Below are positions 1 through 57,482 of a stretch of 57,482 nt of DNA, in pieces. Under the pieces are notes generated by a model, which was not told the origin of the DNA, did no database searches, and worked only from the letters and a program-made list of their open reading frames with translations. Within the stretch, counting starts at the first letter, position 1; every line of letters starts with the position of its first letter. Both the position numbers and the translations under genes were made by a program. Origin of the DNA: an uncultured Hyphomicrobiaceae bacterium (GTDB lineage Bacteria; Pseudomonadota; Alphaproteobacteria; Rhizobiales; CAMYJA01); assembly GCA_947258705.1 (NCBI GenBank), contig CAMYJA010000010.1:9489-66970 (forward strand). Direction: 5' to 3'.

Positions 1-38
1 GGCAGCGCCGGGCCGAAAATGTGGAGTTATGACCGCCA

Positions 39-476
39 ATGATTTGGAGAACAATCGTACGTCTCATTCTAATTCCCATCGCCTTTATGCTGGCGTTGAT
101 AAGCGCCATGTTCGTTCTGTTCACGCTGGGGCAGGAACGCATCGTTCAGGAAATGGCCATCGGCGGTGAAAACGGTGACTGGATCGATCTCGCAACGGGC
201 CTCGTTACCAATGCCGAGCTGTTCCTCAGTCTCGCATCGGCCCTCACCATCGTGCCGACGCTGTTGCTGATCATCATCGGCGAGGTATCGCGCATTCGCT
301 CAAGCATTTATTACATCGTCGGTGGCGGAGCAGTACTCGCTGCAATTCCGGTTCTTGCCCGGCTTTCCGCTGCTGAGGATTTCATACTTCCATCCACGGC
401 CATATTGCAGATCTTCGCCACCGCAGGCTTTGCCGCGGGTCTGGTTTACTGGCTCATAGCGGGACGCACTGCATAG
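39..476 (+). CDS. small four-helix membrane protein, function unknown
   Basis: This 145-residue protein is mostly hydrophobic. About four membrane segments can be seen, near residues 5-30, 58-80, 88-108 and 118-140. A short polar loop between the first two contains a GENGDW stretch. I see no catalytic or metal-binding motif and recognise no family. It stands alone on the plus strand, 96 bases before the next gene, so it may be co-transcribed with it. The length and clean membrane topology favour a real gene over a chance frame. The function is unassigned. Confidence 0.6.
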   Translation: MIWRTIVRLILIPIAFMLALISAMFVLFTLGQERIVQEMAIGGENGDWIDLATGLVTNAELFLSLASALTIVPTLLLIIIGEVSRIRSSIYYIVGGGAVLAAIPVLARLSAAEDFILPSTAILQIFATAGFAAGLVYWLIAGRTA

Positions 477-572
477 TCTGAAAAATATGCTATGAACATA
501 CAAAGGCGCCCTAAGTGAAAACGGCGGCACACAGCCTGACCCGGGCTGTTACAGATGGAATGGGGAGGCAAC

Positions 573-1628
573 ATGTTTTTCGACATCAAGTCCCAGATCA
601 AACTGGCGCAAAACCTGACCGAACTCACATTGCGGAATATGAGTGATGCCGCAGGGCTTATTAACGGTCCCGGTTCCACCGGCACCCGCGAAACCGGATC
701 GAAACGTAAACGGACCGGTGCCCGCACCAGGGATGCGAATAAAAGTCCCCTCTCGGAAATGATGGATCCGACTGCATGGATAGAACAGATGATGGCAAAT
801 GCGGCCGCTGCGCCGGCACCTTATCAACCATCGCTCTGGTGGCCCCTGAACCCGTCATTTCTATCGATGCTGCAACCGGCCGCCCAGGCGATCCCCAATA
901 TGGCAATCCCCCTGGGGCTGAATCCCGCCAGCACCGGTCCGATGGGACTGTCCCCGTTTGGGGCTAACCCTTTCGCTATGGGAAAAGCCGATGCTCCAGG
1001 GCCTCTACCCGTATTCAGCGCATCGTCCCCCTTCACCGGCGGCGATATAGCCGAACTGCCGAACATGTTCTGGTGGCTGGTCGAGCCGGACCGGAAGGAT
1101 CGCCGTGCTGCGTCGAATGAGGAGGACGCGGAAATCGCGACCTGGGCCATGGTCATGGATCCCTTCGGCCTGTTTGGAGACCCCCAAACCGAAACGGTCG
1201 AAGAGGACGAGGCCGAAGAAGAGAAAAAATCACCCGACGTTTTTAATCCCTTTCATCTGATGTTCGATCCCTTCGGTTTTTTCACGGAAAGGGAGAGCGA
1301 AAGGGACAGTGAAAAGTCTGCCGCCGAGGATAGGGGGCCAGACCGGGACAAAGGGTCCGGCCGCGGCACGGAGAGTGCGGATCGATATGAAATTCCGACC
1401 ACGTTCGATCTTTTCGATCCCTTCAAACTAATGCAGCCGCAATCAAATGAGGGGACAACCGGCACGGGCGGAGACAGCCGCAATCACTTTTTTGGCTTCC
1501 AGCCGGGCGCACGGCATCCGCTAATGAATTCGGGCAGGCCGACCGGCATGTTTTACGTAGCGGTCGCATTGCCGCCTGAGATCGAAAGCGTAAATCCCCA
1601 CCTTCCCGGGTGGAATCTCGCTTTTTAG
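573..1628 (+). CDS. low-complexity protein with repeated DPF/NPF motifs, unknown
   Basis: This 351-residue protein is largely disordered by composition. A short amphipathic N-terminus (residues 1-25) is followed by a basic patch (about 43-55), a proline- and methionine-rich stretch (about 80-155), and alternating acidic/basic low-complexity segments (205-220, 238-275). Set in these are aromatic motifs of the form D/N-P-F-x-L/F-M/F at 195-201, 224-237 (two in tandem) and 280-287, with looser SPF/NPF copies near 128-136. The C-terminus (325-351) looks foldable. The start at 573 is preferred over the in-frame ATG at 555 because GGGGAGG lies just upstream of it. I do not recognise the family. The motif array suggests a scaffold or granule-binding role, which is inference only. 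Confidence 0.7.
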   Translation: MFFDIKSQIKLAQNLTELTLRNMSDAAGLINGPGSTGTRETGSKRKRTGARTRDANKSPLSEMMDPTAWIEQMMANAAAAPAPYQPSLWWPLNPSFLSMLQPAAQAIPNMAIPLGLNPASTGPMGLSPFGANPFAMGKADAPGPLPVFSASSPFTGGDIAELPNMFWWLVEPDRKDRRAASNEEDAEIATWAMVMDPFGLFGDPQTETVEEDEAEEEKKSPDVFNPFHLMFDPFGFFTERESERDSEKSAAEDRGPDRDKGSGRGTESADRYEIPTTFDLFDPFKLMQPQSNEGTTGTGGDSRNHFFGFQPGARHPLMNSGRPTGMFYVAVALPPEIESVNPHLPGWNLAF

Positions 1629-1655
1629 GTGGAATACTTTTTGCTGGAATGCGCT

Positions 1656-2648
1656 CTAGCTGAGAAGACCGACGGCAAAATATGCGGCCAGAAATCCGCA
1701 AGGCAGCGTCAGAATCCACGCGGCGAAAATATGAGTGATTTTTTTCCACTTTGCCTGTCGGCTGAACGCACCGATACCGATAAGGCTGCCGACAGAGACA
1801 TGGGTGGTGGATACGCCAAATCCGAATTTTGAGGCGAATATCACCAGAAACGCCGTCACGAGATTTCCGGCAAATCCCTGAGAGGGGGTCATTTCCGTCA
1901 CCTCTTTGCTCATGACATGCGCAACGTCCCTGGAAAAAAGAAATCCGCCCACTACCATCATCAAGGCGACGGCAAGAAATATTACTGTCGGCGAAAGCGC
2001 AAGACCATTGGCCAGCAGAAAGATCGACGCTATTTTCGGCGTATCGTTCACGCCGCGTGCGAAACAAACACTGAATCCCGACGCCATATGCGCCTTGTCC
2101 ACGATGGCGGCATACCTGCTCGTCAATTGCGCGGGCTCAACAAGGCTCGCAATAACATGGCGCGGCTTAAGCACCGCTCTCGAGCGCCAGACGCCGAAGG
2201 TCAATAAAATAGCCAGTAAAGGCGAAAGAAGGAGCGGTAAAAAAGCCTTGTCGAAAAGAGAGCCCATCGCCGCCTCGGCTTCTGGAAAGGCCAGGGCGGC
2301 CCCGGTCAGGGATCCGAGTATCGCATGGGTGGTCGAAACCGGATAGCGGAGGAAAGTGGCCAGGGCAACCGTGAACGCTGCGCCGAACGCAAACGCGCCT
2401 GCAAATATCGGATCGGCCAGCACCTCACCGGCGACAATGCCCTTGCCCGAAAATGTACGGACCAGCTCCGACCCGAGATAAATCGCGGCACAGCCACCCA
2501 GAAAAGTCGCAATATTGGCAAGAACGAGTGCGCGGGAATATGAAAGCGTCCCGCTCCCCCACAGGGTGGCCATTCCCTTGAAATTATCATTGGCCCCATT
2601 GGCAACGCTGAGGGCCAGAACAGTGAACAGAAAAAAGGCAGCTAGCAT
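1656..2648 (-). CDS. inorganic phosphate transporter, PiT family
   Basis: This is a low-affinity, cation-coupled inorganic phosphate permease of the inner membrane. The 330-residue protein has about ten hydrophobic segments. It carries the duplicated PiT signature: NGANDNFKG near residue 20 and a second copy, RGVNDTPK, in the second half. The start at 2648 has GAGGA five bases upstream and begins directly with the first membrane helix. The frame stays open back to 2780, but the extra N-terminus is hydrophilic and lacks a good ribosome binding site. No phoU-like or DUF47 partner is adjacent. The gene is divergent from argG. Confidence 0.88.
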   Translation of the reverse strand: MLAAFFLFTVLALSVANGANDNFKGMATLWGSGTLSYSRALVLANIATFLGGCAAIYLGSELVRTFSGKGIVAGEVLADPIFAGAFAFGAAFTVALATFLRYPVSTTHAILGSLTGAALAFPEAEAAMGSLFDKAFLPLLLSPLLAILLTFGVWRSRAVLKPRHVIASLVEPAQLTSRYAAIVDKAHMASGFSVCFARGVNDTPKIASIFLLANGLALSPTVIFLAVALMMVVGGFLFSRDVAHVMSKEVTEMTPSQGFAGNLVTAFLVIFASKFGFGVSTTHVSVGSLIGIGAFSRQAKWKKITHIFAAWILTLPCGFLAAYFAVGLLS

Positions 2649-2839
2649 GAAGATCCTCGGTCGTACTGACATAAAACTGTCGTAAAAGGCCAAATCCGGA
2701 TCAAATATGCAACCTACTTTTTCGTGAGTTGAGCGGAACGAATTGTGAAAGTCGTGAAATAAACAATCGCCCATTGCCAAGATCGCAACTATAGTGCAGA
2801 CCGATTTTCACTGAATTAAACTGAACAGGACGAACCAAA

Positions 2840-4057
2840 TTGAACGACATAAATAAGGTCGTGCTCGCCTATTCAGGCGGTCTGGACACCTCGATCATCC
2901 TGAAATGGCTTGAGACCACCTATGATTGCGAGGTGGTGACCTTTACCGCCGATCTCGGACAGGAAGAGGAGCTTGAGCCGGCGCGGCAGAAAGCGGAAAT
3001 GATGGGTATCAAGGAGATCTATATCGAAGATCTCCGGGAGGAATTCGTTTCAAATTACGTCTTTCCGATGTTCCGGGCCAACGCGCTTTACGAAGGCATC
3101 TACCTGCTTGGCACATCCATCGCCCGCCCGCTCATCGCCAAGCGCCAGATTGAAATAGCTGCCGAAACCGGCGCCGATGCGGTCGCTCATGGCGCCACCG
3201 GAAAGGGCAATGACCAGGTTCGTTTTGAACTCGGCTATTACGCGTGCAATCCCGACATCAAGGTCATCTCCCCCTGGCGCGAATGGGATTTCGTGTCCCG
3301 AGAAGATCTCCTGGCTTTCGCGGAAAAACACCAGATCCCGGTCCCCAAGGACAAGCGCGGAGAGGCGCCGTTCTCGTGCGATGCCAACATGCTTCATACA
3401 TCGTCGGAAGGAAAAGTCCTCGAAGACCCGGGCGAGGAAGCGCCCGAATATGTCTATCAGCGCACCGTTTCGCCGTTGGACGCCCCCGACAAGCCGACTT
3501 ATGTCGAGATCGGTTTTGAAAGCGGTGATGCCGTCTCCATAGACGGCGAAGCGATGAGCCCGGCGAGCCTTCTGTCGCGCCTCAATCAACTCGGCGGTGC
3601 AAACGGCATCGGTCGTATCGATCTCGTCGAAAACCGTTTCGTCGGCATGAAATCGCGCGGAATTTACGAAACGCCCGGCGGTACGATACTCCTGAGCGCT
3701 CATCGCGGCATCGAACAAATCACGCTCGACCGGGGTGCCGCGCATCTCAAGGACGAATTGATGCCGCGCTACGCCGAACTTATCTATAATGGTTTTTGGT
3801 TTTCGCCCGAACGTGAAATGCTGCAGGCGCTGATCGACAATTCTCAGGCGCAGGTCACGGGATCGGTCCGCCTGAAGCTCTATAAGGGCAATGTCGACAT
3901 CGTCGGACGCACATCGCCCTGGTCGCTTTATTCCGAGGACCTGGTGACGTTTGAAGATGACGCCGGCGCCTATGACCAGAAAGACGCGCAGGGATTTATT
4001 AAATTGAACGCACTGCGCCTGCGCACGCTGGCCGCGCGCAAAAAGCGCCTTTCGTAA
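2840..4057 (+). CDS. argG: argininosuccinate synthase
   Basis: The enzyme joins citrulline and aspartate with ATP to form argininosuccinate, the penultimate step of arginine synthesis, in the cytosol. At 405 residues it has the normal family length. The N-type ATP pyrophosphatase loop AYSGGLDTS is at residues 10-18, and conserved blocks such as [13 protein letters not shown] and the SPWREWDF region follow. Translation appears to start at TTG, with AGGA about nine bases upstream. No in-frame ATG precedes the conserved N-terminus. A GNAT gene follows 36 bases later and may be co-transcribed. Confidence 0.97.
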
Positions 4058-4093
4058 ATTCAAGCCACCAACAGATATGGCAATTTTCAGATC

Positions 4094-4615
4094 ATGGTCA
4101 AAGTCAACGCCGGGATAAGAAAGGTCAGGCTGGACGATATATTCGCCTTGACCGATCTCTATGGTGAAACCCAGCGCGCAACCTATCGCGGCATCATCCC
4201 CCACGATGCGCTGGAGCTGGCAATTGCGCGGCGCAAGCCCGATTGGTGGCGGCGCAATATCGACAAGGGATCAAAAAGCCTGATCCTCGAATATGACGGG
4301 CGCGCCCAGGGCTATGTCACTTACGGCCCCAGCCGTTACGGCGATATTTCCTATAAGGGGGAAATCTACGAAATTTACATACGCCCCGACTTCCAGGGCT
4401 GCGGCTTCGGCGGCGAATTGTTCGACCGCGCCCGCAGCGACCTAAAGGCCGAGGGCAGGGAGGGGCTGATGGCCTGGACCATCGCGGCCAACGAACGGGC
4501 CGTTGGATTTTTCAGGCATAGAAACGGCATTGAGTTCGCGAAATCCCAGATCAACTACCGGACACGCACCTTGCTGCGCATCGCCATGGGTTGGCCGGAT
4601 CAGCCCGCGCACTGA
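4094..4615 (+). CDS. GNAT-family N-acetyltransferase
   Basis: The 173-residue protein has GNAT architecture. A strand reads GEIYEIYIRPDFQGCGFGGELF (about residues 93-114), in which the R-x-x-G-x-G/A acetyl-CoA loop takes the form QGCGFGG. It is followed by the beta-5/alpha-4 region around AWTIAANERAVGFFRHRNG. It would transfer an acetyl group from acetyl-CoA to an amine. The substrate cannot be told from sequence. It lies 36 bases downstream of argG on the same strand, but adjacency alone does not tie it to arginine metabolism. No strong ribosome binding site is seen, so the start is moderately certain. Confidence 0.8.
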   Translation: MVKVNAGIRKVRLDDIFALTDLYGETQRATYRGIIPHDALELAIARRKPDWWRRNIDKGSKSLILEYDGRAQGYVTYGPSRYGDISYKGEIYEIYIRPDFQGCGFGGELFDRARSDLKAEGREGLMAWTIAANERAVGFFRHRNGIEFAKSQINYRTRTLLRIAMGWPDQPAH

Positions 4616-4724
4616 GTGTTAGAGCGGAGACTAAGTGGCCCCGCGCCCAGATTTGAAGCGCCCGCCGCCGGGGTAGGCGAAGACGTCCTGGTCGGCGCAA
4701 AATAAATGCACGGATAAGCTATCC

Positions 4725-5282
4725 CTAAGCGAAATGCGCGCGCTCATACTGTTGTGCCGCCTGCTGCGGAGCGCTCTGCTTATCCATTTCACTGAGCGAA
4801 GCGTAGGCCAGGTTAATCCGCTGCAACATCGCACTTGCATATTCCAGAATTTCGTCCGGTAGATCATGCGAGGCGTACCGGTCGGGATGATAGGCTTTCA
4901 CAAGCTTATGATAGGCCGAACGCACGAGTTCGTGCGAAGCGCCATGCGCAACCCCGAGCACGGCATGTGGATCGAAATCCTTTTGCCTGAAGTCGCGGCC
5001 TTCAAGCTGGCTGGCCTTGGGGACATTCGTGACGCTCAGCGACCGGATCGAACCTTTCGCGAGCAGCATCTGATCGCCGCGATAGGGCTCGAACACGACG
5101 AACCGGCCTTCAGAGTTCAACTCTTGTTTGATTGTGCGTGTTTTCGCAACCATGATCCGCCCGCGCAATTTTGATCCGTCATCCAGGATGACATGAACGG
5201 GATGGCCCTTTTTTTCCAATCCGGCGCCCTGGTCGACAGCATTGCGTTCAAACATGGGACTATCCAATCCTTCTGGTTTCAT
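4725..5282 (-). CDS. J-domain (DnaJ-like) protein with N-terminal beta-rich domain
   Basis: The 185-residue protein ends in a J domain. The essential HPD tripeptide sits in KAYHPDRY at residues 132-134, flanked by helix II (LVRSAYHKLVKAY) and helix III/IV sequences. J domains stimulate ATP hydrolysis by Hsp70 (DnaK). The N-terminal half (about residues 20-90) is predicted beta-rich (HVILDDGSKLRGRI and following) and resembles a small barrel. There is no G/F-rich or zinc domain, so this is a class III J protein. The start could also be the ATG at 5255 or a TTG at 5300; none has an ideal ribosome binding site. The client is unknown. Confidence 0.8.
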   Translation of the reverse strand: MKPEGLDSPMFERNAVDQGAGLEKKGHPVHVILDDGSKLRGRIMVAKTRTIKQELNSEGRFVVFEPYRGDQMLLAKGSIRSLSVTNVPKASQLEGRDFRQKDFDPHAVLGVAHGASHELVRSAYHKLVKAYHPDRYASHDLPDEILEYASAMLQRINLAYASLSEMDKQSAPQQAAQQYERAHFA

Positions 5283-5360
5283 TATGAAACGGCCAAACAA
5301 ATCTAATAAGGGGAGATGCAGAAATCGTGCTAACCGCCGCGACGGTTTCTTTTCACAACT

Positions 5361-5762
5361 CTATTGCTTCTCCACTTTTGGGATTGTCTCCAGATCGGGC
5401 AGCCAGCTCAGGGCAGAGCGGTGCCAAATCTGTTTTCGCGGTATGAGCCGATCGCGCTGCCGCGCCGTGCCCAGACGAATATTGTACAGCTTTGGCCCTA
5501 CACCGACGGATGTCGCGTAAATTCCCGATCCGCATTCGGGACAGAAAGCCTGGGCCCGTTTTGCACCGCTCGATCCCGTTTTAATATAGATCTTTGGTTC
5601 CCCGGTCAGAACCAAATCGGCCTCGGGTACGCGGGCGATGGTGCGGAACGCAGTCGCCGACAGGGCCTGGCAGTCGGTGCAGTGACAAATCGCGACATTG
5701 TCGGGATCAATCTCGGCCTCATATGAAATTTTGCCACAGTGGCACGCACCGTCAACCTTCAT
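5361..5762 (-). CDS. GFA-family (CENP-V/GFA domain) zinc protein
   Basis: The 133-residue protein matches the Gfa fold, described in glutathione-dependent formaldehyde-activating enzyme. Zinc-binding cysteines are visible in ACHCGKISYE near the N-terminus, CHCTDCQ at about 30-36, and CPECGSG at about 74-80. The family binds structural and catalytic zinc. Most members outside true Gfa have no proven substrate, so a formaldehyde role is not claimed. The start at 5762 gives the family's usual N-terminus and has AAGGGTG upstream. The frame stays open to 5813, but that extension is not family-like. Confidence 0.85.
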   Translation of the reverse strand: MKVDGACHCGKISYEAEIDPDNVAICHCTDCQALSATAFRTIARVPEADLVLTGEPKIYIKTGSSGAKRAQAFCPECGSGIYATSVGVGPKLYNIRLGTARQRDRLIPRKQIWHRSALSWLPDLETIPKVEKQ

Positions 5763-6127
5763 TCTTATCACCCTTGTATTGCACCCAATTATCTCGTTCG
5801 GACACCCTATCAAGAAAAACCATCACCAGCTAAACGGAAAAACCGGCAATCGGCTGCCAGTTCTACCCGTTCCATGAAAATCAACCACTAGCGATGTCAA
5901 CGACAATGTGTTAGGTCAACGCCCCGAACGTATTAATGCGAATATCGAAGTGCACTTTGAATAAACGGGTGCGGCGCATTATATCAAACTTATCGAATTA
6001 CCCTATCGACCTCACCGGACATGATCGTCGTCATGCAGAATACCTGAAAGGGTAGGGTCCGCCGCTGTGGTCATTGAAGAGACGGCAGATTGAACCCTGT
6101 CGGCCCAACGTCTTGAGAAAGAATATT
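5763..6127. other. intergenic region upstream of typA
   Basis: About 365 bases lie between the divergently transcribed GFA gene and typA. No convincing open frame, RNA gene or terminator was found. It must hold the promoters for both neighbours. A run of AT-rich sequence around 5975-6005 is the likeliest promoter area, but no clear -35/-10 pair stands out. Confidence 0.4.
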
Positions 6128-7942
6128 ATGGAACTGCGCAACATCGCCATCATCGCCCATGTCGATCATGGCAAGACATCCCTTATTGACGTGCTTTTGC
6201 GCGAAACCGGCACTTTCCGGGACAATCAGCAGGTCGATGAACGGGTGATGGATTCAAACGACCTCGAACGAGAGCGCGGCATAACCATTCTGGCCAAATG
6301 CACAAGCATCGTCTGGAAGGACACACGCATCAATATTGTCGACACGCCCGGCCATGCCGATTTTGGCGGCGAGGTCGAGCGGATACTCAATATGGTTGAC
6401 GGTGTCATTGTCCTTGTCGACGCCGCCGAAGGCCCTATGCCGCAAACCAAATTCGTTGTTGCAAAAGCACTCAACCTCGGCCTGAAACCGATTGTCGCCA
6501 TCAACAAGATCGACAAGCCCGATGAGCGTCATGATTTCGTTCTCGATGCCGTCTTCGACCTTTTCGCGGCCCTTGACGCCGATGAGGAACAGCTCGACTT
6601 CCCAGTGCTTTACGGCTCCGCCAAACAGGGCTGGATGGCCGACACGCCCGACGGTGCACAGGAAAACATGGCCCCGCTTCTCGACCTGGTGCTCAATCAT
6701 GTCGAACAACCGAAAATCCAGACTGGTTCGTTCCGCATGCTAGCGACCACCATAGAAGCGGACCCCTATCTCGGCCGCATATTGACCGGGCGCATCACAT
6801 CGGGCGAAATCGCGGCCAACAGCCAGATCAAGGCGATCTCCACGGACGGCACCACCGTCGATCAGGGGCAGGTCTCGAAGGTTCTGGCCTTTCGGGGGCT
6901 CGAACGCCAACCCATCGATGTCGGCCAAGCAGGCGATATCGTCGCCATCGCCGGCCTCAAACAGGCAACCGTATCCAATACGCTCTGCGCACCGGACGTC
7001 ACGGAACCCATTCCCGCGGATCCCGTCGATCCGCCGACTCTTGAAATGACGTTCCGCATCAATGACGGACCGCTTGCCGGTCTCGATGGCGACAAGGTGC
7101 AAAGCCGTGTCATTCGTGAACGCCTGTTGCGCGAGGCGGAAGGCAATATCGCGCTAAAGATTTCAGAAACGGGCGAAAAGGACGCATTTGAGGTGGCGGG
7201 ACGTGGCGAGCTGCAACTGGCCATCCTCATTGAAACCATGCGTCGCGAAGGTTTTGAACTCACGGTTTCGCGCCCAAAGGTCGTCTTGAAGCACGATCCC
7301 GATCTCGGTCAGGACCTGGAGCCCATCGAAGAGGTAACCATTGATGTCGATGAAGAATTTTCAGGGGCCGTGGTCCAGAAGCTCTCTGAGCGTCGTGGCG
7401 ATCTCATTGAAATGAAGCCCTCGGGTGGCGGCCGCCAGCGCCTGGTTCTTCACGTCCCTACGCGAGGTCTCATCGGCTATCAAAGCGAGCTTCTCTCCGA
7501 CACCCGCGGCACCGCTATACTCAATCGCATTTTCCATGAATACGTACCCTTCAAGGGTGCGATCCAGGGCCGCCGCACCGGCGTGCTCATGTCGAACGGC
7601 AACGGCGCCGCCGTCGCCTTTGCCCTCTTTAACCTTGAAGACCGCGGCCCCCTAATGATCAATCCCCAGGACCAGGTCTATGAAGGCATGATCGTGGGAG
7701 AGCATTCGAAAGGCCAGGATCTGGCAGTCAATGTATTGAAGGGAAAAAAGCTGACCAATATGCGCGCCTCCGGAAAAGACGATGCCGTTTCCCTGACGAC
7801 GCCCATGAAAATGACGCTGGAGAAGGCGCTCTCCTATATTCGCGACGACGAACTGGTGGAGATCACGCCAAATCATATCCGCCTGCGCAAGCGTCTACTC
7901 GATCCCAATGACCGCAAACGCGCCGAGCGCGCCAGCGCGTGA
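6128..7942 (+). CDS. typA: translational GTPase TypA/BipA
   Basis: This ribosome-binding GTPase of the EF-G family is involved in stress and low-temperature growth and in 50S assembly. It has 604 residues, close to the usual length of about 607. The G1 loop AHVDHGKT is at residues 10-17. G2/G3 follow ([24 protein letters not shown]), then G4 (NKID), domains II and III, and the BipA-specific C-terminal region ([18 protein letters not shown]). The start at 6128 is the family start; an in-frame extension to 6074 is not. GAGAAAG lies upstream. It converges on ccmG with only ten bases between the stops. Confidence 0.96.
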
Positions 7943-7952
7943 TATCGCCAGG

Positions 7953-8555
7953 TTAGGAGGAAGGGGAGGGCTTTTTGGCCTTACGTGCCCTCTCCACGGC
8001 GGGCAGGAGTTTGGTGTGGATATCGCGTTCCGATATGGGCCCCACATGCTTGTATGTGATCCGCCCGTAGCCGTCGACTATGAAGGTTTCCGGAACCCCG
8101 TAAACCCCCCAATCGATGGACACCCGCCCTTTTTTGTCGGTGCCGACAGCCACAAAAGGATTGCCATAGCGTCCAAGGAAGCGCCGTGCGTTGACCGGCA
8201 GGTCTTTGTTGTTGATGCCGAAAAGGGGTGCGCCGGCGAGTTTCTGGAACTTCACCAGATAGGGGTGTTCCTGATGGCACGGCACGCACCATGAGGCCCA
8301 TACATTGACGAGCGAAACCTTGCCCTGGGCGAGGTCTTCATTCGAAAAACCGGGCACCTGCTTGCCACCCGACTTCAGCCCCTCGACTGGAGGCAGAACG
8401 AACTCCGGAACCGGCTGGCCGATGAGCGCGGATGGCAGTTTTTTCGGATCACCATATTTCAGCGCGAAAGCCAGAAATCCCGCCAGACCCAAAAAAATAA
8501 GCACGGGCAGAAACGACAGGCCCGAAGACCGGGTTTTGACAGCTTCATTCGTCAT
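7953..8555 (-). CDS. ccmG: thiol:disulfide interchange protein CcmG/DsbE
   Basis: This membrane-anchored periplasmic thioredoxin-like protein reduces apocytochrome c cysteines before haem attachment. It has 200 residues. One N-terminal anchor helix (about 14-32) is followed by a thioredoxin fold with the redox motif WCVPC at 89-93 (cysteines 90 and 93). The cis-proline region GVYGVPETFIVD is typical of CcmG. It is the last gene of the ccmABCDG run, 12 bases after ccmD. The remaining maturation genes (ccmE, ccmF, ccmH) are not in this window. Confidence 0.95.
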   Translation of the reverse strand: MTNEAVKTRSSGLSFLPVLIFLGLAGFLAFALKYGDPKKLPSALIGQPVPEFVLPPVEGLKSGGKQVPGFSNEDLAQGKVSLVNVWASWCVPCHQEHPYLVKFQKLAGAPLFGINNKDLPVNARRFLGRYGNPFVAVGTDKKGRVSIDWGVYGVPETFIVDGYGRITYKHVGPISERDIHTKLLPAVERARKAKKPSPSS

Positions 8556-8567
8556 GATGTTTTCCGT

Positions 8568-8747
8568 CTATTCCGTCCCGCCCGATTGCGCCGATCGCCG
8601 TGTAATACCGCGGGCCTCGAAATCATCAAGCACCGCCTGTTGCTTCCTGCCGTCATGAATGAGCCACAGGACGAGCGCTGCAAGCCCGCCAATGACAACG
8701 CCGTAAGACATCCATATAAAAGCCGCATGTGGTCCCAAATCCATCAT
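8568..8747 (-). CDS. ccmD: haem exporter subunit CcmD (59 residues)
   Basis: This short gene encodes a 59-residue protein. Its N-terminal segment (residues 5-30, around FIWMSYGVVIGGLAALVLWL) is a single membrane helix, followed by a basic/polar tail starting HDGRKQQ. That is the standard CcmD layout. It lies five bases after ccmC and 12 before ccmG. GGAG is positioned before two consecutive ATGs (8747 and 8744). CcmD binds the CcmC-haem-CcmE complex and helps release holo-CcmE. Size, topology and operon position make the call secure despite low sequence conservation in the family. Confidence 0.9.
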   Translation of the reverse strand: MMDLGPHAAFIWMSYGVVIGGLAALVLWLIHDGRKQQAVLDDFEARGITRRSAQSGGTE

Positions 8748-8752
8748 CCCGA

Positions 8753-9496
8753 TTACTCCGCTGCTTGAGGCGTCATGGCCTCGTCAACCTGTGTGATCCT
8801 GAGTGCTGCTACCCGCCGCCTTAAAATCTCGTTCCGCATGGCCTTCATATGCAGCGCAAAGAAGAGAACCGTAAAAGCGACCGCCATGACGAGAAGCGGA
8901 TACAGAATGCTCGAATGAAGCGTTGATCCCCCCATGCGCATAACGCTCGCAGGCTGATGCAGCGTGTTCCACCAGTTCACAGAGAACTTGATGATCGGCA
9001 GAATGACCGTCCCAACCAGCGCCAGAATGGCGGAAAGCTTGCCCGCCTGCACCTCATCGTCGATAGCGTTTCTGAGTGCGATCAGGCCGAGATAGAGAAA
9101 AAAGAGAATGAGAACCGACGTCAGTCGCGCGTCCCAAACCCAATACGTACCCCACATGGGTTTACCCCAGAGCGATCCCGTCACCAGCGCCGTAAACGTA
9201 AAAACCGCACCAATGGGAGCGGCGGCCTTTGCCGAGACATCCGCCAGAGGGTGCCGCCATACCAGAAGACCGATACTGGACACCGCGATCAATCCGTAAC
9301 ACATCATGGCCAGCCAGGCGGAGGGCACGTGAATGAACATGATCCGCACCGTCTCTCCCTGCTGATAATCGGGTGGCGCCGTAAAAAACGACATATAAAG
9401 ACCGATTGCGAACAGAAGGGCAGTCAGCCCGACGAGCCACGGCAGCAGACGTGCCGAAAAATTCATGAACCAGGTCGGATTTGCAAATCGTAGCAT
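8753..9496 (-). CDS. ccmC: haem exporter/handling protein CcmC
   Basis: This 247-residue protein has six membrane segments. It carries the tryptophan-rich haem-binding signature WGKPMWGTYWVWDARLTS at about residues 109-126 and flanking histidines (HVPSAW; HQPASVMRMGGSTLH). CcmC loads haem onto the chaperone CcmE on the periplasmic side. It lies between ccmB and ccmD on the minus strand. The family length and the intact WWD motif make it fully functional by sequence. Confidence 0.96.
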   Translation of the reverse strand: MLRFANPTWFMNFSARLLPWLVGLTALLFAIGLYMSFFTAPPDYQQGETVRIMFIHVPSAWLAMMCYGLIAVSSIGLLVWRHPLADVSAKAAAPIGAVFTFTALVTGSLWGKPMWGTYWVWDARLTSVLILFFLYLGLIALRNAIDDEVQAGKLSAILALVGTVILPIIKFSVNWWNTLHQPASVMRMGGSTLHSSILYPLLVMAVAFTVLFFALHMKAMRNEILRRRVAALRITQVDEAMTPQAAE

Positions 9497-9561
9497 TTTA
9501 CTCTCTCACTTAGTCGCGCCCCGCGCAGCGTGCGTATTGAAGAATACAGGATCGGCCTATC

Positions 9562-10230
9562 TTACTGAAATTTCATGCGAAGTGCAGCCCCTGCGGCCCA
9601 TGGAGCCAAAACGATAGCCGCCAGGCTAATCGCACAAAGAATCATGAATGAGGCGGTAAAGGATGACGGACCCACGATGACCGCCATGACACTGCCTACA
9701 CCAAATATCAGGATCGGAACATAAAGGGGAAGTATGATAAGCGAAAGCAATAATCCGCCACGGCCGAGCCCGAGCGTCAACGCCGCCCCGATGGCGCCGA
9801 TAAAACTCACCCCGAGCGTGCCGACCAGCATTGTCAGCACCAGAACGCCGAAAGCGTTTATATCGAGATTAAGGAGAAGACCGAGCACAGGCGCGATCAG
9901 CGCCAGCGGAACGCCGGTCGTGATCCAGTGCGCTATGGATTTCGCGGCAACGATGAGTTCCAGCGGCAGCGGTCCAATTATCATCACCTCAAGAGACCCG
10001 TCTTCAAAATCGTTCAGGAAAATCCGGTCCAGCGAAAGCAGCGCGGACAGGAGAAGGGCCACCCACAACACGCCGGGCGCAATCCGCGCCAGAAGGTTGA
10101 GGTCCGGCCCGAGCCCGAGTGGCAAGATTGCAATGACGATCAAATAAAATCCGAGCGCCGTGCCGATAGCACCGCCCTCGCGCAGCGCAAGCCGTATATC
10201 CCGGGCGACTAGGCTCTTGAATCCGCTCAC
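9562..10230 (-). CDS. ccmB: haem exporter permease subunit CcmB
   Basis: This 222-residue integral membrane protein with six hydrophobic segments is the permease partner of CcmA in the CcmAB ABC complex that releases holo-CcmE during cytochrome c maturation. The N-terminus (SLVARDIRLALREGG) and the FLNDFEDGSLEVMIIGPLPLE segment are CcmB-typical. Its start overlaps the end of ccmA by four bases, indicating translational coupling. Confidence 0.94.
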   Translation of the reverse strand: MSGFKSLVARDIRLALREGGAIGTALGFYLIVIAILPLGLGPDLNLLARIAPGVLWVALLLSALLSLDRIFLNDFEDGSLEVMIIGPLPLELIVAAKSIAHWITTGVPLALIAPVLGLLLNLDINAFGVLVLTMLVGTLGVSFIGAIGAALTLGLGRGGLLLSLIILPLYVPILIFGVGSVMAVIVGPSSFTASFMILCAISLAAIVLAPWAAGAALRMKFQ

Positions 10231-10871
10231 TGTCGGCCACCCCTACCGCCAAGCTCCAGCGTTTGCGCGTTTTCGATCCCAAGCTCCAGATGCGTCGCGG
10301 CAACCGCCATCCCGCCACCGGCGACATGGGCATTAACCGCATTGGCGAGCAATACTTGCGATTTTTTGTCGAGCGAAACCGTTGGTTCGTCAAGCAGCCA
10401 GAGAGGCCGTGCCGCGACCAGAAGCCGGGCAAGGCAAAGACGGCGTTTTTGCCCGGCGGAAAGGTAACCGGCCGGAATATCGCAAAGAGACGAAAGAGCA
10501 AAGGCGCCGAGCGCCTTTTCGATGACCGCGGCATCGCTCTCGCCGTTTTTTTCCCCGGACAGAAAACACGCCCAGAAAGCAAGGTTCTCGCGAACTGTAA
10601 ATTGCGATTTCACACCGTTGAGATGACCGACGAAATGACACGCCTCGCCAACGGTAATGTCCTCGCCCGTCTCCTCTCCCCCGTCCTCAAGACGAATTGT
10701 ACCGGAGGCCGGCTTTAAATACCCCGCAAGCATTCGCAATAGGCTGGTCTTGCCCGCCCCGTTCGGCCCAAGAAGAAGCAGGCACTCTCCGCCCTGCACG
10801 TCCAGTGAAAGGCCGGAAAAAATTTCACGCCCGCCTCGGACGCAGGTCAGGTTTTCGCTGAAAAGTCGCAT
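10227..10871 (-). CDS. ccmA: haem exporter ATP-binding protein CcmA
   Basis: This 214-residue ABC ATPase has Walker A GPNGAGKT at residues 35-42, signature LSAGQKRRLCLARLL, Walker B LWLLDEP and the D-loop SLDKKS. It powers the CcmB permease in cytochrome c maturation system I. It is the first gene of the minus-strand ccmABCDG block and is divergent from acnA. No separate promoter is obvious, so the operon promoter should lie between 10872 and about 11100. Confidence 0.94.
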   Translation of the reverse strand: MRLFSENLTCVRGGREIFSGLSLDVQGGECLLLLGPNGAGKTSLLRMLAGYLKPASGTIRLEDGGEETGEDITVGEACHFVGHLNGVKSQFTVRENLAFWACFLSGEKNGESDAAVIEKALGAFALSSLCDIPAGYLSAGQKRRLCLARLLVAARPLWLLDEPTVSLDKKSQVLLANAVNAHVAGGGMAVAATHLELGIENAQTLELGGRGGRQ

Positions 10872-11270
10872 AGTCTGGAATAAAAACTCTTGGGCGGGAA
10901 AAATTTCCCCCCGACAAATAAAGCAAATTGATTAACCGCGATTGTTCAGTCTATATAGGGTGGAACCTCTAATGAACGCTAGCGAAAAACGGACGGGTTA
11001 GCGGATTTACCTGTAACAATTATCGTCAATCCCGGCGACACGTTCTGTCTCCAGGTGACGGTTTAGGGTAAATCGACCTCCTTCATCGGCACTCCGGTGG
11101 CGCGGCACAACTCGCTGATTTTAGGTCTGACGTGTCAAAAAACCGGTTTTATCGGTCTTGAATGTCAGTACCGAAATTGGCAAATCCGGCTTGTGACCAT
11201 TCGCAGGCGGTCAGGATCGGCATTCGTGATGAAATGCCGGAACCGGAACGCCCGTCAAGGAGATGCGCTT
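10872..11270. other. divergent ccmA/acnA intergenic region
   Basis: This stretch of 399 bases separates ccmA (minus) from acnA (plus). No independent gene is supported. The acnA frame stays open upstream to 11097, but that extension is not aconitase-like. The ribosome binding site AAGGAG at about 11257-11262 serves the ATG at 11271. A TATATAGGG stretch near 10953-10961 could be part of a promoter, but no full consensus was found. Confidence 0.4.
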
Positions 11271-13967
<2,697 letters not shown>

Positions 13968-13977
13968 AGGGACAATG

Positions 13978-14886
13978 ATGAACGTTCAAAATTCATCGAA
14001 GACGTCACGCGGAAATTTTTTTGGCCCGCTCACTATTCTGCTAGCGCTCGCAATCCTGGCCGGTCACGGAAAACCTGCCCATGCCGATGACCGCCTGCCC
14101 ATTTATGACATGCATGTGCATTATAACGAGCCTGCCTGGAGAATATTCGACCCCGCCTATGTCAAGCAGCTCTTCGATGAAGCCAGGGTGACGCGAATCC
14201 TGCTGGGAAGCTGGCCGGATTTGGGCACGCAAAAACTCCTCAAGGCCCACCCGGCAATCGTTGTACCGACTTTCAATCCCTACAGGGAAGACGTCAGGGC
14301 CCACAACTGGACGAGGTATCCCGAACGTGTACTGCCATATATGCGCGAGCGTCTCATGCAAACCAATTATGCGGGAATTGGCGAGATTCACATCTATGAC
14401 GTGAACGGGGTCGACTGGAAGGTCATAGAGAAGGTCGTCGAGATCGCGCGCAAAAACAAACTCTTCCTGCATGTCCATTGCGAGGATGACGCCATAGAAA
14501 GGCTCTACGCCATCGATCCCGGGGCCGAGATATTATGGGCTCATACAGGCTTTGGCGTACCAGCCAAAAGGATTGATGCGACCATGCGCAAATTCAAGGG
14601 CCTGAAGGCAGAGCTTTCATTGCGGGCGATCAATATCATTTCTGAAGATGAAGGATCGGAGATCAGGCCAGAATGGCGCGCAATTCTCATGGCCCATCAG
14701 GACCGTCTGATGATCGGCACCGATACCTATCTGAATTTCAGCTGGGCTGATTATGGCGAGCTGATCGCCGCCCATCGCCGCTGGCTGGACAGGCTGCCGC
14801 GTCCCGTCGCCGAGAAAATCGCCTACAAAAATGCTCAAAGTTTTATCGGCAGATGGTACCGCGCGAGATCGCCCAAAAGCCCTTAA
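13978..14886 (+). CDS. exported amidohydrolase-family protein
   Basis: The 302-residue protein starts with a signal peptide (hydrophobic about residues 15-32, cleavage near AHA-DD) followed by a TIM-barrel metal-dependent hydrolase. The first metal site is the H-x-H of YDMHVHYNEP. A second strand carries HVHCEDD, a further one WAHTGFG, and the last the aspartate of MIGTDTYLNF. The natural substrate is unknown. The start is ambiguous between ATGs at 13975 and 13978; GAAGGG fits 13978 better. It begins ten bases after the acnA stop, so the two are probably co-transcribed. A periplasmic amidohydrolase beside aconitase is unusual. Confidence 0.82.
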   Translation: MNVQNSSKTSRGNFFGPLTILLALAILAGHGKPAHADDRLPIYDMHVHYNEPAWRIFDPAYVKQLFDEARVTRILLGSWPDLGTQKLLKAHPAIVVPTFNPYREDVRAHNWTRYPERVLPYMRERLMQTNYAGIGEIHIYDVNGVDWKVIEKVVEIARKNKLFLHVHCEDDAIERLYAIDPGAEILWAHTGFGVPAKRIDATMRKFKGLKAELSLRAINIISEDEGSEIRPEWRAILMAHQDRLMIGTDTYLNFSWADYGELIAAHRRWLDRLPRPVAEKIAYKNAQSFIGRWYRARSPKSP

Positions 14887-15049
14887 GAAGGGCTGGATCT
14901 AGTCGTCATCCCGATTATGACCGGCGGCGGCTGGTATAAAGGGCGACTTCACAATAATGGGCTTTCACCCATTCGTTACTGGCAATTGAATGAGCCTTTC
15001 ACAATAATCAGCCTTTGAAATCCGCTGGATCATTTTTCACTGTGCTGTC

Positions 15050-15853
15050 ATGAGGCTCGAAAACAGTATGAAACACTCAATATCAAATCACCTGCATATC
15101 GGCTTTTCACCGATATTGGCCTTGTTTTTCATATGCTTGGGGGTAACCGCACTGAGCGGGGGCGCCGTGGCGGAGCCTCCCAAGGCGAAAACGCTTATTG
15201 AGCTCTACACCAGCCAGGGGTGTAATTCCTGTCCTCCAGCCAACAAGCTCCTCAAGAATTACGTCAACCGTGAAGATGTCATCGCCATCAGCCTGCCTGT
15301 GGATTACTGGGATTATCTCGGCTGGAAAGACACCTATGGAAAATCCCAATTCTCCAATCGGCAGCGCCGTTACGCGCGTGTCCGCAGGGATGGACAGGTC
15401 TATACGCCGCAGATCGTCGCCAATGGATTGGAACATGCGGTTGGCAGCCGGCCCCATGCCATCAATAATGCAATCCGCAAGAGCAGATCCGCCATTCAGA
15501 ATAAACAGATCCCGCTTGAATTGAAGATGAAGGACGGCACGCTCACACTGCGTTCCATGCAGAGTGATGGAGCCTCGCCCGGTGCAATCGCCACCGGAAA
15601 TCCCGGCACGATAGTGTGGCTGGCCCTGACTAAAAAAATAGCGGCAACCCAGGTGCCGCGCGGCGAAAATCGCGGCAAAACCGTCACCTATTACAATGTT
15701 GTCCGCGAGCTCAAACAGGTCGGCTCATGGACCGGCGAGCCGATGCAGATCAAATTGCCGAAAAATCATGACATGAACAGCGGCAAAACCGGCTGCGTCG
15801 TGTTCTTGCAGCTGGGTCGCGGCGGCCCGGTCATCGGCGCGGCCGAGCTCTAG
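15050..15853 (+). CDS. exported DUF1223 thioredoxin-like protein
   Basis: The 267-residue precursor has an N-terminal signal sequence (hydrophobic about 22-42, ending GAVAEPP). A DUF1223 domain follows, recognisable by LIELYTSQGCNSCPPANKLL (redox-like CNSC), the LPVDYWDYLGWKD block and YTPQIVANG. The fold is thioredoxin-like, but the biochemical role of the family is not established. The start may instead be the ATG at 15068; neither has a strong ribosome binding site. It lies close to acnA and the ccm genes, which together suggest an envelope redox setting. Confidence 0.88.
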   Translation: MRLENSMKHSISNHLHIGFSPILALFFICLGVTALSGGAVAEPPKAKTLIELYTSQGCNSCPPANKLLKNYVNREDVIAISLPVDYWDYLGWKDTYGKSQFSNRQRRYARVRRDGQVYTPQIVANGLEHAVGSRPHAINNAIRKSRSAIQNKQIPLELKMKDGTLTLRSMQSDGASPGAIATGNPGTIVWLALTKKIAATQVPRGENRGKTVTYYNVVRELKQVGSWTGEPMQIKLPKNHDMNSGKTGCVVFLQLGRGGPVIGAAEL

Positions 15854-16184
15854 AGCCTGATCGTTCGGGGGTAACTCCTTCGTGCCTGGGACGAAAGCGT
15901 GCCTCAGCCTCTTGAACAATAATCCCGGAGCCGGGTTAGGGTTAGGGGCAGGGCTGGGGCAGAGAGCGCATTCAGCGGTAAATGGTATTGGCCGTGTCTG
16001 GGGCGCAAGCCAGCGGTGCGCCGGACAAGCCGTCGATGACTTCCATCAAAATCCGTCAAATACGATCAAACGCCTTCAAGGGTCGATCAAACCCATTCGG
16101 CCCCATTGTAAACGTCGCCAAATGGCCAAATAATCATGTCAGCAATCAACGCATGGAAATTTTGGCCAGAAGCGAGTGTTAAAC
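15854..16184. other. intergenic region upstream of the macroglobulin gene
   Basis: This 331-base region has no credible coding frame; the small frames here lack ribosome binding sites and have biased composition. Its main feature is a G-tract array at 15933-15959. A weak promoter for the downstream gene must lie in it, but I could not place one. Confidence 0.4.
15933..15959 (+). repeat. telomere-like G-tract array (possible G-quadruplex)
   Basis: Five runs of three or four G occur in 27 bases, spaced TTA, TTA, CA and CT, so that two units read GGGTTA. This meets the usual pattern for an intramolecular G-quadruplex on the plus strand. It lies about 225 bases upstream of the macroglobulin start codon. 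Any regulatory effect is inference. Confidence 0.6.
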
Positions 16185-19100
16185 ATGACCTGTTCCCGTA
16201 AGATTTCGCCTTTCCTCATCGCCCTCATCATCATGCTGCCCACGGGTTTCTCTAATGCACAGGAGAAGCCCTTTTTTCATTCCGGGCTAGCTAGTGAAGC
16301 CAAACGGTATGAGCAATCGATGAAAAGGCTCTGGAATCCGGGCGATCGCACAGCATCGGTTTGGCGCCGTACCGCCGACCTGGCTTTCAAGGCAGGTAAT
16401 GTTAGACAGGCCGTCGCCGCCTTGTCCAAATCCGTCATGCGCGACAGAAGCCACAGCGCCACATGGCGAAAACTTGCAGAGGCTTTACTGTTACTTGAGC
16501 CGGCCAATTCGAACGAACGTTACAACCTGCCGACCAATGCCAGCAGCGCCGCTTATCAAGCCTATCTCCAGGCCAAAACCGGAACTGATCAGGTCGCGGC
16601 GCTGAACGTCCTTGCCCGGGCGCTCGTTCGCCGTTCCTATTGGCGCCCTGCCCTGATGGCTTATAAATCGTCACTCAAGCTGGCCGACGATCCCGCCACC
16701 CGCAAGGCCTATGAGGAGCTTCTGGCAAGCCACGGCTTCCGCATTCTCGACTACAATGTCGCCTCGGATTCCGCCACTCCGCGCCTTTGCATCAAGTTCT
16801 CCGACCCGGTGGCCAAGGGCAACGTCAATTTCGAACAGTATGTTTCCATCAACGGCAAGGATCCGGCCTCTCTTTCCACTGAGAACAACCAGATTTGCAT
16901 CGACGGCCTGAAACACGGCCAACGCTATCAGGTGGCCGTCCGCGCCGGCCTGCCGTCATCGATTGACGAGACCCTGCTCAAAACCGCGGAGCTTTCGGTC
17001 TATGTCCGCGACCGCTCCCCCTCAGTCAGGTTCACAGGCCGCAATTATGTTTTACCCAATAAAGGCCAGCAGGGTATTCCGCTTACCAGCATCAACACCA
17101 AAAAACTGAATATCGACATTTACCGTGTCGGCGACCGCGCGCTTGCAGGCTCGCTTTTACGGGGCAATATAGGGCGCAGCATGTCACGCTACGATCTCAA
17201 CGAGCTTGAAGAAAACACCGGCCAGAAAATCTGGCATGGCGACATGAAAGTGACCTCGAAACTTAACCGCGAAGTCACCAGCGCCTTTCCGGTTAGCCAG
17301 GCCGTGCCCGATCTCAAGCCCGGTGTCTATATGATGGTCGCCGAACCCGCCGACAAAACCCGGGAACAATGGAAACAGCGCGCCACCCAATGGTTCATCG
17401 TTTCCGACCTCGGCCTGACTTCTTTCACGAGCAGCGACGGCCTGCACGCCTTTGTCCGCTCCCTGGCAAGCGCGGAACCGGGCTCGAATGTCAAACTCCG
17501 CCTTATCGCCCGCAATAATGAGGTCCTGGGCGAGCTGACAAGCAATGCAATGGGATATGTCCGCTTCGATCCAGGCCTGACGCGGGGCAAGGGCGCCATG
17601 TCCCCGGCCATCCTCATGGCCGAGAGCAAATCGGGCGACTATGCCTTTCTCGATCTCACCAATTCGGCCTTCGACCTCACCGATCGCGGCGAAAAGGGCC
17701 GCACGGCACCCGGACCGCTCGATGCCTATGTCTTCACCGAGCGCGGTGTCTATAAACCCGGCGCTGATGTGCATGTGACAGCACTGCTCAGGGACCATAC
17801 CGGTAAAGCGGCGGAACGAACCCCCCTGACAATGATCATGACGCGGCCCGACGGTGTGGAACATGCCCGCCTGACGCTCACCGATGAAGGTCTGGGCGGC
17901 CGAGCGACAACCATCGCGCTCGCCAACACCGCCATGACCGGCACCTGGCGTCTTCGCATGCATGCCGACCCCAAAGCGGATCCAATCGGGGAGGCATCCT
18001 TCCTGGTCGAAGACTTCGTGCCCGAGCGCCTCGAATTGAAGCTTGACGCAAAGACGCCAAGGCTTGCGCCGGACGCCACCGGTCAGGTCAATGTCAACGG
18101 CCGTTATCTTTACGGCCCGGCAGCCGGCGACCTTGCGCTTGAAGGCGAAATCGTTATCCGGCCGAGAAAAAAGGGACCCAGGAACTTCAGCGACTATCAT
18201 GTGGGCATCGATACGGAAGAGTTCAGCCCCCTGAGAAAAAACCTGCGTGGTCTGCCCCGCACGAATTCCAGGGGTCAGGCATCGGTTCCATTGAAAATGC
18301 CGGCCATTCCCGCAACATCAAGGCTCCTAGAGGCCAACCTCACCCTGCGCCTGCGCGAGCCCGGTGGCCGCGCCATCGAACGCGCCCTGACGCTTCCCAT
18401 TGATGCGAAACGCCGGATGATCGGCATCAGGCCATTGTTCAAAAAGGGCGAATTGAGCGAAGATTCCGACGCCGGTTTTAATATTGTCATGATCGGCGAG
18501 GACGGCAGCCAGATTGCCGCCAAGGGCCTGAAATGGGAGTTGCAACGGATCGAACGCCATTATCAATGGTACAGCCGCAACGGATCGTGGAATTATGAAC
18601 CGGTCTCGTTCAGCCGCCGTGTGGCCAATGGCAAAATAGACGCACTGGCATCGGGCGCGGCAAAAATCAGCCGAAAACTCGGTTGGGGCCGTTATCGCCT
18701 GGAAGTCGCCACTGACGATCCATCGGGCCCAGTCACAAGCGTTAGCTTCAATGCCGGCTGGTGGGGTGGCGGCGAAGGCTCCGACACACCTGAAATCCTC
18801 GACATCGCGCTTGATAAAAAGGAACACAAGACCGGGGATGTAGCGCGCCTTTCAATCCAGACCAAGGGGGCGGGAAAAGCCCTTGTCGCAATCATCGGAA
18901 ACGGCCTTCAAGACATGAAGCTCATCGATGTACCGGCGGGCGGCACGGTCGTGCCCTTGAAAATAGCTCCCAAATGGGCTCCGGGTGCATATGTGACAAC
19001 GCTTTTCTATCGGCCGCTCGACATCAAGGCGAAGCGCATGCCGAGCCGCTCCATCGGCGTGAAATGGCTTGATCTCGATAGCAAACCGCGCACGGTAGGC

Positions 19101-21446
19101 ATCGAGATGAAATTGCCGGAAAAGGTTGAATCTGCATCCGGTCTTTCCATACCGATCAAGCTCTCCGGCCTCGGCGCAGACAAAGATGCACGCATTGTGG
19201 TCGCGGCCGTCGATGTCGGCATCCTCAATCTGACGCGCTACAAAACGCCCGCACCGGAAAGCTGGTTCTACGCCCAGCGTAAGATGGGGACGGAAATCCG
19301 CGATCTTTACGGTCGTCTTATCGATGGCATGAAGGCCGGATCGGCGGCCATCCGCTCTGGAGGCGATGCCGGACCCGCGGGAATGTCGATGCAGGGCAGT
19401 CCGCCCGTCGAAGCACCCCTGGCGCTGTTCTCGGGCATCGTCCCCGTCGCTTCCGACGGAACGGCGAATGTGTCTTTCGATCTGCCTGAATTCAACGGCA
19501 CGGTTCGCATCATGGCCGTCGCCTGGAGCCGAAACAAGCTTGGTCATGCCGAACACGACATCATTGTCCGCGATCCGGTTGCCATTCTTGCCAGCGGACC
19601 ACGTTTCCTGACGCTTGGAGACAAGGCGCGCCTGCGCTTCGACATCCATAATGTCGAGGGTCAGTCCGGAACCTATAAGCTCAACTTGAAACAACACGCG
19701 GCCGACGGGTCCGAAAGCGAGATACTCAATCGCGATGTTGCGCTCAAACCGGGTGAGAAGATCAATATCACGCAGTCCATCGACGCCCGGCGCACGGGAG
19801 AGGCGATCTACGCCATCCATCTCACAGGCCCGGGGAATATCGACATAACGCGCAATATAGGGCTTCATGTCAGCCCCATGGCGCCGGATATCAAGCGCAG
19901 GACAATCGCCAATCTCAAATCAGCTGGTGGAAAACTCGTCATCAGCAAGGATATTCTCGGTGATCTCATCCCCGAAAAATCCCTAGTCAGCGTCAGCGTC
20001 GGCCCGAGCGCCGGGCTCGATGTTCCCGGACTGCTTGTGGCTCTCGACCGTTATCCATACGGCTGCGCCGAACAGATCACCAGCCGCGCCTTGCCGCTTC
20101 TTTATCTCAACCAGGTTGCCGCCAATGCAGGCATAACCGGCGAAGCAGAAGCGCAAAAGCGGATAACAAAGGCGATCGCCCGTCTTTTCGAGATGCAGAA
20201 TTCAAATGGTGCATTCGGCCTCTGGGGCCCCGGCAATTCCGATCTCTGGCTAACCGCCTATGTCACCGATTTCCTGACCCGCGCCAAAGAGCAGGGCCAT
20301 GAGGTTCGAGAAGCGCCCATGCGCCATGCCCTCGATCGCTTGAGAAATTTCGTCAGCTACGCCTCCGACTTCAAAAAAGGCGGCGAAGCGATCGCATATT
20401 CGCTTTACGTGCTGGCCAGGAACGGCCGCGCGCCCATCGGCGATTTGCGCTATTATGCCGACGCGAGGATAGCCAATTTCTCAACCCCCCTCGCCAAGGC
20501 GCAAATCGGCGCGGCCCTCGCCATGTATGGCGACAAGGCCCGTGCACAAAAAGCTTTTGACGCCGCATTGGGCGAACTTGATGACGCCAGACAAAGCCAT
20601 TGGCGACGCGATTATGGCAGCGGTCTGAGAGACGGTGCGGCCACCTTGACACTGATCTCCGAAAGCGGTGTCGGTTCCTCGCGCCTGCCCGGGCTTACCG
20701 GCCTCATCGCCACCACGCGCAGTCAGAAAGGCCGTACGTCCACCCAGGAAGACGCCTGGATGCTCCTCGCGGCCCGAAGCCTCATGGAGACATCGAAAAA
20801 AGTCAGCCTGAATATCAATGGCCGGACCCATCAAGGAGCTTTTAACAAGGCTTTCACACTCGACGAACTCGAAGGCGGGCCCATCACCATCGTCAATAAT
20901 GGCGAGGGCAGCCTACAGGCCGCCATCACGGTCACGGGTGCCGCCGAAACGCCCGAACCCCCGTCAAGCCACGGTTTCCGCATCGAGCGCCAGTTCTACA
21001 CGCTAGATGGCGCCATGGTCGATTTGGCCGGCGCGGCGATCGCAAAAAACGCCATAAAGCAAAATGACCGCTTCGTCGTTGTTCTCAAGGTCGACCAACT
21101 CGAAGCAAAGGGTGGCCGTGTCCTGCTTGTCGACCGTCTGCCAGCGGGTCTGGAAATTGAAAATCCGCGTCTGGTTTCCGGCGCCACTCTGAGAAGCCTT
21201 TCCTGGCTAAAGACGTCCGACACCCCGCGCCATTCCGAATTCAGAAAGGACAGGTTTACCGCCGCCTTCGATCTTTATGCGCGCAGCAAGAAGAAAAAGG
21301 CGGCTCCGATCACAGTCGCTTATATGGTGCGTGCCGTAACACCGGGCGCATATAAGCACCCTCCGGCAACCATCGAAGACATGTACCGCCCGGAGCGCTA
21401 TGCCCGAAGCCGGTCGGGAGAAGTGAGGATCGATGCAGCCGACTAG
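16185..21446 (+). CDS. bacterial alpha-2-macroglobulin (YfhM-like)
   Basis: This periplasmic protease trap is thought to protect the envelope from foreign proteases. It has 1753 residues. A signal peptide (about 8-25, ending SNAQ) is followed by a helical N-terminal region, a series of macroglobulin beta domains (about 190-1200) and the thioester domain. The reactive motif is GCAEQ with Cys1294, in PYGCAEQITSRALPLLYLNQ. A bait-region-like glycine/alanine stretch (about 1050-1075) precedes the conserved domain around PLALFSGIV. The ATG at 16185 is chosen over a GTG nine bases upstream. Its stop overlaps the pbpC start by 14 bases, the classic pairing of macroglobulin with a repair peptidoglycan synthase. 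Confidence 0.94.
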   Translation: MTCSRKISPFLIALIIMLPTGFSNAQEKPFFHSGLASEAKRYEQSMKRLWNPGDRTASVWRRTADLAFKAGNVRQAVAALSKSVMRDRSHSATWRKLAEALLLLEPANSNERYNLPTNASSAAYQAYLQAKTGTDQVAALNVLARALVRRSYWRPALMAYKSSLKLADDPATRKAYEELLASHGFRILDYNVASDSATPRLCIKFSDPVAKGNVNFEQYVSINGKDPASLSTENNQICIDGLKHGQRYQVAVRAGLPSSIDETLLKTAELSVYVRDRSPSVRFTGRNYVLPNKGQQGIPLTSINTKKLNIDIYRVGDRALAGSLLRGNIGRSMSRYDLNELEENTGQKIWHGDMKVTSKLNREVTSAFPVSQAVPDLKPGVYMMVAEPADKTREQWKQRATQWFIVSDLGLTSFTSSDGLHAFVRSLASAEPGSNVKLRLIARNNEVLGELTSNAMGYVRFDPGLTRGKGAMSPAILMAESKSGDYAFLDLTNSAFDLTDRGEKGRTAPGPLDAYVFTERGVYKPGADVHVTALLRDHTGKAAERTPLTMIMTRPDGVEHARLTLTDEGLGGRATTIALANTAMTGTWRLRMHADPKADPIGEASFLVEDFVPERLELKLDAKTPRLAPDATGQVNVNGRYLYGPAAGDLALEGEIVIRPRKKGPRNFSDYHVGIDTEEFSPLRKNLRGLPRTNSRGQASVPLKMPAIPATSRLLEANLTLRLREPGGRAIERALTLPIDAKRRMIGIRPLFKKGELSEDSDAGFNIVMIGEDGSQIAAKGLKWELQRIERHYQWYSRNGSWNYEPVSFSRRVANGKIDALASGAAKISRKLGWGRYRLEVATDDPSGPVTSVSFNAGWWGGGEGSDTPEILDIALDKKEHKTGDVARLSIQTKGAGKALVAIIGNGLQDMKLIDVPAGGTVVPLKIAPKWAPGAYVTTLFYRPLDIKAKRMPSRSIGVKWLDLDSKPRTVGIEMKLPEKVESASGLSIPIKLSGLGADKDARIVVAAVDVGILNLTRYKTPAPESWFYAQRKMGTEIRDLYGRLIDGMKAGSAAIRSGGDAGPAGMSMQGSPPVEAPLALFSGIVPVASDGTANVSFDLPEFNGTVRIMAVAWSRNKLGHAEHDIIVRDPVAILASGPRFLTLGDKARLRFDIHNVEGQSGTYKLNLKQHAADGSESEILNRDVALKPGEKINITQSIDARRTGEAIYAIHLTGPGNIDITRNIGLHVSPMAPDIKRRTIANLKSAGGKLVISKDILGDLIPEKSLVSVSVGPSAGLDVPGLLVALDRYPYGCAEQITSRALPLLYLNQVAANAGITGEAEAQKRITKAIARLFEMQNSNGAFGLWGPGNSDLWLTAYVTDFLTRAKEQGHEVREAPMRHALDRLRNFVSYASDFKKGGEAIAYSLYVLARNGRAPIGDLRYYADARIANFSTPLAKAQIGAALAMYGDKARAQKAFDAALGELDDARQSHWRRDYGSGLRDGAATLTLISESGVGSSRLPGLTGLIATTRSQKGRTSTQEDAWMLLAARSLMETSKKVSLNINGRTHQGAFNKAFTLDELEGGPITIVNNGEGSLQAAITVTGAAETPEPPSSHGFRIERQFYTLDGAMVDLAGAAIAKNAIKQNDRFVVVLKVDQLEAKGGRVLLVDRLPAGLEIENPRLVSGATLRSLSWLKTSDTPRHSEFRKDRFTAAFDLYARSKKKKAAPITVAYMVRAVTPGAYKHPPATIEDMYRPERYARSRSGEVRIDAAD

Positions 21447-23598
21447 TACTCATTCGGTCGCTCTCGGTGCAATGGCGCATGCCCGCGGCAGCTCTGGCAT
21501 GCCAGCACGGCTCCTCCGCCACGCCATTGCCCTTGCCGTCTTTGGATTTCTGGCGCTTGTCGTAATCGCAGAAATATGCATCCGGCAAATGACCCCGATA
21601 CCCCTCTCCCATGCAGCAAACACCTCAACGACGGTAAGCGACCGGAACGGGCAATTGTTGCGAGCATTCACAACCGAAAATGGACGATGGCGGCTCGCGC
21701 TCGATCCGGAGAACGCCAATGAGACATATTTGAACATGCTCCTTGCCTATGAGGACAAGAGGTTTTTCGATCATGGCGGCGTCGACGGCCTCGCTCTCTC
21801 CCGGGCATTATTCCAATTGATCAGCAACGGCCGGATCGTTTCGGGCGCTTCGACTCTGACCATGCAGGTCGCCCGCCTGCTCGATCGGCGTCATGAGCGC
21901 ACCCTGCGGGGGAAAATCCACCAGATCCTCCGCGCCTTCCAGATCGAGCGGAAAATGACCAAGCGCGAAATACTTTCCCTCTACCTGAAGCTCGCGCCCA
22001 TGGGTGGAAATATCGAAGGTGTGCGCGCTGCATCGCTTGCCTATTTCGGCAAGGAACCGGTGCGACTTTCCATCGGCGAGAGCGCATTGCTGACGGCCCT
22101 GCCGCAATCCCCCGAAGCCCGGCGTCCCGACCGCAATCGGGCGCGGGCGGTGCGCGCGCGCAACCGCGTCCTGACACGCATGGCGGACAAGCAGGTCATC
22201 TCTAAAGCCGAGGCCGATCGTGCAAAAGGCGAGACGTTGCGCGGGCGCCGCTATGCTTTTCCGAAACTGGCCCCCCATCTTTCCGAATGGTCCCTCGCGA
22301 GCGCACCGGACCGGCGCAGTTTCAGCCTGACCATCGACCGCGATTTGCAGATGTCGCTTGAAAAGCTCGCCCGGTCCCATGCCCGCAAGCTTGGACCGCG
22401 TCTCTCCGTGGCCATGCTGGCGATCGAAAACGAAACCGGAAATGTGCGCGCCCATGTCGGGTCAGCCGATTATTTCGATGCCCACCGCTTCGGCTCCATC
22501 GATATGACACGCGTGTATCGCTCCCCCGGCTCAGCCTTGAAGCCCTTCATTTACGGACTGGCATTCGAATCCGGTCTCGCCCATCCCGAAACGCTGATCG
22601 AAGACCGGCCCATACGCTTCGGCCCCTATGCGCCCAAAAATTTCGACAATGTCTATCGCGGGACCGTCACCATAAGAAAGGCCCTGCAAACTTCACTCAA
22701 CATTCCCGCCGTTAAAGTCCTCAACGCCGTCGGCCCGAGCCGCCTCATCGGCCGCTTTAGAAAAACCGGCTCCGATCCCCGGCTTCCCCGCCAGTCAGCG
22801 CCCTCTCTCGCCATAGCCCTGGGCGGTCTGGGATTCCGTCTCACAGACATTGCCCGTCTCTATGTCGGGCTCGCGCGCGGCGGTAAAATGATCGACCTGA
22901 AATACGATCTGAACGCAGAGGCCCCCACGGTCGCTGCGGCAAACCGCGCAGGAAAAACTGTTCTGGATCCCATTGCTGCCTGGCAGACCACCGACATCAT
23001 GCGCGGCAGCCCGCCCCCCGAAAACGCCAAGGCCGGAGAGATCGCCTATAAAACCGGTACGTCTTACGGCTTCCGTGATGCCCTTGCCATCGGTTTTGAC
23101 GGCAGGCACACGATTGCCGTCTGGATCGGCCGGCCCGACAGCACCGCAACGCCGGGGCTTACCGGCCGAGCCGCCGCAGCACCCATTCTGTTCGATGCGT
23201 TTTCACGCATATCACGAACGCGAAGCCCTTTCCCGCCCGCACCCGACCCAAGCCTCATTGTTGCCGGCAATGCGCTCCCCCCGCCCCTGCAGCGTTTCCG
23301 CGACGAAAACGCGGGAATTTTCATTGGCTCCGTAAAAACCCGCCCCCTGATGATTGCCTTCCCGCCGGAAGGTTCCGAACTTGAAACCATTCAGACCGGC
23401 GGGAGCGGACAAGCACCCCTGATGCTGCGGGCCGAAGGTGGCATCCTGCCCCTGACATGGCTGGTCAATGGCAAGCCCATTGTTTCAACACCGCATCGAA
23501 GAGAGACGTTCTGGCAACCGGAGGGGCGGGGTTTTGTCGATCTGAGTGTCATAGACGCCAGGGGCAAGGTTGACCGAACAACCATTCGATTGCGATAA
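21433..23598 (+). CDS. pbpC: penicillin-binding protein 1C
   Basis: This bifunctional peptidoglycan synthase has 721 residues. It has one membrane anchor (about 32-55). The glycosyltransferase domain shows EDKRFFDHGGVDG and SGASTLTMQVARLL. The transpeptidase domain has Ser367 in SALK, SLN at 421-423 and KTGTS at 540-544. The C-terminal 90 residues match the PBP1C-specific domain (PPEGSEL... GGILPLTWLVNG). It overlaps the macroglobulin gene by 14 bases, so translation is probably coupled. The pair is thought to repair the wall after envelope attack. Confidence 0.95.
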   Translation: MQPTSTHSVALGAMAHARGSSGMPARLLRHAIALAVFGFLALVVIAEICIRQMTPIPLSHAANTSTTVSDRNGQLLRAFTTENGRWRLALDPENANETYLNMLLAYEDKRFFDHGGVDGLALSRALFQLISNGRIVSGASTLTMQVARLLDRRHERTLRGKIHQILRAFQIERKMTKREILSLYLKLAPMGGNIEGVRAASLAYFGKEPVRLSIGESALLTALPQSPEARRPDRNRARAVRARNRVLTRMADKQVISKAEADRAKGETLRGRRYAFPKLAPHLSEWSLASAPDRRSFSLTIDRDLQMSLEKLARSHARKLGPRLSVAMLAIENETGNVRAHVGSADYFDAHRFGSIDMTRVYRSPGSALKPFIYGLAFESGLAHPETLIEDRPIRFGPYAPKNFDNVYRGTVTIRKALQTSLNIPAVKVLNAVGPSRLIGRFRKTGSDPRLPRQSAPSLAIALGGLGFRLTDIARLYVGLARGGKMIDLKYDLNAEAPTVAAANRAGKTVLDPIAAWQTTDIMRGSPPPENAKAGEIAYKTGTSYGFRDALAIGFDGRHTIAVWIGRPDSTATPGLTGRAAAAPILFDAFSRISRTRSPFPPAPDPSLIVAGNALPPPLQRFRDENAGIFIGSVKTRPLMIAFPPEGSELETIQTGGSGQAPLMLRAEGGILPLTWLVNGKPIVSTPHRRETFWQPEGRGFVDLSVIDARGKVDRTTIRLR

Positions 23599-23828
23599 CA
23601 TATTGATATAAAACAATAATCACTACGTCACCGCTATTCTGCGAGCGGTTGTGACCTTATGTCCCATGTCAAACTGAGTTCTATTCAATTCCTTTAACAT
23701 GCACTAGTTTAAGCCGTTGCGGGAGACGTATCGGCAGAGACGTCGTCGCGAGAAAAACAACAGGGCCAGGCAATGGTCCGGGGCCAACGGTAACGAGCCG
23801 ACGGTCTGTGACCGAGAGGAACCTGGCA

Positions 23829-24818
23829 ATGATATTTGTGAGAGGGCTCGCGGCTTGCGCCCCTGAACGTGGCTTACGTATTAACGACATCGCCGCGCTG
23901 ACAATGCATGGTGTATCAATTCTCCTCTATCTCCTGTTTTTGGCCCCGGTCTTGGCACCGCATATTTATCCCTCGGCCATGCCGGAAAAAGCCGACGATC
24001 AGGAGATCGATAAGGTCGCCCAGGCCCAGGATGCCGGGCACGCGTGGACAGGTCATCGTGAAGGCAGTTATTTCATTGGCGCCTATGGCGGTGTTCCCTA
24101 TACTTATCCGAGCGATGTAAGCGTCCTCCGTCCCAACGGGACGGATTTCACCCTTCATAAAGTCCCTTGGCGCGGGGAACCCTTTAAAAGCCCGGTCTAT
24201 TACGGCGTCCGCATTGCCGGATGGTCGGAGCGGCTACCCTTCGGTGCAATGATCGATTTCACCCACTCAAAGGCAATTTCGGAACGTGATGCCGTCGTCC
24301 GTCAAAAGGGCACGCTCAACAACAAACCCATGGCGCCGAAAGCCCGTATCGACGAAACCTTTCGCAAGCTCGAATTTTCTCACGGCCACAACATGCTCAC
24401 ACTGAACGGTCTCTATCGCCTGCCCGCCCGAATCGGATCCATAAGCCCCTATTTTGGCGCCGGTGCAGGCATCTCGATCCCGCACACGGAAATCCGGCTA
24501 CGCGAAGACCTGACGAGAACCTATGAATACCAATACACCGGACCGGCTTTACAGGCCCTGTTCGGTCTTGAAATCCAATTACCGAAAATGTCGGTATTCC
24601 TCGAATACAAATTCACCTTTGCGGATTATCGCGCACCCCTCACCTATCGCAACGGATCATGGGTCGTGCAGGATCTATGGGCGCAGTTTAACAACTGGCG
24701 CACGGGAAAATCATCAGTTCAAGGAGCTCTATCCACAAGGCTGACGAGCCATCAACTCATTGGCGGTCTTGGCGTAAGGCTGGTAAGGCCGACAACGACG
24801 CGTACAACCTTCAATTGA
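23829..24818 (+). CDS. outer-membrane beta-barrel protein
   Basis: The 329-residue protein has an N-terminal hydrophobic segment (about 25-47), probably a signal sequence or anchor. The rest is an alternating-strand domain rich in aromatic and glycine residues (YFIGAYGGVPY, PYFGAGAGISIPHTE, FLEYKFTFADYRAP). This is typical of eight-stranded lipid A-modifying or OmpA-like barrels. It ends at TRTTFN, with a terminal aromatic residue near the end. The start at 23829 has GAGGAA upstream; an in-frame ATG at 23808 does not. The function is not assignable. It is on the same strand as pbpC but 230 bases away. Confidence 0.72.
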   Translation: MIFVRGLAACAPERGLRINDIAALTMHGVSILLYLLFLAPVLAPHIYPSAMPEKADDQEIDKVAQAQDAGHAWTGHREGSYFIGAYGGVPYTYPSDVSVLRPNGTDFTLHKVPWRGEPFKSPVYYGVRIAGWSERLPFGAMIDFTHSKAISERDAVVRQKGTLNNKPMAPKARIDETFRKLEFSHGHNMLTLNGLYRLPARIGSISPYFGAGAGISIPHTEIRLREDLTRTYEYQYTGPALQALFGLEIQLPKMSVFLEYKFTFADYRAPLTYRNGSWVVQDLWAQFNNWRTGKSSVQGALSTRLTSHQLIGGLGVRLVRPTTTRTTFN

Positions 24819-24901
24819 ACCATATCCACAAGGCCCGAAAATCGCCTTCAAAAAAACCTTCTTAACCTTCATACATAGCAAAATTTATTCGTAGAGGTCA
24901 T

Positions 24902-25807
24902 ATGGGACAGTCCATTGCTATAATGAACACCAAGGGAGGGGTTGGAAAATCGACTCTTGCGATGGCCATTGCCGAAACGGCTTCTGTATATCATAACAAA
25001 AGCGTTCTCATCATCGATTCAGATCCGCAAACCAGCATGAGCGTCATGATGATGCCGGTGCACCGCTGGGAAGAACTTGAGCGTGATAGTAAAACGCTGG
25101 TTCATTTTCTTGCTCAAACCGTTCTCGGCGATGAGAAGCTCGACTGGAAACAGTTTGTCGCCTCCGAAGTTTCCGACGTCGACGAAGCCTCCTCCGTCTA
25201 TCTGATGCCAAGTCACATGGAGCTTTCGTTATTCGAACGGGCCGTTTCAGAAGCCAACCACGCGCGCGCGCTCCGCGAAACCGTCAGCGAATTGCTTGAT
25301 GAGGCCAGGGAATTATTCGACCTGGTCATCATCGACTGCCCCCCCGGCATTTCCATTCTGACCGAAATCTGGCTGCGCGAGGCAGACTATTATCTGCCGC
25401 CCACTAAGCCCGACTATCTCTCGGCACGGGGGCTGGCCATACTGGGACGGTTCCGTCAACTCTATCCGAACATGAAATTTTCCAAAATTCTCGGCGTCGT
25501 CATTAACATGAAAGACCGGCGCTCGCCCATCGATCAGGAATGGCATGGGCGCATCGCTTCGCTACAGGAAAACAAGTGTTTCGTGACAGCGATACCGCGC
25601 CGCGCCCACATTCAGAGAGCTGCGGACTTCAACGATAGCAAGCGCAGCTACGCCTCTAAATACCCCGCCGATGCTGGCAAGTCATTGCGCGACCTCGTGG
25701 AAGAAATATTGGAGCGTCTGGCACAAGGGGCCGACGATGACGGCAATAAATTCACCGATGCCGACGAAGAGCTGGCAACGGAGAAAACCGCAAAACCGGT
25801 CAGTTAG
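24902..25807 (+). CDS. orphan ParA/MinD-family ATPase
   Basis: The 301-residue P-loop ATPase starts MGQSIAIMNT and has the deviant Walker A KGGVGKST at residues 11-18. It also has the switch aspartates (LIIDSDPQTS, VIIDCPPG) and the ParA-type KPDYLSARGL segment. GAGG sits five bases before the ATG. No parB gene or parS-like repeat is adjacent, so this is an orphan ParA, of the type that positions protein complexes rather than DNA. It converges on the double-ATPase gene with 14 bases between the stops. A functional link between them is inference. The C-terminal 30 residues are acidic and low in complexity. Confidence 0.88.
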   Translation: MGQSIAIMNTKGGVGKSTLAMAIAETASVYHNKSVLIIDSDPQTSMSVMMMPVHRWEELERDSKTLVHFLAQTVLGDEKLDWKQFVASEVSDVDEASSVYLMPSHMELSLFERAVSEANHARALRETVSELLDEARELFDLVIIDCPPGISILTEIWLREADYYLPPTKPDYLSARGLAILGRFRQLYPNMKFSKILGVVINMKDRRSPIDQEWHGRIASLQENKCFVTAIPRRAHIQRAADFNDSKRSYASKYPADAGKSLRDLVEEILERLAQGADDDGNKFTDADEELATEKTAKPVS

Positions 25808-25821
25808 GCGCAGGGCACCAA

Positions 25822-28800
25822 TTATCGGACATCGAACAGTTTTAGCTGTTTCTCGTCATGCCCCTTGGTCTCGCGTGCGAGTTGCTCGATCCGGTCAAAC
25901 GGTACCTGGTCGGCCTGAATTAGCGAGCGCTGTGATTTCATCGGGCAGACAACACCCTCCTGAATGAGATGAAATTCACCAACGGTCTGATTGGGCAGAA
26001 CCATTGCCGGATCGATGCCGCTATCCGATGCAAAGGCCGCCTTGAGCTTTTTCAGCGCCGTGTCTTCCCGGACCTTTCCGATAAACCAGGACGTTACCTG
26101 ATCGCGCGATTTATAATCGAGATCACCCGGAGATTGCGTGGCGAGAACCATGCCCACACCGGCCGAGCGTGCCCGTTTCATAAGACTCTCAAGCGGCTCC
26201 TTGGTCGCAGGTTTTGATGCTGACGGTATATAGAGGTCCGCCTCATCGAACATGATAACCGCCTGAAGCTCATCATTCGGATTGCGCTGACAGAAGCGTA
26301 AAGCTTCAGATAGAAATTGCGCAACCCAGAACAGGATATTCTGATTGTCGCCGAGGAAGCCCGTATAAATGACGGAAAGCCGCGTTCTTCCAGGACGGGC
26401 ATGGGGCCCGATGCCAAGCAGCGATTCCATCCGCAACGGCTCGCCGCCGCCTTCGAACAGAGCAAGATTGCGGTGCCTCAGCGAATCCAGTTGAGCGACA
26501 AGATCGCGGCGCAACCGGCCGCTAGGGTCCATGCGCTGCGTCAATTCGACAAGCTCCATATCTTCATTTTCCAGAAGATAGATGAGATCCGCCAATGTCA
26601 CCTCCGAGAGGCTTTGTGCTCCAAGAAGGTTGAGCGCAACGGACAGAATGCCGCCCTGCCGCTGATGAGTCGCCGATTTCTTCAAATGCAGCATGTCCGC
26701 AAGGGCCGCCGCAGAGACATTTGCCAGTTGCTGTCGTTCATGCTCGGGGAGCTCGCCGATACCACTCGGCAACAATGTTATACTGATCGGCCGCCCCGAG
26801 GTCCGCCCCGGCGTATACACGGCCACGTCTATGCTCGATCCGAGGTCTTCGCGCAGGACCACGCGCTCGCCTTGCTCATTGTCTTCCGCGCGCCAGACAT
26901 CGGGATTGGCATAAGAACAAAGATCGCCTTTGCGGTCGATAAGCACCACCGGCGTCCCCGACATCAGCAATTGTTCGATAACCGAAAGTGCAAGCGTTGT
27001 CTTGCCGGATCCGGATCCGCCGAGCACGGCCATATGCCTCTTGAGTACATTCTTCGTCAAATGCAGGGATTGCTTCAGCCCCGAGAGCGCGGTTCCGACA
27101 AAAAGCCCGCTATCGCCAGCCGCGGCACCGGTCCCGTTTGCAGTCTTACCCGAGGTCTCGAAGGACAGATGTGCAAGACCGTCCGCATGCGCATCTTTCT
27201 CACCGGCTGCATCGTCCGGTTCGGGACCCAGATCCTCCGGCAGCTCCTCATCCTTGTCGTTTCGTGCATCTCTGTCGTCGGTATCACCGGATTTACGTCT
27301 GCCGATCAACCCTGAAACGAAAGGAATTCCCCAGCGCGAACGCTCGGCAGTATCCTTCTTCTCGCCAAAGTTTTCATCATCGGACGTCTTGATCGCCGGA
27401 CCCCCGACGATTTGCGACCGGGCAAGTTTCAATGGTGTCTCTCCATCTTCGGACACATCGCGTTTGTCCGAGATCGAGGTCACCGAAGCGGTGTCGCGAT
27501 CAGGTTGTTCTCCGATAAATTGCGCCCCAGCCGATCCGGCCACAAGGTGCATGAGCTGCAATATTGAAGGAAGGCTGCCAAGGGGCATGAACTCGCGCAG
27601 CCATCCCGTGAAATCACCCGTCGACCCATGACGCTTGTGAAATTCGAGTAATGACAATATCCGCTCCAATTCATATAGCGGGACGACTAGGCGTCGCCCG
27701 CCTTCGGATAAAAAGCGGCGAATACTCTGTCCCGTCGCGCTGCGCACGCTCGGCGGAAAATCCACCGTGCGCAAAATGATAGGCGGCTTGCCTTCACGGC
27801 TTTGCAGAACCTTTTCGACTTGCCGTTTGAGCGCGCCACCCTGACTGCCCTTGTTGCAGACGAACAATCGCGTCTCGATGCTCTCGCCTGACCGGTAAGT
27901 CACGGTCAGATCTGCCGCAACAAGCTCAACCAGCCAGTCCACATTGTTAAAGACAACGTCGAATTCTCCGCCATTTTCCACGCTCAGCAACCCAAGCGCT
28001 CTGGTGAAGACCGACATCAGGTCTTCTTCCTCTTCTGGAATGGCCGGCTCGAAATCATGGAGATGCTGGTCCCAGAGCTCTGAAATACCGACCCGCTTCG
28101 TCTGTGCAGAACCTCCGTGGCCACCCTGAGATATTCCCTCTTGCGGCTCCGACTGATCCTCGTCCACCACATCCACGTGCGACAGGCCTTTCCAATGGCG
28201 CTCGGCCGTTTCCAGCAGACGTCTCGTCGTGAGCCCTGCCACCTCGTCAAAAAAAGCGTCGTCGAATACGTCCTCGCTACCGGAACCGCCTGAGCTGTCC
28301 GAAGAAAGGCCCGAAGCTTCGAGTCGGCTGGCAATGATCAGCCTTGCTTCGCTCGTCGATCGCGCCTCTTCAAGCCTAACCGGTCCGGATTTCTCAATCC
28401 TGTCCGTGAAGGACTGGGGCAGAAACTCACGTGTCTCAAAATAAAAATCGTCGAGACATGAAATGATGACAATCGACGACGGCACCCTGTTTGCGATTTG
28501 TATCAGGTCCCGAACGGCTTTTTGAAAACGCTCCTCGGCATCGTCGAAAAATCTCAAATCCTCGACCTGATCTATGGCGAACACAAGCGCCGCACCATCG
28601 ACCGCATGCATGATGCGGCCGAGAGATTCGATGATCTCGAAGGCTCGGCCTTCGCCATCGTTCGGATCCAGCGCCCCCACCGCGGCGCGGCTTATTTCAT
28701 TGAGCGGCCGTCCATAGAGATATTGCCTGACCCGCTGGTCGATCCGGGGATCGCTCCGCTGCATATAGAGGAGCGCGCGCACAATATTGATATCGAGGTC

Positions 28801-29376
28801 GAGCTCGGCGATTTTCTCGGAAGCGACGATTTCATCAGCAATTTCGATGACCAATTGCGCCAGCGCATCCGGTTCGAATTCGCATTCGCGGAGATCCTCG
28901 AGCGCCTTGTGATCGATCAGGCCTGCATCCTGTACCAGCCGGTTGGAAAGCCGCATCAGGCTTGATGCGCCCGGATCGACAGGATCATATGGCTTCTCAA
29001 GAGAACTGATGAGACGGCGCAGAAAATAATCGGCATAATTCAAAACATCCGGCGTCATCTGGGCATAGCCGAAATAGCCGCGCCCATCGCCATGCGCCTG
29101 CGTTCTCAAAGCCCTGAGAAGATGGGTCTTGCCGGCCCCCGATTGCCCGTGAAAAAGAAGCATGCGCGAAATGGAGCTACCCTTCCCTTCGCGAACGGCC
29201 TCTAAAAGCTCATCGAATTTCGCCCTCGCGGAAGCATGCACATCGGCCACATCATGTGGGTCAAGCCGCCAAATGTCGTCCTCCCACGTAATCGAATGTT
29301 CGAAAACATGAGCAGGTCGCCCGGTACCCTGCGAGGTGTGCGCCTCCATCGCCATACTTGTCTTAACCCTCTTCAT
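25822..29376 (-). CDS. giant fusion: AAA-type ATPase plus HerA/FtsK-like ATPase
   Basis: This 1184-residue protein has two P-loop modules. The N-terminal one has Walker A GQSGAGKT (about 77-84) and Walker B ALVFAIDQVED (about 265). A middle region (about 440-600) with an FNNVDWLVELVA segment is unassigned. A long acidic/basic low-complexity linker (about 640-765) follows. The second module has Walker A GGSGSGKTT (about 785), Walker B VIMFDEADLYIP (about 1042) and sensor-like ATQSPGDLDYKSRDQ (about 1080), as in HerA/DUF87 translocases. The start is uncertain (TTG 29385, ATG 29376, ATG 29355). I cannot name a characterised homologue. A role in defence or DNA transactions is possible but unproven. 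The 345-residue unknown lies just upstream on the same strand. Confidence 0.85.
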   Translation of the reverse strand: MKRVKTSMAMEAHTSQGTGRPAHVFEHSITWEDDIWRLDPHDVADVHASARAKFDELLEAVREGKGSSISRMLLFHGQSGAGKTHLLRALRTQAHGDGRGYFGYAQMTPDVLNYADYFLRRLISSLEKPYDPVDPGASSLMRLSNRLVQDAGLIDHKALEDLRECEFEPDALAQLVIEIADEIVASEKIAELDLDINIVRALLYMQRSDPRIDQRVRQYLYGRPLNEISRAAVGALDPNDGEGRAFEIIESLGRIMHAVDGAALVFAIDQVEDLRFFDDAEERFQKAVRDLIQIANRVPSSIVIISCLDDFYFETREFLPQSFTDRIEKSGPVRLEEARSTSEARLIIASRLEASGLSSDSSGGSGSEDVFDDAFFDEVAGLTTRRLLETAERHWKGLSHVDVVDEDQSEPQEGISQGGHGGSAQTKRVGISELWDQHLHDFEPAIPEEEEDLMSVFTRALGLLSVENGGEFDVVFNNVDWLVELVAADLTVTYRSGESIETRLFVCNKGSQGGALKRQVEKVLQSREGKPPIILRTVDFPPSVRSATGQSIRRFLSEGGRRLVVPLYELERILSLLEFHKRHGSTGDFTGWLREFMPLGSLPSILQLMHLVAGSAGAQFIGEQPDRDTASVTSISDKRDVSEDGETPLKLARSQIVGGPAIKTSDDENFGEKKDTAERSRWGIPFVSGLIGRRKSGDTDDRDARNDKDEELPEDLGPEPDDAAGEKDAHADGLAHLSFETSGKTANGTGAAAGDSGLFVGTALSGLKQSLHLTKNVLKRHMAVLGGSGSGKTTLALSVIEQLLMSGTPVVLIDRKGDLCSYANPDVWRAEDNEQGERVVLREDLGSSIDVAVYTPGRTSGRPISITLLPSGIGELPEHERQQLANVSAAALADMLHLKKSATHQRQGGILSVALNLLGAQSLSEVTLADLIYLLENEDMELVELTQRMDPSGRLRRDLVAQLDSLRHRNLALFEGGGEPLRMESLLGIGPHARPGRTRLSVIYTGFLGDNQNILFWVAQFLSEALRFCQRNPNDELQAVIMFDEADLYIPSASKPATKEPLESLMKRARSAGVGMVLATQSPGDLDYKSRDQVTSWFIGKVREDTALKKLKAAFASDSGIDPAMVLPNQTVGEFHLIQEGVVCPMKSQRSLIQADQVPFDRIEQLARETKGHDEKQLKLFDVR

Positions 29377-29430
29377 GAACAGCAATTTTCATAAGTTAAT
29401 CGCCGCTAGCCCCATAACTTGTTTTTGTTT

Positions 29431-30468
29431 TTAATCATCGACACGAATGAAATGCCATTCGGTGTTTTTATAATTCACGACCGAGGCCTTGAGATCGGCC
29501 ATATTTTTCCGGTTTCGCAAATCGGCATTGAGTAAATTGACATGACCCGCTCGATGCGCTTCGGCCAGAAGCGTCTTGAAGCGCCCTTCGTTCAACCCGA
29601 GTTCGGGGCGCTCCGAACGAATCGATTTCCATACATGAGAGATATATGCCCTGCGGTTTCCCGGCCAGCCCTTTGCGCTTTCTTTCGCCATTGTGTGGAC
29701 GACCACCGAAAATCCCTTGAGATCGCTCGAAAAGTCTGATCGGGCCTGGTCAATATCCTCAAGTGGCGCATCCATCAGTTTCCTCAACACCGCATCCCGA
29801 AGCGCGGCCAGGCCGGTTCCGGTCGCCCCGGCTTTTTCCGCGGCGATTTGGGCGATCAGAAGATTGTCATTGGGAAAGTCCCGCGGCCGGCTCAACAACT
29901 GTGCGGCAATTAGCCTGCCGGTCGGTCCCGGCAGTTTGAGGCGCCCCTTTGCAATATTCTTGAATTTCGCCCCGAAGCCCTGCTCAAGCGCCAATCCGGC
30001 AAGCTGATTGCGCAAAGATGCGGCGCTTTGGGAAGGTTTGGCGGGCAAACCATATTCCGACTGAACAATTGCATGACGGAGACCGCCGATTTTCTCAAGA
30101 GCCCTTGTTTGCGCCTTGCCCGCTTTCGCCATGCCCAAAGACCGGGCGATCAAATCCCTGTTCTTCAGCCTCTCCCATACCGGGCGGCCCTTGATTTTCT
30201 GTCCGAGGAACAATTCGACCGCTTCCAGCCCGCCCGGACCCGCAGCGACGGTTTTCCGTACACCGGGGAGAAGCAGTCCGGCCCTGACAAGCCCGCTCAA
30301 TTCATCATCGCATCGCTTGCGCCGTTGCGCGGGGCTCAGGCTATGATCTACAAAACAGGCCAAATCCCGACGCACGGCATCAACGCCCACCCCCATGCCG
30401 TTCTCGCATAAGGCGCGCAGTAAAATGAGATGGCGAATCGTATGCGTGCTGGTCTCTGGCTTTGCCAA
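29431..30468 (-). CDS. unrecognised protein, probable partner of the fusion ATPase
   Basis: The protein has 345 residues if it starts at the TTG at 30468, where GGAGG lies six bases upstream. An in-frame ATG at 30582 would add 38 residues, including a CTQC pair, but has no ribosome binding site. The N-terminus (THTIRHLILLRALCENGMGVGVDAVRRDL... ELSGLVRAGLL) looks like a winged-helix DNA-binding fold. The centre is helical and basic. The C-terminus (GRFKTLLAEAHRAGHVNLLNADLR) looks like a second small helical domain. No membrane segment or catalytic motif is seen. It ends 54 bases before the fusion ATPase start, so they form a likely operon. I do not recognise the family. Confidence 0.75.
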   Translation of the reverse strand: MAKPETSTHTIRHLILLRALCENGMGVGVDAVRRDLACFVDHSLSPAQRRKRCDDELSGLVRAGLLLPGVRKTVAAGPGGLEAVELFLGQKIKGRPVWERLKNRDLIARSLGMAKAGKAQTRALEKIGGLRHAIVQSEYGLPAKPSQSAASLRNQLAGLALEQGFGAKFKNIAKGRLKLPGPTGRLIAAQLLSRPRDFPNDNLLIAQIAAEKAGATGTGLAALRDAVLRKLMDAPLEDIDQARSDFSSDLKGFSVVVHTMAKESAKGWPGNRRAYISHVWKSIRSERPELGLNEGRFKTLLAEAHRAGHVNLLNADLRNRKNMADLKASVVNYKNTEWHFIRVDD

Positions 30469-30891
30469 AATCGGCCTCCGGTTCAGATACTCAGGTATAA
30501 TTCGCGATCCATGAGCGCCAATGCGTGATGCTCGGGCACGCTCACGAAAACATTGCGTACAGAACGGCTTAGCCAAAAGCATTCAAATTGATTCTGTCGA
30601 ACCAGGATATGCTCGGGCCGGCGCGAAGGACTTTGGCCCGCAACGCTCTATTTCCAGCATTACGGCTTATGAAAACGAATCAATCCGCCATAGGGCGCAT
30701 TTTGTAAGAAGACAGCCCACCCTCCAAGCCAAAAGCGCAAAACAGGTGCTTCGAGGTCAAAAATAGTGCCGGGCCGTTGCAAAAACACAAAAAAGCCCGC
30801 TCCAGGCGGGCTTTCTTTGCATAATCTCTGAACGGGACCAGATTTGACGGTCCGCCCAGGCAGGGCGCATTAACGAGTAGCGATCACTCTC
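30469..30891. other. intergenic region with a terminator
   Basis: These 423 bases separate two minus-strand genes. The only supported element is the terminator at 30787-30818. The remainder (30469-30780) should contain the promoter of the 345-residue unknown gene. A plus-strand frame in this stretch has no ribosome binding site and is not believed. Confidence 0.45.
30787..30818 (-). terminator. Rho-independent terminator
   Basis: A perfect nine-pair stem AAAGCCCGC/GCGGGCTTT with a five-base loop lies at 30792-30814. On the minus strand it is followed by TTTTTTGTGTTTTT-like sequence. It lies about 80 bases after the stop of the 85-residue minus-strand gene and probably ends that transcript. 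Confidence 0.85.
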
Positions 30892-31149
30892 TCAACACAC
30901 CTCATGCGGAATCGATGTGTAGCGCTCGCCATAAAGTGCCTTCTCTTGCTCAACTTCCCGCAAGACCTCGTATGCATGTTTTTGCAACTCGGCCAGAATG
31001 CTCATGGCCTGGCAGATCGATTCCGCAAAGACCTCCATGCTCTTTTCTTCCTGCGCATCGCGGTGGATGCAATCGAGTAAATCCATCATAACCGGCACAC
31101 TAAGTGCCTCCAATTCATTATCCAGTGCAATTTCTACGCGACTGCTCAC
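30892..31149 (-). CDS. small helical protein, unknown
   Basis: An 85-residue acidic, alpha-helical protein without membrane segments. GTG at 31149 is the best start, with GGGAGG five bases upstream; an ATG at 31164 overlaps that ribosome binding site. The middle (LDCIHRDAQEEKSMEVFAESICQAMSILAELQKHAYEVLREVEQEK) is a probable coiled or helical hairpin. A good terminator follows, so it is a single-gene transcript. No family is recognised. Confidence 0.62.
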   Translation of the reverse strand: MSSRVEIALDNELEALSVPVMMDLLDCIHRDAQEEKSMEVFAESICQAMSILAELQKHAYEVLREVEQEKALYGERYTSIPHEVC

Positions 31150-31678
31150 ACCAACCTCCCGCATTTGCCTACAAACCCAAACCCCTGTTCGACGTCAAAT
31201 GCCTCTTCATTGTGATTCTGCAATTTGACCGTATGAAAAATGTATCACGCTCATTTATTATAATGTCCTAGGAAACTTCCTAGTAATCATTCAATAAGGT
31301 ATCGGAGCGGAGATCTTGAGAAAAAACTCAATGAAATTAGGTCCTTAAAAAATTTGGCCAACATAATTGCGTCAAACTAAGGACAATTTTTTCTGGCTAT
31401 CTTTCATCCTGTGAGACGGAGATGCGGCTCAATATTAACCATAGCGAATGCAGCAGGCTTTGCCGGGAAGCAGGCAATTTGCATGAGGCTGTGGCGGATT
31501 ATTGAGCGATGTGCCCCGGATCAACCGGATTTAGGACACGAAAACCGGGCAAGCAGGGAATTTATTAGCAAACCTGAAACCAATTACGGGCAAATTGAGT
31601 AGTAAAAGTAAGTCGTCGTTAACGCTCCCCGTCGGCAGTTACGGAGCGGAAAATGAGTGAAAATCCCGGAGTAAGTTT
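31150..31678. other. AT-rich intergenic region
   Basis: These 529 bases are distinctly more AT-rich than the surroundings, especially 31225-31400. No convincing coding frame is present; a 63-codon frame at 31411 has no ribosome binding site. GGAG at about 31668 serves the CAP-domain gene. Divergent promoters are expected here, but none is clear enough to place. Confidence 0.4.
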
Positions 31679-32344
31679 ATGCACCGTATAGTTCTGATCA
31701 GTTTGATGTTATTTGCCCTTTCAGGTTGCAGTTTCAGCGGTCAATCCTTCTTTGCGGGCCTTTCCGACTCAGCCTCAACCCAAGACATAACCGGCTCCAC
31801 GAATACGGCCCTCGGTCTGAGTGGATCGGGTGGCTCGAGTTCTAAGTCGGGAAATCTCACACGCCTGGCCCTGGCAAAAGATCAGGCGCCAAAAGGAACG
31901 TGGGAAAGCGCACCCAATGGCGCCTTTAAAGATCGTGACTATTCGAGATCCCGCCTCGATCCGGAACGGGCGCGCGCCCTGATCAACGCCTATCGCAAAT
32001 CTCGTGGCCTGGGGAACCTTCAGTTGAATTCCAAACTCACCGTGGCTGCCAAAAACCATTCCCGCGACCTGGCCCAGTGGGACCGGATTTCTCATTTTGG
32101 GTCCGATGGATCTGACCCATGGGACCGCGTCGCAAAAACCGGTTTTTCCGCCAAACTGGCAGCCGAAAATGTGGGAACCGGACAGATCACCCTCGAAGAA
32201 GTCATCAAGGGTTGGAAAAAGAGCCCCGGTCATAACAAGAATCTTCTTTTGAAAGACGCAACCCATATGGGCATCGCGCTTGTCCGCGATCCAAAAACAG
32301 AATTTCAGACATTCTGGACCCTTGTGCTCGGCACGCCGCTTTAG
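31679..32344 (+). CDS. CAP/SCP-domain lipoprotein
   Basis: The 221-residue protein has a lipoprotein signal peptide with lipobox LSGC (lipidated Cys17), a Ser/Gly-rich spacer and a C-terminal CAP (SCP/PR1) domain of about 120 residues. It shows INAYRKSRGLGNLQLNSKLTVAAKNHSRDLAQ, the HFGSDGSDPWDR block and ENVGTGQITLEEVIKGWKKSPGHNKNLL. These are the usual CAP1/CAP2 signatures, including the histidines. The family is extracytoplasmic with mixed or unknown activity. GGAG precedes the ATG. The neighbour is a convergent flippase. Confidence 0.9.
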   Translation: MHRIVLISLMLFALSGCSFSGQSFFAGLSDSASTQDITGSTNTALGLSGSGGSSSKSGNLTRLALAKDQAPKGTWESAPNGAFKDRDYSRSRLDPERARALINAYRKSRGLGNLQLNSKLTVAAKNHSRDLAQWDRISHFGSDGSDPWDRVAKTGFSAKLAAENVGTGQITLEEVIKGWKKSPGHNKNLLLKDATHMGIALVRDPKTEFQTFWTLVLGTPL

Positions 32345-32382
32345 AACGCCGGGCAACCCGTGCTCTCCCGTGGGTTGGAGCG

Positions 32383-33792
32383 CTATTGCGTTTCTTTAGG
32401 GTGACGCCATATCGCAATCTCGATGCCGAGATGACGTTTCGCAACCTGGTTGAAGAACCATGCGGCGATCATCATCGATGCCGATGTCGACATGGCGGCT
32501 CCTAAAATCCCGAAATATTTAACCAGAACGATGTTGCCGATCAGGTTGAACCCGGCCGTTACGAAGAAAATAGCGGCGCATCGTTTGTGCTCGCCGAGCA
32601 TGTTTAAGATGAACTCCGCGGGCCCCATGGCCGCGCGCACGAGGAAACCCGCGGCCAGCACGAACATCACGGGATAGCCGGCGGTAAACTCGTCCCCGAA
32701 CAAAAACAGTAGAGGCCAACCGAGCGCAAGAACGATCATCGTGCCCAGAAGCGATGGCCAAAATGTCCAGCGGACAGACTGGCGTATGAAGGATTTGAGT
32801 TCATCGTCCGCACCGCTCGCATTCAACGAAGAAAAGCGATTGCCGGCGGCAGCCCCGACCGCGAAATGAATGAAGGAAATAAGCGCCATGGTCTTGAGCG
32901 CGGCAAAATAGATCCCAACATCCATCGGCGTAAGGTATTGGGAAATAATTATAATATCTGTATTCTGCAGCATCAGTTCGGAGCCGTTGATAAAGAGAAT
33001 TGGTAATGAGACTTTAAGCCAAAAGCCCATATCAAAACTCTTTTCGCCCTTCGGCACATCTTCCGATAACCGTCTTTGCAGCAGTAAAAGCTGCAGAATT
33101 CCCGCAATCCATGTCGCCGCGATGGCCGCGCCGACGGCCGTTGTCGCCACCATCGGCCAGCCATATAGATAGGCGCCCAGCATGCAGAGAAGGATAAGAA
33201 GCGGACGCAGGACAAATCCGGGTATGAGCGCCAGGATGATCCATGATTTGGCCCTGCAAATAGCATCGCCCATATCTGTCAGTGCATATAGCGGAACGCA
33301 GATGAGCACCAGATAGCCAGGCAGAATATAATATTCTCCAAGAACGTGGCCGAAGAAATACAGCCCGGCCAATCCCAAAAGCGCAATGATTGTGCTGCTG
33401 AGAAACACCAGGAGTTGACTGCCGAACAGCAGGCCGCGCAATCGGGAATATTCACCGCGCTCGGTATATTCAGGGATAAAACGGATAATCGAGGTATTCA
33501 GTCCGAGCGGTGAAAGCCCACCCAGGATAAGAACCCACACCCAGACAAAAACAAATACGCCATATTCGAAACCACCCATCCACCTGGCGAGAAACACCTG
33601 GGCCAGATAGGCAATTGCCGCCGATGCAATACGCAGGACAAAAGCGATCAACGCCGTGCGCTGCGTATTTCGTGTCGTGCACTCGCCTTTCAGAAGCTCG
33701 CGTATCAGGGCCATGCCCCGATCGAGGTCGCGCATAATCCGTTGTCTCGGTGACGGATTTTCGTAGTCGGGTGATGTCGATTCCTGGCTCAC
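32383..33792 (-). CDS. polysaccharide-type flippase (MOP superfamily)
   Basis: A 469-residue inner-membrane protein with about 12-14 hydrophobic segments, in the layout of Wzx/oligosaccharide flippases. The N-terminus (residues 1-40) is cytosolic and charged. The first helix pair includes the FLARWMGGFEYGVFVFVW motif common in this family. It would move lipid-linked sugars across the membrane, but no glycan biosynthesis genes lie nearby, so the substrate is unknown. The start is GTG with a weak ribosome binding site. It ends convergent with the CAP lipoprotein, 38 bases apart. Confidence 0.85.
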   Translation of the reverse strand: MSQESTSPDYENPSPRQRIMRDLDRGMALIRELLKGECTTRNTQRTALIAFVLRIASAAIAYLAQVFLARWMGGFEYGVFVFVWVWVLILGGLSPLGLNTSIIRFIPEYTERGEYSRLRGLLFGSQLLVFLSSTIIALLGLAGLYFFGHVLGEYYILPGYLVLICVPLYALTDMGDAICRAKSWIILALIPGFVLRPLLILLCMLGAYLYGWPMVATTAVGAAIAATWIAGILQLLLLQRRLSEDVPKGEKSFDMGFWLKVSLPILFINGSELMLQNTDIIIISQYLTPMDVGIYFAALKTMALISFIHFAVGAAAGNRFSSLNASGADDELKSFIRQSVRWTFWPSLLGTMIVLALGWPLLFLFGDEFTAGYPVMFVLAAGFLVRAAMGPAEFILNMLGEHKRCAAIFFVTAGFNLIGNIVLVKYFGILGAAMSTSASMMIAAWFFNQVAKRHLGIEIAIWRHPKETQ

Positions 33793-33904
33793 GATATTTC
33801 CAGCGCAAAAAGTTCGCGGCGATCGGTCGAGTTCTCAAACACCGACCCTCCGCCGCATTTACGTCATTGATGCCCAGCCTTATCCTAAATCGGTTAGTGT
33901 AGGC

Positions 33905-34132
33905 TTAAATAAACTGTTCAAGCCGCTCGCTCTCGCGGCGCCTGATTAAGCCGGCCACCGTGGACCAGGCCCGCAACCGCCCACGGTCGCCCTCCTGCCC
34001 ATGCGCATCAGCGTAAAACTCCGCAACTTCAGCGGCATGAACGCCATGGATTGCCTCAAGTGTCGAGGCCAGGGTGCGGATTTCACCGACCGTTACCTCG
34101 AAATTGCTACCTGTACTCATGGATCCAGACAT
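33905..34132 (-). CDS. small hypothetical protein
   Basis: A 75-residue soluble protein with an acidic/helical centre (VGEIRTLASTLEAIHGVHAAEVAEFYADAH) and a basic C-terminus (GLIRRRESERLEQF). AGGGG lies directly before the ATG. An alternative start is Met5. It lies 112 bases upstream (in map order) of the flippase start and shares its strand, so they may be co-transcribed. No family is recognised; the coding call rests on composition and the ribosome binding site. Confidence 0.5.
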   Translation of the reverse strand: MSGSMSTGSNFEVTVGEIRTLASTLEAIHGVHAAEVAEFYADAHGQEGDRGRLRAWSTVAGLIRRRESERLEQFI

Positions 34133-34323
34133 GTCCCCTGTCTCTTTTCCCGTTTAAAATTGTCGCTATTGTCCTTGGTCTTCCTCCGTGAATAGCAAGA
34201 ACAAAGCCAGTTATGAGAGACGCATGACGTGTGAAAAAACGGAAAGTTCCGAATGTCCGGCTTGGCGAAACGGTAAAAATGGGTCAGAATGATACGCTGC
34301 ATTTATGCAAGGCATGTACTGAG

Positions 34324-34608
34324 ATGAAAAACGAGATAACTTTTGATTTTCTGAAAATGCTGACGATTGCCGGTGCAATGCTTTTGGCGACGAACATAAT
34401 CGCAAGCGCTCAAGAGCAGACACCACCATCATCCGCGACAGAAACGCCACCATCGGGCAATCCCGCAGGAGGCGGAGGCGATAGCGCCTCGAATGATACC
34501 GAAGCTCCAACATCGGATAACTTTGCCGATGAAGAATACGAGGCCTCACCCGATCCATACAGCCATGGTTGTCCCCACAGCGAGGAAGATCTGGATCTGG
34601 TGAGCTGA
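34324..34608 (+). CDS. small secreted acidic protein
   Basis: A 94-residue protein with a clear signal peptide (hydrophobic LKMLTIAGAMLLATNIIASA, residues 10-29) followed by a Pro/Ser/Thr/Gly-rich, acidic, disordered mature part ending in a short SHGCPHSEEDLDL segment with one cysteine. Starts at GTG 34231 and ATG 34279 are open upstream in frame, but 34324 gives a normal signal peptide. It converges on the D,D-carboxypeptidase gene, 15 bases apart. The function is unknown. Confidence 0.5.
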   Translation: MKNEITFDFLKMLTIAGAMLLATNIIASAQEQTPPSSATETPPSGNPAGGGGDSASNDTEAPTSDNFADEEYEASPDPYSHGCPHSEEDLDLVS

Positions 34609-34623
34609 CAGGAAGTCAAAGCC

Positions 34624-35589
34624 CTACGACTTTTTGGGTTTGACCACCTTCTTGTTCTTGTAGCTGCGCTTGGGTTTCGCGCGCTTCTTTCTGGACTTGA
34701 CGCGCCGGTTGCAGATTTTGCCGCGCAGGTTGACCGGCGGCCGCGGTTTCCCCTCGGGAACCTGCAGTGATGAAAGCGTTTGATTTGCGAAAAGCGCTTT
34801 CCAGAGATAGGTGTTGAAGCCATGCTCAAGAAGCTGTGCGGCGCGCAAATTGCGCTTTCCGGATGAACGCGATCCCATGACGATCGACACGAGCCTTTTC
34901 CCCGACCTTGTCGCGCTGGCAACGATGTTGTAACCCGACGCACAGACAAATCCGGTTTTCATTCCGTCCGCCCCTTCAAGCGACCGCAATAGTCCGTTAT
35001 GTGACCGCAACACGCGTCGCCCCACCCTGACGCTGGACATTTTAAACAAATCCGCATGTTCGGGAAAATCCCTGATGATCGCCCTTGCCAGCAATGCCAT
35101 ATCGTGGGCCGTCGTAATCTGGCGCCTGTCCGGAAGACCGTTGGGATTGACGAATCGCGAGCGTGTCATGCCAAGCCGCTTGGCTGTGGCGTTCATGCGC
35201 CTGATGAATCTGCCCTCGCTGCCTTTGCCGACGGCCTCGGCCAGCATCACGGCAACATCATTTGCGGATTTTACAATCAGCGCCTTGAGCGCCAGGTCGA
35301 CGCTCATTTTCGAGCCAACCGCCAGACCTATTTTGCTCGCCGGCTCCGCATTGGCGTTTTTCGAGCAACGGATTTTGGTAGACGGTTTCAAGGTCCCCTT
35401 TTTGAGCTCCTCGAAAACCAGATAGGCCGTCATCAATTTTGTCAGGGAAGCGGGATGCCATAGACGATGCGGGTCCTCGGCATAAATCACCTGGCCGTCC
35501 TTGGGATCGAATACAACCGCCGGCCCGGCGAATACCGCGTGCGGCATGAGAACCGCGGAAATAACGATGAGCAGATAAAGCGATCGCAT
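34624..35589 (-). CDS. D-alanyl-D-alanine carboxypeptidase with basic tail
   Basis: A periplasmic low-molecular-weight PBP (peptidase S11) of 321 residues that would trim pentapeptide side chains. The signal peptide (1-21) is followed by Ser48/Lys51 in ASLTK, SAN at 108-110 and KTG at 211-213, all intact. Instead of the usual PBP5 C-terminal beta domain and amphipathic anchor, the protein ends in about 30 residues extremely rich in Lys/Arg (from RRVKSRKKR onwards). The start at 35589 is chosen because the longer frame would run through the tRNA-Leu gene. GGGAAG lies upstream. Confidence 0.92.
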   Translation of the reverse strand: MRSLYLLIVISAVLMPHAVFAGPAVVFDPKDGQVIYAEDPHRLWHPASLTKLMTAYLVFEELKKGTLKPSTKIRCSKNANAEPASKIGLAVGSKMSVDLALKALIVKSANDVAVMLAEAVGKGSEGRFIRRMNATAKRLGMTRSRFVNPNGLPDRRQITTAHDMALLARAIIRDFPEHADLFKMSSVRVGRRVLRSHNGLLRSLEGADGMKTGFVCASGYNIVASATRSGKRLVSIVMGSRSSGKRNLRAAQLLEHGFNTYLWKALFANQTLSSLQVPEGKPRPPVNLRGKICNRRVKSRKKRAKPKRSYKNKKVVKPKKS

Positions 35590-35690
35590 CCTCAAACTTC
35601 CCAATATTTCAGAGCGGCTGTTTTGAAACGAATAATATAATCTACTGAGTCTGTCACCACACCAATAGATAAGACGTACTTCACAAGGAT

Positions 35691-35777
35691 TGGTGCCCCT
35701 GGCCTGACTCGAACAGGCACGCCCATAAGAGCAACAGATTTTGAATCTGTCGTGTCTACCAATTCCACCACAGGGGC
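35691..35777 (-). tRNA. tRNA-Leu (anticodon CAA)
   Basis: On the minus strand, 87 bases form a class II (long variable arm) tRNA. The acceptor stem GCCCCTG/CAGGGGC is followed by A and an encoded CCA. The D arm is TGGTGGAATTGGTAGACA, the anticodon stem ACAGA/TCTGT flanks loop TTCAAAA (anticodon CAA), and the T arm contains GTTCGAGTC. It reads UUG codons. It lies about 100 bases upstream of the carboxypeptidase start. Confidence 0.97.
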
Positions 35778-36082
35778 CGGATCCAAGCGCGATCATATCC
35801 GGAACCATGGGCAGGTCAACCACCCGGACACAGCCCCGGGGCATTTACTTGCTATGCCGATCCCACCTGAACGATCGCTCTATCGCAAAACCGGTTGAGC
35901 GCAGTGTTCCGGCGTCCCGATACAACAAGACAGTAGACGGATCTGACCCGATAAGTCCCGACACGTTAAAAAGTAGTCTCGACGCGCTTGTTATGTACGA
36001 GTGCTGAAGAAGGTTCGGCTCGACCGGTCGGGTGTCCGTATCCAAACTGGACAAAGCCCTAAAGACTGCGTAAGGAACGGCC

Positions 36083-36664
36083 ATGTTCAGACGCCTCTAC
36101 GACAAGACCCTGGAACTCGCCGCTCATCCCAAAGCGGGCCTCGCACTATTCGGCGTTTCCTTTGCGGAAAGCTCAATATTCCCGATCCCGCCCGACGTCA
36201 TGCTCATACCCATGGTGCTGGCCGAACGCGCCAAGGCCTGGTCCTATGCATTGATTTCGACCATAGGGTCCGTGTTGGGCGGAGTGGCCGGATACGCCAT
36301 CGGTTACTATTTGTTCGAGACGGTTGGAAAAGCTGTTTTGGGTTTTTATGGCTATATGGAGAAATTCAGCAATTTCGCCGCCACATATAATGAACAGGGC
36401 ATATGGATCGTGCTTGCCGCGGGCCTGACGCCGCTGCCCTATAAGATATTCACCATCGCCAGCGGCGTAACGAAAATGAATATACTGGCGTTCACGGCAG
36501 CCAGCATCGCCGCGCGCAGCATACGTTTTTTTGCCGTGAGCGGTCTTCTTTACTGGTTCGGCCCACCCATACGGGAATTTATTGAAAAGCGTTTCGGCCT
36601 GGTCCTGACGATCTTTTTTGTCTTTCTTTTTGGTGGCTTTATACTCGTCAAATATCTCGTCTGA
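36083..36664 (+). CDS. YqaA/DedA-family membrane protein
   Basis: A 193-residue inner-membrane protein of the DedA/VTT group. The N-terminus SFAESSIFPIPPDVMLIPMVL carries the conserved E and the re-entrant-loop proline motif. Further helices include GSVLGGVAGYAIGYYLF and the second-half motif AAGLTPLPYKIFTIASGV, then an arginine in AARSIRFF. DedA proteins flip undecaprenyl phosphate or support envelope homeostasis; YqaA's own role is not settled. AAGGA is seven bases before the ATG. dsbB follows on the same strand. Confidence 0.9.
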   Translation: MFRRLYDKTLELAAHPKAGLALFGVSFAESSIFPIPPDVMLIPMVLAERAKAWSYALISTIGSVLGGVAGYAIGYYLFETVGKAVLGFYGYMEKFSNFAATYNEQGIWIVLAAGLTPLPYKIFTIASGVTKMNILAFTAASIAARSIRFFAVSGLLYWFGPPIREFIEKRFGLVLTIFFVFLFGGFILVKYLV

Positions 36665-36777
36665 TATCCCGGCCCCGGCAATACCAAACGTAAGCGGCCG
36701 GCTTGTCGGGAAATATAGACGCCATATATACGATTGGCCATTGAACCGGATTGAAGCTCAGGAAGAAGCCCATAAAA

Positions 36778-37278
36778 ATGCAGCTCGTCTCGACCCCGCT
36801 GAAAAGCACCGTTCTGTTTCTGGGCCTCGGTCTGGCGGCAATTTTAACGGCACTCGCCTTCGAGCATATTGGCGGCTACAAGCCCTGCCCGCTTTGCCTT
36901 CAGGAACGTTATGCCTATTATCTGGCAATACCCCTTGGCCTCGGCACTATAGGGGCGCTTAAGGCAGGCAAGAATTATATCGCCGCAACGCTGATTGCCG
37001 CGGCTGGAATTGCCTATCTGATCAATTCAGGCCTTGGTTTCTACCATTCAGGCATTGAATGGCACTGGTGGCCCGGACCCTCGACCTGCTCCGGTGAGGC
37101 AAACCTGGCAAGCGATGCCGGCAGTCTGATTGAAAGCCTTGGAACCATCAAAGTGATTCGCTGCGATGAGGCCCCCTGGCGCATGTTCGGGCTGTCCTTC
37201 GCTGGCTGGAGCATGGTCGTGTCATTTTTCCTTGGCATCCTTTCAGCCCATATTTTCAGGCTTGTGCGCCGGTCCTGA
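36778..37278 (+). CDS. dsbB: disulfide bond formation protein DsbB family
   Basis: This four-helix inner-membrane quinone reductase reoxidises the periplasmic dithiol oxidase DsbA. It has 166 residues. The first periplasmic cysteine pair is in KPCPLCLQER (near residue 37), with the conserved quinone-binding arginine at the end of that motif. A second pair is formed by the cysteine of PSTCSG and that of VIRCDEAPW. The start at 36778 is chosen; a TTG at 36751 is open upstream. It follows the yqaA-like gene by about 110 bases and is likely in the same transcript. Confidence 0.92.
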   Translation: MQLVSTPLKSTVLFLGLGLAAILTALAFEHIGGYKPCPLCLQERYAYYLAIPLGLGTIGALKAGKNYIAATLIAAAGIAYLINSGLGFYHSGIEWHWWPGPSTCSGEANLASDAGSLIESLGTIKVIRCDEAPWRMFGLSFAGWSMVVSFFLGILSAHIFRLVRRS

Positions 37279-37658
37279 AGCCCCGCCCTGCGACTTTATC
37301 CACACTGTCAAGCGCCAATCTTGTGTTCATGCTTTTTATTTCACAATGTAGCCATATTGCCACGGCTATATCCGTGACATAGCAAGTTCACGGATTATTT
37401 TTATACAAGTTGCTGAGTGACCGGCTTTCGTCTTTTTTCGTTATCGAGTTGCGTACCGGGCAAGTGGTTCAGAGGAGCGTCGGATTTGGTTACGGGTCAG
37501 AAAATAAAAACAAAATCGACACCGTGCCAATTGATTCGCCCCGGACTTCTTTCCAGGATTTTATGTAAAGGCAAGTCGAGCGTCAAAGCCTCCACCGAAC
37601 CCCCCGCTATCCCCGGGGGCTTGACGTCAGAGTTACCGGTCACCACGTTAAGACAATC

Positions 37659-37700
37659 GGGTTTAGTAACGAGTAAGTCGGGTTTAGTAACGAGTAAGTC
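37659..37700. repeat. perfect 21-bp tandem duplication
   Basis: The 21-base unit beginning GGGTTTAGTAACGAG occurs twice in immediate succession (37659-37679 and 37680-37700) with no mismatch. Exact duplication outside a gene suggests a recent slippage event or a binding site kept in two copies. Confidence 0.9.
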
Positions 37701-37762
37701 TGTATCGCGTCATCCTGTAATGCGTAGTGCCGAGTGTTCGTATCGCGTCAAGCATGAGTATA

Positions 37763-37803
37763 GCGCTGCGAGAGGGACTTCATTCGAGGTCTGCTCGCAG
37801 CGC
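37763..37803. other. strong hairpin, possible structured RNA
   Basis: GCGCTGCGAG (37763-37772) pairs perfectly with CTCGCAGCGC (37794-37803) across a 21-base loop. No T-tract follows, so it is not a simple terminator. It lies 63 bases after the tandem duplication. Confidence 0.6.
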
Positions 37804-38258
37804 CATTATCCCCGCGTAAATCAGTCCCCTTTAGTCCAGTCCCTGTATGAGTTGTTGGTCAGGTTTGCCGCAAATCGCAAGCGTATGAACCATGCGGCCA
37901 GATGCCGGAAAATCTCGAACCGAATAACGAGAGCGGCAACAAAGAATAAGTTTGGAATGATGGCAGGGCGGCCCGGAATACACCGAGATCAAGCGGATAA
38001 TTCCCCCCCGATATTCGCAATCCCCCACTATTCAGGATTGCCCTGCCCTCAGACCGCCCCCGAGCAGAAACATTAGTGATTATTGGAGTAATGCCTCCAA
38101 TTGTGAGTTCGGCAAGCGCGCCTGGTGAGTTACAGTCCCCTCCAGGTACTACATGACACGGTATTGCGTAGTGGTACCGAAATCAGGTTGCGCTTGCCAC
38201 CCCACACTTCTCAAGATTGTTAAGTCCACAAGTTTAGTTATACGAGGAGGCCCTCAAG

Positions 38259-38462
38259 ATGAAACCACAGCATATCAATCCGGTTCAATGGCAGCAGGCC
38301 CTTGGTCTCGCCCGTCAAAGCTGCGCACGGATTTTCCGTGATGGCGGCACCCCCGATGATGCCTTGCGCAATTTCGGCCTGAACCAGCAGGCTTCAAACG
38401 ACAATGACTGGGGCGCCACCGTCACCACCATCGCGCAAGGATTCTGCAATCCGGCGCGGTGA
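38259..38462 (+). CDS. small conserved-looking protein (67 residues)
   Basis: A 67-residue soluble protein preceded by GAGGAGG about nine bases before the ATG, among the strongest ribosome binding sites in the window, and followed within 40 bases by a Rho-independent terminator. The sequence (VQWQQALGLARQSCARIFRDGGTPDDALRNFGL) is helix-forming with one cysteine in each half. The C-terminal part (NDNDWGATVTTIAQGFC) is less ordered. I do not recognise a named family. Own terminator plus strong translation signal suggest a well-expressed monocistronic gene. Confidence 0.75.
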   Translation: MKPQHINPVQWQQALGLARQSCARIFRDGGTPDDALRNFGLNQQASNDNDWGATVTTIAQGFCNPAR

Positions 38463-38500
38463 AAAGAAAATCCCATCTGCGATGATCGCTAAACGAATGA

Positions 38501-38531
38501 AACCCGTACACTGAAGAGTGTGCGGGTTTTT
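38501..38531 (+). terminator. Rho-independent terminator
   Basis: AACCCGTACACT (38501-38512) pairs with AGTGTGCGGGTT (38517-38528), with one G-T pair, around a GAAG loop, followed by a T-run. It ends the 67-residue gene 39 bases upstream. Confidence 0.85.
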
Positions 38532-38718
38532 CATGGAATAAATACCAAAAATAGAATTTCTCATCCCGAGGGCGCGCCATTTCGACCGGCATCATGAAGG
38601 ACGAGCCAGCAGACCTCAATCGCTCAACAAGCCATCCATAGTTCGAGGGGGTCTACCGCGGAGCGGTTGCCCCCCCATCACCATGAAGTTGATTGATTCA
38701 GAAAAGCGCCTCTTCGGC

Positions 38719-40644
38719 TCAGGTCGCGGCGCCCGGATAATCGGCAATGCCCGGATCATTCATCACATTGAGCAATTTCGGGTGATTGATCTTGGGCAGC
38801 CTGAGAACATTATCCCCGTCACGGTTCTTGACGATGTAATCGCGGACCACATCCCAGATCAGAGATCCTTTCGGCGTACGGTTGACGACCGCCCAACCTG
38901 CTACGGAGTAGGTTTTGTCGGGCTCGATCACGGTTCCATCATCGAGTCGCGCATTGGTGATCCGCTTGTAAAGAGTTTTGGTCGGATCGATTGTGTAATC
39001 GAGACCGCCAACGCGGACCATGTCGCCACCCGATTGGAGGTAGGGGTCGGGATCGAAAAGATTATCCGCGACCGCTTCAAGCACTTCGAGAAGCTGCTTG
39101 CCGGTCATGTCGGTCGCATAGGTCTCGCCATAGGTGAGCGCGCATTGGGTCATCACGTCTTCCATGGTGATCCACTCACCCTTCAGCGTCGTCGTTCCCC
39201 AGCGCACACCGGCCGACATGGCGACATCCGCATTATATTGTTCCCTGAGCGCATTGCAGATGACCTGATCCCATGTTCCCATGAAATTACCCCGGCGATA
39301 AAGCGTTCGGTCGGCAATCGCCAGTTTCTCGCCAAGAATATCCTTATAGCTTTTGCCGATCCGTGCGGGGCTGTAGAATTGTATCGGATCACGGCTCTCG
39401 ACAATTTTGTCGTCATAAACCTTCGAGCGCATCTGCTCGATATAAGCGCTCATTTCCTTGTCGGCGGGCAGAAGTTTTTCGAAGACCGGCATCATTTTAT
39501 AATGCAGGTCCTTGAGTTTTTCTCCCTCGAACTCGAAATCCATCACACCGACGAATTTACCGTTTGAACCGGCATTTGTGACATGGCATGTGCCACCCTC
39601 GGTGTCCTTGACCTTGATCGGAGTGGGCACGCCATCGTGAGTATGCCCGCCAAACACGGCATCGATACCGGGGCACATCTCGCCCATCTTGACGTCCACA
39701 TCCATGCCGTTATGCGAAACGAGCACAACCGCATCGGGTTTTTCGTCCGTTCTGATTTTCTTGATCAAGCCGCGCATATCTTCCTCGCGCAGGCCGAACG
39801 ACCAGTCGGGGAAGAATTCGGGCGGATTGGCGTTTGCCGTGCGCGGAAAAGCCTGCCCGACGACCGCGATGCGCCGGCCGCCCACTTTCTTGATCACATA
39901 TGGCTGAAACGCATGGCCGCTGTCTTCGTCGAACATGCCGCGGCCGTCATATTTTTCGACCATTGCCGTGTAGGTTTCGCCCATCATGGACTCTTCCTTC
40001 ACCCGCACATTCTGGCCGATAAAGTCGCCCTTAAAGAGCGAGACATTATTGAGCACTTCATTTTCCCGGTAGGTGAATTCCCAGTGCCCGACCATGACGT
40101 TGACGCCCAGTATATTTGACGCCTCGACCATATCGATGCCGCGAGTCCAAAGCGATGTCCCCGATCCCTGCCAGGTATCGCCGCCATCGACGGTCAGTGT
40201 GTTCTCCGCACCGCCAGCTGATTTCCGCAACATGTCAAGCAGCGTCTTGATATGGGCAAAGCCGCCCATACGGCCGTATTTCCGGGCATTCTCGTCAAAG
40301 TTCAAATAGGTATAGGCATAGGCTTCGATACTCGATGGATCGACCGGCAATCCGACTTTCTCTAGCAGCTTCTTGCCGACCATATGCGGCGGACGGCCAA
40401 AGGCGCTCCCCATTCCGAGATTGACATTTGGCTCGCGGAAATAAACCGGCTTGAGCTGACCATGCACGTCGGTCAAATGCAGGATGCGCGCATTGCCCTT
40501 CATCGGCAATTTATAAAAATTCTCGTCGACGCCTAGCTGGGCATAAGCGTTCCGTGGCGACATCCAGCCGAGAGCGCCGGCGCCTGCACCAATACCGGCA
40601 AGTCCTAGAGCCTTTACAAATGTCCGACGATCCAAATTTGGCAT
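38719..40644 (-). CDS. soxB: thiosulfohydrolase SoxB
   Basis: SoxB is the periplasmic dimanganese hydrolase of the Sox multienzyme pathway; it releases sulfate from the sulfone group carried on SoxYZ. The 641-residue precursor has a twin-arginine signal (RRTFVKALGLAGIGAGAGALG, ending AYAQ). The SoxB-specific metal site block LHLTDVHGQLKPVYFREPNVN sits at about 55-75. Further metallophosphatase motifs follow: VDGGDTWQGSG, the GHWEFTYRENE block that replaces GNHE, and VLVSHNGMDVD with GGHTHDG. The C-terminal 5'-nucleotidase domain is complete. No other sox genes are in the window. It is divergent from the HupE-like gene. Confidence 0.94.
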   Translation of the reverse strand: MPNLDRRTFVKALGLAGIGAGAGALGWMSPRNAYAQLGVDENFYKLPMKGNARILHLTDVHGQLKPVYFREPNVNLGMGSAFGRPPHMVGKKLLEKVGLPVDPSSIEAYAYTYLNFDENARKYGRMGGFAHIKTLLDMLRKSAGGAENTLTVDGGDTWQGSGTSLWTRGIDMVEASNILGVNVMVGHWEFTYRENEVLNNVSLFKGDFIGQNVRVKEESMMGETYTAMVEKYDGRGMFDEDSGHAFQPYVIKKVGGRRIAVVGQAFPRTANANPPEFFPDWSFGLREEDMRGLIKKIRTDEKPDAVVLVSHNGMDVDVKMGEMCPGIDAVFGGHTHDGVPTPIKVKDTEGGTCHVTNAGSNGKFVGVMDFEFEGEKLKDLHYKMMPVFEKLLPADKEMSAYIEQMRSKVYDDKIVESRDPIQFYSPARIGKSYKDILGEKLAIADRTLYRRGNFMGTWDQVICNALREQYNADVAMSAGVRWGTTTLKGEWITMEDVMTQCALTYGETYATDMTGKQLLEVLEAVADNLFDPDPYLQSGGDMVRVGGLDYTIDPTKTLYKRITNARLDDGTVIEPDKTYSVAGWAVVNRTPKGSLIWDVVRDYIVKNRDGDNVLRLPKINHPKLLNVMNDPGIADYPGAAT

Positions 40645-40802
40645 TCTTCTCTTCCTTCCCTGGGAAATCAGCGCTTAAGCCCGATCTCTTTTTTTTACTG
40701 TTTATGCTTTGGCGCAATATTACTAAGATAGGGCCCGTCTGGCAAATCCAACCAATAATTCGATGTTGGCAAACTACACAAGTTGCGTTGAAGGATCAAA
40801 TT

Positions 40803-41972
40803 TTGCTTTCGAGATATCTGGCACTGAGATGCCTCATCCTGTTAACGCTGTCCGGTCTGTTTCACATCGTGCTTCTCAAGAGTGCCCGAGCAGATGTGGT
40901 CAAGCCCGCCCTCATCGAAATCACCGCCAGCACATCGGCCCGCGTGACCGTTGAAATCCGTGCCAGCATCGAGGCCCTTCTCACCGGCATCAACGCGCAA
41001 TATAAAAATACCAAGCAAGCTCCCAATGCCGACGCCTATGATGCGCTACGAATCCTGTCGTCTGAGGCGTTAGACGCAAAATTCCGCCCTTTTATTCCCG
41101 AGCTTCTCAAATCGGTTCTTTTAAGCGCAGACGGCGCCCCGGTTGAGCTCAAGCTTGCTTCGGTAAAAATCCCCGATCCCGGTTATACCAAGGTGCCGCG
41201 AATTAGCGTCCTTGTGCTCACCGGAAGCCTGAAACGTGAAGTGAAGTCGCTCAAATTCTATTACCCGGCCAAATTTGGAGACTCCGCCATCCGCGTCCGC
41301 CAGGTCGATGAGGCGCGTGAAAAATGGCACTGGTCGGAATGGCAATGGATAAGAAAAGACGAAGCCAGCAAGGCGTTCGCGCTCGACAATCTTTTTCACA
41401 GGAGACCCGTCTACAATACTGTCGCCGAATATATCGCCATCGGCTTCAGTCACATTCTTCCCAAAGGGCTCGACCATGTCCTGTTTGTCCTGGGGTTGTT
41501 TCTCTTCAACACCAAAATGCGCCCGCTTCTTTGGCAGGTGACGATGTTCACCATCGCCCACACGCTGACTCTGGGAATGTCCATGGCGGGCATTATCGAT
41601 TTGCCCGCCCGCATTGTCGAGCCATTGATAGCTCTATCGATCGCCTATATCGGGTTCGAGAATGTTTATACCTCGCAGTTGCGGCCCCATCGCCTGGCCC
41701 TGGTATTCGGGTTTGGTCTTCTTCACGGGCTCGGCTTCGCCAGCGTGCTTGCCGATTTCGGCATGCCTGAAAACGCATTTATGACCGCTTTGATCAGCTT
41801 CAATATTGGCGTCGAGCTGGGCCAGCTCGCCGTCATAGCCATTGCATTTCTGGCCGTCGGACTATGGTTCGGCTCAAAGCCGGGCTACCGCAATGCTGTC
41901 ATCATCCCGGGTTCGCTCGTCATCGCGGCCATCGGCCTTTACTGGACCGTTGAACGGTTGGATCTGGTCTGA
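40803..41972 (+). CDS. HupE/UreJ-type membrane protein with periplasmic domain
   Basis: The 389-residue protein starts at TTG 40803, with AAGGA seven to eight bases upstream. This gives a clean signal peptide (LSRYLALRCLILLTLSGLF... ending SARA). A periplasmic domain of about 180 residues follows, then six or so membrane helices carrying the HupE/UreJ_2 signature: GFSHILPKGLDHVLFVLGLFLF, TIAHTLTLGMSM, GFGLLHGLGFASVL and FNIGVELGQL. The histidine- and aspartate-rich motifs suggest metal (nickel or cobalt) handling, known for HupE but not for this longer subgroup. No hydrogenase or urease genes are nearby. It shares a 158-base divergent control region with soxB. Confidence 0.85.
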   Translation: MLSRYLALRCLILLTLSGLFHIVLLKSARADVVKPALIEITASTSARVTVEIRASIEALLTGINAQYKNTKQAPNADAYDALRILSSEALDAKFRPFIPELLKSVLLSADGAPVELKLASVKIPDPGYTKVPRISVLVLTGSLKREVKSLKFYYPAKFGDSAIRVRQVDEAREKWHWSEWQWIRKDEASKAFALDNLFHRRPVYNTVAEYIAIGFSHILPKGLDHVLFVLGLFLFNTKMRPLLWQVTMFTIAHTLTLGMSMAGIIDLPARIVEPLIALSIAYIGFENVYTSQLRPHRLALVFGFGLLHGLGFASVLADFGMPENAFMTALISFNIGVELGQLAVIAIAFLAVGLWFGSKPGYRNAVIIPGSLVIAAIGLYWTVERLDLV

Positions 41973-41999
41973 TGCGCAAATGACGGTGAGACCGAACGG

Positions 42000-42560
42000 C
42001 TATGGTTCAAGCTCGCTATCCCAATAAAGATAATCCACCCAACTTTCGTGAAGGTAATTGGGTGGAAAAAGCCGGCCGTTCTTGTGCAAATCGAACACAG
42101 TTGGCTTGAAGGGCGATTGCGCCGGGATCATGCCCGCCGCCTTCGGCATCTTGCCGCCCTTTTTGAGATTGCACGGCGCGCACGCCGTCACCACATTCTG
42201 CCATGTCGTCTGCCCGCCCTTGGAACGGGGAACCAGATGATCGAACGTCAGATCGTCCGGCGATGAACAATACTGGCAGGAAAAGCGGTCTCTGAGAAAC
42301 ACATTAAACCTTGTAAATGCCGGATAAAGCGCTGGCCGAACATAGGTTTTCAGCGAAACCACGCTTGGCAGGCTCATTTCGAAACTCGGGCTGTGCACCG
42401 CGTGGCTGTATTCGGCAACGATATTGACCCGGTCGAGAAACACTGCCTTGACGGCATCCTGCCAGTTCCAGAGCGATAGCGGATAATAGCTAAGCGGTCT
42501 GAAATCGGCATTCAGTACCAGTGCCGGGTAATTCTCGGGCGATGTCCTTCCAGCAATCAC
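42000..42560 (-). CDS. HNH endonuclease-family protein
   Basis: A 186-residue protein with an HNH nuclease domain: zinc cysteines CQYC (95-98) and CAPC (127-130), catalytic DH at 107-108 (TFDHLVPRSKGG) and Asn122. An N-terminal region (LVLNADFRPLSYYPLSLWNWQDAVKAVF) is typical of chromosomal HNH proteins often found in alphaproteobacteria. GTG start with AAGGAG about ten bases upstream. The cellular role of this subgroup is not established. No methyltransferase is adjacent, so a restriction role is not supported. Confidence 0.9.
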   Translation of the reverse strand: MIAGRTSPENYPALVLNADFRPLSYYPLSLWNWQDAVKAVFLDRVNIVAEYSHAVHSPSFEMSLPSVVSLKTYVRPALYPAFTRFNVFLRDRFSCQYCSSPDDLTFDHLVPRSKGGQTTWQNVVTACAPCNLKKGGKMPKAAGMIPAQSPFKPTVFDLHKNGRLFPPNYLHESWVDYLYWDSELEP

Positions 42561-42836
42561 AACTCGTGTTCTCCTTCAGCGCAGATACACGTTTGAGAAA
42601 ACATAGTACTTTCTGCGCCGCTGCATACTAGAGTGCCGTGACAGTTCTGTGAAGAGGCTTTGAAAACCCCAGGAAAACCCACGGAATAGAGCTTTTATCC
42701 CGCGATTATGGTCAATTCCCGCCCTGAATTACGCCTTCGAGAACCGTATTGGTCTGTTTGGCCGCGAGAGCCGGAGCGGAAGCGGGGACGGATGGCCGGG
42801 GGCACAAGGCGGCGGTCCGCGCAAATCGCAAAAACA

Positions 42837-43511
42837 CTAATCATTGCATTTCAGCTTGCCGTCTAACGCCGACCGCAAAAACTGCCCGCCAAGCCTGAGC
42901 CCATCCCCGTCAATGCCATGACCGACACCGGGACTCTCATGCCACTCGACACAAAATGAATGTCTTCCAAGAACATCGCGCGTCATGTGCATGGCCTCTA
43001 TGGGAATGACATCGTCCGCCGTGCCGTGGGCCAAGAATACCGGTACCTTGTTATAGGGCCCGGCGTCGAGATGTTCCGGCCCGGCCAGCATGCCCGAATA
43101 GCCGACGATAGCCTGGAGAGGTTTCGACCGCCGCAATCCGACATGAAGGGCCATCATTGTCCCTTGCGAAAATCCGACAAGCGAAAGCGCGCTATCGTCA
43201 AGACCGAGCGTTTCAAGCTCGCGGTCGAGAAACGCGTTAAGCAGGGGAGCGGCTTTGTTTACCCCACGCCAGTATTCCGTCGGATCGCGCATGGTGAGAT
43301 CGAACCACTGATATCCGCCAAAGGCCGACATCGGCAGGCTTTCCGGCGCATCGGGGGATACGAATGCGGTATCGGGCAATAATTGCCGCCACTGGGAGCC
43401 GAGGCCGATAAGATCCTGGCCATTCGCACCATAACCATGGAGAAACACAACCAGATGCCTGGCCGCGGTCCCGGATGAGGGCGCAAGACGCGGCCCGTCG
43501 AGTTCAGTCAT
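42837..43511 (-). CDS. alpha/beta-hydrolase, phospholipase/carboxylesterase family
   Basis: A 224-residue serine hydrolase of the carboxylesterase/acyl-protein thioesterase type (YpfH-like). HGYGAN oxyanion region at 25-30, nucleophile Ser115 in GFSQG, acid Asp in HGTADDVIP and histidine in GVGHGID, all in order. The substrate is unknown but would be a short-chain ester or lysophospholipid. It starts at ATG 43511 and lies on the same strand as the downstream-mapped glycosylase gene at a 75-base gap. Confidence 0.9.
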   Translation of the reverse strand: MTELDGPRLAPSSGTAARHLVVFLHGYGANGQDLIGLGSQWRQLLPDTAFVSPDAPESLPMSAFGGYQWFDLTMRDPTEYWRGVNKAAPLLNAFLDRELETLGLDDSALSLVGFSQGTMMALHVGLRRSKPLQAIVGYSGMLAGPEHLDAGPYNKVPVFLAHGTADDVIPIEAMHMTRDVLGRHSFCVEWHESPGVGHGIDGDGLRLGGQFLRSALDGKLKCND

Positions 43512-43586
43512 ATGCGCTCTTTCATCTTTATCCTTGATTGGCGCATGTTTTAAGGCTGCCCGGCGCCATCGTCAAAGCAAATCAGC

Positions 43587-44252
43587 TCACGTCGGCAGAG
43601 CCGACCTGCCCGACCGCTGATGCGCATAATAGGCCCAGAGCGCGCGCGCGGCCACACCGCGCCAGGGCCGCCATCTCTCGGCAATCTCTTCAAACGCTTC
43701 CGCTCCGGGGCGTTCCGCAAGCCCCATCAACTCGGCGGCGGCCTTTTGCAGCGCCAGATCACCCGGCGCGAAAGCATCCGCCTGCCCAAGACAAAACATG
43801 AGATAGATATCCGCCGTCCAGGGCCCGATACCCTTGACCGTTGTCAGCCGGTCATGAACCTCCCCGGCCTCAAGACGGCCAAGCGCGGCAAAGCTGAACG
43901 CCCCGTCATCAAGGGCCTGCCCGAGCGCTCTAAAAGTCCGAATTTTCGGCCGCGAAAGCCCGCAATCCTGCAGGATCTCGTCGCTGACCGAGGCCAGTGT
44001 CCCGGCATTAAAAGGGGAGAGAGCCTCTTCAAGCCGTTTCCATATCGATTGTGCGCTGGCGACCGAAAGCTGTTGCGCCACGATTATTCGCCCCAGCCCC
44101 ACAAAGCCCGCACGCCCCCTTCGCAAGGGCGGCATTCCGGTGACATCGAATGCCCGCGCCATATATTCGCACTGCCGGGAAAGGGCCGTCATGCCTTCGG
44201 CAATATCGCTTTTGTTGCGGATAATTCGCTGGCGGGTTAAGCGTTTAGCCAC
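43587..44252 (-). CDS. DNA-3-methyladenine glycosylase II (AlkA-type)
   Basis: This base-excision repair enzyme removes alkylated purines. The 221-residue protein has the helix-hairpin-helix-GPD motif: VKGIGPWTADIYL at about 139-151 and the catalytic aspartate in FAPGDLAL (Asp165). FVGLGRIIVAQQLSVASAQSIWKRL matches the family's first helices. It is shorter than E. coli AlkA because the N-terminal beta domain is absent, as in many alphaproteobacterial forms. GTG start. It is divergent from gluQ. Confidence 0.92.
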   Translation of the reverse strand: MAKRLTRQRIIRNKSDIAEGMTALSRQCEYMARAFDVTGMPPLRRGRAGFVGLGRIIVAQQLSVASAQSIWKRLEEALSPFNAGTLASVSDEILQDCGLSRPKIRTFRALGQALDDGAFSFAALGRLEAGEVHDRLTTVKGIGPWTADIYLMFCLGQADAFAPGDLALQKAAAELMGLAERPGAEAFEEIAERWRPWRGVAARALWAYYAHQRSGRSALPT

Positions 44253-44318
44253 GATCGTGCCTCTCGTTCAGACATAAACTGCGGACGACCGGCACAGCAT
44301 ACAGGATATCTATCATTC

Positions 44319-45206
44319 ATGGCCACCGCGCCCGCAAGCCAGACACCGATTTACCGCTTTGCGCCGAGCCCCAATGGCGAACTTCATCTGGGACATGCCT
44401 TTTCGGCAATTTTGACGCATGAACTGGCCTGCCGCAGCGGTGGCAGATTTCTCCTGCGTATCGAGGATATCGATGCGCAAAGAGCATCGGCAGAATTCAT
44501 CGATGCCATCAAGCACGACCTCGCCTGGCTCGGCCTGAAATGGCAGGAGCCGGTCAGACGCCAGTCCGAACATTTTGGAACCTATCGCGCGGCCCTTGCC
44601 AAGCTCGAGAAACTGGGCCTCCTCTATCCCTGCTTTGCAACCCGCAAGGAAATATCAAAAGCCATTGAAGGCCATGATACACCTCGTCATGACCCGGACG
44701 GCGCACCCGTGTATCCCGGCATCTATAAAAACGCACCCGATGAGGAAATCAATGCCCGGCGCGCCGGCGGAGAACAATTCGCACTGAGACTGGACATGGA
44801 AAAGGCCATGAACCTTCTCAAGGAAAACGGAAAATGGCCCATCGTTTTTTCGGAGATTTCCACCGATGGCAGGCGTGAATGTATCGAAGCTAATCCCGAA
44901 CGCTGGGGCGATGTCGTGATCGCCAGAAAAGACACGCCGACAAGCTATCATCTTTCGGTCGTTGTCGATGACGCCATTCAGAAAATCACCCACGTCACCC
45001 GCGGCCGTGATCTCATGGCATCTACCGAAATTCACCGACTGCTGCAGGTTTTCCTCGATCTGCCGGTGCCCATCTACCACCATCACCGGCTGATATCGGG
45101 TCTGGACGGTAAAAAACTTTCGAAATCCACCGGATCAAAAAGCCTCCGTGCACTGAGGGAGGAAGGCGTCACGCCTGACGAAATCAGAAAGGTCCTCGGT
45201 TTTTAA
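44319..45206 (+). CDS. gluQ: glutamyl-Q tRNA(Asp) synthetase
   Basis: A truncated GluRS paralogue that attaches glutamate to the queuosine base in tRNA-Asp. At 295 residues it matches the family length and lacks the GluRS anticodon-binding domain. RFAPSPNGELHLGH gives the HIGH motif at 23-26, and KKLSKS near residue 268 is the KMSKS loop. The zinc-binding cysteines seen in the E. coli enzyme are mostly absent (YPCFATRKEI keeps only one), so this form is probably zinc-free. It is divergent from the glycosylase gene. Confidence 0.93.
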   Translation: MATAPASQTPIYRFAPSPNGELHLGHAFSAILTHELACRSGGRFLLRIEDIDAQRASAEFIDAIKHDLAWLGLKWQEPVRRQSEHFGTYRAALAKLEKLGLLYPCFATRKEISKAIEGHDTPRHDPDGAPVYPGIYKNAPDEEINARRAGGEQFALRLDMEKAMNLLKENGKWPIVFSEISTDGRRECIEANPERWGDVVIARKDTPTSYHLSVVVDDAIQKITHVTRGRDLMASTEIHRLLQVFLDLPVPIYHHHRLISGLDGKKLSKSTGSKSLRALREEGVTPDEIRKVLGF

Positions 45207-45374
45207 CCAAAACCGGCCCGGGATGCCCCCATTAACCAACTGTTAACACTTTCTTTGCACTCTATATGGCGACCGGCTCCAATAGGAAGCCGCGCAACCT
45301 TTGGAGCATTGGCAGCGGACCCATTGCGCCCCCAATACTCCAGTCACGGCATTTGATCCAATGAGCATCAAAAG

Positions 45375-45938
45375 ATGAACTTGTTTGGCATGATCGACCC
45401 GGCTCAGATGGGTGTATTGATCTTGCTCGTCCTGGCGGCATTCGGCGTCATTGCGGTCAAACTCATCCTGCGCATGCCTGAGAAATCACCACATGTGAAA
45501 ACCGGTGACACCCCGGCTGCTGCCGCAAACGTCTACAGGCCATCGATCCGCAATGAGTGGTTTAAAAAGATTGTGAGCGGCGAGCAGCCCCGCCGCGGTT
45601 TCGCCCCCGCGCCAAACACCGGTCCGCTCCGGGAACATTCAGTGTCTGGATGCCATGATGAGGAAAACTCGGACCGCCTCGATCTCAATGCACAATGGGA
45701 TCGCTTTATTGGCAATATCGCCGAGACAAGCGCGGCCAGCCATCGTGCCTATCGTCATCATACCACGGCAACCACCCAGCTCGATGCGGCCGAATTCTCC
45801 ATGAGCGAGCTGTTTAGAGAATACCCGAATGCGAGGGTGCAGTTGAATCCCGTCACCTATGTCGAATTCCCTGCCCTGAAACCCCTGCCCGTCCCTGACG
45901 ACAGTGAAGATCAGCCTCGAAACAACGCGGTAGCGTGA
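45375..45938 (+). CDS. single-span membrane protein, unknown
   Basis: A 187-residue protein with one N-terminal membrane helix (about 10-32, QMGVLILLVLAAFGVIAVKLIL) and a long hydrophilic part that looks partly disordered (Pro/Ala/His-rich). A region around NAQWDRFIGNIAETSAASHRAYRH is likely helical. It ends convergent with ecm, 21 bases apart. No family is recognised. The 168-base gap to gluQ suggests its own promoter. Confidence 0.6.
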   Translation: MNLFGMIDPAQMGVLILLVLAAFGVIAVKLILRMPEKSPHVKTGDTPAAAANVYRPSIRNEWFKKIVSGEQPRRGFAPAPNTGPLREHSVSGCHDEENSDRLDLNAQWDRFIGNIAETSAASHRAYRHHTTATTQLDAAEFSMSELFREYPNARVQLNPVTYVEFPALKPLPVPDDSEDQPRNNAVA

Positions 45939-45959
45939 TCCATCATAAACGCCGCCCGC

Positions 45960-47921
45960 TCACGCAGCTTCCGCACCGTCATCGACCAGCCGGACAATAT
46001 CCAAAATGATGTCGTTGATTTGAAAATCCTTAGGCGTGTACACCGCCGCGACACCGAAGGACCGGAGCAGCGCCGCGTCATCCGGCGGAATAATGCCGCC
46101 GACAACGACCGGTAAATCCTGAAGCCCCGCTTTTTTCATTCCGGCCATGATCTCGCGAACAAGCGCTATATGGCTTCCCGAAAGAATGGACAGACCGACA
46201 ACGTGAACGCCTTCCTCAAGCGCTGCGTTCACAATTTGCACCGGTGTCAGGCGAATGCCTTCATAGACCACCTCCATGCCGGCATCGCGTGCCCGCACCG
46301 CGATCTGTTCCGCACCGTTTGAGTGGCCGTCCAGACCGGGTTTTCCCACCAGAATTTTAATCCTGCCGCCGGCTTTCTTGCCAGTGTCGCGAACTGCTTT
46401 CTGCACTTGCTCAAGCCCTTCCGTTGCCGGTTGCGCCGCCTGGCCGACGCCGGTCGGCGCGCGATACTCTCCAAACACATCGCGAAGCACGCCCCCCCAC
46501 TCGCCGGTTGTCACTCCGGCCTTGGCGCAGGTCACGGAGGCCGCCATGATATTCCGGCCCTCCTGAGCCGCCGAACGAAGATCGTCGAGAGCTGTCTCGA
46601 CGGCCTTTTGCTCGCGGCTTTCGCGCCATGCATTCAGGTTGGCAATCTGATCGGCCTCGACGGCATCGGCTATTTTTAGAATACCGCCGCCGTCCATCGC
46701 CAGGGGAGAGGGCTCGCTCTCGGTCCATTTATTGACACCGACCACAATCTGCTCACCGTTCTCGATGGCCTTGAGACGTACTGAATTCGATTCAACCAGG
46801 CGTCGTTTCATATACTCGATGGCCGCGACGGCCCCGCCCATGTCATGGATGACCGCGAGTTCGGCGCGCGCTTCTTCCTTGAGCGCCTCCACCCTGGCCT
46901 CGATCTCTTTCGATCCGTCAAAAATATCGCCATATTCCAGAAGGTCGGTCTCATAGGCTACGATCTGCTGCATTCGGATCGACCATTGCTGATCCCATGG
47001 CCTCGGCAGGCCGAGCGCCTCGTTCCATGCCGGCAGCTGTACGGCGCGCGCGCGCGCATTCTTGGAAAGGACTACCGCCAGCATTTCCAGAAGAATGCGG
47101 TAGACATTGTTTTCCGGCTGCTGTTCCGTCAGCCCCAGACTGTTCACCTGCACGCCATATCGAAACCGGCGGTATTTATCGTTCTCTACGCCATAGCGCT
47201 GAGCCGTGATCTCGTCCCACAATTCTGCGAAGGCGCGCATTTTGCACGTCTCGGTTATGAACCGGAGGCCGGCGTTCACGAAAAATGAGATCCTTCCGAC
47301 CACACGTGGAAAATCCTCCTCCTCGATTTCGCCTGACACCCGCACCCGATCAAGTACGTCGGTGGCCGTCGCCAGGGCGAAAGCAAGTTCCTGCATCGGC
47401 GTGGCGCCCGCTTCCTGCAAATGATATGAGCACACATTTGTCGGGTTCCATTTCGGCATTTCCCGCCATGTATAGCAGATCACGTCATTGATGAGCCGCA
47501 TCGATGGCTCGGGCGGAAAAACATAAGTCCCGCGCGAGAGATATTCCTTGATAATGTCGTTCTGAACCGTACCTGTTAGCGCCTTGCGGTCGGCGCCCTG
47601 TTCATCGGCAACAGCCACATAGAGTGCGAGAAGCCAAGCGGCGGTCGCATTGATCGTCATGGACGTATTCATCTGCTCGAGAGGAATTTGATCGAACAGC
47701 GCGCGCATGTCGCCGAGATGGGCGACAGGCACGCCCACCTTTCCAACCTCGCCATGGGCCAGCGCATCATCGGAATCATATCCTGTCTGCGTCGGTAGAT
47801 CGAACGCGACCGACAATCCGGTCTGGCCCTTCTCCAGATTTGACCGGTAAAGCTCATTCGACGCCTTGGCAGTGGAATGACCCGAATAGGTTCGAATAAG
47901 CCAGGGGCGATCACGATCCAT
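45960..47921 (-). CDS. ecm: ethylmalonyl-CoA mutase (MeaA)
   Basis: This B12-dependent mutase converts (2R)-ethylmalonyl-CoA to (2S)-methylsuccinyl-CoA in the ethylmalonyl-CoA pathway. It has 653 residues in one chain: a TIM-barrel domain (IRTYSGHSTAKASNELYRSN and DLPTQTGYDSDD near the N-terminus) and a C-terminal cobalamin domain with D-x-H-x-x-G as GLDGHSNGAEQ, plus the LSILSG and VGGIIPPDD segments. The single-chain length below 700 residues and the presence of ccr and mcd next door favour Ecm over methylmalonyl-CoA mutase. GGAG is eight bases before the ATG. Confidence 0.94.
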   Translation of the reverse strand: MDRDRPWLIRTYSGHSTAKASNELYRSNLEKGQTGLSVAFDLPTQTGYDSDDALAHGEVGKVGVPVAHLGDMRALFDQIPLEQMNTSMTINATAAWLLALYVAVADEQGADRKALTGTVQNDIIKEYLSRGTYVFPPEPSMRLINDVICYTWREMPKWNPTNVCSYHLQEAGATPMQELAFALATATDVLDRVRVSGEIEEEDFPRVVGRISFFVNAGLRFITETCKMRAFAELWDEITAQRYGVENDKYRRFRYGVQVNSLGLTEQQPENNVYRILLEMLAVVLSKNARARAVQLPAWNEALGLPRPWDQQWSIRMQQIVAYETDLLEYGDIFDGSKEIEARVEALKEEARAELAVIHDMGGAVAAIEYMKRRLVESNSVRLKAIENGEQIVVGVNKWTESEPSPLAMDGGGILKIADAVEADQIANLNAWRESREQKAVETALDDLRSAAQEGRNIMAASVTCAKAGVTTGEWGGVLRDVFGEYRAPTGVGQAAQPATEGLEQVQKAVRDTGKKAGGRIKILVGKPGLDGHSNGAEQIAVRARDAGMEVVYEGIRLTPVQIVNAALEEGVHVVGLSILSGSHIALVREIMAGMKKAGLQDLPVVVGGIIPPDDAALLRSFGVAAVYTPKDFQINDIILDIVRLVDDGAEAA

Positions 47922-48036
47922 GTCTTGTCTCCATGCTCATGCGATATCGGTTCTCATCCCCCTGGGGCCGGAGTATCCGGGAGAATGTGTCACCCGTTTA
48001 TAACCCAGGACGAACACATGTCGCTCCTGATCATTA

Positions 48037-48047
48037 GCGCAATGCGC
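48037..48047. promoter_or_regulatory. candidate operator upstream of ecm
   Basis: GCGCAATGCGC is a perfect 11-base palindrome about 116 bases upstream of the ecm start codon. Its core CGCAATGC recurs in the palindrome upstream of ccr, which suggests one regulator for both sides of the pathway cluster. The regulator is unknown. Confidence 0.4.
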
Positions 48048-48135
48048 GGGTAACGCAAACCGGATATGAAAAATTGGCATGAGGGGAAAGACAATTCACC
48101 CCTGATTTGGCCGACCTGTTGTTGACAGTTGATTT

Positions 48136-48528
48136 TCAGGAATTACTGGCTTGGCGCTTTCCGATGTGCCTGATCGAACGCTGGTGTAAATGCTCTTTCA
48201 CATTATTGATAATGATAACCACAATGAGAGCAATCACCATGCCAAGTATCATAGAGGAAAAGACGCGTTCCACATCGTGGCGAGCATTGAAAATTTCATG
48301 CTCCCAGAAAAAGTAATAAGCCGCGAACGAGCACGCTGCCATCGCCGGCATATACATCAAAGACGCCACCAGTCCGAGGCGGGTTTTCATATAATAGGCG
48401 CTGATCAGGGAAAAGCCGATGATGATATATACGGTGGAAGAGGAGAAACCACCCAACAAAGTCCCCAGATAGTCGATGAACACGAAGTCCAGACCATAAT
48501 ATTCAAGTGTCAAATATTGAGCAATCAC
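48136..48528 (-). CDS. small membrane protein in the ethylmalonyl-CoA region
   Basis: A 130-residue protein with three probable membrane helices (about 30-48, 54-74 and 88-110), a polar N-terminus and a basic C-terminal tail rich in histidine. No motif identifies a function. It sits between ecm and ccr, on the ecm strand and 214 bases upstream of it, so it could be co-transcribed with ecm or merely reside there. The ATG at 48528 is the only good start in frame. Confidence 0.6.
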   Translation of the reverse strand: MIAQYLTLEYYGLDFVFIDYLGTLLGGFSSSTVYIIIGFSLISAYYMKTRLGLVASLMYMPAMAACSFAAYYFFWEHEIFNARHDVERVFSSMILGMVIALIVVIIINNVKEHLHQRSIRHIGKRQASNS

Positions 48529-48918
48529 GGTGAATTGTCCTGTCAGGATTTGAGGTTCAGGCGAATATAATAAGTTTTATCAATTAATTTTATATTAGGA
48601 CTTATGATTAACGGGCATGATTCCGGGCGTTTGGATCTTTGTTTTATCGCGGTATATCTGCCTTAAATCGTTGACTTCAGCCATATTTCAGCCGTTTGCC
48701 GACGGTCTCTATGAGCGTGTTGGCAAGCCTCGCCCATGATTTTCCATTCCGATTGCGAGCAGGAAATGCTGCACTGCCAAAAAAATGAGATTTATTTTGC
48801 CGCAATGCAAAAATTTTTATAATATCACTGTTACGTAAACTTCACAGACGTCTGATCCGGACGTTCATTGAAGGCCTTTATTCCTAGGAAATCCAGCTAC
48901 AGCTTCAAAGGGGTAGAC
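48529..48918. other. intergenic region upstream of ccr
   Basis: This 390-base, AT-rich region separates the small membrane protein gene (minus) from ccr (plus). It holds the palindrome and -10-like element at 48795-48823 and the ribosome binding site AAAGGGG before 48919. No gene is supported within it. Confidence 0.5.
48795..48823 (+). promoter_or_regulatory. ccr promoter with palindromic operator
   Basis: TTTTGC (48795-48800) and GCAAAA (48807-48812) form an inverted repeat around CGCAAT, and TATAAT lies at 48818-48823. The left half-site falls where a -35 box would be (17-base spacing), so a bound protein would compete with RNA polymerase or act beside it. The core CGCAATGC matches the ecm upstream palindrome. 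About 95 bases separate the -10 box from the ccr start. Confidence 0.5.
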
Positions 48919-50208
48919 ATGGCAGAAACCGCAACGGCACAGGCACCAGCCGCCTCCGGTAAAAAGAAAGATCTCTACGAGGTCGGAGAAATACCGCCAC
49001 TGGGACATGTTCCGAAGAACATGTATGCCTGGTCCATCCGTAAAGACCGCCATGGCCCTCCGGAAGAGGCGATGCAGGTAGAAGTTTTACCGACTTGGGA
49101 GCTTGATTCCCATGACGTTCTCATTCTCGTAATGGCTGCCGGTGTCAATTATAATGGCGTTTGGGCGGCACTGGGAGAACCGATTTCTACCCTTGACGGC
49201 CACAAGAATCCCTATCACATCGCCGGCTCTGACGCCTCGGGCATTGTCTGGGCTGTCGGATCCAAGGTCAAGAACTGGAAAGTGGGTGACGAAGTCGTCG
49301 TTCACTGCAATCAGGACGATGGCGACGACGAAGAATGTAATGGCGGCGACCCGATGTTCTCGCCGACCCAGAGAATCTGGGGTTACGAGACCCCGGACGG
49401 CTCTTTCGCTCAGTTCGCCCGCGTACAGGCGCAACAGCTCATGCCACGGCCGAAACATCTGACCTGGGAAGAGTCCGCCTGTTACACCCTGACACTGGCC
49501 ACCGCCTACCGCATGCTGTTCGGTCATCGCCCCCACATATTGCGTCCGGGACACAATGTACTTGTTTGGGGCGCATCCGGCGGTCTGGGCTCCTTCGCCG
49601 TTCAGCTCTGCGCAACTGCCGGGGCCAATGCCATCGGCGTTATTTCAGACGAAAGCAAGCGTGATTTTGTCATGTCTCTCGGCGCCAAGGGCGTCATAAA
49701 CCGAAAGGATTTCGACTGCTGGGGCGCGCTTCCTGAAGTCAATTCCAAGGAGTATGGCACCTGGTTCAAGGAAGTTCGAAAATTCGGTAAAGCCATCTGG
49801 AACATTACCGGCAAGGGCGTGAACGTCGATTGCGTGTTCGAGCATCCCGGCCAGGCAACTTTCCCCGCATCGACATTTGTCGTCAAACGCGGCGGCATGG
49901 TCGTGATATGCGCAGGCACGACGGGGTACAATCTGACCATGGACGCGCGTTATGTCTGGATGCATCAAAAACGCATTCAGGGGTCTCATTTCGCGCATCT
50001 GAAACAGGCCAGCCAGGCAAACAAGCTTGTTATTGAGCGTAGGATCGATCCGGTCATGTCTGAAGTATTCCCCTGGGCCGAGATTCCGAAAGCACATACC
50101 CGCATGTGGAAGAACGAACATATGCCGGGCAATATGGCGGTACTGGTGACGGCGCCGACAACGGGCTTGCGGACCTTTGAGGATGCAATCGAAGCCTCGG
50201 AGAATTAA
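48919..50208 (+). CDS. ccr: crotonyl-CoA carboxylase/reductase
   Basis: This NADPH-dependent enzyme reductively carboxylates crotonyl-CoA to (2S)-ethylmalonyl-CoA, the key CO2-fixing step of the ethylmalonyl-CoA pathway. The 429-residue MDR-superfamily protein has GVNYNGVWAALGEP, the nucleotide-binding WGASGGLGSFAVQL, and the active-site segment around FEHPGQATFPASTFV (with Ccr-type residues for CO2 binding). The start at 48919 is backed by AAAGGGG; a frame open to 48868 adds residues unlike the family. mcd follows 181 bases downstream. Confidence 0.96.
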   Translation: MAETATAQAPAASGKKKDLYEVGEIPPLGHVPKNMYAWSIRKDRHGPPEEAMQVEVLPTWELDSHDVLILVMAAGVNYNGVWAALGEPISTLDGHKNPYHIAGSDASGIVWAVGSKVKNWKVGDEVVVHCNQDDGDDEECNGGDPMFSPTQRIWGYETPDGSFAQFARVQAQQLMPRPKHLTWEESACYTLTLATAYRMLFGHRPHILRPGHNVLVWGASGGLGSFAVQLCATAGANAIGVISDESKRDFVMSLGAKGVINRKDFDCWGALPEVNSKEYGTWFKEVRKFGKAIWNITGKGVNVDCVFEHPGQATFPASTFVVKRGGMVVICAGTTGYNLTMDARYVWMHQKRIQGSHFAHLKQASQANKLVIERRIDPVMSEVFPWAEIPKAHTRMWKNEHMPGNMAVLVTAPTTGLRTFEDAIEASEN

Positions 50209-50389
50209 AACGTCCGGAGCCGAGGGATTCAATGGAAACTCTCCCGGTCTGGGCTACAGTTTCTGCACTTGTCAACTAAGATGACTGCACATGAACGAAA
50301 TGAATCCTTTGAGTTTAGCATCGAAAAATAATAGTTCTCGGATATTGCTCAAATCGTACTGAAATTGCAGTCAAGCCACTGGAGCCCCG

Positions 50390-52078
50390 ATGTCAGTTGC
50401 AGAAAATACGCTGGATGATGAGACCGTCGCGCTACCTGATCAGCTGCAGCTTTTCGAACAGGCAGCTGCCGCCACCGGGACGCTCTATCAAAAAGCGCTT
50501 GATCATATGCGCGCAAAACACCTGGCCGGCGGCAAGGTTTCGTCATCGAGTCTCGATGCCGACCAACATGCCGTACACGGACTGGCCTGGTTCGCGACTT
50601 ATAACGAAGCCTTGCGCCAGATCTCCGATTATGCCGCTCGCATCACCGGTGAAGGCCGTTATGGCGAACTCGAGGCCCTCATTTCGCAAATGGGATTTAC
50701 GGAGTATCTCTGCCAGCTCACAGGCGGCATTCCCATGAGCCAGGGCGAAATGGTGAGGCCCCATGAACTCGGTCTCCAGCGAGAGGATATTGACGAATTT
50801 CAAAAACTACCGGCGGTTTCCGCTCTGGTGACGGGCGGTAACACACCGGCAGTCAGGGCACGCCTGGTCGATCTCATCCAAAAACAGCAGGGCTCGGCGA
50901 CCTATGGCGACACAGGCCTTGAAGAGACATATGACGCCATGCGCGACGAAATGCGCCGGTTCTCCGACGCCGAAGTCGCACCCCACGCCCATGAATGGCA
51001 TCTGGCCAATGAATATATTCCGCTCGAAATCATCTCTAAGATGAACGAGCTCGGCGTTTTCGGCCTGACGGTTCCGGAAGAATTCGGAGGTCTTGGGCTC
51101 GGCAAGGAATCCATGTGCGTCGTGTCCGAGGAACTTTCCCGCGGTTATATCGGTGTCGGCTCGCTCGGCACCCGTTCGGAAATTGCCGCGGAATTGATAT
51201 TGGTCGGCGGCACGGATGAGCAGAAAGCCCATTGGCTTCCCAAAATCGCGAGCGGCGAAATTCTGCCCACGGCGGTATTTACAGAGCCCAACATCGGCTC
51301 CGATCTCGCATCCTTGAAAACCCGCGCAGTAAAACATGACGGTACGTACAAGGTTACCGGCCAGAAAACCTGGATCACCCATCCTGTCCGCGCCGACTTG
51401 ATGACCTTGCTCGTCCGCACCAATGCGGAGGAATCCGGCTATCGCGGCCTCTCCATGCTGCTTGCCGAAAAACCTCGCGGCACTGACGAAAATCCGTTTC
51501 CGGCGAACGGCATGACCGGCGGCGAAATCGAGGTGCTCGGTTATCGCGGCATGAAGGAATACGACATATCCTTCGACGGCTTCGAGGTGCCGGCGGATAA
51601 TCTCTTGGGCGGTAAAGAGGGGCAGGGTTTCAAACAGCTCATGCAGACATTTGAATCCGCCCGTATCCAGACGGCGGCCCGTTCCATAGGCGTTGCGCAG
51701 GCGGCTTTGGATCTCGCGCTGCGTTATGGTCAGGAACGCATTCAGTTCGGCAGGCCGATCATCGAATTTCCCCGTGTTGCCGACAAGATCGCCATGATGG
51801 CTGTTGAAATCATGATTGCACGGCAGCTAACCTATTTCGCGGCGCGGGAGAAAGACCAGGATATCAGATGCGACCTGGAGGCGGGCATGGCCAAGCTGCT
51901 GGGGGCTCGCGTGGCCTGGGCCGCGGCCGACAATGCACTGCAGATCCACGGTGGCAACGGCTTCGCCCTTGAATATCCCGTGAGCCGGGTCCTGTGCGAC
52001 GCCCGCATCCTCAACATTTTCGAGGGTGCGGCTGAAATTCAGGCTCAGGTCATCGCCCGGCGATTACTCCAGGGATAG
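50390..52078 (+). CDS. mcd: (2S)-methylsuccinyl-CoA dehydrogenase
   Basis: This FAD acyl-CoA dehydrogenase oxidises methylsuccinyl-CoA to mesaconyl-C1-CoA in the ethylmalonyl-CoA pathway. The 562-residue protein is longer than ordinary acyl-CoA dehydrogenases by an N-terminal domain of about 160 residues, characteristic of Mcd. The dehydrogenase part shows FGLTVPEEFGGLGLG, the FTEPNIGSDLAS and GQKTWITH flavin motifs, and the C-terminal QIHGGNGFALEYPVSR. GGAG precedes the ATG. Location beside ccr supports Mcd over other dehydrogenases. An SDR gene follows 12 bases later. Confidence 0.94.
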   Translation: MSVAENTLDDETVALPDQLQLFEQAAAATGTLYQKALDHMRAKHLAGGKVSSSSLDADQHAVHGLAWFATYNEALRQISDYAARITGEGRYGELEALISQMGFTEYLCQLTGGIPMSQGEMVRPHELGLQREDIDEFQKLPAVSALVTGGNTPAVRARLVDLIQKQQGSATYGDTGLEETYDAMRDEMRRFSDAEVAPHAHEWHLANEYIPLEIISKMNELGVFGLTVPEEFGGLGLGKESMCVVSEELSRGYIGVGSLGTRSEIAAELILVGGTDEQKAHWLPKIASGEILPTAVFTEPNIGSDLASLKTRAVKHDGTYKVTGQKTWITHPVRADLMTLLVRTNAEESGYRGLSMLLAEKPRGTDENPFPANGMTGGEIEVLGYRGMKEYDISFDGFEVPADNLLGGKEGQGFKQLMQTFESARIQTAARSIGVAQAALDLALRYGQERIQFGRPIIEFPRVADKIAMMAVEIMIARQLTYFAAREKDQDIRCDLEAGMAKLLGARVAWAAADNALQIHGGNGFALEYPVSRVLCDARILNIFEGAAEIQAQVIARRLLQG

Positions 52079-52090
52079 TCGAATCTGAAC

Positions 52091-52924
52091 ATGGCAAACG
52101 GCAAATCAATTCTCATCACCGGCTCGTCGAGCGGTATCGGCTACGTCTGCGCCAAAGGCTTGCTGGAACGTGGCTGGCAGGTTTTTGCAACGGCGCGGCA
52201 ACCTGACGATCTCACCCGGCTCGAAAACGAAGGGCTGCACGCGCTCCATCTCGATTATAGGGATGAAGCCTCAATCGCCAATGTGGCGGATGAGGTGCTG
52301 GATCAAACCGATGGCAAGCTCTACGCGCTGTTCAATAATGGAGCTTACGGCCAGCCCGGTGCGGTCGAGGATCTCGAAACAAATATACTCCGCCAGCAAT
52401 TTGAAGCGAATTTCTTCGGTTGGCATGAGCTGACGCGCCGCCTGATCCCCGCCATGCGGAAAAACAACCGCGGTCGTATCGTTCAGTGCTCGTCCGTTTT
52501 GGGGCTTGTCTCGACACCTTATACCGGCGCCTATAACGCTACGAAATATGCACTCGAAGCCCTGTCCGACAGCATGCGGATGGAATTAAAGGATACCGGC
52601 ATCGATGTTTCGATCATCGAGCCCGGGCCCATCTGGACGCGTTTTTCAGAAAATGCCTTAAACGCATTTATAACAAATATCGAACGCGCATCCTCCCCGC
52701 ACGCCGAAACCTATGAGAGGCTCGTTGCTAAAATGGAGGAGGGACAGAATTCGAGATTCAAACTTCCGCCCGAGGCCGTTTATAAAAAACTCGTCCACGC
52801 ACTGGAGGCACCCAAGCCAAAGGCGAGATATTATGTGACGGTCGCCACCCATCTCGCTGCAATCGGTAAACGAACCCTGCCGGGCAGCGTCCAGGACTGG
52901 TTGATGGCCCGTGCCAGAGGCTAA
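52091..52924 (+). CDS. short-chain dehydrogenase/reductase
   Basis: The 277-residue classical SDR has coenzyme motif TGSSSGIG at residues 10-17, the NNGAYG segment (NNAG type), catalytic Ser in CSSVLGLVSTPYTGAYNATKYA, and Tyr/Lys of YNATK around 155-159. The lack of an acidic residue directly after the first strand hints at NADPH, though ATARQPDDL leaves this open. It begins 12 bases after mcd, so it is co-transcribed. It is not one of the named ethylmalonyl-CoA pathway enzymes. The substrate is unknown. Confidence 0.88.
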   Translation: MANGKSILITGSSSGIGYVCAKGLLERGWQVFATARQPDDLTRLENEGLHALHLDYRDEASIANVADEVLDQTDGKLYALFNNGAYGQPGAVEDLETNILRQQFEANFFGWHELTRRLIPAMRKNNRGRIVQCSSVLGLVSTPYTGAYNATKYALEALSDSMRMELKDTGIDVSIIEPGPIWTRFSENALNAFITNIERASSPHAETYERLVAKMEEGQNSRFKLPPEAVYKKLVHALEAPKPKARYYVTVATHLAAIGKRTLPGSVQDWLMARARG

Positions 52925-53241
52925 TCCGGAGGCCGAGCTAAATCCCTTCGGCGAACATTTGGCTCCCCTCCGTTTCCTAGAAGCGCAATTTGACGATGTC
53001 CCGATATTCAGGCGAAAAGATTAGCGGCCATCTCCAGCCTCCCCATTCTTTCACATTCCAGTGGTTCCCGCTCGCCGCCCGCGGTAAGAGTAAAATAACC
53101 AGTTTACCGATATATTCCCACAAGCCCTGCACAGGTTCATGATTGGCTCGTTCTTTACTTGAAGAAATGCCTGAAATGGCCATATTATGGGCCAAGGATG
53201 TAAACCCCTTAATTTCAACCAATCAAGAGGTCTCAAACACT
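52925..53241. other. intergenic region upstream of BI-1
   Basis: These 317 bases carry no gene that I can support. The BI-1 frame is open upstream to 53143, but this part is not family-like. A candidate promoter lies at 53159-53188. Confidence 0.4.
53159..53188 (+). promoter_or_regulatory. candidate promoter for the BI-1 gene
   Basis: TTGAAG (53159-53164) and TATTAT (53183-53188) are separated by 18 bases, close to a sigma-70 consensus, about 53 bases before the ATG at 53242. Identified by eye only. Confidence 0.4.
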
Positions 53242-54015
53242 ATGGCTGAACTCGAAAGACAATATGGTCACACAACCACGCAACGCGAAGCGCATATGGT
53301 TGATGAAGGCCTCCGCTCCTACATGATCAGTGTCTATAACTATATGGCCGCTGGCATAGGCATCACGGGTATTGTCGCATACGTGTTTTATACCCTGGCC
53401 ATAACGGGCTCGGCGGACGGCGCGGTCGCTCAATTGCCAAATGGCGCTTTTCTGACGGAATTCGGCCGTCTCCTCTTTGTCAGCCCGCTGAAATGGGTCG
53501 TCATGCTCGCACCGCTCGGCATGGTGTTCCTTATCTCCGCGCGTGTTAGCAGCATGAGCGTTTCGGCAGCGCAGATATCGTTCTGGGTGTTCGCGGCACT
53601 GATGGGCGCATCGCTCTCTTCGATCTTTCTGGTCTATACCCACGGATCGATCGCCAATATCTTCTTCATCACAGCAGCCGCATTCGGCTCGTTGAGTCTT
53701 TGGGGCTACACGACGAAGAAAGACATCTCCGGATGGGGCTCCTTCCTCATTATGGGACTTGTCGGCATCATCCTGGCGTCGCTGGTCAATATCTGGCTTC
53801 AATCGCCCGCACTCCAGTTCGCATTTTCGGTTATCGGCGTTCTGGTCTTTGCCGGTTTGACGGCCTATGACACCCAGCGCATCAAGGAAATGTATTTCGT
53901 CGGTGATGACGGATCGGTCATGGCGCGCAAGGCTATCATGGGCGCCTTGAGCCTCTACCTCGATTTCATCAACATGTTCATCATGCTCCTATCGCTCTTC
54001 GGTTCGCGCGAATAG
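53242..54015 (+). CDS. Bax inhibitor-1/YccA family membrane protein
   Basis: A 257-residue inner-membrane protein with about seven helices. It has the BI-1 signatures: RSYMISVYNYMAAGIGITGIVAYV at the first helix, ASLSSIFLVYTHGSI in the middle, and FAGLTAYDTQRIKEMY with LSLYLDFINMFIMLLSLFG at the end (the aspartates form the family's pH-sensing pair). Bacterial members interact with FtsH or act as calcium leak channels in a few studied cases. ATG at 53242 with AGAGG upstream. A terminator directly follows. Confidence 0.94.
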   Translation: MAELERQYGHTTTQREAHMVDEGLRSYMISVYNYMAAGIGITGIVAYVFYTLAITGSADGAVAQLPNGAFLTEFGRLLFVSPLKWVVMLAPLGMVFLISARVSSMSVSAAQISFWVFAALMGASLSSIFLVYTHGSIANIFFITAAAFGSLSLWGYTTKKDISGWGSFLIMGLVGIILASLVNIWLQSPALQFAFSVIGVLVFAGLTAYDTQRIKEMYFVGDDGSVMARKAIMGALSLYLDFINMFIMLLSLFGSRE

Positions 54016-54041
54016 CATTGACTGAACAGTCGAGACCACGG

Positions 54042-54072
54042 AAAAGCCCCGTCAATGCGACGGGGCTTTTTT
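54042..54072 (+). terminator. Rho-independent terminator after BI-1
   Basis: AAAAGCCCCGTC (54042-54053) pairs with GACGGGGCTTTT (54059-54070) around a five-base loop, followed by further T residues. It starts 27 bases after the BI-1 stop codon. Confidence 0.92.
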
Positions 54073-54216
54073 CATGGGATTCGCGCGGTTGAGAACCCAA
54101 AAGCAACGAAACAATCGAAAACCGACTGGCTCCAATTGACTAGCCACCAGAGTTTCTCTAATTCATAGGACTTATACAAAGTAACATGCGTAATAGAATA
54201 CGGGGCGTATTTCCAA

Positions 54217-54801
54217 ATGAAGTTGTTCAGATTTTTCCTCATTTTTCCACTCGTGGCAGCACTTGGCGCCTGCGCTACACCCATGGAAGTATCGCATGTT
54301 ACGGAAATATCTTCACTGGCCGGAAGGCAGGGCGTTGACGTATACGCCGCCCAGCGCGAGCGCGGTAGAACCGACGTACCCCGTTACCGCGGCGACCAGG
54401 TCGTAGAGGTAAGGACGTACCACGCCACGGCAGAGGACTATGGCGAATCGGTCGGCGAGGAATTTGCCGGCGCCCAATGCACGTTGAAGGCAAGCAATTA
54501 CAACGCCAAGTTCCAAACACCGGCGAAAGTGCGCGTGCCCCTTTACGGCGCAAAATCGAGTCCGCTCGACCTGACCTGTCAGCATCCGGACCACCGCACG
54601 CGCAACAAGGTTTTCCCCTTCTATAACAAGACCCATTCAGACCGTCTGGCGGTCGGTGCGAATGGCGGATTGGCGGGCGTACTCGTCGTCGCGGCCGTTA
54701 ACGGCCTTTCCGACAGCGGTGAAGACGAATACCGCTACCCCATTCTTCAATTGCCAATGCTTTTGAACAAACCGAAGAAAAAGGCCCAAACAAGCAATTA
54801 A
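54217..54801 (+). CDS. lipoprotein of unknown function
   Basis: The 194-residue protein has a lipoprotein signal peptide (FRFFLIFPLVAALGAC, lipidated Cys19). The mature part is mixed alpha/beta with a conserved-looking segment around YHATAEDYGESVGEEFAGAQCTLKASNYNAKFQTPAKVRVP and a second cysteine further on (DLTCQHP). A hydrophobic glycine/alanine stretch (ANGGLAGVLVVAAVNGL, about 148-164) lies near the C-terminus. No named family is recognised. No ribosome binding site is obvious. It converges with the DUF2794 gene, eight bases apart. Confidence 0.75.
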   Translation: MKLFRFFLIFPLVAALGACATPMEVSHVTEISSLAGRQGVDVYAAQRERGRTDVPRYRGDQVVEVRTYHATAEDYGESVGEEFAGAQCTLKASNYNAKFQTPAKVRVPLYGAKSSPLDLTCQHPDHRTRNKVFPFYNKTHSDRLAVGANGGLAGVLVVAAVNGLSDSGEDEYRYPILQLPMLLNKPKKKAQTSN

Positions 54802-54809
54802 TCGGCCCC

Positions 54810-55217
54810 TCAAACCTCGACGAGCCTGAGCTTTTTATCGAGCACGGCCAACACGCGCCGGAGCTCATGCCCGCGCTTGAGAATAAGCCCGGTCGGCGTA
54901 ACCACGCTGTAAATGCCCTGCTTGCGGGCGAGTTTCGGATTTTTGATAATCCGGTAAAGCGGGAATTCGCTGGAGTTGCGGAAAATGGAAAACACGGCCT
55001 GTTCGCGCAACATGTCGATCGCATAATCGCGCCACTCGCCGGCCGCGACCATGCGCCCATAGACGTTTAGAATTTCATTGAGTTCTCGGCGATCGAACCG
55101 TGTCCGGTCCAGAATTGACGACCGGGCCTGATCTGGCGCAGGCACGGCCTGGTTTTTATTCTTCGGTTTCCGGCCCTTGGAATAAGGGCGAAAGGATATG
55201 GGTTCGATTTCGTTCAA
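54810..55217 (-). CDS. DUF2794 family protein
   Basis: A 135-residue protein matching the alphaproteobacterial DUF2794 family. The diagnostic run is FDRRELNEILNVYGRMVAAGEWRDYAIDML, then AVFSIFRNSSEFPLYRIIKNPKLARKQGIYSVVTPTGLILKRGHELRRVL. The N-terminal 40 residues are basic and disordered. Translation appears to begin at TTG, with GGAGG six bases upstream. The function of the family is unknown. Confidence 0.9.
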   Translation of the reverse strand: MNEIEPISFRPYSKGRKPKNKNQAVPAPDQARSSILDRTRFDRRELNEILNVYGRMVAAGEWRDYAIDMLREQAVFSIFRNSSEFPLYRIIKNPKLARKQGIYSVVTPTGLILKRGHELRRVLAVLDKKLRLVEV

Positions 55218-55391
55218 ATCACGCCTCCATAGCTGAATTTACCTGCGCATGATCACCTGTTAAGCTTTAAATATCAAGGTGCTTGCCAAAGAATGGCAAT
55301 ATGTAATATAGTGTAACAAATATCACAGAAATGTCATGTTTTGACCTTGTATGAGCCCCAAAGGGCACCCATATCTGAGTCATCGGCACTT

Positions 55392-55465
55392 GGCCCGATC
55401 CACTGCAAGACTTCGGAATCTCAGCCCCCCAGTCCCCCCCGAGTCTGCAATTACTGGATCGGGCC
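55392..55465 (+). promoter_or_regulatory. long inverted repeat in the purH leader
   Basis: GGCCCGATCCA (55392-55402) pairs perfectly with TGGATCGGGCC (55455-55465). The stem can extend inward through TGCA and AGACT/AGTCT with small bulges. The loop holds two C-runs. ATTCTTTTG follows the right arm, so it resembles an attenuator or the terminator of a short leader RNA. No known riboswitch consensus was recognised. Confidence 0.5.
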
Positions 55466-55534
55466 ATTCTTTTGTCAACACCCCCCCCACCCTGAAACTG
55501 CTCCGGATTTTGCCCGGCCACGAATCCGTGCTAC

Positions 55535-55557
55535 CCGCCTTTTTATAGTAAAGGCGG
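55535..55557 (+). other. hairpin 89 bases before purH
   Basis: CCGCCTTT (55535-55542) pairs perfectly with AAAGGCGG (55550-55557) around a seven-base loop. There is no T-tract after it. Together with the larger inverted repeat upstream it suggests a structured leader. Confidence 0.5.
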
Positions 55558-55645
55558 ACTCAAATTCGGGTCAAAAGAACCTCAAAACAATGAACGGTTT
55601 CGATCGGGCAATCACCAAGACAAAATCAAAAACGGGCGGGATGTG

Positions 55646-57226
55646 ATGGCAGAGGAAAATATCGGCATAAAACGCGCGCTCCTTTCGGTCTCGGACAAGA
55701 CGGGACTGGTCGAATTCGCCCGCGCCCTGGACGGGCGCAATGTCGAGCTGATCTCGACCGGCGGCACGGCGGCCATGCTCCGCGAGGCGGGGCTCGACGT
55801 CAAGGACGTGTCCGAGATCACCGGCTTTCCCGAAATGATGGACGGCCGCGTCAAAACCCTCCACCCCAATGTCCATGGCGGCCTTCTCGCCATTCGCGGC
55901 AATGAAGAACACGAACAGGCGGCGCGCGACCACAACATCGCCCCCATCGACCTACTGGTGGTCAATCTCTATCCCTTCGAGGCGACGGTGGCGAAGGGTG
56001 CGGAATTCGACGACTGCGTCGAGAATATCGACATCGGCGGCCCGGCCATGATCCGCGCGGCGGCGAAAAATTTCGCGGGCGTGGCGGTCGTCACGGATGC
56101 CGGGCAATATGACGCCCTGCTCGAAGAAATGAACGCCCATGACGGCGGCACGTCGCATGAGTTTCGAAAATCCCTGGCCCATGCGGCCTTCGCCCGCACG
56201 GCGGCCTATGACGGCGCGATCTCGAACTATCTCGGCGCCGTTCTCGACCACCCCGAGGGCAAACCTTCAGGCCTGCCGCGCAGCTTCACCATGCAGTTCG
56301 AAAAAAGCCAGACCATGCGCTATGGCGAAAACCCGCACCAAAGCGCGGCATTTTATACGGGCGGCGGCAACGAGGCATCCATATCGACGGCGAAGCAGCT
56401 GGCGGGCAAGGAGCTTTCCTATAATAATATCGCCGACACCGACGCGGCCCTCGAATGCGTCAAGCAATTCGCGGACGGCCCGGCCTGCGTCATCGTCAAG
56501 CACGCCAATCCCTGTGGCGTCGCCGAGGCGGATGACCTGAAGACCGCCTATGACCGCGCCTTCGCCACCGATCCCGAAAGCGCATTCGGCGGCATCATCG
56601 CCTTCAACGGCCCGCTCGACGGCGAAACGGCCGGGGAAATCATCGCCCGCCAGTTCGTCGAAGTCATCATCGCGCCCGAGATTTCCGATGCGGCGCTTGA
56701 GGCCTGCCAAAAGAAGAAAAACGTCCGCGTTCTCAAGTGCGGCCAATGGAGCGCGGAACCGGCCCAAAGGCTCGATTATAAACGCGTGAACGGCGGGCTC
56801 CTCGTTCAGGACGCGGATCTGGCGCTGCACGACAAGCTCGAGACGGTCACCGCCCGCGCGCCGACCGACAAGGAATTGGAAGACCTCGTCTTCACCTGGA
56901 AGGTTGCGAAATTCGTCAAATCCAACGCCGTGGTTTACGGCAGGGACCGCATGACCATCGGCGTCGGCGCCGGGCAGATGAGCCGGGTGAACTCGGTCCG
57001 CATCGCCGCCATCAAGGCGGAGCAGGCGGGCCTCGACATCAAGGGCTCGGTCGTCGCCTCGGACGCCTTCTTCCCCTTTGCCGACGGCCTCATCGCGGCG
57101 GCGGAGTCGGGCGTGAAGGCCGTCATCCAGCCCGGCGGCTCCATGCGCGACAGTGAGGTGATCGACGCGGCCAATGAGATGGGCCTCGCAATGGTCCTGA
57201 CCGGCATGCGGCATTTCAGGCATTAA
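55646..57226 (+). CDS. purH: bifunctional AICAR transformylase/IMP cyclohydrolase
   Basis: The enzyme performs the last two steps of IMP synthesis: formylation of AICAR by 10-formyl-THF, then ring closure. It has 526 residues. The N-terminal MGS-like cyclohydrolase domain ([41 protein letters not shown]) is followed by the transformylase domain with the KHANPCG motif (about 285-291) and AFGGIIAFN. The ATG at 55646 is preferred over a GTG one codon upstream. GC content is visibly higher than in the neighbouring genes. A perfect palindrome overlaps the stop codon. Confidence 0.97.
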
Positions 57227-57482
57227 TGCCTAGGCATTGGGGGGGGCTGGTGCCGTCGGCGACCCTAGGCCGGTCCGCCTGCCCATCATGCCTGACAAAC
57301 GTTCGCCACGCCCGCAAAGGCGGGTGAGGGCCGGATTCGGCCGGTGCCGCTCATTCGTTCGATCAGGGCCCGAATGTCGGCAATGCAGAGAACTCTGACA
57401 TGGAGGAAGGTGGGCAAATTTGCGATTATGACCCGTGCCAGAGGTTCGCTATAGTCTCGAAAGCTGACAAAGGTCGACTTTC
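57227..57482. other. window end downstream of purH
   Basis: These 256 bases contain no gene that I can support. A short CCCGC/GCGGG hairpin lies at 57311-57324 without a T-tract. A palindrome, AATGCCTAGGCATT (57225-57238), straddles the purH stop. The region is cut off by the window edge. Confidence 0.4.

Follow-up and report, generated by a model that had tools for sequence, protein, structure and literature searches.

We show here that an ATPase with two P-loop modules, encoded in a 57,482-nucleotide stretch of DNA (the window) from an uncultured Hyphomicrobiaceae bacterium, forms a conserved two-gene operon with a partner protein, U345, and that in the family of Hyphomicrobium and Filomicrobium (f2), which are soil and water bacteria, this pair is near-universal, mostly single-copy, found in recurrent synteny and vertically inherited. 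The closest point of reference are the Orc/Cdc6-linked HerA/FtsK capture systems, presented by Rakesh, Aravind and Krishnan (2024, PMC10853773) as predicted anti-invader devices, with the proposal that they deliver invading DNA to a nuclease. Our best explanation, held with about even confidence, is that the operon is a vertically fixed, nuclease-less variant of the capture type and a putative resident DNA-translocating machine.

The three genes at the locus lie where a prior reading of the DNA by itself (the sequence-only reading) had placed them, and their open frames are confirmed. The ParA gene occupies positions 24,902-25,807 of the plus strand (Pfam AAA_31/CbiA) and converges on the ATPase gene, the stop codons of the two being 14 bases apart, as had been read. 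The ATPase gene lies on the minus strand at 25,822-29,376 when started at an ATG (1184 residues), or extends to 29,385 when started at a TTG (1187 residues). U345, the first gene of the operon and also on the minus strand, spans 29,431-30,468 from a TTG start with CGGAGG just upstream (345 residues), in a frame that is open to 30,582. The flanking genes named by Pfam are of envelope type (bacterial macroglobulin, PBP1C-like transglycosylase/transpeptidase, D-Ala-D-Ala carboxypeptidase, CAP lipoprotein, polysaccharide flippase and DsbB), and none of ten flank genes in the window has a match in PADLOC. Since no defence or mobility genes were found at the locus, in agreement with the sequence-only reading, the module may be a resident cellular machine, which that reading had rightly entertained as a possibility.

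From its N to its C terminus, the ATPase features an ORC/Cdc6-like AAA+ domain, an unnamed middle domain and a HerA translocase domain, all encoded on the minus strand (residues in the 1187-residue numbering). Pfam recognises the two separate P-loop modules proposed previously, with AAA_22/AAA_16 around residue 74 and DUF87/HerA around residue 784. The AAA+ domain (residues ~45-405, 28,171..29,253; Walker A at about 29,125-29,148) has structural matches in ORC2 (1w5t, Z 15.1 over 252 residues, rmsd 4.0), Cdc6 (1fnn, Z 14.7), BrxC (9zdx, Z 14.7) and TnsC (7ufi, Z 14.6); it also has nSTAND matches in Pfam, and its Walker residues are invariant in the aligned columns. The HerA/FtsK-type domain (residues ~759-1160, 25,906..27,111; Pfam DUF87 and HerA_C; Walker A at about 26,995-27,018) matches DndH-C (7es4, Z 17.8) and HerA (4d2i, Z 17.9, and 65.6 bits by sequence). 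Walker A of both modules is intact in all 47 complete ATPase copies, and in the HerA half Walker A, the Walker B D-E pair and the T-Q residues are invariant in 22/22 aligned sequences; a search pattern for this Walker B was matched in only 42 of the 47 because it omitted leucine at one place. The AAA+ and HerA domains are joined through the middle alpha/beta domain (residues ~434-621, 27,523..28,086) and a disordered linker (residues ~626-758, 27,112..27,510) with pLDDT of ~25-43 and poor conservation in alignment A2. The strand-helix order of the middle domain, taken from AlphaFold2 secondary structure, is that of the restriction-endonuclease (REase) fold, with a conserved C-N at the place expected for the catalytic E-x-K. 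As this element order comes from a moderate model (pLDDT 69 and pTM 0.41 for the full ATPase), and the middle domain by itself, scanned in six members, had no hit in Pfam even at an E limit of 10, a REase fold is what we infer for it; the model displays no clear ORC-type winged helix-turn-helix (wHTH) after this domain. Searched against Pfam, NCBIfam, PADLOC and PHROGs, the ATPase matches general ATPase and HerA families, including one PHROG that carries a terminase name and another without assigned function. The earlier description of an uncharacterised two-ATPase protein akin to defence ATPases is borne out.

U345 itself matches no family in Pfam, NCBIfam, PADLOC or PHROGs. Its N-terminus is modelled by AlphaFold2 as a winged helix with pLDDT 90 (residues 1-91, 30,196..30,468, minus strand), and structural comparison covering residues 1-132 relates this domain to MarR/PadR-type proteins (best Z 10.7, rmsd 2.0 over 77 residues), both of which support the winged-helix N-terminus that had been thought probable. 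Foldseek returned no match to U345 at E 0.001 or better, its MukE/MukF and Brr2 rows being weak, and a U345 profile run against the sequences of solved structures gave one match, at E 1.4.

The association between the two proteins is supported by their gene order. In 53/53 named loci the U345 gene precedes the ATPase gene in the same orientation, with a gap of -201 to +210 bases in 52 of them, so that the ATPase is not routinely found without U345 and the partnership seen in the sequence-only reading stands. One of these loci (L042) counts for position only, as its best U345 match falls in a 25-residue open frame and the gene thus looks broken or misassembled; in five others (L023, L027, L036, L037 and L046) U345 is cut by a contig end. 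Within f2, 98 of 103 genomes carry U345 (one match in 95, two in 3), as do 73 of the 76 good ones, the exceptions being G408, G469 and G476. Genus g53 has it in all 22 genomes. The same neighbours recur among the 53 loci, many of which are cut by contig ends: CAP (39), a PBP-like gene (20), D-Ala-D-Ala carboxypeptidase (18), flippase (15) and a MoeA-like gene (14). For each of five neighbour genes, tree distances correlate with those of the ATPase (r 0.79-0.94, with 0/999 permutations as high in each case), and the mean distance of the ATPase is below that of each of the five, indicating slower evolution. Against vertical inheritance, some supported splits of the ATPase tree disagree with other trees (two pairs for PBP, one for the carboxypeptidase, three for U345). 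The module also occurs in further families, including f33, f1, f3, f19 and f39.

Distantly related operons of Alphaproteobacteria and Actinomycetota encode an ATPase of the same layout, with a small winged-helix gene directly before it. They differ from the window operon, which consists of two genes and contains no nuclease gene, by an additional DUF559-type nuclease gene, found in all five operons read (Tsukamurella L143, Methylobacterium L144, Nonomuraea L145, G029 L106 and G047 L109), and by a partner that is shorter and weakly similar to U345. A genome-wide search for nucleases of the DUF559 type gave no match in the window's genome, and inspection by eye of the 30 largest clusters of flank genes at the 53 loci (genes of at least 100 residues, most cluster names being likewise assigned by eye) revealed no nuclease or toxin. 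The ATPases of the nuclease-bearing operons form a separate clade with support of 1.00 in both halves of the protein, and the trees are compatible with either loss of the nuclease in the window lineage or its gain in the other clade. The hhalign probability of 100 between alignments A2 and A4 is inflated because rows L106 and L109 are in both; independent support for their kinship comes from tblastn matches with the window protein. That U345 is homologous to these small partners was considered and set aside, as hhalign gave a probability of 5% and an E of 0.0074 over the N-terminal 70 columns only.

The ParA gene, in turn, is best described as a neighbour of the conserved module and not as a member. 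The sequence-only reading had grouped all three genes, and ParA, ATPase and U345 could in principle form one DNA partitioning machine in which ParA positions the motor. In favour of such a machine, the two genes are convergent in families f1, f19 and f39, and the ParA proteins of the window, f19, f39, f46 and G475 form a single clade (support 0.93); ParA was seen next to the ATPase only in the window, G018 and G038. ParA is however found at 0/53 named loci, where U345 is always present, so the ATPase routinely occurs without an adjoining ParA and the conserved unit reduces to the U345-ATPase operon. Moreover, at an E threshold of 1e-40 ParA is detected in 76/103 f2 genomes and missing in the other 27, and genus g53 has none at that threshold; in the 12 f2 genomes with ParA and U345 on one contig the two lie at least about 130 kb apart when compared by eye. 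In G045, where ParA and the ATPase pieces are on different contigs, adjacency can only partly be judged. Three f12 genomes encode ParA with only weak ATPase matches, and convergent genes share no common transcript. The partitioning reading is thus largely refuted, and we give it the lowest probability of all those considered. The protein matches ParA-type and other P-loop families in Pfam, NCBIfam, PADLOC and PHROGs, and its description as a ParA without ParB is upheld: no ParB gene adjoins it, as a ParABS system would have, and the sole ParB match in the genome lies on contig C2, with the window on C10.

In our preferred reading, the operon would encode a DNA motor together with a partner that binds DNA. 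U345 and the ORC-like part would direct the complex to particular DNA, while the HerA part would form a ring through which double-stranded DNA is pumped. The module would share ancestry with the capture systems, and the motor would now serve the cell's own DNA, in segregation, recombination or the clearing of stalled replication; a near-universal, defence-like motor pair with no adjoining nuclease gene suggests that a defence-type motor became a resident machine. Vertical fixation can also go with a defence role, and a possible though less probable alternative is a core immune device fixed in the lineage, where U345 recognises plasmid or phage DNA that the Orc-HerA motor captures and pumps, either towards a nuclease encoded elsewhere or simply so as to strip or exclude it. 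In domain composition, the module comes closest to systems predicted to act in defence (PMC10853773); the HerA part matches PADLOC mad8 (67.5 bits) and HerA models, nuclease-bearing cousins exist, and U345 diverges fast (mean tree distance of 2.34 versus 1.07 for the ATPase), as expected of a recognition subunit in an arms race. These points must be set against the near-universal and syntenic distribution across a whole family, the slow evolution of the motor, the ten flank genes without PADLOC match and the lack of matches in plasmid, phage and viral collections.

As a special case of the resident-machine reading, a capture-type Orc-HerA motor devoid of nuclease might be a dedicated pump or clearer of the cell's own chromosome, which in Hyphomicrobium-like budding bacteria it would perhaps carry through the hypha and bud neck into the bud. 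We consider both this dedicated role and the budding motor unlikely, even if the module is near-universal in the very family to which Hyphomicrobium and Filomicrobium belong, and if for Hyphomonas neptunium PMC6650430 describes a second segregation step of unexplained mechanism, for which an AAA+ DNA translocase is suggested. The module is also borne by further families, which may or may not bud, and among 385 genomes sampled from the class a profile of the ATPase N-half matched only the window's own. Lifestyle stand-ins carry no weight in either direction: pufL and PQQ-dehydrogenase, read in 23 genomes, make f33 look methylotrophic and f2 genomes G052 and G089 likewise, and hence fail to separate them. 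Somewhat more improbable still is that U345 acts as a transcription regulator, with the ATPase as co-regulator or STAND-kind signalling ATPase and no DNA pumping; the MarR/PadR resemblance and the nSTAND matches speak for this, the invariant HerA-half motifs described above against it.

If the motor does serve the chromosome, a defence-type DNA-capture machine would have turned into a core cellular one, with nuclease-bearing cousins alive for comparison. The operon also offers a concrete candidate, open to deletion, for the transport or upkeep of the chromosome in hyphal budding Alphaproteobacteria, whose transport motor is still to be found, and were the budding reading true, it would answer what drives the second segregation step. 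As a core immune system, the operon would be unusual in its degree of fixation, with an effector yet to be identified.

Among known systems, DndFGH shares with the window ATPase the DndH-C-type HerA domain of DndH/DptH, but PADLOC finds no DndF or DndG in U345, ParA or the ten flank genes, and its DndH models, at 1389-1715 positions, are much longer than the window ATPase. For MADS, the mad8 model (314 positions) matches the C-terminal HerA part; beyond mad8 and weak mad8/mad3 P-loop matches, the three proteins and the ten flank genes do not supply the mad1-mad8 set. HerA-NurA and SIR2- or DUF4297-HerA complexes have the HerA fold and motifs in common with the window ATPase; their HerA proteins are of about 500-700 residues and, going by the names of the matches, paired with NurA, SIR2 or DUF4297 effectors. 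To our knowledge, these complexes have no ORC-like half. The N-half has no match in plasmids or phages and its profile none in viral contigs, and no paper on the U345-ATPase module in Hyphomicrobiaceae is among the open-literature matches listed. Of the published kinds, the Orc/Cdc6-linked HerA/FtsK capture systems (PMC10853773) come nearest, so that the earlier view of a combination matching no nameable system is incomplete. Unlike them, the window has no active REase in its operon and a fixed core locus in place of a mobile neighbourhood. Between AAA+ and C-terminal wHTH they are described as carrying an inactive REase, where the window ATPase has a fitting element order with the catalytic-like residues replaced and no Pfam match; a subset has a multi-wHTH DndG-like partner, where U345 has the modelled N-terminal wHTH. 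Overall, the capture systems and the window operon share the Orc/Cdc6-like AAA+ domain and the HerA translocase; both also have a partner gene with a winged helix and, after the AAA+ part, a middle domain whose elements follow a REase-like order.

The module formed by the 345-aa partner protein (U345) and the dual ATPase is real and conserved, and a literature search gave, among the matches listed, no description of it for this lineage. The three open frames of the sequence-only reading are present in the window where it had placed them: ParA (301 aa) at 24902-25807 on the forward strand and, on the reverse strand, the 1184-aa ATPase at 25822-29376 (ATG at 29376) and U345 at 29431-30468. ParA and the ATPase do converge, with 14 bases between their stop codons. 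U345 starts with a TTG at 30468 with CGGAGG directly upstream and, because its stop codon lies 54 bases before the ATPase ATG, the two genes look like a single operon. Pfam recognizes ParA-type domains in ParA and returns no match for U345; those flanking genes that carry a Pfam name are envelope-type, and PADLOC has no match in ten flank genes of the window. Upstream of ParA, a 336-aa open frame (23808-24818) that resembles an outer-membrane barrel by eye has no Pfam, NCBIfam or PADLOC match and no relative among the loci considered below.

A scan of named bacterial genomes provided 53 ATPase-encoding loci, titled mostly Hyphomicrobium, Filomicrobium, Hyphomicrobiaceae or Hyphomicrobiales, with a few labeled Devosia, Bradyrhizobiaceae or bacterium MnTg02. 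U345 lies upstream of the ATPase on the same strand in all 53, at a gap of -201 to +210 bases in 52 of them; five U345 copies are truncated by contig ends. At one locus (L042, 8588-9953) the U345 region lacks a proper open frame while the downstream ATPase is intact, reflecting either a broken gene or an assembly error. Across 101 whole genomes of the order, U345 is present in 12 and strong ATPase matches (E < 1e-50) in 13, namely the same 12 and G016. In f2, the family holding Hyphomicrobium and Filomicrobium, U345 occurs in 98 of 103 genomes (73 of the 76 good ones), including all 22 of genus g53, and the module is also found in other families. Matching positions in L030 and G412 (Filomicrobium) and in L032 and G123 (Hyphomicrobium) place the two genera in f2. 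A profile of the ATPase N-half, which includes distant rows, matches 45 of 397 genomes of the order and, in a class sample of 385, solely the window's own genome.

ParA had been proposed as a third member of the module, yet it is found in none of the 53 loci. At E up to 1e-20 it occurs in 11 of the 101 order genomes, a set partly differing from the U345/ATPase genomes: it is convergent with the ATPase, as in the window, in G018 and G038 (stop codons 58 and 87 bases apart, respectively), on a different contig in G045, away from the ATPase in G001 and G089, and accompanied by no more than weak ATPase matches in G011, G058 and G095. In f2, ParA is present in 76 of 103 genomes, and in the 12 with both genes on one contig it lies at least about 130 kb from U345 (positions compared by eye). 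The orphan ParA family, about 46-59% identical to the window copy, occupies different loci in several families (L078, L082, L146 and L147 in f2; L079-L081 in f12); genus g53 has no match at E 1e-40, and one of its genomes carries a distant ParA at 31% identity.

The two ATPase modules seen by the sequence-only reading are borne out by Pfam, which places AAA_22/AAA_16 in the N-terminal half and DUF87/HerA_C in the C-terminal half, and neither Walker A motif is disrupted in any of the 47 complete copies among the 53 loci. In the structural model (pLDDT 69, pTM 0.41), the first half matches ATPases of the ORC/Cdc6, BrxC and TnsC kinds at Z 13-15; the second resembles HerA and the C-domain of DndH at Z about 18. 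The defence kinship suggested for the ATPase holds; the three-gene set with ParA does not. Between the halves, the model features an alpha/beta domain (helix, three strands, helix, strand, helix, strand), in which C-N occupies the expected E-x-K stretch in 18 close sequences and two family f30 rows of the ATPase alignment. From the order of these elements we infer a restriction-endonuclease fold, and go no further because Pfam does not recognize the domain. U345 is well modeled (pLDDT 90), and its first 91 residues form a MarR/PadR-type winged helix, as anticipated for its N-terminus.

Many of the 53 loci are cut by contig ends; within the 53, a CAP lipoprotein lies near the module in 39, a PBP-like gene in 20, a D-Ala-D-Ala carboxypeptidase in 18, a flippase in 15 and a MoeA-like gene in 14 (the PBP-like and MoeA-like clusters are named after the G018 copies), and no nuclease or toxin gene is recognized by eye among the 30 largest flank-gene clusters. 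The window's CAP-domain lipoprotein (31679-32344), divergent from U345, resembles the divisome-associated lipoprotein DalA, scoring 93.9 bits against a curated cut-off of 200. In tree distances, the ATPase correlates with CAP (r 0.79, n=28), PBP (0.92, n=20), carboxypeptidase (0.94, n=18), flippase (0.81, n=14) and MoeA (0.80, n=14), with 0, 2, 1, 0 and 0 conflicting well-supported split pairs, respectively; for each gene, none of 999 permutations reaches the observed r. Mean tree distance is smaller for the ATPase than for the neighbor in all five comparisons, and U345 evolves faster than its partner (2.34 versus 1.07, n=41; 3 conflicting pairs). Near-universality in f2, recurrent neighbors and congruent trees characterize a core machine under vertical inheritance rather than a defence island.

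A different arrangement appears in all five relatives read, two from the order and three plasmid-collection records, where a DUF559-type nuclease, a small protein of winged-helix appearance and a dual ATPase form a three-gene operon: L143 (Tsukamurella, 10299-15267), L144 (Methylobacterium, 10234-15243), L145 (Nonomuraea, 8166-13300), L106 (genome G029, 9745-14838) and L109 (genome G047, 4720-9796). Pfam confirms DUF559 in L143 and L109, the other nucleases being assigned by alignment, where all five share the D, E and D residues of the probable active site. These operons are compact, with overlapping or closely spaced genes, and their hosts span Actinomycetota and Alphaproteobacteria. PADLOC searches of L106 and L109 match the ATPase mainly to HerA, mad8 and DndH and the nuclease weakly to a homing endonuclease, with no match for the small partner. 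We regard this nuclease/winged-helix/Orc-HerA operon as a candidate defence system. Its ATPases group separately from the window lineage, in a clade with support 1.00 for either half, and the tree may reflect nuclease loss in one clade or gain in the other. In a comparison of L109 (4720-17987) with window positions 16176-30468, the L109 operon lies next to the same macroglobulin and PBP1C-like genes that are found near the window module, although the two ATPases are only distantly related; one module may have replaced the other in place, or the site may be a hot spot for insertion. In a third type, from family f30 (L107, 6415-11463; L108, 7842-12839), partner and dual ATPase are followed by a similar 243-aa gene; DndH is the closest match to the HerA part (97.4 bits in L107), and the 243-aa product is PdeM-like in L107 (TIGR04123, 120 bits, under the cut-off of 150) and has no Pfam match in L108.

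The likeliest reading, to which we give an even chance, is a model where U345 and the ORC-like half would place the complex on DNA and the HerA ring would pump duplex, with a chromosomal transaction rather than cleavage as the output. The main rival, a core immune device with its effector encoded elsewhere or acting by non-cleaving exclusion, sits with the defence kinship of the motor and with the nuclease-bearing operons, is set against near-universality and recurrent synteny in f2 and the slow evolution of the motor, and appears to us rather doubtful. As a special case of the chromosomal-transaction reading, delivery of the chromosome to the bud is the boldest proposal and a long shot; an excerpt of a Hyphomonas paper (PMC6650430) describes a second segregation step whose mechanism is unknown and for which AAA+ translocases are put forward as candidates. 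What makes the module interesting is that the idea of a defence-type motor having become a core gene can be tested in it.

The closest described systems are the 'HerA/FtsK capture' systems, which, in the excerpted account of Rakesh, Aravind and Krishnan 2024 (PMC10853773), combine an Orc/Cdc6 ATPase, an inactive and an active REase, HerA/FtsK and a wHTH, carried on a single chain or spread over several and at times joined by a DndG-like multi-wHTH protein, and are proposed to intercept invading DNA, a proposal repeated in the excerpted text of a 2026 BREX paper. Orc, HerA and wHTH features are common to these systems and the window module, as the inactive REase may be too. Unlike the capture systems, its operon is without an active REase and its neighborhood is not mobile, and for these two reasons we treat the window module not as a member but as a variant functioning like a capture system and probably of shared descent.
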